From IMG/VR virus record IMGVR_UViG_3300029951_000076, positions 1 through 35,729 of that record: a stretch of 35,729 bases of DNA; one strand, 5' to 3'. Positions 1-35,729 of this stretch are shown here, piece by piece. Under the pieces are notes generated by a model. The model was not told where the DNA came from. It worked only from the letters and a program-made list of their open reading frames with translations, and made no database searches. Every line of letters starts with the position of its first letter. Within the stretch, counting starts at the first letter, position 1. Both the position numbers and the translations under genes were made by a program. Source of the DNA: a virus.

Positions 1-26
1 CGCAGGTTAGATGGGGGGGGTCTTGC

Positions 27-497
27 ATGTCGGGACCACCCCCAATGCCGAATGAGCGCAAGCGCAAGCTCGGAAATCCCGGCAAACGTGCACTTCCGAA
101 GGCTGCTGACGTCGTCGCGCTGCCTGGTCTGCCGTTCGCGCCACCCTCCGACCTTGAACCCGCCGGGTTGGCCTTCCTGGCTGATGTCGTGGCCTCGACT
201 CCATGGCTCGCCGATACCGACCGCCCAACGGTCGAGCTTGCGGCTCGATTGGTCGACGAATGCGCCGGAATGGCCGCAGAAATCGCCGAGATGGGCCGAA
301 TGTACGTCACTGACAAGGGATACCCGGTCATTAATCCTTTGGTCGGTGCGCTGGCGACCAGTCGAAAGCAACTGCATTCCGTATTGGCGTCGCTCGGCTA
401 CACGCCGGCGGACCGAACTCGAATGGGGCTCGCCGAGGTTAAGGCGCGAGACAAGTTCGAGGAAATGCTAGAAAGGCGAGCCAATCGAGAGGGGTAG
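27..497 (+). CDS. terS: Terminase small subunit (P27 family)
   Basis: The 156-aa protein should recognise phage DNA and present it to the large terminase for packaging at the portal. The N-terminus has the family pattern of Pro- and Lys-rich residues followed by LGNPGKRALP (about residues 16-25), typical of P27-type small terminases in actinophages. A helical middle and a basic C-terminus follow. It lies 3 bp before the large terminase gene, the usual pairing. The ATG at 27 follows a run of G residues that can act as ribosome binding site. The frame is open to the window edge, so an upstream start cannot be excluded; a second ATG lies at 45. Confidence 0.85.
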   Translation: MSGPPPMPNERKRKLGNPGKRALPKAADVVALPGLPFAPPSDLEPAGLAFLADVVASTPWLADTDRPTVELAARLVDECAGMAAEIAEMGRMYVTDKGYPVINPLVGALATSRKQLHSVLASLGYTPADRTRMGLAEVKARDKFEEMLERRANREG

Positions 498-500
498 CGC

Positions 501-2012
501 TTGAGTGGCCCCCTTTGGCTTACGAAGGTCGCTCCGGAGGACATCGCACGGGGTGATGGCGATCATTTCGGCGCGTTTACGGAATTCCTTCGCGTGACGA
601 AAGACAGTGTCGGCGGTTCCGCTGGCGAGCCGATGGTTATGCGCCATTGGCAGACGGACATGATTAGTCGCCTTCTGGCTCGGCGTGCTGATGGCCGCCT
701 GAGGCATCGACAGGCACTTATCGGCGAGCCGAGAAAGAACGGCAAGAGCGCGCTCGGGGCCGGAATCGGGCTTTATGGGCTCGCCTTCGGGCCGAAGGGT
801 GGCGAGGTCTTCTCGTGTGCTGCCGATAAAGAGCAGGCAAGAATCGTTTTCGGCGTCGCGAAGAAGATGATCGAGCTTGAGCCGTTTTTCAACGGTCGTT
901 TCCGACTCTACCGGGACGCAATCGAGTTCCCGGCGACCGGCTCCGTCTATCGCGTTCTGTCCGCTGAAGCCTTCACGAAGGAGGGGCTGAACCCTCACCT
1001 CGTTCTCTTCGACGAGGTGCACGCGCAGCCAACCCGCGAACTGTGGGACGTGATGGCGCTCGCTACCGGTGCGCGTGTCGAGCCGCTGATTGTCGGCATC
1101 ACTACTGCTGGCGTCAAGAGCGACAGTTCCGGCGGCGACAGCCTTTGCTACGGCATGTACCAGTACGGGTGTCAGGTTGCCAGCGGTGAAGTCGACGACC
1201 CGGCGTTCTACTTCGAATGGTGGGGAGCGCCTGAGAACGCCGACCACCGGGATCGTGCCGTTTGGGCTGAGGCCAACCCCGGTTTCGGCGACATCGTCTC
1301 TGCGGACGACTTCGAGTCGGCCGTGTTGCGCACGCCGGAAGCCGAGTTTCGGACGAAGCGGCTTAACCAGTGGGTGAGCGCCGCTCAGGCGTGGTTGCCC
1401 GCCGGCACATGGGACGCGTGCGTAGATACCACGCGAGAGATTGCGGATGGTGCGGACGTTGTCCTTGGCTTTGATGGCTCATTCAATAACGACAGCACGG
1501 CGCTTGTCGTCGTCGAGTGCCCGACCGATGGACGGCTACCACATGTCGACGTCGTCGCAGCGTGGGAACGCCCTCAGAACACGGGTCAAGACTGGTCTGT
1601 GCCGATTGTGGACGTCGAAGCCGAGATTCGCGCGGCTTGTCGACGCTGGACGGTTCGGGAAGTAGTTTGCGACCCCTACCGCTGGGCTCGGACGTATCAA
1701 ATCCTCGAAGACGAGGGTTTGCCGATCGTGGAGTTTCCCCAGTCTCCCGCGCGCATGATCCCAGCGACGACCAGGTTTTTTGAAGCGGTAATGAACCGCA
1801 CCATCACGCATTCCGGCAACCCGCGCCTAGCGCGCCACCTTGCCAACTGTGTGATCCGCACGGATTCGCGCGGCTCTCGACTCTCGAAGGACTCGAAGGG
1901 CAGTCCTCGAAAAATCGACTTGGCCGTTTCGGCGGTCATGGCGCTTGAGCGTGCGTGCGTCGAACCCGAGCGTGACCCTGAGCCCCAATTCTGGCGCTGG
2001 GACGACCTATAG
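501..2012 (+). CDS. terL: Terminase large subunit (packaging ATPase/nuclease)
   Basis: This 503-aa motor pumps DNA into the prohead and cuts the concatemer. The ATPase domain shows a Walker A-like GEPRKNGKS (residues 75-83) and a Walker B segment LVLFDEVH with acidic residues 171-172. The nuclease half has the RNase H-like start GFDGSFNND (about 323-331, D325 and D331) and a late conserved Asp in KIDLAV. The length is normal for Terminase_1/HK97-type proteins. The TTG start at 501 follows AGAGGGG with good spacing. The stop codon directly abuts the first conserved palindrome at 2013. Confidence 0.95.
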   Translation: MSGPLWLTKVAPEDIARGDGDHFGAFTEFLRVTKDSVGGSAGEPMVMRHWQTDMISRLLARRADGRLRHRQALIGEPRKNGKSALGAGIGLYGLAFGPKGGEVFSCAADKEQARIVFGVAKKMIELEPFFNGRFRLYRDAIEFPATGSVYRVLSAEAFTKEGLNPHLVLFDEVHAQPTRELWDVMALATGARVEPLIVGITTAGVKSDSSGGDSLCYGMYQYGCQVASGEVDDPAFYFEWWGAPENADHRDRAVWAEANPGFGDIVSADDFESAVLRTPEAEFRTKRLNQWVSAAQAWLPAGTWDACVDTTREIADGADVVLGFDGSFNNDSTALVVVECPTDGRLPHVDVVAAWERPQNTGQDWSVPIVDVEAEIRAACRRWTVREVVCDPYRWARTYQILEDEGLPIVEFPQSPARMIPATTRFFEAVMNRTITHSGNPRLARHLANCVIRTDSRGSRLSKDSKGSPRKIDLAVSAVMALERACVEPERDPEPQFWRWDDL

Positions 2013-2036
2013 GCACCTACTAACGTTAGTAGGTGC
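2013..2036. repeat. Conserved palindrome, copy 1 (24 bp, CG centre)
   Basis: This is a perfect inverted repeat made of half-site CACCTACTAAC and its reverse complement, extended by one G-C pair. It starts at the base after the terL stop and ends 18 nt before the ATG of the next gene. It is one of nine copies in the window. Confidence 0.95.
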
Positions 2037-2054
2037 TCCGATTGGAGCGACCAC

Positions 2055-2216
2055 ATGAACGACCGGAAGGAACACAAGCGCCGGGCGCTCTCTGATGTGG
2101 CCGACCTAGCGGGTATCGGCTGTCTGGTCGCCGCTGGCTGGTCATGGAGCGGGATTCTCGGGCTTGCGCTACTCGGCGGGGCGCTGGTGCTGATTGGTTG
2201 GGTGACCGACCATTAG
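2055..2216 (+). CDS. Small phage membrane protein
   Basis: This 53-aa protein starts at an ATG preceded by TTGGAG. It begins with a basic, soluble stretch (MNDRKEHKRR) and then has about 35 residues of Gly/Leu/Ala/Val-rich sequence that could span the membrane once or twice. It lies between the large terminase and the portal, where many actinophages carry a tiny membrane protein of unknown role. Its TAG stop overlaps the apparent ATT start of the portal gene, which suggests translational coupling. No function is recognised. Confidence 0.65.
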   Translation: MNDRKEHKRRALSDVADLAGIGCLVAAGWSWSGILGLALLGGALVLIGWVTDH

Positions 2217-3456
2217 TTTTACCCGTCGCGCCGCTGAGCGCAGAGCCTTTGTTCCGAGTGGGGCGGGTGACCCGTGGGCGATTCCCACGAACGGCAGCCT
2301 TGCGGCAATCACGTCCGCCGGCGTCCCGGTCACCGAAGACACGGCAATGCAACTACTCGTAGTCGCTTCCGCTGTGCGCATCCTGTCTGATGCTGTCGCC
2401 GGACTCCCTTTCGATGCGGTCCGGATGCAGGGAGAGATTCGCCGGACTCTTGAGCCCCCGCCGGGGATCATCTCCGACCCGTTCGGGGGTGCGGCTAACA
2501 CGTCGCTTCCGTCGAGGCGTCTCGGGCTCTCTCAGATGATGGTCTCGCTGTTGCTGCGAGGGAACGCGTATTGCCTGGTGCTGTCTCGGGACTCCCGAGG
2601 GTATCCAAACCGGCTGATGGTGCTTCATCCCGACCGCGTGAAGTGCACGCTCGACGGGAATGGGCAACGGGTCTACGAAGTCAACCGGAAGCCGGTTGAC
2701 GCTGACGACATCGTTCATATCCTGGGGCTTGCCTACCCGGAAGCCGCTACCGGTATCAGCGTCATTCGGTACGCGCGGAACGCCATCGGCTTGGGGCTCG
2801 CCGCCGAGGAATTCGGAGCCCGCTTTTTCGGCAATGGCGCTCACATGAGCGGCATTGTCGAGGTGCCCGGCGACCTCGACCGAGAGCGAGCCCGACAGCT
2901 CAAAGAGTCGTTCACGGCTTCGCATGGCGGACTCAGCCATGCCCACACGGTAGGTGTGCTTTCTGGTGGTGCATCCTGGCGACCGATATCGGTCACGCCT
3001 GAGGATGCCCAGTTTTTGGGCACGCGCGCCGCGCAGACCATCGACCTAGCGATGTTGTTCGGGATTCCGCCGCACATGCTCGGACAGACCGACAAAACTA
3101 CGAGCTGGGGCACCGGCATCGAACAGCAGGGGCTCGGATTTTTGGCGTACACCTTGAATCCGTGGCTCGGGCGCTTCGAAGATGCGTGGTCATCGCTCAT
3201 GCCGAAACCGCAGTGCGCGCGCTTCAATGCTGACGCACTTCTGCGCACCGATACGGCCGGCCGCTATCTCGTCTACGGCGCTGCCCGGTCCGCCGGAATC
3301 CTCACTCAGAACGAAATCCGGGCTTTGGAAAACTTCGCCCCGGTCGAGGGTGGCGACAACATCGCGGCCCCGCTGAATAGCAACGTCGCGCCCATTAAGG
3401 ACACGGGGGCTTCGCCTTCGCCAATGAAGGCCGATGCAATGGGGGCTGTGCTTTAG
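2212..3456 (+). CDS. Portal protein (HK97-type), apparent ATT start
   Basis: The portal is the dodecameric ring at the head vertex through which DNA passes. The segment around residues 44-60 (VTEDTAMQLLVVASAVRILS) and the later GIPPHMLG and TTSWGTGIEQQ motifs are characteristic of HK97-type portals. The first ATG in frame is at 2347, but the 45 codons upstream are open and read as convincing portal sequence (FTRRAAERRAF near the start). No ATG, GTG, TTG or CTG exists in frame between the TGA at 2203 and that ATG. The best start is ATT at 2212, overlapping the upstream TAG and preceded by GGTTGGGTGA. That gives 414 aa, a normal portal length. The ATG at 2347 would yield a truncated 369-aa protein. 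Confidence 0.85.
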   Translation: MSFTRRAAERRAFVPSGAGDPWAIPTNGSLAAITSAGVPVTEDTAMQLLVVASAVRILSDAVAGLPFDAVRMQGEIRRTLEPPPGIISDPFGGAANTSLPSRRLGLSQMMVSLLLRGNAYCLVLSRDSRGYPNRLMVLHPDRVKCTLDGNGQRVYEVNRKPVDADDIVHILGLAYPEAATGISVIRYARNAIGLGLAAEEFGARFFGNGAHMSGIVEVPGDLDRERARQLKESFTASHGGLSHAHTVGVLSGGASWRPISVTPEDAQFLGTRAAQTIDLAMLFGIPPHMLGQTDKTTSWGTGIEQQGLGFLAYTLNPWLGRFEDAWSSLMPKPQCARFNADALLRTDTAGRYLVYGAARSAGILTQNEIRALENFAPVEGGDNIAAPLNSNVAPIKDTGASPSPMKADAMGAVL

Positions 3457-4205
3457 TGACCGACCTTTCCATACGCGCCACCAATGGTGGTGCTGTTGAA
3501 ACACGTAATCGTCCGTTCGATGACGCTCAGATACGTGAGCATCCGGACGGCTCAGGGGGGAATCTTCTCAGGTTCACCGGCTATGCGTCCGTGACTGAGA
3601 CCCCCTACACCATGAGTGACTATCTCGGCGACTACTCCGAGGTAGTGCGCCGGGGGGCTTTCGCTAAGACCCTGGCGAACGGGGCTGACGTGCCGTTCAA
3701 GCTGAACCATGAGGGCTTGACGCTGGCCAGGACCAAAAGCGGCACTATGCGGCTCGCTGAGGATGAGCGCGGCCTTCATGTCGAAGCCGACCTGAACCCC
3801 GCTCAGTCGGCCGTGCGTGACCTTCAGATCGCCATGGATCGCGGCGACCTCGACGAAATGAGTTTTGGCTTTCGGGTCACTGGTCAGTCGTGGTCGCCTG
3901 ACTGGAGTCAGCGCGACATTACCGAAGTCGACATGCACAAGGGTGACGTAAGCGCCGTGAACTACGGCGCGAACCCTCACACGGCCGGCGCTTCCCTTCG
4001 GTCTCGTGAAGCCGCTGACGCGCTCCGTGCGCTCCGCTCTGGGGTCGAGCTGACCCCGGACAAGCTAGATGCGATTTTCGCCCTTCTGGGGGCGCTCGGC
4101 GGTCTTCCCGAGCCTGCCCCGGCGATTGAGTCGCTGTCCGTTCCGGACCTGTCCCTGTATTGCGCCCGTCTTCGCGCACTGGACATCTCTCCCCGCCATT
4201 CGTAA
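3456..4205 (+). CDS. Prohead maturation protease (HK97/S78 family)
   Basis: This 249-aa serine protease should cleave the capsid scaffold domain during head maturation. The family pattern is visible: RFTGYASV near residue 40, FKLNHEG with the probable catalytic H85, and DEMSFGFRV with probable nucleophile S136, followed by EVDMHKGDVSAV. The C-terminal ~70 residues are less conserved. The GTG start overlaps the portal stop (TAGTG), indicating coupled translation. The major capsid gene follows 9 bp later, the standard portal-protease-capsid order of HK97-type heads. Confidence 0.92.
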   Translation: MTDLSIRATNGGAVETRNRPFDDAQIREHPDGSGGNLLRFTGYASVTETPYTMSDYLGDYSEVVRRGAFAKTLANGADVPFKLNHEGLTLARTKSGTMRLAEDERGLHVEADLNPAQSAVRDLQIAMDRGDLDEMSFGFRVTGQSWSPDWSQRDITEVDMHKGDVSAVNYGANPHTAGASLRSREAADALRALRSGVELTPDKLDAIFALLGALGGLPEPAPAIESLSVPDLSLYCARLRALDISPRHS

Positions 4206-4214
4206 GGAACCTTT

Positions 4215-5558
4215 TTGACCAAGCGTGAGCTTATTGCTGATCTCATTTCCAAGCGCGCTGCGATGCGCTCCGCTATCGACGAGGTGCTGAAGGTAGCTCA
4301 GTCGGAGTCGCGCGGCCTTACCGACGATGAGTCGAGCCGCTTCGACACTGACGAGTCCGAGATTCGCGCGCTCGACGACCGCATTTCCGAACTCGATGCT
4401 CAGCTTCGGATGGATGAGGCTTCCGAAGAGATGCGGAAGCGCTATGCGCCGTCCGTTCAGGTCACCAGTGAGCCTGAGGTGTATCGGAAGGCCAACGACG
4501 GGCGGTCGTACTTCCGAGACCTTCACCTTGCCCGAAACAAGGGTGACCGTGACGCGCTCGACCGACTGATTCGCAACGACCGCATTCGCGCGGCTCAGGA
4601 CGAGAAGCGTGCGGCGCTGTCGACCGCCAATGGCGGCGGTGGCGAGTTCGTTCCGCCCCTGTGGCTCGAACAGGACTTCATCGCCTTCGCGCGCCCCGGT
4701 CGAGTCGTGGCGAACCTGTGCCCCACCATGGAGCTTCCGGCCGGAACCGACTCGATCAACATCCCGAAGATCAATACCGGTACGCAGGTTGCTCCGCAGA
4801 CAGCGCAGAACGGCGGAGTCCTCGAACAGGATCTCACCACGACCAGCGTTTCTAGTCCGGTCGTGACCATCGCGGGTGGCCAGACCGTTTCGCTTCAGCT
4901 TCTCGAACAGAGTCCGCTGAACATTGACTCTGTCGTGCTCGCCGATCTCGCGGCGGCCTATGCCGTTCAGCTCGACACTCAGGTGATCCAGGGTGCCGGT
5001 ACCGGTGGCACGCTGACCGGTATCACGACCCTGGCCGGTACGAACGCGCTCGCTTTCACCAGCGCTTCGCCGACGCTTGCGGCTCTGTACTCGAAGCTTG
5101 CGGGTGCCATTCAGGCGATCCACACCAGCCGATTCCTGCCCCCGGACGCAATCATCATGCACCCGCGCCGTTGGGCGTGGGCAATCGCGCAGCAGGACAC
5201 GCAGGGTCGTCCGCTGGTTGTCCCTGCGGCCGGCGGTCCGATGAACGCTGTCGGCAACCTGTCGGCGAATGCGTCTCAGGGCTTTGTGGGTTCGATGCTG
5301 GGGCTTCCCGTCTATGTCGACGCGAGCCTTCCGACGAACCTCGGTACCGGCACCAATCAGGATGTTGTCCTGGTTGCTCGCATGGCTGACCTGATGCTCT
5401 GGGAGTCCGACATTCGGGCTGAGGCTTTCCAGCAGACGTACGCGCAGAACATGTCAGTTTACGTCCGGCTCTACAATTACGCCTCCTTCCAGCCCGGTCG
5501 ATACCCGCAGTCCATTTCCGTGGTCAGCGGCACCGGTCTGGTTGCCCCCACCTTCTAA
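4215..5558 (+). CDS. Major capsid protein (HK97 fold)
   Basis: This 447-aa protein forms the icosahedral shell. The first ~75 residues are highly charged and predicted helical/coiled-coil (Glu/Arg/Asp-rich), resembling the HK97 delta domain that acts as internal scaffold and is removed by the protease. The body has the usual features: GGGGEFVPPLWLEQDF near residue 135, IPKINTGT, a central segment with LDTQVIQG, and the C-terminal block RYPQSISVVSGTGL. The TTG start follows AAGGAACC. A conserved hairpin palindrome follows the stop codon. Confidence 0.93.
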   Translation: MTKRELIADLISKRAAMRSAIDEVLKVAQSESRGLTDDESSRFDTDESEIRALDDRISELDAQLRMDEASEEMRKRYAPSVQVTSEPEVYRKANDGRSYFRDLHLARNKGDRDALDRLIRNDRIRAAQDEKRAALSTANGGGGEFVPPLWLEQDFIAFARPGRVVANLCPTMELPAGTDSINIPKINTGTQVAPQTAQNGGVLEQDLTTTSVSSPVVTIAGGQTVSLQLLEQSPLNIDSVVLADLAAAYAVQLDTQVIQGAGTGGTLTGITTLAGTNALAFTSASPTLAALYSKLAGAIQAIHTSRFLPPDAIIMHPRRWAWAIAQQDTQGRPLVVPAAGGPMNAVGNLSANASQGFVGSMLGLPVYVDASLPTNLGTGTNQDVVLVARMADLMLWESDIRAEAFQQTYAQNMSVYVRLYNYASFQPGRYPQSISVVSGTGLVAPTF

Positions 5559-5566
5559 GGACAACG

Positions 5567-5598
5567 AGGGGCACCTACTAACTTTAGTAGGTGCCCCT
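5567..5598. repeat. Conserved palindrome, copy 2 (extended hairpin, CT centre)
   Basis: The 22-bp core has centre CT instead of CG, and flanks AGGGG/CCCCT extend the stem to about 15 bp. It lies between the capsid gene and the His-rich gene and ends 14 nt before a GTG start. No T-tract follows. Confidence 0.95.
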
Positions 5599-5612
5599 TC
5601 GGGGGAGGGTCT

Positions 5613-6032
5613 GTGTCCCTAGAGCACTGGCGTCGACACGTTCGGCGCGTCCACATAAAGCATCACCGCGTACACACGCGGAAGTCGACGCGTAGTCACA
5701 AGCCCCGCAAGCCGCGCAAGCGCACGAAGGGCACGCACCACCTGCACCACTTGCGGCACATGCACCGGAAAGAACATCACCGGAAGTTCAAGCACCGCAA
5801 GCACCACAAAGACAAGCACCGGACGCACCTGCACCACAAGCGCCATGAGCGCAAGGGGCTGCACCGGAAGCGCCACCATGAGCGGCGCAAGCGCCATAAG
5901 CGCGCGCATCGCCAGTTGCACGCGCATCGGAAGCACCATGCGCGTCACAAGCGCCGAGAGCATCACAAGCACCGGCACGAACACCACAAGCACCGGCGAG
6001 AGCACATCAGGCACCGCCACCGTTGGCACTGA
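5613..6032 (+). CDS. Very basic histidine-rich protein of unknown function
   Basis: This 139-aa protein contains about 44 His, 34 Arg and 21 Lys by manual count, roughly 70% basic or imidazole residues, with no Cys and only about 8 acidic residues. Short repeats such as HHKHR and HRKHH recur from residue 40 to the end. The GTG start follows a strong GGGGGAGGG ribosome binding site. The gene sits directly between the major capsid and head-tail connector genes, so it is probably made with the virion proteins. I do not recognise a family. DNA condensation, capsid-interior binding or metal binding are inferences from composition. The opposite strand is also open over this stretch, but its hydrophobic translation mirrors the biased codons. 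Confidence 0.75.
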   Translation: MSLEHWRRHVRRVHIKHHRVHTRKSTRSHKPRKPRKRTKGTHHLHHLRHMHRKEHHRKFKHRKHHKDKHRTHLHHKRHERKGLHRKRHHERRKRHKRAHRQLHAHRKHHARHKRREHHKHRHEHHKHRREHIRHRHRWH

Positions 6033-6044
6033 AGGGGGCATGTC

Positions 6045-6935
6045 TTGACTCAGGTTATGTACTTCGCTGGGCAAGACGTGCCCCTGTCGGCGACCGTGCT
6101 CGACGACAGCGGGAATCCGGCGACGGAATCCATGACAGTCACGGTGACCGTGACTGACCCGCTCGGGAATGCGACCACGCCGGCCACTGTGAGTGCTGGT
6201 GCTGGTGTCTATACCGCTATCGCTTCGTCGGCGACGACCCTCGGGGTATGGCTGGTCGCGTGGTCGGCTGTCGGTACTAACGTCCGCTGGACATACGCGG
6301 ATCAGTTCACCGTTCGCCCGGTCGGCGTAGAACAGATCGTCGACCTAGTCAGCGTGAAAAAGCACCTGAACATCAATCTGGCCGATACCCGCTCGGACGA
6401 TGAGCTACAGAACTTCATTCTCACTGCCGCCGATCAGGCGCGCGACGTGGTCGGCCCGTTGCTGCCGGAAGTGCATACCGAGTGGTTCGACGGTGGCGCT
6501 TCCTGGATTTTCCCCGATTGGGTTCCGCTGGCATCGATTCTGAGCTGTACCGAGTACTACGGGCTGTCGGCGTTCCTGCTGACGGAACAGCAACTCGGCG
6601 CGCAAATGAACGCGTTCGCCTTCACGGCCGACTACACCACGGGTCAGATCACCCGACGCACTTTCGGCGGCGAAGCCGCACTGTTCGCCGCTGGCTCGAA
6701 GAACATCAAACTCACGTACACGGCGGGGCGAGCGGGCGTGATCCCGTACACGGTTCGTCTCGGAGCGCTGGAACTGATTCGCCACCTCTGGCAGCAGACG
6801 CAGCAGAGCGGCCGACCTCGATTCGGTTCCTCAGCACAAGACGGAGACGTTGCGGGCGCACCGATGGGATTCGCCCTGCCGGACCGTGTCATTGAACTGT
6901 GGTCCCCGTTCCGTCGACCTCCCGGAATCGCCTAG
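6045..6935 (+). CDS. Ig-like domain fused to gp6-type head-tail connector
   Basis: The 296-aa protein has two parts. Residues ~5-92 form a beta-rich Ig-like domain (ATVLDDSGNPAT, VTVTVTDPLGNAT, GVWLVAW, DQFTVRP). Residues ~95-290 resemble HK97 gp6-type connector proteins, with VSVKKHLNI, DDELQNFILTAADQ and RLGALELIRHLWQQT. The connector should sit under the portal and complete the neck, while the Ig domain may be displayed on the virion surface. TTG at 6045 follows GGGGGCATG; an ATG at 6057 is an alternative. Its stop overlaps the GTG of the next gene. Confidence 0.8.
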   Translation: MTQVMYFAGQDVPLSATVLDDSGNPATESMTVTVTVTDPLGNATTPATVSAGAGVYTAIASSATTLGVWLVAWSAVGTNVRWTYADQFTVRPVGVEQIVDLVSVKKHLNINLADTRSDDELQNFILTAADQARDVVGPLLPEVHTEWFDGGASWIFPDWVPLASILSCTEYYGLSAFLLTEQQLGAQMNAFAFTADYTTGQITRRTFGGEAALFAAGSKNIKLTYTAGRAGVIPYTVRLGALELIRHLWQQTQQSGRPRFGSSAQDGDVAGAPMGFALPDRVIELWSPFRRPPGIA

Positions 6936-7408
6936 TGACTCTTGTCATTCCCACGTCTTCCGCCCCTGCCGCGCGTCTCTGGCTCTTCACTCAGCTATCC
7001 GCGCAGATCACCCCCGACCCGTCCAATCCCGATGCGCGCCTGATTGTCGTCTACGACGAACCGGGGCCGGATCAGCCCGAAGACATTGTGTCGGTCGGTG
7101 CCGTTCACCGCACGGTCAAGGCAAAGCGTCTGGTTGGTGGTGGCGGTCCGGGGTGGCTAGACGAGAGCTACACCGTAGAAATCACGGTCGACGTGTACCG
7201 GGGCGGCGACGACGCGCAAGGCGTGTACACGCGCGCTCAGTCCCTTGTCGATGCGGTGGTTGCAGTCGTCCGCAGTGATCCCAGTCTCGGCGACAGCGTG
7301 ACCGTTGCCGTTCCGCTGACTGATCAGACGGAAGTCACTTGGGACCCCGACCACCTAGGCCGTGTGGCCACGTCCGTAATCCAAATCCAGTGCGCTAACA
7401 CCATCTAG
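6935..7408 (+). CDS. Tail terminator / head-tail joining protein
   Basis: This 157-aa protein starts at GTG 6935, overlapping the previous stop (TAGTG). An earlier GTG at 6899 in the same frame would overlap the connector gene by 36 bp and is less likely. The sequence begins VTLVIPTSSAP and contains ARLWLFTQLS, DARLIVVYDEPG, a TVEITVDVYRGG strand and SVIQIQCANTI at the end. The mixed alpha/beta pattern and its position between connector and major tail genes fit a tail terminator. The family assignment rests mainly on position and size. Confidence 0.6.
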   Translation: MTLVIPTSSAPAARLWLFTQLSAQITPDPSNPDARLIVVYDEPGPDQPEDIVSVGAVHRTVKAKRLVGGGGPGWLDESYTVEITVDVYRGGDDAQGVYTRAQSLVDAVVAVVRSDPSLGDSVTVAVPLTDQTEVTWDPDHLGRVATSVIQIQCANTI

Positions 7409-7416
7409 GGACTTTC

Positions 7417-7707
7417 TTGAATTCCTTCCGCTTCATTGGTTCGACTGAGCTGTATTACCCCACTCTCGGCATTACCGCGCTTCCTGGCCAGTGCATCGAC
7501 CTTCCCGGCGAAGCGCCGGCGGATGGGTATTGGATGCCTGTCACGCCGGGGGCGGCGACCGTGACTGTACCGGCTGTCAGTGCCCCTGTAGCGGCCCCTG
7601 TCGAGCCTGCCCCGGCTCCTGCCCCCGCTCCGGCCGTTGAGCCCGCTCCCGCGCCCGTGGAGCCCGCTCCGGTGGCTCCTGTCGCTCCGGAGGTGACCAG
7701 TGCCTAA
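7417..7707 (+). CDS. Small structural-region protein with Pro/Ala-rich tail
   Basis: The 96-aa product has a compact N-terminal half (FIGSTELYYPTLGITALPG, then DGYWMPV) and, from residue ~50, a low-complexity tail of repeated PAPA/VEPAP units. The TTG start follows AGGGACTTTC. Its last codons overlap the GTG of the major tail protein by 8 bp, so the two are probably coupled. Position just before the tail tube gene suggests a minor tail or neck component. A 19-nt stretch of its tail recurs exactly in the tail of the holin gene (17302-17320). No function is recognised. Confidence 0.7.
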   Translation: MNSFRFIGSTELYYPTLGITALPGQCIDLPGEAPADGYWMPVTPGAATVTVPAVSAPVAAPVEPAPAPAPAPAVEPAPAPVEPAPVAPVAPEVTSA

Positions 7708-8662
7708 GAGTTCCGCACTCTCATTCCTAGGCATTGCACGGGAACCGGGGTTCGCCACTGCTACGGCAGCGACGGCGTACATTCCGGTGACGTCGCTCAC
7801 CCCAAAGGACAGTCTCACTCTGCTGCCTGATAAGGGTTGGCGGGGTTCGATGGTTGAGCAGTACGGGGAGGTTGCCGGACCGGTCAGCGCGACCGTTGAC
7901 TTCGGCGGCGACGTCTTCCCGGACACCATTGGATGGCCACTCGCTGGCGTTCTCGGCGACGTTGTCACAACCGGGTCGAGCGTCCCCTACGCGACTGCCT
8001 TTGCTGTTCTCAATAACGGCAATGGTCAGCCCGGTAGCTTCACCTTCACTGACAACTATGTGGCAGGCGTCCGGCAGTATGCGGGCGGCAAGTTCAGTGA
8101 CATGAGTTTCAAGTTCTCGCCGGACGGCATGATTACGTACACGGCGAAGGCGACCACTCTCGGGTCTGTCCCAACCACCGCACCGACACCGGCATTCTCC
8201 GCACTGAAGCCGATTGCCGCATGGAACACGACCGTTTCTCTCGGCGGCACTGCTGCGGCGGGAATCATGGACGCTGAGGTAGACATTAAGCGTCCGGTCA
8301 CTCTCGTGAAGGCCGTTGACGGTACTCAGTTCCCGTATCAGATTTGGTCCGGCGTGGTCAGTGTCTCCGGCAAGTTCACCATTGTGATGGAGTCGGACAC
8401 ACAGCTGACCAACTATCTGACCGGTGCGTCGCAGGTTCTCGACATCTCATTCACGAACGGCACGGGTGCGGCTCTGGTCGGGCTCGATCTCCACATGTCG
8501 AATGTGACTCTGTCCGGCGCTGAGATATCGCGCGGTAAGGACTACATCGAACTGAGCTGCAACTACGCGGCCAATGCGAATACCACGGACGTTGGCGCGT
8601 CCGCCGGCTACAGCCCCATCAAAGCCACCCTTACCAACGCGATTGCGAGCGGCACCTACTAA
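7700..8662 (+). CDS. Major tail (tube) protein
   Basis: This 320-aa protein is the probable tail tube subunit. It is rich in Gly, Thr, Ser and Val with beta strands throughout (VTSLTPKDSLTLLPDKGWRG; PVSATVDFGGDVFPDTIGW; YAGGKFSDMSFKFSPDGMI). It precedes the tail assembly chaperone pair, the canonical location. The GTG start overlaps the preceding gene and the stop overlaps the next ATG (TAATG). Length and composition match actinophage major tail proteins with a C-terminal beta domain. Confidence 0.85.
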   Translation: MPKSSALSFLGIAREPGFATATAATAYIPVTSLTPKDSLTLLPDKGWRGSMVEQYGEVAGPVSATVDFGGDVFPDTIGWPLAGVLGDVVTTGSSVPYATAFAVLNNGNGQPGSFTFTDNYVAGVRQYAGGKFSDMSFKFSPDGMITYTAKATTLGSVPTTAPTPAFSALKPIAAWNTTVSLGGTAAAGIMDAEVDIKRPVTLVKAVDGTQFPYQIWSGVVSVSGKFTIVMESDTQLTNYLTGASQVLDISFTNGTGAALVGLDLHMSNVTLSGAEISRGKDYIELSCNYAANANTTDVGASAGYSPIKATLTNAIASGTY

Positions 8663-9093
8663 TGACGACCCGTATCAATCTTCCCTCCGGTGCCTATGCC
8701 GACCTCCGAGCCGTCGAGGATGTGACCGAGCGCCAGCGTCGGCCTATTCGGCGCATTCAGGCTCAACTCACCGGAAACGCTGGCTTTCTCGATGCAGTGA
8801 ATGAGGCTGAGAAGGCGGGTGGCGCAGACATGACCCCGGATGCTCAGCGCGCCATTGCTCAGGTTATGGGTGACGCGTTCGATCCGCTGGAGACCCTTAA
8901 CGATCTGCTTGTGCTCGCTGCGGTTGTGTCGTGGTCCTACCCGTTTGAGCCGTCGCTTGACTCTGTGCAAGATCTTCCGGGGCGCGACCTCGACGCGCTT
9001 CGTACGGCCGTAGCGCCTTACATTGCGGCTCTTCAGCCGAACTTTGAGCCTACCCCGGACCCGGCGTCCCCTATCGTTCCCTCTGGCGAATAA
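8662..9093 (+). CDS. Tail assembly chaperone (gpG-like, upstream product)
   Basis: The 143-aa protein is acidic and helical, as usual for gpG-like chaperones that bind the tape measure during tail assembly. It contains an N-terminal INLPSGAYADLRAVEDVTE block and a C-terminal PDPASPIVPSGE tail. It lies between the major tail protein and the tape measure, where siphophages encode an overlapping chaperone pair. An open -1 frame (9048-9287) without a usable start codon follows, which indicates programmed frameshifting. The ATG overlaps the upstream stop. Confidence 0.75.
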   Translation: MTTRINLPSGAYADLRAVEDVTERQRRPIRRIQAQLTGNAGFLDAVNEAEKAGGADMTPDAQRAIAQVMGDAFDPLETLNDLLVLAAVVSWSYPFEPSLDSVQDLPGRDLDALRTAVAPYIAALQPNFEPTPDPASPIVPSGE

Positions 9094-9287
9094 GGGCAGC
9101 GCTGGAGGGGCACGACGCTGACGACCTCGACGAAGTTTCCGCCGCTCGATTCCGGACGTGGCGACTTTGCACGCTGCTGCACTGTCGCCCGTCCGACCTC
9201 GACGACCAGTCCGCAACCGAACTCGATTGGCTATTGGCCATCGACGAAACGGTTACCAAAGTGCGCCGGGCGAAGGAGTCAGGCTAA
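9048..9287 (+). CDS. Frameshifted C-terminal part of tail assembly chaperone (gpGT-like)
   Basis: In the -1 frame relative to the upstream gene, the sequence is open from 9048 (after a TGA at 9045) to TAA at 9285. From about 9099 it reads as a real protein (ALEGHDADDLDEVSAARFRTW, about 60 residues in all, ending near ETVTKVRRAKE). No ATG, GTG or TTG lies near the start of this frame, so it is probably reached by a -1 slip between 9048 and 9092. No perfect X-XXY-YYZ heptamer is visible. TCCCCT near 9067 and GTTCCCT near 9076 are the nearest weak candidates. The stop overlaps the next ATG (TAATG). Confidence 0.65.
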   Translation, partial: AYPGPGVPYRSLWRIRAALEGHDADDLDEVSAARFRTWRLCTLLHCRPSDLDDQSATELDWLLAIDETVTKVRRAKESG

Positions 9288-9781
9288 TGGGTGACGGAAT
9301 GGTCGGTGCCATTGTCGAGGGCGTTGGCGACGTAGTCGAGGCTTTGGAAGGCATGCAAGCCCGCGTCGATATCGCCACGCAAGCCGCACTCAAAAAGGTG
9401 CAGGCACAGGCGAAGACGTCTATCAAATCCCGCATGCGTGGACAGGCGCGCTGGAATCATCGGGGCCAGTCCAAGCGATTCCCCGATCGTCCCGCGATCA
9501 CGGTTCGGAGCAGTCCGGAACACATCAGCCGTGGTGGCGGTCCGGGCAAGATGTCCGGTGAGCTTCAGCGCTCCATCCGGTCGAGCCGGAAGAGCCGGCA
9601 GGTTGGCCGGGGGACATTCAATGCGGTCGTGATGTCCGGCGGTCTCGGCGGGTACCAGAACATTTATAAGAAGTGGGTCGAAGGCAAGTTTCCCTACTTC
9701 AAACCGGGGATTGCAGCAGCAACCCCGAAGATGCCCCGAATTTGGAATGAAGCTTGGGCAAAGGCAACTAGCACAGATTAG
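9287..9781 (+). CDS. HK97 gp10-like neck/tail protein
   Basis: This 164-aa basic protein starts at an ATG overlapping the chaperone stop. An N-terminal helical part (VVEALEGMQARVDIATQ) is followed by KMSGELQRSIRSSRK, YKKWVEGKFPYFKPGI and a C-terminal amphipathic helix. This layout resembles HK97 gp10-type tail-completion proteins, where an SG-L-RSI block precedes a helix ending in an aromatic pocket. In most phages gp10-like genes lie before the tail tube gene. Here it lies between the chaperones and the tape measure, so the family call is tentative. Confidence 0.5.
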   Translation: MGDGMVGAIVEGVGDVVEALEGMQARVDIATQAALKKVQAQAKTSIKSRMRGQARWNHRGQSKRFPDRPAITVRSSPEHISRGGGPGKMSGELQRSIRSSRKSRQVGRGTFNAVVMSGGLGGYQNIYKKWVEGKFPYFKPGIAAATPKMPRIWNEAWAKATSTD

Positions 9782-9792
9782 GCGGTAGTCGA

Positions 9793-12195
9793 TTGGCTGG
9801 ACTACCTCCGGTCTTCATTGAATTTCTTGGGAACGCGACTGGTCTTTTCGCGACCATCGACGAAGCAAAGGTTGGTCTCGCAGAACTCGACGCTGAAGGC
9901 GGCGAGAGCATGGAAGGGCTCGGCATTGTCGGTAAGGCCGCAATGCTTGGCATTGGCGCTGCGGCTCTTGGCGCTGCCTACGAGTCCATAAAGATGGCCG
10001 CCGAGTTCCAGTCGAACATGGCTCTTCTTGGCACTCAGGCAGGCGTATCGAAGCAGCAGATTGCTTACCTGAGCAATGGGGTTCTGAGCCTTGCTGGACA
10101 GGTTGGGTTCTCGCCTAACTCGCTCAGCGAAGCCCTGTTTCACGTTGAGTCGTCCTTTGCCTCGATCGGTATCAAGGGGCCTCAGGCACTCGACATTCTG
10201 AAGATTGCGGCGGAGGGTGCGGCGGTTGGTCACGCCGACCTAGTCGATGTTCAGAACGCGCTAGACGCTGCGATTGCGTCCGGAATTCCGGGCGTCCAGA
10301 ACTATTCGCAAGCAATGGGCGCGTTGAACGCTATCGTCGGTTCCGGCGATATGACCATGCAGGATCTCGCCGATGCCCTCGGGTCCGGCGTTCTTGCAGT
10401 GGTCAAGGGCTACGGCCTTACCCTGAACGACGTTGGCGCGGCGCTGGCGACCTTTGGTGACAACAACATCAGAGGAAAGGTCGCAGCGACGGATTTGCGC
10501 ATGGCTGTTCAGGCCATGGCGGTGCCGGCCGCAACTGCCGCAGCCGACCTGAAGCGCTTCGGAATGTCGGCAACGACTCTTTCCGAGGACATGCAGAAGG
10601 GTGGGCTCAAGCTCGCCTTGAACGACCTGGTCGGCCGCATGAAAAAGGCGGGCGTTACCGGGACAGAAACCGGACAGGTTCTTACGGACATGTTCGGCAA
10701 GAAAGCCGGTTCTGGCCTCGCCGTTCTGGTCGATCAGATCGACCGGCTGAACAGCAAATACCCCGAACTCACAAAGGGCGCGACCGGCTTCGGGGCAGCA
10801 TGGGCGGCGACTCAGGCAACCTTTTCCCAACGACTCAAGCAGCTTGAGGCGGGTTTTCAGGCTCTTGCCACGCGAATAGGTCTCGTCCTACTCCCGTACG
10901 CCGAGAAGTTCCTTGGGTGGCTGTCCTCGGGAATGGCGCTGATGACGCGTCACCGGTCAGTTGCGCTGGCGCTGGCGGGTGCAATCGGTGGGATTCTGGT
11001 TGTCGGTCTCGCTGCTGCGGGCGTGGCGGCGTGGTCCTTCACTGCCGCAATCCTGGCCAACCCGATCACGTGGCTTGTGGTCGGCGTGATGGCGCTCGGC
11101 GCTGGGCTGGTAATGCTGGTCATGCACTGGAAAACAGTCGTGACGTGGGTCGAGAAGACCGCCGAATCCTCTAAGGGGTTCATGTCTCTGTGGCATGCGG
11201 CGCTTGCTTTTTTTGGCGCTGCGTGGGCAGCGACGTCTAAGGAAGTCCAGGGTTGGGCGAAGTGGCTCGACGCGAACGTGTTCAAGTGGGTCATGGCTCG
11301 CGTCGGCGACCTGACGTCCTGGTGGCGCGGACACACGACTGAACTGTCTGAATTCTGGTCGCTGTGCCTAAAGCAAATCCAGGTCGTAGCAGGAATTGCC
11401 TGGGCGTTTCTGAAGGCCGGATTCGAGATTCTGGGCGATGTGATCTCTACGGCCTGGGGGATCATCGTTGCGGTAATCAAGTTCGCGTGGACGAACATCT
11501 CAAATGTCGTCACGCTCGGAATGCACCTGGTGATGAACATCATCGGGGTTGTCCTCGACTTGATAACCGGCCACTGGGGAAAAGCCTGCTCGGATTTCCT
11601 TCACCTGATTTCTCAAGCCTTTTCCGACGTGATGCACTTTTTGGGCGGCTTCCTCTCCAGCATTGTTTCGCTGGTCTGGTCGATCGGCTCCGGCATCGTC
11701 GAAGGCATCGTTCACGGAATCGAGGACGCCGGCGGCGCGATTGCGAGCACCCTAGAAGGGCTTGCGAAGGGAGCGCTCAACGCAGCGAAGTCCTTTCTCG
11801 GGATCAACTCGCCGTCGAGGCTCTTCCGGACCGAAGTCGGTCAGTGGATGGCGAAGGGTATTGCGCAGGGCATCGACGATCACGCCGACTCTGCCGCGCT
11901 GTCCATGAAGCAACTCGCCACGGGTGCCGTGGGGAGCCTAAGAGGCGCGCTGGGTACTCCACTTGCCTTGTCTGCCTCTCTGGGCGGTACGGGGCTTCCT
12001 GGTGCCCTTCCTGGTGGCACCACGGCGGGCATGCCGGACTCGGCTACTGGCGGAACCGTGACCGTGACTAACCACGTGACGGTCACGGTTGAAGGTTCGG
12101 TCAGATCAGACCAAGAGCTACGCGACATCTTCCAAGAGGAGATGTTGAAGCTGGGTGCCAGGAACAACGGCACGTGGCGACCGTATCGACGATAG
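9793..12195 (+). CDS. Tape measure protein
   Basis: This 800-aa protein sets tail length and probably exits with DNA at injection. The N-terminal third has TP901-type core sequence (EFQSNMALLGTQAGVS; SFASIGIKGPQALDILKIAAEG; MTMQDLADALGSGVLAV; TDLRMAVQAMA). Residues ~391-440 form hydrophobic segments (ALAGAIGGILVVGLAAAGVA and a second stretch). More hydrophobic helices lie at ~530-600 and ~613-645. The C-terminus ends in Gly/Ser/Thr-rich and VTVTNHVTVTVEGSV strands. At about 0.15 nm per residue the length predicts a tail near 120 nm. The start is TTG at 9793. Confidence 0.9.
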   Translation: MAGLPPVFIEFLGNATGLFATIDEAKVGLAELDAEGGESMEGLGIVGKAAMLGIGAAALGAAYESIKMAAEFQSNMALLGTQAGVSKQQIAYLSNGVLSLAGQVGFSPNSLSEALFHVESSFASIGIKGPQALDILKIAAEGAAVGHADLVDVQNALDAAIASGIPGVQNYSQAMGALNAIVGSGDMTMQDLADALGSGVLAVVKGYGLTLNDVGAALATFGDNNIRGKVAATDLRMAVQAMAVPAATAAADLKRFGMSATTLSEDMQKGGLKLALNDLVGRMKKAGVTGTETGQVLTDMFGKKAGSGLAVLVDQIDRLNSKYPELTKGATGFGAAWAATQATFSQRLKQLEAGFQALATRIGLVLLPYAEKFLGWLSSGMALMTRHRSVALALAGAIGGILVVGLAAAGVAAWSFTAAILANPITWLVVGVMALGAGLVMLVMHWKTVVTWVEKTAESSKGFMSLWHAALAFFGAAWAATSKEVQGWAKWLDANVFKWVMARVGDLTSWWRGHTTELSEFWSLCLKQIQVVAGIAWAFLKAGFEILGDVISTAWGIIVAVIKFAWTNISNVVTLGMHLVMNIIGVVLDLITGHWGKACSDFLHLISQAFSDVMHFLGGFLSSIVSLVWSIGSGIVEGIVHGIEDAGGAIASTLEGLAKGALNAAKSFLGINSPSRLFRTEVGQWMAKGIAQGIDDHADSAALSMKQLATGAVGSLRGALGTPLALSASLGGTGLPGALPGGTTAGMPDSATGGTVTVTNHVTVTVEGSVRSDQELRDIFQEEMLKLGARNNGTWRPYRR

Positions 12196-12198
12196 AGC

Positions 12199-12232
12199 GG
12201 GAAGCACCTACTAACGTTAGTAGGTGCTTCCC
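12199..12232. repeat. Conserved palindrome, copy 3 (34 bp perfect hairpin)
   Basis: The CG-centred 22-bp core is extended by GGGAAG/CTTCCC into a 34-bp perfect palindrome. It lies 4 bp after the tape measure stop and ends 18 nt before the GTG of the minor tail gene. Confidence 0.95.
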
Positions 12233-12250
12233 TTCGAGGGGGACCTGTAG

Positions 12251-15145
12251 GTGTCGCTGAACGTCAATGCCCCACTGTACGAAGATTCTTGGGGGTCGGC
12301 ATGGAACGTCAACGGTGGCGGTCCACCCCTGAATAAGTGGGTCGACGTCACCGGGCGCACTCAGGGCAGCGTGAGCATCAAGCGGGGTCGACAGTACGAA
12401 CTCGACGCCATGCAGGCGGGGGAGTACTCGACAACTCTCGACAACTCCGACGGGGCACTAGACCCGTTGAACCCGAGTGGCCCATGGTTCGGCAATGTCG
12501 AACCATTTCAGCCGTTCCGGCGTCGACTCATGTGGGGTGCGTCGCCCAACCTGCTTCCGCAGCAGATCGCTAGTTGCGGCTCGGGTTGGGCGACCGGCTA
12601 CAACCCGACGAACTCTGATATCGGTGTGGTGTCCGGAACGGACTCGACCGGCGGAACCGTTCAGATGCTCGGCGCGGGGAATGTCCCCAATGGCACCACG
12701 GCGTTTCAGTTTGCCGTACCGGCCGCAACTGCCGGGAATACCAACGTAGTTACCTATGATCACCTGTCTGTCCGCGCTGGCATGCCCTACGCGTTTCAGA
12801 TCTACGTCCGCAATGTGACTGCCTCGACGACTGCCAACGTAGCGGCGTGCATGGGGTTCTACACCAACGGCTCTGCAACGGTGACCAGTTGGGCGGCGGG
12901 GGACGTTGCCGCGCTGGTCGGCTCGACGTCCGCCGGATGGACTCAGATCCGCGCATGGGGGACAGCACCCGCGAACGCCACGGGCGTACTGGTCGGCCTA
13001 TCGCTCACTGTGGCGGCGACGACTTCGGCGACGGAACTTCAGGTCAACTCATGGCAGTTGGAGCAGAATTCGACTTCTACGGCGTGGGTCTGGCCAGGGA
13101 ACTGGTATCCGATCTTCAACGGCTACGTGGAACGCTGGCCTACCACCTGGGATTCCGGAGGCTTGCGGGGGACGGTCAAGCCCGAAGCTGTCGACGCGTT
13201 CGCGCTGCTGTCTCAGTACACTCTCGCCGACCCGCTGACCGAAGAACTGAACCTGCTCAACCCGCGCTTCGTCTACCGGCTCGACGACCCTGTCGGCGCA
13301 ACGTCCGCAGCCGACAGTACTGGCAATAACCCTGCGGCCAATTTCGGCACATCGAAGGCCGGTTCAGGCGCGTACGCGTTCGGAATGAGCATTACCGCGA
13401 CCAACACGGCTACCGGGGAATTCGCTGGTCCGGGCACGGTCATGACGCTGACCAATCCGTCCCCGGGGGTCAGCTGGACCACAACCCCCGTAGCAACGTC
13501 CTTTCTTTCGCTGTCCTCGGCGGGAATTACTGGACCGGCGAACCCTGCCGAGTGGACGCGCGTGATTGCGTTTCGCTGGGGCTCTGGTGCCCTCGGGTCG
13601 GGCAATCTCGCCAAACTCGCGTCCGCGTACGACCAGTACAACAATGGCTTCGCGCCATCCGGCGCGAACATTGAAGTTCAGATCGAGGACACAGGCGCAT
13701 ACCTGGCGATCGGGGCACAGTATGCGCCCTATCAGTTGAGTATGGCGTTTTCCGGAAGCACATCGGCCACCCCGACCGATGGCAACTGGCACCTACTCGT
13801 CTACGGGATGAGTACAACGTCCACTGAGATCATGGCATCCTTCGATGGCAAGACTGCCAGTGCCTACACGTCCTACACGTCGGGGTACATCAATTACGGT
13901 GTCCCGAACGGCATTGTCTGCGACAGTGTCGGCGCAATGGTCGTTTCGTCGCTGGGCAACATGACGGACTTTAACTACACGGGTGACATTGCATTCGTGG
14001 CGGAGATACCTACTCTGCTGACCGCAACGCAGATCACGAACCTTTACACGGCATGGCGCAACGCAGCATCGGGGGAGTCCTCCGGAGCGCGTTACGCCCG
14101 CATCCTGAGGTATGCCGGATTTACGGGACCGACATGGCTCGATGCCGGCAATACAACCAGCATGGGACCGGCTACCGACCTCAGCGGCTCAGACGCTATG
14201 AGCGCGCTAGAGGCTGTCGTCACGACCGAATCAGGGTCGCACGTAGTGCGGGGGACCGGAACGCTTCGGTTCATGAGTCGGGGGTTCAGGTACAACTCGA
14301 ACGTTCCCTACTGCACCTTCGGTGACGGTCCGGGCGAGCTTCCTTACGAAGATCTGCAACTCGACTACGACACAACGCATTTGGCGAGCCAGGTTCAGGT
14401 GACGCAGAACTCTTCGAGTCAGATCTTCACTGCGAACAGTACGTCGTCGGCGACCAACTACTTTGCCCGGCTGATGCAGCGGACGATTAACACAAACTCG
14501 ACGCTCGAATGCCAGGATGCGGCCAACTATCTACTGTCGAGGTATCAAAGTGCGGCGGTTCGCATTACCTCGCTGAAGTTGAATCTCGCCGGGAATCCGC
14601 TGCTGTGGGGCACGGTCGTGAACCTCGAAATCGGCACCCGAATTCGAGTGATGCGACAGCCCCCCGGCTATGCGGCACCCATGCAGCTTGACTGCTTCAT
14701 TGAGTCGATGCAGTGGGATTTCTCCGACAAGGGTGCGGCAACACTCACAATGCAGTGCAGTCCGGCCGACTTGACCCCGTACGGCGTGATGACGTCGTGG
14801 CGTGCATGGCTGAAGTCGCCTGCGCTGGCCGGCGCGACATCCCTAACCATCACGCCGATAAACCCCGTGACACAAGCGGCACTTGACGTCACGAACCCTC
14901 TCGCTGCACAGGTCGGCATAGGTCAACAGCTCCTTCTCGACCACGGATTGCCGACACAAGAGACCGTGACCGTAACGGCCGTAGGGGCAACGTCCGCTAA
15001 CTGGACTACCGGCACGCTGCAAGTCACCTCGACGACGCAAGCGCACGCCGTCAGTGCCGCACTGTGTGAGCCCCTTCCCTACGCGACGACGGTTACGACC
15101 TTCGACCCGAGTGCGGCCTTCAACTCTTCCGCCTTCAGCTACTAG
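12251..15145 (+). CDS. Large minor tail / tail-tip protein
   Basis: The 964-aa product follows the tape measure and should form the tail tip. The first ~110 residues carry a pattern common in actinophage minor tail proteins (VTGRTQGSVSIKRGRQYELD; TLDNSDGALDPLNPSGPW). Residues ~115-290 and ~330-620 look like inserted beta-sandwich or carbohydrate-binding-type domains. A conserved tail-protein core resumes around residue 700 (DGPGELPYEDLQLDYD, TSLKLNLAGNPLLWG). This suggests a distal-tail/baseplate hub fused with host-binding modules. The GTG start follows GAGGGGGA. Confidence 0.8.
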   Translation: MSLNVNAPLYEDSWGSAWNVNGGGPPLNKWVDVTGRTQGSVSIKRGRQYELDAMQAGEYSTTLDNSDGALDPLNPSGPWFGNVEPFQPFRRRLMWGASPNLLPQQIASCGSGWATGYNPTNSDIGVVSGTDSTGGTVQMLGAGNVPNGTTAFQFAVPAATAGNTNVVTYDHLSVRAGMPYAFQIYVRNVTASTTANVAACMGFYTNGSATVTSWAAGDVAALVGSTSAGWTQIRAWGTAPANATGVLVGLSLTVAATTSATELQVNSWQLEQNSTSTAWVWPGNWYPIFNGYVERWPTTWDSGGLRGTVKPEAVDAFALLSQYTLADPLTEELNLLNPRFVYRLDDPVGATSAADSTGNNPAANFGTSKAGSGAYAFGMSITATNTATGEFAGPGTVMTLTNPSPGVSWTTTPVATSFLSLSSAGITGPANPAEWTRVIAFRWGSGALGSGNLAKLASAYDQYNNGFAPSGANIEVQIEDTGAYLAIGAQYAPYQLSMAFSGSTSATPTDGNWHLLVYGMSTTSTEIMASFDGKTASAYTSYTSGYINYGVPNGIVCDSVGAMVVSSLGNMTDFNYTGDIAFVAEIPTLLTATQITNLYTAWRNAASGESSGARYARILRYAGFTGPTWLDAGNTTSMGPATDLSGSDAMSALEAVVTTESGSHVVRGTGTLRFMSRGFRYNSNVPYCTFGDGPGELPYEDLQLDYDTTHLASQVQVTQNSSSQIFTANSTSSATNYFARLMQRTINTNSTLECQDAANYLLSRYQSAAVRITSLKLNLAGNPLLWGTVVNLEIGTRIRVMRQPPGYAAPMQLDCFIESMQWDFSDKGAATLTMQCSPADLTPYGVMTSWRAWLKSPALAGATSLTITPINPVTQAALDVTNPLAAQVGIGQQLLLDHGLPTQETVTVTAVGATSANWTTGTLQVTSTTQAHAVSAALCEPLPYATTVTTFDPSAAFNSSAFSY

Positions 15146-15153
15146 GACCGTGA

Positions 15154-15684
15154 TTGACGAACCTTCCCGTTCCAGTACCTTCATACGAGGTACCGGGGTC
15201 ATTCATCACTGGCGCGTTGTGGAACGCGAATTCCAACGGACTGACCTTCCTTCTTACTCGACCGGCGTTCTTCGGCTATCAGTCGACGGTGCAGAGCATC
15301 GCGTCGAACGCCAGTGTCGCAATCAATCTCGACACTGAGTCGATAGATTCCTACGGGGGTCATTCGACCAGTTCGAGCAACAGCCGCTATGTGGCTCAGC
15401 TTCCCGGCTGGTACTGGGTCCAAGGGACCGTGAACTTCAATGCCAACACGACTGCCGGGCGCTGTGCCTTCATCATGAAGAACGGTTCGACGGTTCCCGG
15501 CGCGTTTGGCGCTGCTGCCGGAGCGACCCCCTATACGGCCGTGTCGGCTTCGTGCTTCGTGTATCTCAACGGTCTCGGCGATTATGTCGAATTGTGGGGG
15601 TACCAAAATTGCGGGTCCGCGCTCTCTACCTCCTCCGTCAACGGGCAGACATCCTCGCTGTCCGCTCTCTGGATCTACAACTAA
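15154..15684 (+). CDS. Receptor-binding / tail fibre-like protein
   Basis: The 176-aa protein is rich in Ser, Asn, Thr, Gly and aromatics and follows the minor tail gene. The C-terminal ~110 residues (YVAQLPGWYWVQGTVNF; CAFIMKNGSTVPGAFG; ASCFVYLNGLGDYVELWGYQ) have the strand pattern of C1q/TNF-like trimeric jelly-roll domains found in phage receptor-binding tips. The TTG start is 8 bp after the previous stop. The endolysin gene follows after 9 bp. The role in host attachment is inferred from fold pattern and position. Confidence 0.6.
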   Translation: MTNLPVPVPSYEVPGSFITGALWNANSNGLTFLLTRPAFFGYQSTVQSIASNASVAINLDTESIDSYGGHSTSSSNSRYVAQLPGWYWVQGTVNFNANTTAGRCAFIMKNGSTVPGAFGAAAGATPYTAVSASCFVYLNGLGDYVELWGYQNCGSALSTSSVNGQTSSLSALWIYN

Positions 15685-15693
15685 GGAACTCAC

Positions 15694-16389
15694 TTGACCG
15701 TTAACGGCGTTGACGTCTCTTCCTATCAGGCTGTCGACTTCCCGACTGTCGGCGAGTCCTTCGTATTCGCGAAGGCAACCGAGGGAACCGGCTACGTGAA
15801 CCCGAACTACTCGGGACAGGTTGCACACGCGCGCGCTGGTGGTCTGATCGTCGGTCACTACCACTTCGGCCGAAGCGGCAACGGTTCCACTCAGGCTGAC
15901 TACTTCCTTTCCCACATCGAACTGAAGCCGGGTGACATCCTCGCTCTCGACTGGGAAGACGCCACCATGACCCAGGCAGAGCGTGACGCATTCATGGCCC
16001 GGCTCAAGGTCCGGGCACCGGGTCATAAGGTCGTGCTCTACTGCAACGTCGATTTCTGGAAGTACATCGACACCAACAACGGTGGCTCGATGGACGGCCT
16101 TTGGATCGCCGACCCGAACAACCCCGCCGGACATCCGGGAATTCTGCACCCCTGGACTTTCCAGCAGTACTCATGGGCCGGCGGCATTGACCGGAACGTA
16201 GCGAACTTCGCGAGTGCTGCGGCGCTGCGAGCGTGGGCCGACCCGCAGGCACCCGTAACTCACCCTCCGGTTCCGACTCCCGTGAAGCCTGCACCCGCTC
16301 CGACTGCCGCTCAGCTCATGGCCGAGGTCGAGACCGCCGAGAAGGCGCTGAACGCTGCCGTCGCCGCGCTTGCGGTGAAGGTGGGCTAA
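15694..16389 (+). CDS. Endolysin, GH25 muramidase
   Basis: This 231-aa enzyme should cleave the MurNAc-GlcNAc backbone of peptidoglycan at lysis. The GH25 fold begins GVDVSSYQ (D7) and includes FVFAKATEGTGYVNPNY, GHYHFGR and the catalytic block LALDWED (D86, E88). VVLYCNVDFWKY and WTFQQYSWAGGIDRNV follow. After residue ~193 a PVPTPVKPAPAPT linker leads to a short amphipathic helix, a possible wall-binding or oligomerisation tail. The TTG start follows AAGGAAC. The stop overlaps the next ATG. Confidence 0.93.
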   Translation: MTVNGVDVSSYQAVDFPTVGESFVFAKATEGTGYVNPNYSGQVAHARAGGLIVGHYHFGRSGNGSTQADYFLSHIELKPGDILALDWEDATMTQAERDAFMARLKVRAPGHKVVLYCNVDFWKYIDTNNGGSMDGLWIADPNNPAGHPGILHPWTFQQYSWAGGIDRNVANFASAAALRAWADPQAPVTHPPVPTPVKPAPAPTAAQLMAEVETAEKALNAAVAALAVKVG

Positions 16390-16649
16390 TGGCAGTTGGT
16401 ACGTGGTTCGGCAGCGTCGTTGCTGCCACCATTAGCGCCGGACCGGCGTACTACGCGCTGAGTCGAGGGCGAGGCACGACGCAGCAGGAAGGCGAAGCAA
16501 CCCGCGCCGTAATCGCGTCTGTGCGTGATGAGTTGCGCAGCGACATTCGCGAAGTTCGGGATTGGCAAGCGGCACACACGGCGGAGCATGCGGTATACGA
16601 CGCTCGCCGCAGCCCTCGACTAGAACTAAGGAAGAATGACGCACCCTGA
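16389..16649 (+). CDS. Small membrane protein of the lysis cassette
   Basis: The 86-aa product begins with a hydrophobic segment (TWFGSVVAATISAGPAYYAL, residues ~5-24), followed by a charged helical tail with likely coiled-coil (ASVRDELRSDIREVRDW). This resembles phage DUF2746-type or spanin/holin-like proteins. The ATG at 16389 overlaps the endolysin stop. The reading frame extends upstream to 16233 but lies within the endolysin gene. The gene overlaps the following DUF1003 gene by 14 bp. A lysis role is inferred from position. Confidence 0.65.
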   Translation: MAVGTWFGSVVAATISAGPAYYALSRGRGTTQQEGEATRAVIASVRDELRSDIREVRDWQAAHTAEHAVYDARRSPRLELRKNDAP

Positions 16650-16989
16650 AGTGACCCATCCGCTGAGCGGCTTCAACGACCGAATCGGCGACCGAGTAAC
16701 CAGCGTCTTTGGCTCCATGGGAACCTTCTGGGTTCTAGTGGCATGGCAGGTTGGATGGATGGCACTCGCCACATTCAACGTGTGGCCATTCAGCGGCGAC
16801 CGGTACCCGTTCGCGTTCTGTCTGTTCCTGTCGAACCTCATTCAGCTCTGGGCGCTGCCCATTCTCGGCAATACCAGCAACAGGGCCGACGCTAAGCGAA
16901 CCGCTAAGGCGGACGCTGATCACGCGGCACTTACATACATAGCGACTCGGCTCGACGCTGTAGCCGCACACATAGGAATCGAGGACTGA
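16636..16989 (+). CDS. DUF1003-like membrane protein
   Basis: This 117-aa protein matches the DUF1003 pattern: FNDRIGDRVTSVFGSMGTFWV, then two hydrophobic helices around WVLVAWQVGWMAL and FAFCLFLSNLIQLWALPIL. An Ala/Asp/Lys-rich tail with a final helix follows. It lies inside a lysis gene cluster between the endolysin and the holin. DUF1003 proteins are of unknown function. A role as holin partner or membrane-lysis regulator is possible but unproven. The start lies within the preceding gene. Confidence 0.7.
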   Translation: MTHPEVTHPLSGFNDRIGDRVTSVFGSMGTFWVLVAWQVGWMALATFNVWPFSGDRYPFAFCLFLSNLIQLWALPILGNTSNRADAKRTAKADADHAALTYIATRLDAVAAHIGIED

Positions 16990-16992
16990 CCC

Positions 16993-17367
16993 ATGGCCAT
17001 TTCCGGCAAGGTAACTTCCGCCACCGTCGCCGCATCCATCACCACCATTGTTACCGGCATTCTCGCCCCGCACATTGCGCCGCACGGAACCCCGTCCGAC
17101 GTCGCCGGACTGGTTGAGGCAGTCATTACCGCTGGCATCACTTTCGCTGCTGGCTACCTCGCTCGACACGGGGTCGAGGTCGCCGCACTCGCCAAGGATG
17201 GCGTAGCGGTCGCCAAGGATCTCGGAGCGCCGTACAGCGCCATTGCTGAGGCTGACACCATCCTCGGTATCCCCGCGCCGGTTGCCCCCGTTGCGCCCGT
17301 CCCTGCCCCCGCTCCGGCCGCTGTAGCCGTTGCTCCGGTTGCGGTTGCTCCCGCTCCGACCGCGTAA
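16993..17367 (+). CDS. Holin
   Basis: The 124-aa protein has two hydrophobic segments (VAASITTIVTGILAPHI, ~residues 10-27, and VEAVITAGITFAAGYLA, ~39-56). A short amphipathic helix follows, then a Pro/Ala/Val-rich tail from about residue 93. Size, topology and position after the endolysin match phage holins. It should form pores that release the muramidase. The Pro/Ala tail shares an exact 19-nt DNA stretch with the gene at 7417. The stop codon is immediately followed by an early promoter motif. Confidence 0.75.
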   Translation: MAISGKVTSATVAASITTIVTGILAPHIAPHGTPSDVAGLVEAVITAGITFAAGYLARHGVEVAALAKDGVAVAKDLGAPYSAIAEADTILGIPAPVAPVAPVPAPAPAAVAVAPVAVAPAPTA

Positions 17368-17386
17368 GAGAACCCTCGCGTTCTCC
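17368..17386 (+). promoter_or_regulatory. Early-type promoter motif 1
   Basis: The sequence GAGAACCCTCGCGTTCTCC matches four other intergenic sites (19764, 20661, 23263, 27880). The shared form is GGAGAACC-N5-GTTCT, an imperfect AGAAC/GTTCT dyad. It resembles the single-block early promoters described for phiC31. It starts directly after the holin stop and should drive the kinase gene. Confidence 0.7.
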
Positions 17387-17412
17387 TCAGTCACGACAAC
17401 CCGACTGAGGAG
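17383..17412 (+). promoter_or_regulatory. Leader hairpin sequestering the kinase ribosome binding site
   Basis: CTCCTCAGTC (17383-17392) pairs perfectly with GACTGAGGAG (17403-17412) around a 10-nt loop. The right arm contains the GAGGAG ribosome binding site of the kinase gene, 6 nt before its ATG. Folding would therefore limit translation. The hairpin abuts promoter motif 1. Confidence 0.6.
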
Positions 17413-17418
17413 ACACGC

Positions 17419-18006
17419 ATGGGGCTTCACCACATTGCATTGATGGGTAAGGCGCGTAGCGGTAAGGACACCATCGCCGGCCGACTGGTCGCCCAACACG
17501 CCTACACGCGCCTAGCGTTCGCCGATCACCTGAAGGTCACAGCGCTTCAGGTCGACCCGATCGTGAGCTACGAACTCGCCGGAACGGCATACCTCCCTAC
17601 CCGGCTGTCGAGCGTGGTCCATCGAATGGGGTGGGACGTCGCCAAGGAACGCATCCCCGAAGTTCGCCGAGTGCTTCAGCGCATGGGGCAGGGAGTGCGA
17701 GACCTCGACCCTGAGTTCTGGCTTCGGCCTGTACTTGAGCTGGTCAAGGTTGCCGACCAATGGAACATGCCCATCGTCGTGACTGACGTCCGCTACCCCA
17801 ATGAGGTCGAGCGGCTGAGTGCCGCTGGCTTCACGCTCGTTCGGGTGACCCGCTCCGGTCGACCTGACAGCGCCAGTGGGGAAGAGGTGCGGACTCGCCA
17901 GCACGCCAGCGAGACCGCGCTAGACGGCTACCCGTCCGATATCACCATAGCCAACGAAGGATCAATGTCCGCGCTGCACAAGGCAGTTGACCGACTCGTT
18001 CCATGA
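17419..18006 (+). CDS. Deoxynucleoside monophosphate kinase-like protein
   Basis: This 195-aa P-loop kinase should phosphorylate (d)NMPs and supply precursors for phage DNA synthesis. Walker A is GKARSGKDT (residues 10-18). The lid and substrate region includes RMGQGVRDLDPEFWL, and a VVTDVRYPNEVE block near residue 117 is typical of phage dNMP kinases. It lies after the lysis genes, directly downstream of promoter motif 1. A strong terminator follows 4 bp after its stop, so it may form a monocistronic unit. Confidence 0.8.
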   Translation: MGLHHIALMGKARSGKDTIAGRLVAQHAYTRLAFADHLKVTALQVDPIVSYELAGTAYLPTRLSSVVHRMGWDVAKERIPEVRRVLQRMGQGVRDLDPEFWLRPVLELVKVADQWNMPIVVTDVRYPNEVERLSAAGFTLVRVTRSGRPDSASGEEVRTRQHASETALDGYPSDITIANEGSMSALHKAVDRLVP

Positions 18007-18010
18007 CCTG

Positions 18011-18036
18011 AGCCCCCGCTTCGGCGGGGGCTTTTG
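18011..18036 (+). terminator. Rho-independent terminator after the kinase gene
   Basis: AGCCCCCGC pairs with GCGGGGGCT around a TTCG tetraloop (18011-18032), followed by TTTTG. It ends 8 bp before palindrome copy 4. Confidence 0.9.
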
Positions 18037-18044
18037 TCGTTGGG

Positions 18045-18066
18045 CACCTACTAACGTTAGTAGGTG
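18045..18066. repeat. Conserved palindrome, copy 4 (22 bp core, CG centre)
   Basis: This is a perfect core with no paired flank. It lies between a terminator and the 107-nt leader of the candidate regulator gene. The position fits an operator rather than a transcript hairpin. Confidence 0.95.
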
Positions 18067-18173
18067 GGTCCCAAGATTTTTCGCGGAACGTACGCGCGCG
18101 CACCCGTGGGGCTGCTAGAGTCCTGCCTGTTGGACACGACGGGCCGACCGGCCCCCACGAAGGAGCAAGCGAC
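18067..18173 (+). promoter_or_regulatory. Leader/promoter region of the candidate regulator gene
   Basis: This 107-bp region between palindrome copy 4 and the ATG lacks the early promoter motif. A TAGAGT hexamer at 18116-18121 could be a -10 box, but no good -35 is spaced from it. AAGGAGC provides the ribosome binding site. A host-type promoter here is plausible but weakly supported. Confidence 0.3.
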
Positions 18174-19184
18174 ATGGCAGCTACCGCCGCTAGCAAGTCC
18201 GAGACCGCCGCGAAGTACGAGCGTCTGCGTGAAGAGGTCGCCGCCATCATCGAGCGCATCCCGTCGGTGGTCGAAGCCGAGAATGCCGAGGGTGTGCAGA
18301 CGCTCGCCGAAGAGGCGGACGTGTTGATCGCTCAGCTTCCGGCGAAGGAGCGGACGGCCCTTCGTAAGCTGGTCAAGGATGCGAGCACCGCTCAGGAGAA
18401 GCCCGCAGAGAAGCCGTCGGCCGACGTCGTCAAGAAGGACAAGGAAGCTGGGGCAGTAGTCGGCACCAGCGTTGACGCCACGGTCAAGGCCGGTTCTGCG
18501 CGCGTCTTCGAGATTGCAAAGGCGAAGTTCAAGGGCGGCAAGGAGATCTCGCAAATCATCCTGGTTGGCATTCGCTCCAACATCATCAAGCCCGATGGTC
18601 TCCCGGACCTGAAGGGGGACCTCGACATCAGTAAGAAGAAGGCTGGTGAGGTTTACAGCACCATCACGGACGCGCTCCCCGAAGAAGGTGTTGATGAGGA
18701 TGCGGACGGCGTGCGCGCTGAGCTGAACTCGATTCAGCGCAGCTCTCAGAACTACATGGGTGACACGCTGGTCGAGTACATTCGCGCTCTGGACAACTCG
18801 CCCGAAGAGGCTGCGAAGTACGCGAAGCTGACCGAGGGCAAGCCCGATGTGAAGCTGATCGACGCTGTCGCCGCTCACTACGATGTCAAGCTCATCACGC
18901 GCTCTGAGATCGCGAAGGCGAAGACGGCGCGGAAGAACGAACTTGCTGCCAAGGTTGCGGCCGGCGAGATGAGCCAGGAAGAGGCCGACGAAGCACTCAG
19001 CGACGACAAGCCCGCCAAGACCCCCGACGCCGAGCTGTTCGACTCTGTGTCGAAGATGGCGAAGCTTGCGAAGCTTGCCAAGACGGAGGGGATTGCCGAT
19101 CTCGACGCGAAGGCCAGGACGGCGACGCGCAAGAAGCTCGAAGCGATCCGGGATGCCGTGAAGGAACTTCTCGGCGAGATCTGA
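18174..19184 (+). CDS. Charged regulator-like protein, candidate immunity repressor
   Basis: This 336-aa protein is very rich in Ala, Lys, Glu and Asp. The N-terminal ~70 residues and the C-terminal ~50 look like long helices. The middle (about residues 108-168) holds a basic segment and a possible helix-turn-helix (KGDLDISKKKAGEVYSTITDA). I do not recognise a family. It lies between the end of the late genes and the nuclease/RDF early genes, where I recall the repressor gene of phiC31-type phages lying. Its own leader carries a conserved palindrome, and extended palindrome 5 follows the stop. Repressor is an inference. Another DNA-binding or structural role is possible. Start is ATG after AAGGAGC. 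Confidence 0.45.
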   Translation: MAATAASKSETAAKYERLREEVAAIIERIPSVVEAENAEGVQTLAEEADVLIAQLPAKERTALRKLVKDASTAQEKPAEKPSADVVKKDKEAGAVVGTSVDATVKAGSARVFEIAKAKFKGGKEISQIILVGIRSNIIKPDGLPDLKGDLDISKKKAGEVYSTITDALPEEGVDEDADGVRAELNSIQRSSQNYMGDTLVEYIRALDNSPEEAAKYAKLTEGKPDVKLIDAVAAHYDVKLITRSEIAKAKTARKNELAAKVAAGEMSQEEADEALSDDKPAKTPDAELFDSVSKMAKLAKLAKTEGIADLDAKARTATRKKLEAIRDAVKELLGEI

Positions 19185-19196
19185 CCGACCAGCATC

Positions 19197-19230
19197 CGGG
19201 GGCACCTACTAACCTTAGTAGGTGCCCCCG
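19197..19230. repeat. Conserved palindrome, copy 5 (extended hairpin, CC centre)
   Basis: The core has a CC mismatch at the centre, and flanks CGGGGG/CCCCCG extend the stem to 16 bp. It lies 12 bp after the candidate regulator gene and ends 21 nt before the next ATG. Confidence 0.95.
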
Positions 19231-19251
19231 CTCCATAGGGGAGGGTGAGGC

Positions 19252-19419
19252 ATGACTGTTGAGCGCTATACGATCGAGCTCGACGAAGAGGACATGGGCG
19301 CGCTGCTGCTGATGGTTCAGTTTCGGCGTTCTCAGAACGGTGCCGCTGAGCGTCAGCTTTGGCAGCGCTGCGAGGATGCATTGGTTACGGCGATTTCCGA
19401 AATGGAGATTGAGCGATGA
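19252..19419 (+). CDS. Small phage protein of unknown function
   Basis: This 55-aa acidic protein (MTVERYTIELDEEDMGALLL at its start) is predicted as a short strand followed by two helices. The ATG follows GGGGAGGGTGAGG, a strong ribosome binding site just after hairpin copy 5. The stop overlaps the start of the next gene (ATGA), so the two are coupled. No family is recognised. Confidence 0.65.
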   Translation: MTVERYTIELDEEDMGALLLMVQFRRSQNGAAERQLWQRCEDALVTAISEMEIER

Positions 19420-19643
19420 GCAACGATGATGTGCCAGCATGGGAAGACATTGCGGGCGTGTGGGGTGACATCTACAAGGCCGCGCGCAGTGCCGAGAATT
19501 TCGACGCGTTCCTGAAGTGGGGCGCGGGTAGGAAGCTGAAGCTCGCCACTGACCCTGAGTCTCTGGCTGATCGGCTATTCGGCGACGAAATGCGCAGGAA
19601 GACGGGTCTGTCGGACTTGCCGAAGGGTGACGAAGAGTACTGA
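19416..19643 (+). CDS. Small phage protein of unknown function
   Basis: This 75-aa protein is acidic at both ends with a basic middle (WGAGRKLKLATD). Aromatic residues in DVPAWEDIAGVWGDIYKAA suggest a helical fold. It is translationally coupled to the preceding 55-aa gene and followed by a terminator. No family is recognised. Together the two small genes form a short operon between the candidate repressor and the nuclease. Confidence 0.65.
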   Translation: MSNDDVPAWEDIAGVWGDIYKAARSAENFDAFLKWGAGRKLKLATDPESLADRLFGDEMRRKTGLSDLPKGDEEY

Positions 19644-19697
19644 TGTTCCCGGAAGACCGCCGCAAGACCCCCTAGGTGCTCGCCTAAGCGCCTCTCG

Positions 19698-19734
19698 GCC
19701 CCGATTGACCCCCAGTGGTCGACCGGGGCTCTTT
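19698..19734 (+). terminator. Probable terminator before early promoter 2
   Basis: GCCCCG near 19698 pairs with CGGGGC near 19724-19729, with an imperfect inner stem (GATTGAC against GTCGACC). CTTTC follows. Confidence 0.6.
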
Positions 19735-19763
19735 CATGCCCGCAGACGGGCGCACAGAGCCAC

Positions 19764-19783
19764 GTGGAACCCTCCCGTTCTCC
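19764..19783 (+). promoter_or_regulatory. Early-type promoter motif 2
   Basis: GTGGAACCCTCCCGTTCTCC matches the early promoter block. A leader hairpin (GTTGCC at 19785-19790 with GGCAAC at 19801-19806) follows directly. The AAGGGG ribosome binding site for the nuclease gene lies 3 nt after that hairpin. Confidence 0.7.
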
Positions 19784-19819
19784 AGTTGCCGTAAGCAGTA
19801 GGCAACCCGAAGGGGAACC

Positions 19820-20659
19820 ATGGGCAAGGTACGCACAATCAAGCGGAGTGGTAGCCGGTTCTACGTCCACCCGGACAGGGCCGATGTAACCGTTCCGGGC
19901 GTGACCAGCATTATTGACATGCTTCCGAAGCCGTTCCTGCCGTTCTGGTCGGCGAAGATGAGCGCTGAACTCGCCGTCGACAGCTTCGACTTCGTGTCTC
20001 GCATGGCCGAGCGGGACCGACAGGGAGCAATCGACTACCTGAAGGGGGCGAGTCGCCGCTACACGGCCATTCGTGCGGCCATTGGCAGCGACGCACACGA
20101 CCTCTTCGAGCGCATGGCACGTGGCGAACAGGTCGGCAGCGTTCACCCCGACATGGAGCCGTACCGGCGCGGCTTCGCCGAGTTTCTGAAGGTCGTCAAC
20201 CCGGAACTGATCCGCGCTGAAGACGTCGCGTGGAGCGACCGTTACGACTACGCCGGAAGCTTCGACGCATGGCTTCGCGTGTGGGTCGACGCTGACGGAA
20301 AGGTGACTCCAGACCGCTCCGGCGAGCCGCTGCTACTCGTCACGGATTGGAAGACCTCGAAGGACGTTCACGCCGAGGTCGCCCTTCAGCTCTCTGCCTA
20401 CGCGCACGCTGACCGTGTGGTGTCTGCGGCCGGCGAGAGCATCCCCATGCCCGAGTTTGATGGCGGCGCGGTTCTGCACATCACGCCGGACGGTTGGACG
20501 TTCCGGCCTGTGCGCATCGACGGTGAAGTCTTCGACATGTTCCTGAACCTCCGGAAGGTCTTCATGTGGGACCGGGAACTGTCGAAGACGGTCCTCGGGC
20601 GGGCGTTGGCGAAGAGCGTCGGACGGCTGGTTACGGGCACTCAGCGCCGTGCCAAGTAG
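19820..20659 (+). CDS. RecB/Cas4-like PD-(D/E)XK nuclease
   Basis: This 279-aa protein shows the RecB-family nuclease signature: H93 in GSDAHDLFERMARG, D149 in YAGSFDAW, D176 and K178 in LLLVTDWKTSK, and Q190/Y194 in ALQLSAYAHA. It probably resects or degrades DNA ends during phage recombination or replication. It is the first gene after early promoter 2. The directionality factor gene follows under its own promoter. There is no Cas4-type Cys cluster at the C-terminus. Confidence 0.85.
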   Translation: MGKVRTIKRSGSRFYVHPDRADVTVPGVTSIIDMLPKPFLPFWSAKMSAELAVDSFDFVSRMAERDRQGAIDYLKGASRRYTAIRAAIGSDAHDLFERMARGEQVGSVHPDMEPYRRGFAEFLKVVNPELIRAEDVAWSDRYDYAGSFDAWLRVWVDADGKVTPDRSGEPLLLVTDWKTSKDVHAEVALQLSAYAHADRVVSAAGESIPMPEFDGGAVLHITPDGWTFRPVRIDGEVFDMFLNLRKVFMWDRELSKTVLGRALAKSVGRLVTGTQRRAK

Positions 20660-20660
20660 C

Positions 20661-20680
20661 GGGAGAACCATTGCGTTCTA
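20661..20680 (+). promoter_or_regulatory. Early-type promoter motif 3
   Basis: GGGAGAACCATTGCGTTCTA starts 2 bp after the nuclease stop. Downstream, CCTAGT (20684-20689) pairs with ACTAGG (20722-20727), overlapping the GGGGAA ribosome binding site of the RDF gene. An inner GGGC/GCCC stem lies between them. Confidence 0.75.
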
Positions 20681-20736
20681 GCGCCTAGTACAGAGGGCAC
20701 TACGCCCCACACGGACGCTCAACTAGGGGAACCTGT

Positions 20737-21450
20737 ATGGCACTTCGCATCTTCGAGACCGACCCCGACGCAGCCCCGAAGGAGCGGACCTCCTTCGCTG
20801 ACGACACGGTCGGCCGGTTCCACTCCGGCACCACGGCACAGGATGCACGAGGCAACACCATTCCCGTTTCGCTCGCCGAGTGGCGCATCACGACCGGTGA
20901 ACGAAGCGTTGCCGACGCCGTTGCTCAGCTCTTCGGCGGACAGCCTGTCGAGACCGACAGCGAGAGTGAGAACTTCATAGAGGTTCTGTCGACGGTTGAG
21001 ACCGTTTCTGTGATCCTCGACGGACCCGGCGCGATCTACTCCGATCTGAAGCTGTGGAACCGGAACAAGTTGGTTCACCACTGTGATGGTGTGGAGTTCC
21101 TGAGCCCGGACGAGAAGGCTGGCCAGCCTTGCGGATGCCCTCGCCTCTTCGCCGAGCGGAAGCAAGCGGCGAAGGACTTCGTAGGCCCGTCGCCCTCGAT
21201 CGCTGTCACGTTCCGGCTCGCCGATGATCCGGAACTCGGCGAGTTCAAGTTTCAGACCGGTTCGTGGACCATGGCCGAAGTACTGCACATCTATGACAAC
21301 GCGCTGACGAAGGTTGGCGGCGAAGCGGTCGCGAACCTCACGCTCGAACTGGTCGAGTACACCACGAAGGCCGGCCGGAACGTGTCTTACCGCAAGCCGG
21401 TACTAACCGGCATCCGTTCCTACAACTCCGCTGTAGCTGAAGAGCGTTGA
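20737..21450 (+). CDS. Recombination directionality factor (gp3-like)
   Basis: This 237-aa protein resembles phiC31/phiBT1 gp3, which binds the large serine integrase and switches it from attP x attB to attL x attR recombination. The N-terminal [17 protein letters not shown] and central [13 protein letters not shown] are family hallmarks as I know them. H114/H115/C116 with C132 and C134 (GQPCGCP) suggest a metal site. [17 protein letters not shown] strand block follows. It is expressed from its own early promoter, as expected for an excision switch. The matching integrase is not in the window and should be left of base 1. Confidence 0.8.
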
Positions 21451-21452
21451 GA

Positions 21453-21611
21453 GTGCAGACGCTCAAGTCGGCTGACGAGTGGTCGAGCTACTTCGCCACC
21501 GCCAGCGACGACACGGTTCGGTGCCCCATGTGGCACTACCCGCCCGTAGCACGCGCGGCACTCATTCACGAACGGCGTAGGCGCTTCGGCGTCGTCGACG
21601 ACACGGAGTAG
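21453..21611 (+). CDS. Small phage protein of unknown function
   Basis: This 52-aa protein starts at GTG 21453, 2 bp after the RDF stop. It has a soluble start (QTLKSADEWSSYFATASDD), one Cys-Pro (RCPMWHYPP) and a basic segment HERRRRFGVVDD. GAAGAG upstream can serve as ribosome binding site. It probably belongs to the same transcript as the RDF. No family is recognised. Confidence 0.6.
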   Translation: MQTLKSADEWSSYFATASDDTVRCPMWHYPPVARAALIHERRRRFGVVDDTE

Positions 21612-21621
21612 GAGAGGCACC

Positions 21622-21927
21622 ATGGCTGAGGCAAAGAGGGAATCCCGCACGGTCGTCGAGAGGATCGTCACGCTTACGCTGACCCTCGACGAAGCGGAGT
21701 CGCTGAAGGCTGTCACGCGCAACGTGGCCGGCGACACGAAGCACAGTCGCCGGAAGGACATCGACGCTATCGGCATGGCACTGAGCAACGCCGGAGTGTA
21801 CGGGGAAGAGGCTGTTCGGTCGATCGACCGCAAGTCGGCTGGGGTGCTGTTCAAGCCCACCCCGACCGAAGTCACGTGGTCGCCCGGCGTCAGCACAACT
21901 AGCAAGCATTGGGGATCACTTGGGTAG
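21622..21927 (+). CDS. Small phage protein of unknown function
   Basis: The 101-aa protein begins with a basic N-terminus and a strand/helix block (VTLTLTLDEAESLKAVTRNV). A charged middle (HSRRKDIDAIGMALSNAGV) is followed by a polar tail. The ATG follows GGAGAGG. Its end overlaps the TTG of the next gene by 8 bp, indicating an operon. No family is recognised. Confidence 0.65.
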   Translation: MAEAKRESRTVVERIVTLTLTLDEAESLKAVTRNVAGDTKHSRRKDIDAIGMALSNAGVYGEEAVRSIDRKSAGVLFKPTPTEVTWSPGVSTTSKHWGSLG

Positions 21928-22195
21928 GCGTGGGGTCGTTACCGACTATGCGGGGGAAGAGCTTTACCCCGGCGATCTGATCAACTACAGCGCACGGCAG
22001 GGGAATCGCGTCCGGTCGACGGATGCGATTGTGATCAAGGCAACCACGGTCATGCTCGGGGGTCGACTTCAGCCCATGCTGAAGGTTCGTCCCACTGGCG
22101 TCGAGAGCGGGTTTACGTCCCGCAAGACCCTTCGCGCTGAGTGGATCAGCACAGAACACGCCCGACTGATCCTGCCGGGTGTACGCAACGACTAG
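21920..22195 (+). CDS. Small phage protein of unknown function
   Basis: The 91-aa product contains an SH3- or KOW-like strand pattern (VVTDYAGEELYPGDLINY, then AIVIKATTVMLGG). The TTG start follows GGGGATCA. It overlaps the previous gene and is followed by a terminator, ending this operon. No function is recognised. Confidence 0.6.
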   Translation: MGRRGVVTDYAGEELYPGDLINYSARQGNRVRSTDAIVIKATTVMLGGRLQPMLKVRPTGVESGFTSRKTLRAEWISTEHARLILPGVRND

Positions 22196-22203
22196 CAGCA
22201 CCT

Positions 22204-22247
22204 ACGGCCGGACAGTTCCCCAGTGGCACTGTCCGGCCGTTCGTCGT
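22204..22247 (+). terminator. Terminator ending the RDF operon
   Basis: ACGGCCGGACAG (22204-22215) pairs perfectly with CTGTCCGGCCGT (22229-22240). TCGTCGTTTC follows. Confidence 0.8.
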
Positions 22248-22259
22248 TTCGCCAACAAC

Positions 22260-22283
22260 CCACCTACTAACGTTAGTAGGTGG
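22260..22283. repeat. Conserved palindrome, copy 6 (24 bp, CG centre)
   Basis: Perfect core plus one paired C/G flank. It lies after a terminator and ends 12 nt before an ATG, with GAGAGGA as ribosome binding site between them. Confidence 0.95.
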
Positions 22284-22295
22284 TCGAGAGGACCC

Positions 22296-22472
22296 ATGCA
22301 GAAGGCCATAAGCAAAGCGTCCGCCCCGCCGATCGGAACCGTTCGAGGCATGCAGACCGGTGACGTGATTTGGGTCCATGCGAACGCGCGCCAGCGTCAT
22401 GACTGGGCGCGCTATTCCGTTGCCATTGGCGCTGCTGTCGGTCGAGGCGCTGAGGTTCGGAGGTTCGCGTAA
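22296..22472 (+). CDS. Small phage protein of unknown function
   Basis: This 58-aa basic protein starts at an ATG after GAGAGGA, just downstream of palindrome copy 6. It carries a VRGMQTGDVIWVHANA strand block and a basic C-terminus. The reading frame extends upstream to 22179, but that part contains the terminator and palindrome and is not coding. The stop overlaps the next ATG. Confidence 0.6.
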   Translation: MQKAISKASAPPIGTVRGMQTGDVIWVHANARQRHDWARYSVAIGAAVGRGAEVRRFA

Positions 22473-22582
22473 TGCACTCGTTCATTGTCGGCATGGTCAT
22501 AGGACAGGTCTACAACATCGTTTCCGCTGTCGTGCGGGAAGCGTGGGCGGGAGTGAAGGGTCGCAACCGTGACCGAGTCTGA
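22472..22582 (+). CDS. Very small membrane protein
   Basis: This 36-aa protein has a hydrophobic N-terminal segment (FIVGMVIGQVYNIVSAVV, residues ~4-21) and a basic tail with a VKGRNRDRV end. It overlaps the genes on both sides. A single membrane span with cytoplasmic basic tail is the likely topology. Such tiny phage membrane proteins sometimes alter the host envelope or exclude other phages, but nothing here shows which. Confidence 0.5.
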   Translation: MHSFIVGMVIGQVYNIVSAVVREAWAGVKGRNRDRV

Positions 22583-22655
22583 TCAGTGCCTACTCATGGT
22601 GGTGCTGGCAATCCTGATCATCATCACGAGCGGAGGGCGAACGCCACGTGTCTAA
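22569..22655 (+). CDS. Very small membrane protein
   Basis: This 28-aa protein starts at GTG and is mostly one hydrophobic helix (CLLMVVLAILIIITSGG, ~residues 7-23). It overlaps the preceding 36-aa gene by 14 bp and the following resolvase-like gene by 8 bp. The tight overlaps with intact flanking genes support a real gene, but its size leaves doubt. Confidence 0.4.
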   Translation: MTESDQCLLMVVLAILIIITSGGRTPRV

Positions 22656-23184
22656 CCCCAACAAAGAGCGCGGAACTAACTGGGAGTCAGCCGTACGCGA
22701 CTACCTGAACAACGCTCTCGGGCTGTATGTCGAGGGGTGGCGCGACCTGTCGGCTGGACTGACGAAGTTCCGCAATCCGGCCGACCCGCTCAACGTCAAG
22801 AGGCAGGCGCAGGAAGGGACTTACGACGTCGGCGACTTGCACGCGTGGCCAATCGTGGTCGAGTGCAAGGATGTTGCGAGTTCGGCCGTGCCAACCTGGC
22901 TGAGGCAAGCGCGAGTTGAAGCGAAGAATGCCGGATTCGCCTTCGGGGTGGTGGTCCACAAGCAACGGCGTTCCGGGGTCAAGGCCGGGCGGGTTCATGT
23001 CGACGTCCGCACCTTCACGCGGCTACGTCTGGTCATGGGCCTGAGTGCTCGACAGATGGTCAGTAGCTACGGCTTCCGCTGGTCGTTTCGCGGGCTCGAC
23101 TCTTCCCGCTGGTACCTGACGACCGACGTGCACGCCTTCTCGTCCATCCTCGCTGCCGTTCGAGCTGTGGAATACGCAGAGTGA
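22648..23184 (+). CDS. Holliday junction resolvase-like nuclease
   Basis: The 178-aa protein resembles Hjc-type PD-(D/E)XK resolvases. It starts with NKERGTNWESAVRDYL (E13 in the first helix), and the catalytic block is GDLHAWPIVVECKD (D63, E72, K74). The helical C-terminus is basic. It should cut branched DNA made during recombination or replication and help packaging. It precedes the primase-helicase gene and is separated from it by a terminator and early promoter 4. The GTG start overlaps the upstream tiny gene. Confidence 0.75.
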   Translation: MSNPNKERGTNWESAVRDYLNNALGLYVEGWRDLSAGLTKFRNPADPLNVKRQAQEGTYDVGDLHAWPIVVECKDVASSAVPTWLRQARVEAKNAGFAFGVVVHKQRRSGVKAGRVHVDVRTFTRLRLVMGLSARQMVSSYGFRWSFRGLDSSRWYLTTDVHAFSSILAAVRAVEYAE

Positions 23185-23185
23185 T

Positions 23186-23209
23186 CAAAGCGCCGGTGGC
23201 GCCCCTTTG
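23186..23209 (+). terminator. Probable terminator after the resolvase-like gene
   Basis: CAAAG-CGCC pairs with GGCG-CTTTG across a short loop, with a CCC bulge on the right arm. It has no strong T-tract. An early promoter motif follows about 50 bp downstream. Confidence 0.5.
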
Positions 23210-23262
23210 AAAATGCGGACGGAAACGGACATAGGTGTTTCCATGGAGCTAACGCAGAGTAA

Positions 23263-23282
23263 CGGAGAACCGTCCCGTTCTA
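23263..23282 (+). promoter_or_regulatory. Early-type promoter motif 4
   Basis: CGGAGAACCGTCCCGTTCTA fits the early promoter block. The leader hairpin GGCTTCC (23284-23290) with GGAAGCC (23299-23305) begins 1 nt later. Its right arm covers the AAGGGAAG ribosome binding site of the primase-helicase gene. Confidence 0.7.
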
Positions 23283-23307
23283 AGGCTTCCAACGAAAGGG
23301 AAGCCCC

Positions 23308-25740
23308 ATGAACTTTGCTGATGTGCTCGCACGATTCCGCAACGTGAGCCAGGAACCCGACAGCGGATACTCGGCACTGTGCCCCGCACACACCGACAGT
23401 CGCCCGTCCCTGCGGATATGGCGCGGAGACGATTTGAAGGTGCGGCTCACATGCCGTGCGGGTTGCAAGACCGAGGACGTGATCACGGCTGTCGGACTTG
23501 TGTGGGCCGACCTCTTCAACGTTGCGGGGGAGGGGCTGACCGTCCCGAAGGAACGGCCTTCACTGGTAGGCCCGTTCGCCGTTGCGTCCCTTCGCCGGTA
23601 CCTCGACGACACGGTGACCATCCTCCGGAAGCTGGATGACGAGTGGGCGATACGCGCGGCGACCTACGCCGAGTTGCGGTTTGGCCTCGATCCTGAAGCA
23701 GCCTTTGAGTTGAACCTAGGCGTAGACGACGGGCGCATGATCGACGGCTTCGCGTTTCGGTCACGCGCGTTCCTTGGCTTCCCGCGCCTCACGGTGCCGC
23801 TGGTCGGCTTCGACGGGGTCGCACGTGGCCTACAGGGGCGCGACATCAGCGGAGAGTGCCCCGCACGGTGGGTCTCCCTGGCCAACCCTCAGGGAGCCCG
23901 CTGGAGCCCCTACGGCGTGTTTCGCGGACAGGGTGGGTACTCGGTAACCATCGTCACTGAAGGCCCCGGAGACGCGCTCACAGCGGTTGCCGTCGGCTAT
24001 GACGCTGTAGCCGTGCGCGGTGCCTCGCTGGCCGGCTCGCCGGAACTCGCCGCCGAACTCGCCGAGGGACTTCGCGGCACTCAGGTGATCGTGTGTGGCG
24101 ACAACGACGCTGCCGGACAGGGCTTCAGTCGACGGCTTGCTGACGGACTCGCCGGACACGGCATCGAGGTCTACACGCTGCAAGTGCCGCGCGTCGGCGA
24201 CGACTTGACCGACTGGCGTGCACGTGACCCGGATGGCTTCCCTGACGCACTGCACCGCGCGGTGAAGGCCGCTCGACCGTCGCGTGACGCTGTCGAGGTC
24301 GAGGCAGCGAACGTGTCGGCCGAACTGACGGAGCGCACCGGTTCCGACACCGTGTCGAAGGCGCAGGGAACCGAAGCCGCTCGCATTCTCGCTGGGCTCA
24401 TCACGCGCTACGGCGAGTCCGATGCGATGAACGCTCACGCGCTGGTGTCGTGGTGCGGGAACCGGATCAAATTCGCGCCGGGTCTCGGGTTCTTCGTGTG
24501 GAGCGGGAACGTGTGGCAGCGCTCAACTGTCATGGTCCGACAGGAGATTCACCGGATGGGCGCGGCCCTGGTGCTTACCGGAGAGACGCAGAAGGCGCGT
24601 GCGTTCACGATGACTTCGCGTATCGACGCGCTGCTGACTGAGCTTCGCAGCGTTCCCAGTGTCCACGTGGACGCCAGCGAGTTCGACGCACGTCCGCACC
24701 TGCTGAGCTTCCGAAACGGCACGGTCGACCTGCGGACAGGCGAGATGCACCCGCACACCCAACACGACATGTTGACCTACTGCCTTGACCTCGACTACAA
24801 CCCGCAGGCCACGTGCCCCCGTTGGGACAATTTCCTGACTGAGATCTTCCCGGACAATCCCCAACTGCCGGACTACATACGCCGGTTGATCGGCTACGGC
24901 ATCACGGGCGAGACTAGCGAACAGTGTTTTGCCGTGCTGTGGGGCAAAGGCGCGAATGGGAAGAGCGTGATGACGGACACGCTTACCGCCGTTTTCCGGG
25001 AAATCTCGAAGACGACACCCTTCGCGACGTTCGAGGAAAAGCCGTCCGGCGGCATCCCCAACGACATTGCGGCGCTTCGCGGATGCCGGCTTGCAATGGC
25101 TTCCGAGGGCGAGTCAGGTAAGCCGATGAGCGAAGCCGTCCTAAAGCGTGTCACCGGGAAGGACGTGATCAGCGCACGGTTCCTGAGGCAAGAATTCTTC
25201 GAGTTCAAGCCGAGCTTTTTGCTCATGTTGGCCACGAATCACAAGCCGAAGTTTCGCGGGCAGGATGAGGGATTGTGGCGAAGGGTGAAGATGGTTCCCT
25301 TCAAAAGGTGGTTCTCGCCGGAAGAGCGTGACTACGACCTCGACTCGAAGCTACTCGCCGAAGCGGCCGGTATCGCGGCTTGGGCGGTCCGTGGAGCCGT
25401 CGAATGGTACGCCGGGGGACTCGACGACCCGTCCGTGATTTCCCGCGCCGTAAAGGCGTACAGGGAGACGTCTGACGCGCTCGCCGGCTTCTATCCCGGC
25501 GTCCTAGAGCCCGCTGGCGACGATGCCGTGATGCTCGGTACAGACGCATTCAATGCGTATCTCGACTGGTGCGAAGCCGAGAACCTTCCGCAGCGTGAAC
25601 GATGGACCCGCCGAACCTTCTATGACGCCATGGAAGAGCGGGGAATCGGTCGCACTAAGCGGCGAACCGGCATCGTGCTGATCGGCGTAAAGGACGCTTC
25701 GCCATTCGCTGAGAACGGTCCGGGAATCTTCGCCGGTTAA
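23308..25740 (+). CDS. Primase-helicase (CHC2 zinc finger, TOPRIM, SF3 helicase)
   Basis: The 810-aa enzyme should open the origin, unwind DNA and prime replication. C25, H28, C49 and C53 form a CHC2-type zinc site. The TOPRIM domain shows VTEGPGDAL (E218) and CGDNDAAG (D265, D267). A D5/P4-type SF3 helicase follows with Walker A GKGANGKS (546-553), an acidic ASEGESG segment and ATNHKPKF near residue 642. A VRGAVEWYAGGLDDP tail and an RRTFYDAMEERG helix close the protein. It resembles phiC31 and P4-like primase-helicases. It lies under early promoter 4 with the polymerase 12 bp downstream. Confidence 0.93.
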   Translation: MNFADVLARFRNVSQEPDSGYSALCPAHTDSRPSLRIWRGDDLKVRLTCRAGCKTEDVITAVGLVWADLFNVAGEGLTVPKERPSLVGPFAVASLRRYLDDTVTILRKLDDEWAIRAATYAELRFGLDPEAAFELNLGVDDGRMIDGFAFRSRAFLGFPRLTVPLVGFDGVARGLQGRDISGECPARWVSLANPQGARWSPYGVFRGQGGYSVTIVTEGPGDALTAVAVGYDAVAVRGASLAGSPELAAELAEGLRGTQVIVCGDNDAAGQGFSRRLADGLAGHGIEVYTLQVPRVGDDLTDWRARDPDGFPDALHRAVKAARPSRDAVEVEAANVSAELTERTGSDTVSKAQGTEAARILAGLITRYGESDAMNAHALVSWCGNRIKFAPGLGFFVWSGNVWQRSTVMVRQEIHRMGAALVLTGETQKARAFTMTSRIDALLTELRSVPSVHVDASEFDARPHLLSFRNGTVDLRTGEMHPHTQHDMLTYCLDLDYNPQATCPRWDNFLTEIFPDNPQLPDYIRRLIGYGITGETSEQCFAVLWGKGANGKSVMTDTLTAVFREISKTTPFATFEEKPSGGIPNDIAALRGCRLAMASEGESGKPMSEAVLKRVTGKDVISARFLRQEFFEFKPSFLLMLATNHKPKFRGQDEGLWRRVKMVPFKRWFSPEERDYDLDSKLLAEAAGIAAWAVRGAVEWYAGGLDDPSVISRAVKAYRETSDALAGFYPGVLEPAGDDAVMLGTDAFNAYLDWCEAENLPQRERWTRRTFYDAMEERGIGRTKRRTGIVLIGVKDASPFAENGPGIFAG

Positions 25741-25752
25741 GGGGGGACAGTC

Positions 25753-27597
25753 ATGCAGACCTACCGGCACACCATCGCTGGCGACGTAATCACAGTCAAT
25801 GTCCCCGAAGACCTCGACGACCTTATGCAGTTCGAAGACTGGGCGGCGGAAGCATCTCGCCGAGGACCGATAGCGCTCGATACGGAGACGACCGGGCTCA
25901 GTATCTTCTCACCCGGCTACAGGTTGCGGACCGTGCAATTCGGCGACGCTCATACGGCATGGGTCATCCACTATGAGCGCGGCGGATACTTCCGCACGCT
26001 GGTGCAGAACCTTTTGAGCGTCCCCGGAACGCGATTCGTCATTCACAATGCTGCCTTTGATTGGCTGGTGCTCGACAAGCACGCCGGGATCACACTGGAA
26101 TCGCTCGCACCGAAGACGACAGATACAAAGATCCTCGCTGCACTGTGCGACCCGAGACAGGCCAAGGAAGGGGGCACAGGGACGGGCCTGAAGCCGCTTA
26201 GCGCCCGCTTCGTTGACCCGTCGGCACCGGACACTCAGGGCGACCTTACGTCGGTCTTCAACAGCCTAGGGCTGACCAAAGAGACCGGATGGGCAGGCAT
26301 CCGGCTGGACCACCCCACCTACAATCTGTACGCCGGACTCGACGTCATCCTGACGGCGCGTCTACTGCCCTGCCTGATAGCCGAATTGGAATCACTCGGC
26401 GTTCGCAACGTGCTCTCTCAGTACGAACATGAAATCGCGCGAATCTGTGCCGTGATGCAACGGCGCGGGATGGTCCTCGACGAGGAGTACACCCGCGAAC
26501 TCGACGCGACCCTAGCGGCCGAAGCGTACGAATACACAGAGAAGGCAGCGCGCTACGGCGTCGAGAACGTCAACAGTACCGCGCAGATAGCCGAAGCCCT
26601 CGAAGGTATGGGGGAGGTACTGAGAGAGCGGACGGCATCCGGTGCTGTCAAGGTTGACAAAGCCGTGTTGTGCGCACTCGCTGACGTCGATCTTCAGTGG
26701 AACCGGCTCGACGTCCGCAAGCCAAATCCCTTGGCGGTAGCGGTACTTCGAAGCAAGCGCGCCGGCAAGTGGCGCACCACGTACGCGCAACGCTTCCTAT
26801 CCATGATGGACGCCGGGGGAAGGATTCACCCCGGAATCAACACGCTTGCCGCCCGGACAGGTCGCATGTCGGCCGACCTAGTTCAAACCCTTCCCTCAGG
26901 GGATGCGATGATTCGCCGCGCCATTCTCGCTGAAGAGGGCGAAGTGTTCGTGTCGACCGACTTCAAGGCTGTTGAGTTGCGGGTACTCGCGGCGCTCGCC
27001 GACGTGAAGAGGATGAAAGAGGCGATTACGGCAGGGGAGGACCTTCACGACTACACGGCAAGTCTGATCTACGGTCCCCAATTCACCCCGAAGCACAGGA
27101 AGTTGTCGAAGGGGGTTGGACTCGGGAAGGTCTACGGGGGCGGACCCGACACGCTGTCGAGGCAGACCGGTGCCCCCATCGAAGACGTCCGACGAGCCAT
27201 TGCGGCGTATGACCGCGTATACCCCGAAGTGAAACGAGCTTCGGGCCGATGGCAGCGCGAAGCGCGCGGTTCGGGAATGGTCTATATCTCGGCAATCGGT
27301 CGTCGACTTCCCCTCGACCGAGACCGCGCCTATGCAGTCGTGAATTATGCATGTCAGAGCACGGCAAGGGATGTCCTCGGGCAATCCATGCTGAACATGG
27401 AAGAGGCCGGATTGCTCGACAACTGCCGCTTGCCCATTCATGACGAAATGCTCGCGTCCGTACCCGTCGGCGAAGCAAAGGAGTACGCGCGCGAGTTCGA
27501 GAAGTGCATGACCTTTGCCCTTCGCGGCGTGCCCATCGAAGCCGAAGCCGAGATTGGTGGAAGGTCGTGGGGCTCGCTGTACGGGGCCGACTTCTGA
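25753..27597 (+). CDS. Family A DNA polymerase with 3'-5' exonuclease
   Basis: This 614-aa replicative polymerase has an exonuclease start IALDTETTGL (D43, E45). The polymerase domain carries motif A STDFKAVELRVLAAL (D403, E408), motif B KHRKLSKGVGLGKVYGG (447-463, R449, K453, Y461) and motif C IHDEM (H563, D564, E565). It is shorter than bacterial Pol I because it lacks the 5' nuclease domain, as usual in phages. The ATG follows GGGGGGA. The stop is 1 bp before palindrome copy 7. Confidence 0.95.
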   Translation: MQTYRHTIAGDVITVNVPEDLDDLMQFEDWAAEASRRGPIALDTETTGLSIFSPGYRLRTVQFGDAHTAWVIHYERGGYFRTLVQNLLSVPGTRFVIHNAAFDWLVLDKHAGITLESLAPKTTDTKILAALCDPRQAKEGGTGTGLKPLSARFVDPSAPDTQGDLTSVFNSLGLTKETGWAGIRLDHPTYNLYAGLDVILTARLLPCLIAELESLGVRNVLSQYEHEIARICAVMQRRGMVLDEEYTRELDATLAAEAYEYTEKAARYGVENVNSTAQIAEALEGMGEVLRERTASGAVKVDKAVLCALADVDLQWNRLDVRKPNPLAVAVLRSKRAGKWRTTYAQRFLSMMDAGGRIHPGINTLAARTGRMSADLVQTLPSGDAMIRRAILAEEGEVFVSTDFKAVELRVLAALADVKRMKEAITAGEDLHDYTASLIYGPQFTPKHRKLSKGVGLGKVYGGGPDTLSRQTGAPIEDVRRAIAAYDRVYPEVKRASGRWQREARGSGMVYISAIGRRLPLDRDRAYAVVNYACQSTARDVLGQSMLNMEEAGLLDNCRLPIHDEMLASVPVGEAKEYAREFEKCMTFALRGVPIEAEAEIGGRSWGSLYGADF

Positions 27598-27598
27598 C

Positions 27599-27620
27599 CA
27601 CCTACTAACGTTAGTAGGTG
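27599..27620. repeat. Conserved palindrome, copy 7 (22 bp core, CG centre)
   Basis: Perfect core, no paired flank. It lies 1 bp after the polymerase stop, at the head of a 300-bp stretch without a recognised gene. Confidence 0.95.
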
Positions 27621-27818
27621 ATCCGTGACCCTTCTGTGATGCGTCTCATCCTTAAGGATGGCTTGCCAATTCCCCTAGTCCCCGAGGTCGACTTAAGGTC
27701 TCGCTTCCCTTTCAAAGGTAGACCCCCAAAAGACAAGCTGCCAAGGTAGCTCATAAGCCCGTTGAGCTGCGGTTTTGCCGTCCGTAGGTTCTCGTTTCGC
27801 AACGACGAACGGCCCGCG

Positions 27819-27856
27819 CAAGCCCCGTCCACGCAACTTCCGGACGGGGCTTTGCC
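27819..27856 (+). terminator. Strong terminator before early promoter 5
   Basis: CAAGCCCCGTCC pairs with GGACGGGGCTTTG around an 11-nt loop. The A/T ends make it work in the + direction with a TTTG tail. Confidence 0.85.
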
Positions 27857-27879
27857 ATGCCCAGAAATGCCCCCCGTTC

Positions 27880-27899
27880 GGGAGAACCCTTGCGTTCCC
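27880..27899 (+). promoter_or_regulatory. Early-type promoter motif 5
   Basis: GGGAGAACCCTTGCGTTCCC matches the early promoter block. CTTGCG (27889-27894) can pair with CGCAAG (27907-27912), so the dyad here overlaps the promoter itself. It drives the sigma-like gene. Confidence 0.75.
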
Positions 27900-27938
27900 C
27901 ACTGAGCGCAAGAGCACTCAAACGAACGGGACGCACAC

Positions 27939-28739
27939 GTGATCGACCTTACCGAGCAGCAGATAGCCGACGCCAAGGCAAACGACCTCGAAGCCGTTAC
28001 GGCGGTCGTCAAGGCTACTGAAGCCCGTGTTCAGCAACTCGCATGGCGCTACGCATCGAACAACGGCCGGACCGATCTCGATCTGCTCGACGACCTAGCG
28101 CAGATCGGACGGATAGCCGTGTGGGAGGGAATCGCGCGGTTCGCCGGCCGGACCGTCGCCGAGTTCTTCAGCTTCATCGACGGCACCATTCAAGGCGTCA
28201 TGACGAACGCCAGGAAGACCGAGACCCGGCCCGGCGTCAGTCGCGCGGTCGCCGCCGAGTTCGAGCGGGCTTTGAGCGTCGCCGGGGGAGACGTCTACGA
28301 AGCCGAACGAATGGTTACGCAGACCGAAGTCATGGGAGCGCGGCGACTGTCGCCGGAAATGGCGCATGCGGCGCGACTGAGCTATCAGGGGGTCGAATAC
28401 CTCGACGCTCCCGTGAAGACCGGAGACCACGGGCTAACGCTCGCCGATTGGTTGGCGGCATCACTGGAAATGCCGACCGAACTACTTGAGTCATCCGACT
28501 TCGAGCGGGCTCGCCGGAACGCCACTCGCGACAAGGTTCACGGCGTACTCAACATGATGGGCAAGCAACAGCGAACCGTACTCAAGGCACTGACCGGAAT
28601 TGAACCGGTTGGCTACTACGGAACCGAGAATGACGAAGAACTCGCCTCTGACTACGGGTACCCGCCGAAGCGAATCAAGATCGCACGAAGCGAAGGAAAA
28701 AAGCAGTTCGCCGCACTCTGGGAGGTAGTAGGCGCGTGA
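27939..28739 (+). CDS. Sigma-factor-like protein
   Basis: The 266-aa protein shows a sigma region 2-like block LLDDLAQIGRIAVWEGIARF (residues ~49-68) and a likely region 4 HTH near the C-terminus (ELASDYGYPPKRIKIARS, ~234-251, followed by KKQFAAL). A KQQRTVLKAL helix precedes it. The layout suggests an RNA polymerase sigma subunit that could direct transcription of phage early or late genes. The GTG start follows a weak ribosome binding site (ACGGGA). It is the first gene under promoter 5, at the distal end of the early region. Direct binding to the early promoter motif is inference. Confidence 0.7.
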   Translation: MIDLTEQQIADAKANDLEAVTAVVKATEARVQQLAWRYASNNGRTDLDLLDDLAQIGRIAVWEGIARFAGRTVAEFFSFIDGTIQGVMTNARKTETRPGVSRAVAAEFERALSVAGGDVYEAERMVTQTEVMGARRLSPEMAHAARLSYQGVEYLDAPVKTGDHGLTLADWLAASLEMPTELLESSDFERARRNATRDKVHGVLNMMGKQQRTVLKALTGIEPVGYYGTENDEELASDYGYPPKRIKIARSEGKKQFAALWEVVGA

Positions 28740-28903
28740 TTCTCAAACTGGAGAACGGCAGCACTGTCGAGGTGGCCGAAGTAGCCGGCGGCTTCGACCT
28801 TCACCTTCGAAATGCCGAGGGTGAATCCATCGCCACAGTGGTTGCGCTGGACCCGCCGGCGCTGGTCGCCATGATCGCCCCACCTACTAACTTTAGTAGG
28901 TGA
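28736..28903 (+). CDS. Small phage protein ending inside a conserved palindrome
   Basis: This 55-aa protein starts at GTG 28736, overlapping the sigma-like stop (GTGA). It is mostly strand-forming (ILKLENGSTVEVAEVAGGF; IATVVALDPPALVAMI). Its last codons read PTNFSR and stop within palindrome copy 8, so that copy is both coding sequence and repeat. No family is recognised. The overlap with the upstream gene supports translation. Confidence 0.6.
   Translation: MILKLENGSTVEVAEVAGGFDLHLRNAEGESIATVVALDPPALVAMIAPPTNFSR
28881..28902. repeat. Conserved palindrome, copy 8 (22 bp core, CT centre)
   Basis: The core overlaps the last codons and stop of the 28736 gene. It ends 6 bp before the TTGACC box of a host-type promoter, the best operator-like position in the window. 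Confidence 0.95.
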
Positions 28904-28908
28904 TCCGG

Positions 28909-28937
28909 TTGACCGGCGCTCGACCGTGCCCTAGTTT
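28909..28937 (+). promoter_or_regulatory. Sigma70-type promoter
   Basis: TTGACC (28909-28914), a 17-bp spacer and TAGTTT (28932-28937) form a good host-type promoter. Palindrome copy 8 lies immediately upstream. The promoter should drive the 64-aa gene at 28974. Confidence 0.65.
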
Positions 28938-28973
28938 GAGCGTCGGCAAGCACCGCAACGGGAGGGTAGGAGC

Positions 28974-29168
28974 ATGGCCGCACGGCTGATGGTCACAGAC
29001 ATTCAGGCACTCGGGAACCGGGGCAGCGCTCGACAGTCGAAGATCTTGGCAACCGACGAACTTCGAGGGCCGGTGGAGGTCTACATGGCCGAAGCGGACG
29101 CTCGCACGCTGAGCGCTCAACTCGCCTACATCATCGGACAATGGGACCTCGACGACGCCAGCGAGTGA
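28974..29168 (+). CDS. Small protein with DELRGPV-type domain
   Basis: This 64-aa protein starts at an ATG after GGGAGGGTAGGAGC. Its residues ~25-62 (ILATDELRGPVEVYMAEADA onward) match the C-terminal domain of the 233-aa protein encoded at 29278. A host-type promoter and palindrome copy 8 lie upstream and a terminator follows, making it a self-contained, probably regulated unit. No function is recognised. Confidence 0.75.
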   Translation: MAARLMVTDIQALGNRGSARQSKILATDELRGPVEVYMAEADARTLSAQLAYIIGQWDLDDASE

Positions 29169-29179
29169 CTGACGACACG

Positions 29180-29199
29180 GCCCCCGCTTCGGCGGGGGC
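29180..29199 (+). terminator. Terminator after the 64-aa gene
   Basis: GCCCCCGC pairs with GCGGGGGC around TTCG, followed by TTCGTCGTTT. It is almost identical to the terminators at 18011 and 30000. Confidence 0.8.
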
Positions 29200-29277
29200 T
29201 TCGTCGTTTCTGCTGCGAAGCCGCATCCGCACATGGTACGTTCCTGCCGTACGAAACCAACGACGAGGGGTAAGGCA

Positions 29278-29979
29278 GTGCCGACCTACACCGTTCGCTA
29301 CACCCGCACTTCGAACCACATCGACGGCGTGAACATCCGTACCACGGGCGGCGGCAGCGACGTAGGCGGACACATCAGCTACTACGCGCAGAGCGCCTGC
29401 CCGTCGCTCACCCGCATGGGCACCCGAATGGGCGTAGGGAAGTCATTCGAAGACCCGAAGGAAGCCCTCGACAGCGCCCGCACGGCCTACAACAACAAGC
29501 TGTGCGCTGCGTGCGAGAAAGCCGCACTCGCTGAGCTTGCCGCGCTTGCTGAGGTCGAGCCGAAGCCGGTTGCACCGAGTGCGCCTCAGAACCTCCAGAC
29601 GCACACGGGGATGGTTCACGCAAAGGGTCGTTACTCAAACAGTCTTCGCGGCCCTATGCCTGCCTGCTGCACCAGTGAATCCGCTGTTTCCCGATACCAC
29701 TATGTAATCCCAACCAGTGAGCCCGTCGCCTGCAAGCGCTGCCTTGCGGGCATGGCAAAGGAGATTGAGACCGTGTCTGACGACATCAAGCGCGCGAAGC
29801 TGAAGGTATCAGGGGTCGTGCATGTTGGGGTGACTCCAGAGAAGGGGGTGTTCATCCTGGGGACCGACGAACTTCGCGGACCCGTTCAGATTGATCTCGC
29901 GAACTTCGACGCCCGATGGCTGTGGGCGAATCTCAACGACTTGAAGAATGGCGGCTTCCTCGACGTCGCCGAAGAGTGA
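29278..29979 (+). CDS. Cys-rich protein with C-terminal DELRGPV-type domain
   Basis: The 233-aa product starts at GTG 29278 after GAGGGGTAAGG; the frame is open upstream to 29233 but without a better start. Two Cys clusters are visible: SACPS with KLCAACEKAA (residues ~39-83) and PACCTSES with VACKRCLAG (~129-160). They probably bind zinc. The last ~45 residues (FILGTDELRGPVQIDLANFD onward) are paralogous to the 64-aa protein encoded at 28974. No family is recognised. DNA binding is possible but unproven. Confidence 0.75.
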   Translation: MPTYTVRYTRTSNHIDGVNIRTTGGGSDVGGHISYYAQSACPSLTRMGTRMGVGKSFEDPKEALDSARTAYNNKLCAACEKAALAELAALAEVEPKPVAPSAPQNLQTHTGMVHAKGRYSNSLRGPMPACCTSESAVSRYHYVIPTSEPVACKRCLAGMAKEIETVSDDIKRAKLKVSGVVHVGVTPEKGVFILGTDELRGPVQIDLANFDARWLWANLNDLKNGGFLDVAEE

Positions 29980-29999
29980 GCGCCGCAAACCATCTGACT

Positions 30000-30022
30000 G
30001 CCCCCGCTCCGGCGGGGGCTTT
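30000..30022 (+). terminator. Terminator ending the phage regulated region
   Basis: GCCCCCGC pairs with GCGGGGGC around a TCCG tetraloop, followed by TTTG. Palindrome copy 9 follows 12 bp later. Confidence 0.85.
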
Positions 30023-30031
30023 GTCATTTTG

Positions 30032-30059
30032 GACCACCTACTAACTTTAGTAGGTGGTC
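30032..30059. repeat. Conserved palindrome, copy 9 (28 bp, CT centre)
   Basis: CT-centred core with a GAC/GTC flank. It is the last copy; none was seen to the right, in the cargo region. A TTGGTTG-CGC-CAACCAA inverted repeat follows at 30063. Confidence 0.95.
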
Positions 30060-30263
30060 TATTTGGTTGCGCCAACCAACTAATGTGGCATGCACATGTG
30101 ATCTTCACGGGTTCGTTATCGCTTCGAAATAACCCCTACCGGAACCCGCTGGCCAGTTCTAGTGTGTTCCCTGGTCAGGGCGCTGGGGGTGGCTGAAAGT
30201 CCGCTGTCAGTGGCGCTCTGTATCGTGCAGTTCGAACGGATGTGCGAGACCGGGGGAAGTGAC

Positions 30264-30623
30264 GTGCAGCAATCAGACGACCACGAGGAGAAACCAACCG
30301 TCGAACTCAGGGTAGAAGTGGCTGGGCGAAGCCGCTTCGATCGGGGTAGGTGGGAACTGGCTGGGCCACAGTTCCCGTCTGCCCTGGACTACCTCTATAA
30401 CGGCGTAGAGCTGGCCCGTGCACTGCGGGTGTACGGGGCGGTGGTCGCGCGACTGCTGGACCGGGACGAAGCCAACTCCTTTCGGGTGCTGGCAACCAGC
30501 ACGCTGACCGGCGAGCCGGTAGGCGTGTGCGAATGGCAAGTGAGCCGCGAGACAGGGCAATGGTGGGCCGCTGAGGCACCCATGGTGCTGTGGGGGCCAC
30601 GGGACATGTGTACGGCCGCCTAA
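30264..30623 (+). CDS. Small protein of unknown function
   Basis: This 119-aa protein starts at GTG after GGGGGAAG; the frame is open to 30162 but the start there has no ribosome binding site. The sequence is acidic at the front (QQSDDHEEKPTVELRVEVAG). LVYNGVEL-like, RALRVYGAVVARLLDRDEAN and WWAAEAPMVLWGP segments suggest an alpha/beta fold. Upstream lie about 200 bp holding palindrome copy 9 and an inverted repeat. A bidirectional terminator separates it from the convergent DUF397 gene. No family is recognised. Confidence 0.6.
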   Translation: MQQSDDHEEKPTVELRVEVAGRSRFDRGRWELAGPQFPSALDYLYNGVELARALRVYGAVVARLLDRDEANSFRVLATSTLTGEPVGVCEWQVSRETGQWWAAEAPMVLWGPRDMCTAA

Positions 30624-30633
30624 GGGCAGCAAA

Positions 30634-30670
30634 GAGCCCCCTAGGGCCGATGGTGGGCCGTAGGGGGCTC
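30634..30670. terminator. Bidirectional terminator between convergent genes
   Basis: GAGCCCCCTA pairs with TAGGGGGCTC around a 17-nt loop. It ends both the + gene at 30264 and the minus-strand DUF397 gene. Confidence 0.8.
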
Positions 30671-30688
30671 AGGGGGCGCGCTGTTCGC

Positions 30689-30898
30689 TCAGACGGTAGG
30701 GAACTCGCCGGCCTTGATGGCGTCGACGAAGGCCGCGAACGCGTCCACGCCGAAGACCAGCGCGGGGCCGCTCGGGTCCTTCGAGTCACGGACGGGAGCC
30801 ACGCCGGGGATTCCTTCCCCCAGCTCGACACAGTTGCCGCCGTTGTCGCTGAAGCTGCTCTTGCGCCACTGAACACTCAAGTCGCTTGCATGGATCAT
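30689..30898 (-). CDS. DUF397 protein
   Basis: This 69-aa protein matches DUF397: VQWRKSSFSDNGGNCVELGE at the start, then PVRDSKDPSGPALVFGV and AFAAFVDAIKAGEF. DUF397 genes in Streptomyces usually sit next to XRE/DUF5753 regulators and are proposed to antagonise or bind them. Here its ATG overlaps the stop of the upstream minus-strand XRE gene, a tight coupling. It lies inside the prophage, before the attachment site. Confidence 0.85.
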   Translation of the reverse strand: MIHASDLSVQWRKSSFSDNGGNCVELGEGIPGVAPVRDSKDPSGPALVFGVDAFAAFVDAIKAGEFPTV

Positions 30899-31719
30899 GA
30901 CTTGCCACCTTTGAGGTAGTCGCTGATTAGCTGGGCCGTGTCGTCATGGGACAACGCCACTGACACCAACAGATCATAGGCGCGGCGACCTGCGGCCACA
31001 TCCTCCGGATCGGGGGACGTCCGTCCCTGCAAGAATCCGTCCGAGTAGAGCGCACCGTCTTTCTTCGGAAGAGAGAGCACGGTGAACGCGCCGGACAACC
31101 CCGGACGGTTGTGGACTCGGCTCGGTACGGCTTGGATCACCGTGCGGGGATGGCGACCTTCCGAGAGCAGTCGTTCGAGTTGAACTCGCATGACTTCACG
31201 CCCGCCTAGGTCGCGCCGTAGAACGGACTCGTCCATGACCACCCATGCGTGTAGCCGGTCGTCCCGCTCAAGGATCTCTTGCCGGGACATGCGCGCGGTG
31301 AGTAAGTCCTCTAGCCGGTCCTGGTCCGGCCGAAGCTGAGCCAGCGTCGCGCGGGCGTAGTCCTCCGTCTGGAACAGCGCCGGAACAATCTGCGGCTCGA
31401 AGATCCTTGCTTCTGTCGCCTGCCGCTCAAGGTCGACGTACGCGCCGAACCAGGACGGGTAAGCGTGCTGAAGCCACAGTGGTTGCAGTCCTTCAAACAG
31501 CTTGTCGGTGCGAAGGGTTCGGTCGAGTCCCTTGGCCTGTGCAAGAGAAGGGGTGCGCTTGCCCTTCTCCCACCGTGCGATGGTGCCCTGACTCTCGTTG
31601 TTCGCTGCGGCTAGGTCCCGCTGGGTCATCCCCAGCGCTTCCCGGCAGGCAGCTATCTGCGCCCCTGCCCATGCTGGCAAGGAAGTTGAGGGCTCGGGTA
31701 CCTCATCCTCTGCGGTCAA
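30895..31719 (-). CDS. XRE/DUF5753 regulator (prophage copy)
   Basis: The 274-aa protein has an N-terminal helix-turn-helix (IAACREALGMTQRDLAAANN, then SQGTIARWEKGKRTP) and a C-terminal DUF5753 domain (QTEDYARATLAQLRPDQ; VLRRDLGGREVMRVQLERL; VIQAVP; GAFTVLSLP). TTG at 31719 follows GGGAG. A longer start at 31746 has no ribosome binding site. It probably binds DNA and pairs with DUF397. Its divergent promoter region contains an operator-like inverted repeat. A host paralogue lies at 34868. Confidence 0.88.
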   Translation of the reverse strand: MTAEDEVPEPSTSLPAWAGAQIAACREALGMTQRDLAAANNESQGTIARWEKGKRTPSLAQAKGLDRTLRTDKLFEGLQPLWLQHAYPSWFGAYVDLERQATEARIFEPQIVPALFQTEDYARATLAQLRPDQDRLEDLLTARMSRQEILERDDRLHAWVVMDESVLRRDLGGREVMRVQLERLLSEGRHPRTVIQAVPSRVHNRPGLSGAFTVLSLPKKDGALYSDGFLQGRTSPDPEDVAAGRRAYDLLVSVALSHDDTAQLISDYLKGGKS

Positions 31720-31746
31720 GATGCACTCCCTTGATTCCGATTTCAA

Positions 31747-31779
31747 GCGTCATCACGTTTCTACTGTCTGTGATGATGC
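31747..31779. promoter_or_regulatory. Operator-like inverted repeat in divergent promoter region
   Basis: GCGTCATCAC (31747-31756) and GTGATGATGC (31770-31779) form a 9-of-10 inverted repeat with a 13-nt spacer. It lies between the minus-strand XRE gene and the + gene at 31840, a fitting place for autoregulation. Confidence 0.4.
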
Positions 31780-31839
31780 CCACCGCGCAACCTTGGTGAC
31801 ACCGGATCAGCGAAAACGCTCGACACGAGGTGCACGAGG

Positions 31840-32004
31840 ATGCCTAGAGACACGAAGCCCGAGTGGGTCGAGGGGTGCGACGCCTGCCGAGACCTTGAAC
31901 AGGGTTGGCGGGACGCCGGAACCGACGAGTCGGCGCGTGCTGACGTCAGGATTCTGACCGCCCGACACAAGCACGCCGACCACAGGCAGCAGGTGACCAC
32001 ATGA
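31840..32004 (+). CDS. Small protein of unknown function
   Basis: The 54-aa protein (PRDTKPEWVEGCDACRDLEQ near its start) carries a C-D-A-C pair and a His-rich C-terminal half (TARHKHADHRQQV). It could bind zinc. The stop overlaps the ATG of the next gene (ATGA). It begins the + strand cluster divergent from the XRE regulator. Similar small proteins occur beside XRE/DUF5753 genes in Streptomyces accessory regions. No family is recognised. Confidence 0.6.
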   Translation: MPRDTKPEWVEGCDACRDLEQGWRDAGTDESARADVRILTARHKHADHRQQVTT

Positions 32005-32273
32005 CGCCCCGCAAGGCCGCTCAGCCCCCCGCATACCGGCCGAGGCGCGGAGCAGCCGTCAGGGACGCTGCTACGGGCTTCGTGGGCCTCTTTCAGGCAT
32101 TCGAGTCGAAGGCGGTTGACCAGCGGGGCGTACAGACAGCGTTCATCCGGCCCTTTGGGGGTGGCGTCGAGGTCGAGGCCGCTCCGGAGATGCTTCGGGA
32201 GCCGACGCAGGACGAGATCCTGAGCGCCAAGGTTGCGGCAGAGAACAAGCGCAGCCGGGAACGGTGGGGCTGA
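32001..32273 (+). CDS. Small basic protein of unknown function
   Basis: This 90-aa protein has a basic, Pro-rich start (TPRKAAQPPAYRPRRGAA). FVGLFQAFESKAVDQRGV and VEVEAAPEMLREPTQDEIL segments lead into a charged C-terminal helix. It overlaps both neighbours (ATGA at each junction), so it is part of a translationally coupled cluster. No family is recognised. Confidence 0.6.
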   Translation: MTPRKAAQPPAYRPRRGAAVRDAATGFVGLFQAFESKAVDQRGVQTAFIRPFGGGVEVEAAPEMLREPTQDEILSAKVAAENKRSRERWG

Positions 32274-32548
32274 TGAGCTGGCTTGAGACGGCGGACGGTC
32301 GCCAGCTCGACGCCGTTCATGGCAAGTGCGCGACGTGCGGAACCCTGCAACTCGCCCTCAGCATTTCGCTGTTCGGATCAAAGCGGGAACGTCGGCATGC
32401 CCTGGGCGACTTACGCGACCACATGCGCGACGTGGTCCACCTGGACGGGCCGCCCGCTACCCCCGACGACGATTTCGCCGGTCTTCTCTGGTGGCCCAAG
32501 GTTTGGCCCGTGCTGTTGCCGAGTGCCAAGCGGTTGGTTGCCTCATGA
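32273..32548 (+). CDS. Small protein with possible zinc-binding motif
   Basis: The 91-aa product has a CATC pair (KCATCGTL), a HALGDLRDHMRDVVHLDG segment and a hydrophobic C-terminus (FAGLLWWPKVWPVLLPS). The two Cys and three His could form a zinc site. The ATG at 32273 overlaps the upstream TGA. No family is recognised. Confidence 0.55.
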   Translation: MSWLETADGRQLDAVHGKCATCGTLQLALSISLFGSKRERRHALGDLRDHMRDVVHLDGPPATPDDDFAGLLWWPKVWPVLLPSAKRLVAS

Positions 32549-32703
32549 TCCCCCCGGTCGGCCGGAGTCTCTGTCTGGTCGGCCGGGGCACCATCCCATT
32601 CCCAACTGAAGGGCGCGAAGGCATGTCCTGCCCAATCTGCGGCAAAGGAACACTGATCGGCCCCGATGGGCAGCGCTGGTGTCTGACGCACGGCCCGCTG
32701 TAA
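32545..32703 (+). CDS. Tiny zinc-ribbon-like protein
   Basis: The 52-aa protein ends with CPICGKGTLIGPDGQRWC and a nearby His, a compact CPxC...C...H ribbon. An internal ATG at 32623, preceded by GAAGGGCG, would give a 26-aa version containing the whole ribbon. It overlaps the upstream gene. Such mini zinc proteins recur in actinomycete mobile elements, but no function is known to me. Confidence 0.45.
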   Translation: MIPPVGRSLCLVGRGTIPFPTEGREGMSCPICGKGTLIGPDGQRWCLTHGPL

Positions 32704-32765
32704 CCCCATGATCGGCCCCGATCGTTGCGGTGCTCCCACGGCGCACGGTCGGGGCTCCAAAGACA

Positions 32766-32786
32766 CCCGCCCCTTTCCGGGGCGGG
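32766..32786 (+). terminator. Possible terminator
   Basis: CCCGCCCC (32766-32773) pairs with GGGGCGGG (32779-32786) around TTTCC. No T-tract follows. Confidence 0.4.
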
Positions 32787-32822
32787 CACCAAGATTCAGG
32801 AACCGACGGAAGGAGAACAGCA

Positions 32823-32996
32823 ATGCTCCCGAACGTCCGCCCGCTCATCAGCGGTGCACCGATCATCCCTGTGCCCACGTTGGGGGACCCGTTCCGGCCC
32901 ATCACCATGGGGACGTGCCCCGCCGGCGGAGACCACAACTGGGGCCAGTGGTCCGGCAAGACCCGATGCACCAAGTGTGGCCAGACGCAAGGCTGA
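32823..32996 (+). CDS. Tiny zinc-ribbon-like protein
   Basis: This 57-aa protein starts at an ATG after GAAGGAGAAC, a strong ribosome binding site. It ends with a ribbon-like TRCTKCGQTQ and an earlier CPAGGDHNWGQW. The rest is Pro/Ile-rich (LISGAPIIPVPTLGDPF). It precedes the kinase gene. No family is recognised. Confidence 0.55.
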   Translation: MLPNVRPLISGAPIIPVPTLGDPFRPITMGTCPAGGDHNWGQWSGKTRCTKCGQTQG

Positions 32997-33007
32997 AGTA
33001 GCAGTTC

Positions 33008-33035
33008 GGGAGGGAGCCCGCCGGGGTTCCCTCCC
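33008..33035 (+). terminator. Possible terminator or leader hairpin
   Basis: GGGAGGGA pairs with TCCCTCCC around a GC-rich loop. It lies 20 bp before the GTG start of the kinase gene, without a T-tract. Confidence 0.35.
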
Positions 33036-33055
33036 ACCCTTCGGAACGGAGCGAA

Positions 33056-33847
33056 GTGGAACCACATATTGACTGGGACGACCTTCCGGCAGACGTCCGG
33101 GAAGCCGTCGAGAAGCAGACAGGCAGCGCCATCGTTTCTGCCGAGACCGTGCCCGATGGAATCACGTGTCGAACGGCGCTGATCCTCGAAACGGCCGATG
33201 GCGACCGTCTGTTCATGAAGGGCGTACCCGTCGCCGACTTCGACGGCATGGCGGGACAGATCACGGAAGCGGCCATTCGCGAATCCGTCCAAGCGGTAAG
33301 CCCGCCGATGCGCTGGGAAACGATCGCCTCCGACTGGCACGTGATCGCTTTCGAATTCGTGGACGGTCGGCACGCTGACCTCAGCCCCGGTTCGGCCGAC
33401 ATCGAAGCGGTAGCCGACGTGCTGCGACTCGCCCAAAGCTGCAACCTGCGCAACTATCGGGTTCAGCGCTGGACCGACCGCTACCGGAAGTACCTGCGAG
33501 CTGGCGACACCGATTGGTTGGCTGGTGCCACGCTGCTGCACACCGACACGAACCCGCACAACCTGATGATCACGGATACGCGTGCGTACCTGATTGATTG
33601 GGCCATGCCTGCAATCGGCCCGAAGTTCGTCGACTTCGCACAGACAGCCGTGCGACTGCAAGAGGCAGGCTGTAGCGGCGCTCAGGCACGGGCATGGCTT
33701 GCTCAGTTCCCCGAGTGGGTACACGCCCGGCAGGAAGCCCGTGAGCGGTTCGTGAAGGTCATCTGTCGGCACTGGTCGGCGACAGTCGGCCCAATTGACG
33801 CACAAACGTCGAATGAGCGCTTTTGGGCACTACTGAGTGAGGAATAG
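33056..33847 (+). CDS. Aminoglycoside phosphotransferase-like kinase
   Basis: The 263-aa protein shows APH/choline-kinase-type motifs: a GDRLFMKGVP strand with K55, the catalytic loop LLHTDTNPHNLMI (H162, D164, N169) and a metal-binding D181 in LIDWAM. An acidic start and a helical C-terminal third complete the fold. APH-fold kinases act on many small molecules and some proteins. An antibiotic substrate is not implied. Start is GTG after GGAGCGAA. It lies in the cargo region, outside the phage palindrome set. Confidence 0.75.
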   Translation: MEPHIDWDDLPADVREAVEKQTGSAIVSAETVPDGITCRTALILETADGDRLFMKGVPVADFDGMAGQITEAAIRESVQAVSPPMRWETIASDWHVIAFEFVDGRHADLSPGSADIEAVADVLRLAQSCNLRNYRVQRWTDRYRKYLRAGDTDWLAGATLLHTDTNPHNLMITDTRAYLIDWAMPAIGPKFVDFAQTAVRLQEAGCSGAQARAWLAQFPEWVHARQEARERFVKVICRHWSATVGPIDAQTSNERFWALLSEE

Positions 33848-33861
33848 CGCACCCCAGAACG

Positions 33862-33901
33862 GCCCCGGCTGTCCGCTTCCCCCGTGGCGGATGGTCGGGG
33901 C
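33862..33901 (+). terminator. Terminator after the kinase gene
   Basis: GCCCCGGCTGTCCGC pairs with GCGGATGGTCGGGGC, including three G-U pairs, then TTCC. It ends about 60 bp before the next gene. Confidence 0.6.
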
Positions 33902-33960
33902 TTCCTGCTGTCGGCGACGCCTGCCATGATCAGCACCACCAAACACGAAGGGGGAGCACG

Positions 33961-34290
33961 GTGCAGGTCATAGAGGCTCAGGGGCGCAACGGGAAGCTTC
34001 GGTTCAATGGGCGCTCGATCACGATCGTTCGCGAGGGGTTCCTAGCGCGCTCGCTGGTCGGCGGGGGAGAGCGCTCGATACCGGTAAGTGAGATCACGTC
34101 AGTTGATTGGAAGAAAGCCGGATTCGGGTTGGGGTTCATCCGCTTCACGTTCGCCGGTAGTCGAGAGACACGGGGACGTGTCGGAAGCCGTCCCACGGCC
34201 GCTCAGCGGGACGCAAACGCCGTTACCTTCGTCCGACGTCAGCAACCCGCCTTCGAAGCCATCAGAGCGGCCATAGAAGCCGCTCAGTAG
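33961..34290 (+). CDS. DUF4429-like protein
   Basis: The 109-aa protein matches the DUF4429 pattern: EAQGRNGKLRFNGRSITIVR near the start, GGGERSIPVSEITSVDWKKA, then GFIRFTFAGSRE and a C-terminal helix. DUF4429 is a PH-like domain often found in actinomycete proteins. GTG follows AGGGGGAGCA. It is the last + gene before the attachment region. Confidence 0.65.
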   Translation: MQVIEAQGRNGKLRFNGRSITIVREGFLARSLVGGGERSIPVSEITSVDWKKAGFGLGFIRFTFAGSRETRGRVGSRPTAAQRDANAVTFVRRQQPAFEAIRAAIEAAQ

Positions 34291-34291
34291 G

Positions 34292-34510
34292 TCACACAAG
34301 CTGACCTATGCGGATGGACGGTTCGCAGCCTGCCGGTGCTGGCACGGCGAAGACAGCCCATCCCGCACCCCAGCGGCGCAGGTCGACGAAGTAGCCGAGT
34401 CGTTTCATGCGGGGGCCGAGTTCTAGCCACTCGGCTTCCGCGTCGGTCTTGCTCAGGCAGGGGGTAAGGCGGGCAACGGTCGGGCGGGGCTCTGACGTGC
34501 GGTTGTTCAT
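34292..34510 (-). CDS. Small protein next to the attachment site
   Basis: The 72-aa product starts at an ATG near 34,510, about 95 bp from the phage-host junction, and converges on the DUF4429-like gene. The sequence has an acidic helix (SKTDAEAEWLELGPRMKRL), a strand block and a RRWGAGWAVFAVPAPAG segment. No strong ribosome binding site is visible. It might be an orphan of the attachment region. No family is recognised. Confidence 0.45.
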   Translation of the reverse strand: MNNRTSEPRPTVARLTPCLSKTDAEAEWLELGPRMKRLGYFVDLRRWGAGWAVFAVPAPAGCEPSIRIGQLV

Positions 34511-34599
34511 GATCAGACCGTAGGGGGAGCCACTGACAACCGCACCCGAGTTTCCTGGTGGGGCACAGGCACACTGGTAGCGCTGGCCGCTCGTCTGCG

Positions 34600-34860
34600 A
34601 TGATGGTTGTTGTCTTCAGGACGACGTTCTTCAAGAACCTCTGGGCGGACGGCGAGGGCCTGGCCTTCGTGCACGGTGACCACTCCCGCCCGACCGCCTA
34701 CTTCTGGATCCACGCCACCCTGGCGCTGACCTCGCTGGTACTCGGGGTACTGGTCGGCTGGATCGGCCTCCGCGCCCTCCGCGCCCGCCGCGCCGAAGCC
34801 CCGCCGACGAACACCACAACGCCGGACCAGCGCCTCCCGGAACCCGCCGACCACTCCTGA
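34600..34860 (+). pseudogene. 3' fragment of an SCO4848-type membrane protein gene
   Basis: From about codon TTC at 34627 the frame encodes a host-like membrane protein: FFKNLWADGEGLAFVHGDHS, then a hydrophobic helix AYFWIHATLALTSLVLGVLV and a basic/Pro-rich tail. The normal N-terminus, a membrane segment, is absent, because the phage is inserted there. Phage sequence upstream supplies two in-frame ATGs at 34600 and 34603, which could express a short fusion starting MMVVVF. The missing 5' part should lie at the left end of the prophage. Confidence 0.75.
34606..34630 (+). other. Right attachment junction (attR-type) inside SCO4848-like gene
   Basis: The + strand changes here from phage sequence to the 3' part of an SCO4848-type gene: ACGTTCTTCAAGAACCTC encodes TFFKNL, and the known phiBT1 site encodes ITFVKNL in the same gene. 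The phage-side GGTTGTTGTCTTCAGGAC resembles, from memory, part of the phiBT1 attP arm, though in opposite orientation to that system. The exact crossover cannot be set from one junction. Confidence 0.7.
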
Positions 34861-34867
34861 CCGGGGC

Positions 34868-35689
34868 TCAGCCGGCGAGGTCGTGGGCGGTGGCGGCGAT
34901 CAGGGCGACTGAGTCGTCGGGGGAGAGGGCGGTGGCGGTGAGGAGGTCGTAGGTGCGCAGGGCGGCCTTGACGTCGGCCGGGTCGGCCAGGATCTGGCCC
35001 TGGCGGAAGCCGTCCACGTAGAGCACGTCCGGTCCCTCGTCCAGGGTCATCGCGGCGAACGGGCCGGCCGCACCGGCGTGGCCGCCGACCGAGTAGGGCA
35101 CCACCTGGATCACCGTGCTCGGCGACTCGGCGGCGGCGACCAGCCGCTCCAGCTGCGCCCGCATCACCGCCCTGGAGCCGATGTGACGGCGCAGCACGTT
35201 CTCGTCCAGCACCAGCCAGAGCTCCGGTGGCGGCTGCCGGGTGAGGATCAGCTGCCGTTCCCGCAGGGCGGCCAGCAGCTCATCGGCGACCGCTCGCTCC
35301 GGCCGGGACGGCGCCAGTACCGCGCGGGCGTACTCCTCGGTCTGCAGCAGCCCGGGCACCACCTGCGCCTGGAACGAGCGGATCGTGGTGGCCGCCTGCT
35401 CCAGCTCCACCCAGGGCCGGAACCAGGCCGGGTAGGCGTATCTGACCACGAGCTTCCACAGCCGCTGGAAGTGGTCGCCGGTGCCGAACAGCTCGTCGCA
35501 GAGCACCGAGAGGTCGAAGGTGGGCAGCCGCTTGGTCGCCTCGACCTTGTTCAGCAGCGACGGTGACATGTGCGCCGCTCTGGCGAGCTCCGCCTGCGGC
35601 ACCCCGGCCCGCTCCCGGGCCCGCCGCAGATCAGTCGCATAGAACGAGAGCACCGACCCGGTCGGGTCCAGCTCCGCCGCGTAGCCCAC
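34868..35689 (-). CDS. Host XRE/DUF5753 regulator
   Basis: The 273-aa protein has an XRE helix-turn-helix (RRARERAGVPQAELARAAHM; LLNKVEATKRLP) and a DUF5753 domain (VVPGLLQTEEYARAVLAP; VLRRHIGSRAVMRAQLERL; VIQVVPYS; AMTLDEGPDVLYVDGF). It is paralogous to the prophage regulator at 30895 but sits in higher-GC host DNA beyond the junction. The GTG start at 35689 fits. Its DUF397 partner is not visible in the remaining sequence. Confidence 0.88.
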   Translation of the reverse strand: MGYAAELDPTGSVLSFYATDLRRARERAGVPQAELARAAHMSPSLLNKVEATKRLPTFDLSVLCDELFGTGDHFQRLWKLVVRYAYPAWFRPWVELEQAATTIRSFQAQVVPGLLQTEEYARAVLAPSRPERAVADELLAALRERQLILTRQPPPELWLVLDENVLRRHIGSRAVMRAQLERLVAAAESPSTVIQVVPYSVGGHAGAAGPFAAMTLDEGPDVLYVDGFRQGQILADPADVKAALRTYDLLTATALSPDDSVALIAATAHDLAG

Positions 35690-35729
35690 CAGCGCACCCC
35701 TCCACCTCGCCGCTTGTCCCGCAACGGTC

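Follow-up and report, generated by a model that had tools for sequence, protein, structure and literature searches.

The closest described attachment system is that of the Streptomyces phage phiBT1, a laboratory tool whose target is the SCO4848 gene. Its core has been named as GT (PMC5937489). In this system, ends are joined solely according to whether their central dinucleotides are complementary, and gp3 has been published as the recombination directionality factor (PMC3836970). Reviews report a polar effect of phiBT1 insertion on SCO4849 and a delay in germination, and SCO4849 has been added to vectors as a repair or for neutrality (PMC7460540, PMC13346255). The phiBT1 record has attP at 38686-38770 and, on the same strand, int at 38804; read toward int, the centre of attP is TGGACA-GT-GATCCATGG, and the attP dyad matches at 15 of 23 positions around GT. 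The SCO4848 coding strand reads TGGATCACTTTCGTCAA, an exact 24-mer present in 65 of 395 family genomes. The 9-bp identity of phiBT1 is with the reverse complement of this strand, and phiBT1 int must therefore adjoin the 3' half of the gene. The orientation of phiBT1 attB and the polarity of its prophage were thus deduced from the attP record and the SCO4848 coding strand rather than from a lysogen junction; a phiBT1-like prophage record (L015/L201, L015 being 96% identical) is trimmed at the gene borders and at int and gives no att junction. Here, we describe a prophage that, very probably through a phiBT1-clade large serine integrase, entered a small membrane-protein gene of the SCO4848 family at the same codon as phiBT1 but with the opposite polarity.

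Results

The window (the whole stretch of DNA analysed, 35,729 bases of an IMG/VR virus record) is most of a phiC31/phiBT1/TG1-type prophage in a Streptacidiphilus-like soil bacterium, with host DNA in its final 1.1 kb (Table 1). Blastn of the right end and of the body against the phage collection gave no match, and protein searches were therefore needed. The body carries, in order, genes for the small and large terminase subunits, portal, protease, major head protein, tail proteins, endolysin, gp3, primase(-helicase), and DNA polymerase, followed by accessory genes at the right end. The order of terminase, tail, endolysin, gp3, primase/polymerase, and attP is that of phiC31/TG1/Lomovskayavirus-type temperate actinophages, and, together with the common replication module, it places the window among the phiC31/TG1/phiBT1-like phages. 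The DNA polymerase is 62.9% identical to that of phiC31 (63 to 66% for phiC31 and TG1) and 66 to 68% identical to those of the Streptomyces phages Sebastisaurus and Heather. Unlike in phiC31 and TG1, the integrase belongs to the phiBT1 clade and the structural genes are distant: the terminase (large subunit gene at 501-2012) is only 38 to 39% identical to those of phiC31, phiBT1, and TG1, its best match being that of the Pontimonas phage phiPsal1 (52%). Judged from these identities, the genome is a mosaic, with a terminase nearest to a Pontimonas phage (52%) and a polymerase like those of Streptomyces phages (68%). Directly after the major head protein gene, a 139-aa ORF made up almost entirely of His, Lys, and Arg codons was observed at 5613-6032.

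Table 1. Coordinates of the features in the window and, where indicated, in contig L085
Feature	Position	Strand	Basis
Prophage body	3..34290	+	Pfam and PHROGs matches
gp3 homologue, putative recombination directionality factor	20737..21450	+	54% identity to phiBT1 gp3
APH-like phosphotransferase gene near the right end	33056..33847	+	Pfam PF01636
DUF4429 gene, final phage gene before attR	33961..34290	+	Pfam PF14472, E 1.5e-15
Chimeric ORF from phage ATGs (MMVVVFRTTFFKNLW...)	34600..34860	+	Read from sequence; expression doubtful
P half-site of attP (non-integrase side), within attR	34601..34623	+	23-nt dyad with the L085 P' half, 17/23
8-bp GACGTTCT common to attL and attR	34623..34630; L085 1039-1046	+	Identity of both ends
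Inferred crossover dinucleotide AC	34624-34625	+	Centre of the dyad; homologous to the crossover codon of phiBT1
Remaining 3' portion of the interrupted host SCO4848-family gene, Thr24 to stop codon	34624..34860	+	NF046117; intact homologues L004-L012, G013
Host HTH/DUF5753 regulator gene, downstream of the target gene	34868..35689	-	PF19054, E 5e-55; same neighbourhood in G013
Serine integrase, 594 aa	L085 1099-2883	Same as SCO4848 5' half	Resolvase PF00239 and Recombinase PF07508

At the right junction, the phage side reads GGTTGTTGTCTTCAGGAC (34605-34622) and is followed by GACGTTCTTCAAGAACCTC (TFFKNL), as the first-pass annotation had read it in proposing that an SCO4848-like gene is cut at the codons used by phiBT1. 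This proposal was borne out by the match of the chimeric ORF to NCBIfam NF046117 (SCO4848 family; 52.3 bits for a cut-off of 45), against which the intact sister protein scores 83.4 bits. The intact homologues of nine named Streptacidiphilus genomes share the consensus MxLSRRASWFLxAFG[IV]WSxWIW[VIA]TFFKNLWAD; they start with MKLSRR or MRLSRR, and their first transmembrane segment runs to W[VIA]TFFKNLW. In the window, the frame before Thr24 is phage sequence throughout, and no intact 5' part of the gene lies upstream of attR. The host flank is 85% identical over 1.1 kb, DUF5753 regulator included, to the Streptacidiphilus genome G013. The sole match of the host fragment to a viral contig (L003) was rejected as a chance match.

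The left prophage end, absent from the window, was supplied by a terminase search that returned two near-identical phage contigs. One of them, L085, is 99.93% identical to positions 1-5905 of the window and reaches 5.1 kb further left. It carries, in order, a host D,D-carboxypeptidase gene (dacC, PF00768), the 5' half of the SCO4848 gene (start at 971), and the serine integrase gene, so that the left end lies in the same host gene and not in unrelated host DNA. The 5' half ends with MKLSRRASWFLTAFGIWSIWIWVTF and a stop; after ...WIWVTF, the phage sequence supplies this stop codon (GTG ACG TTC TAG). Joining the 5' flank of L085 to the 3' flank of the window restores an intact SCO4848 gene of 101 aa as one uninterrupted ORF, and this empty site aligns contiguously with the uninterrupted locus of G013 (86.4% over 2,173 bp), so the break at the junction is not due to chance. 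The integrase is 50% identical to that of phiBT1 over about 590 aa and groups with it at 100/100 in the tree. Its Resolvase and Recombinase domains, a length within the range of about 590 to 600 aa, and a SCO4848-family site at the TF(V/F)KNL codons are those of a phiBT1-type large serine integrase, in line with the earlier suggestion of a related serine integrase acting on the same gene. A scan for promoters and terminators near attL found nothing. A perfect 28-bp inverted repeat, at the start of an HNH-like gene, has one copy in the early region (window 22258-22285) and the other to the left of the terminase (L085 3850-3877).

The other join of the two ends gives attP as TGATGGTTGTTGTCTTCAGGACG-AC-GTTCTAGAAGACACTAACCATCA, an imperfect dyad in which 17 of 23 positions agree between the halves around AC, against no more than 8 around any other centre within 8 bp on either side. 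We therefore infer a crossover at AC, the dinucleotide that opens the Thr24 codon; the core of phiBT1 lies at this codon. The exact P-arm pattern of the window gave no further match elsewhere in viral contigs. Comparison of these att sites, obtained through L085 and G013, with the phiBT1 attP and the SCO4848 coding strand supported the first-pass reading: the P arm (non-integrase side) is joined to the end of the gene opposite to that expected for phiBT1, since it adjoins the 3' half here while the phiBT1 core requires the 5' half. The prophage resembles phiBT1 in its target gene, crossover codon, integrase family (50% identity), gp3-type directionality factor, P arm, and overall genome order, and int immediately adjoins attP in both. 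It departs from the phiBT1 attachment system proper, in which GT is read toward int and int lies behind the 3' half: the centre here is AC, int lies behind the 5' half, and the prophage lies in reverse. The host also differs from that of phiBT1, being Streptacidiphilus-like.

Integrases of the phiBT1 clade were sought in 395 family genomes, 393 genus genomes (partly overlapping samples), and viral loci. Five further intact integrations were found, in G370 (L188/L228/L229), G210 (L189), G666 (L221), G191 (L190), and G134 (L191), in each of which int follows the SCO4848 5' half directly and AC stands at the crossover; in G370, G210, and G666, attR is centred on AC, in agreement with attL. The G370 element is a 41-kb phiC31-type prophage, and the other four measure 5.6 to 9.2 kb. 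Elements with decayed or incomplete sites (G688 at L220, G376, G309, G700, G571, and G165) were left out of the att comparison. An intact attP dyad was found upstream of int in five viral contigs, with AC in four (L122, L093, L095, and L089) and CA in L155. In the latter, the dyad upstream of 3390, beside a phage integrase of the phiBT1 clade, reads TTTGGACT-CA-GGTCCATG, perhaps indicating a different target or another change of polarity.

A full-length SCO4848 copy adjoins attR, on the strand opposite to int, in all five intact elements. The association of int with such a copy persists in the partly decayed elements of G688, G376, G309, G700, and G571, that of G688 (2.2 kb) holding little beyond the two. 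The small Streptomyces elements (G210, G191, G134, G666, and G688) share the phiBT1-clade integrase, site, polarity, and AC core with the window prophage, from which they differ by their size (2 to 9 kb) and by the full-length copy beside attR, the site of G688 being decayed. In the window prophage, a replacement copy was sought and not found, the only matches being the two halves of the interrupted gene. When six element copies were compared with the interrupted genes, identity was 155/216 in the 36-bp attB region and 340/414 in the flanking coding sequence (Fisher p = 0.003), which is only suggestive of a greater divergence at the attB region, as constraint may differ along the gene. We found no description of natural elements carrying an SCO4848 copy in the literature searched, a partial coverage that is no proof of novelty, and none of these small SCO4848-targeting Streptomyces elements in the papers searched. 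Besides its SCO4848 copy, the 8-kb element of G210 (L189 6873-9072) has, as read by eye, an apparent AICE-type replication initiator and a GntR regulator, and a homologue of the gp3-type directionality factor (33% identical to that of the window) lies directly before the copy.

Discussion

Altogether, the prophage is a polarity variant of a known system, and its direction is opposite to that of phiBT1 because the two-letter core that sets the direction is reversed. According to the established serine-integrase mechanism, integrase dimers would bind attP and attB and cut both at the central dinucleotide; the sole AC-to-AC religation would then join the P arm to the 3' half of the gene and the P'-int arm to its 5' half. 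With int then lying about 60 bp beyond the 5' half of the target gene, the promoter of that gene could transcribe it, and excision would need the integrase together with the gp3-type directionality factor (Table 1).

Since the left and right ends come from two metagenomic contigs belonging to different IMG/VR records, with 3 positions and 1 gap differing in 5.9 kb, they could stem from different integration events or strains; two lysogens of almost identical phages, each in its own host, would then underlie the polarity described here. We consider this very improbable, as each end independently interrupts the SCO4848 gene at the identical base and the joined ORF is perfect and contiguous with G013 over 2.17 kb. 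Even with two lysogens, the conclusion on polarity would stand, because int adjoins the 5' half and the P arm adjoins the 3' half, each end alone showing it. The junction itself, seen at the end of a single metagenomic contig, might also be taken for an assembly chimera or a decayed remnant. This reading has next to nothing left in its favor: the left end found in L085 matches and so refutes it in substance, and the intact integrase ORF there, the codon-precise junction, the dyad in attP, and the use of the same site by five other elements in sequenced genomes speak against it as well.

As to how the reversed core arose, the whole attP may have been inverted relative to int in comparison with phiBT1, a flip that is cheap to imagine as the half-sites are dyad-like, and the inner half of the phiBT1 P' arm (CATGGATC) does resemble the inner half of the P arm in G210 and G666. 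Yet, the resemblance of the phage arm to a phiBT1 attP arm, noted in the first-pass annotation, holds for the P arm: the window P arm matches the P arm of phiBT1 with a score of 13, which none of 1,000 shuffles equalled, and not its P' arm, for which 734 of 1,000 shuffles did as well. The int-side flank GCGCAGGTCAGC is, moreover, common to the window phage and phiBT1. We therefore hold an inversion of the whole attP to be rather unlikely, and the likeness of the P arms would favor a change at the attP centre. As to which polarity is derived, the integrase trees nest phiBT1 and L015 among AC members, although some inner branches are not strongly supported. The simplest reading of these sequences is that phiBT1 would be the flipped member and the AC polarity the common state of the clade. 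Hence, the altered polarity initially suggested for this prophage holds relative to phiBT1, while within the clade phiBT1 would be the exception.

The same annotation had supposed that phage-supplied ATGs could keep the truncated host protein expressed. In-frame ATGs do exist at 34600 and 34603, and the family score is above the cut-off, but no Shine-Dalgarno-like sequence is visible upstream of 34600 and the chimeric ORF lacks residues 1 to 23, i.e., the first transmembrane segment. The insertion would thus more likely cause a loss of function of the target gene.

Of the secondary findings, the pattern of replacement genes is the most interesting, the element-borne SCO4848 copies presumably replacing the broken gene. 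A broader model, for and against which we see about equal reason, would make SCO4848 a recurrent target of a clade of phage and small-element integrases, in which int usually lies behind the 5' half and is probably transcribed from the target promoter; many members would bring a full-length substitute for SCO4848, with changes in the attB codons that would make it a poor target, and phiBT1 would be a derived, polarity-flipped member devoid of it. If so, the missing replacement copy would help to explain why phiBT1 insertion is not neutral. The presence of SCO4848 copies on natural elements makes the cost of SCO4848 loss directly testable. The prophage also provides a natural case in which orientation at a fixed site is reversed along with two base pairs, as the serine-integrase mechanism predicts, and the new integrases, together with the att pairs predicted for them at the phiBT1 site, are relevant to vectors for Streptomyces and Streptacidiphilus. 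No close viral relative of the APH-like gene of the window was found when sought; APH-like kinase genes adjoin attR both in the window prophage and in the G191 element (L190 9341-10318), and could possibly represent a cargo gene common to the two.
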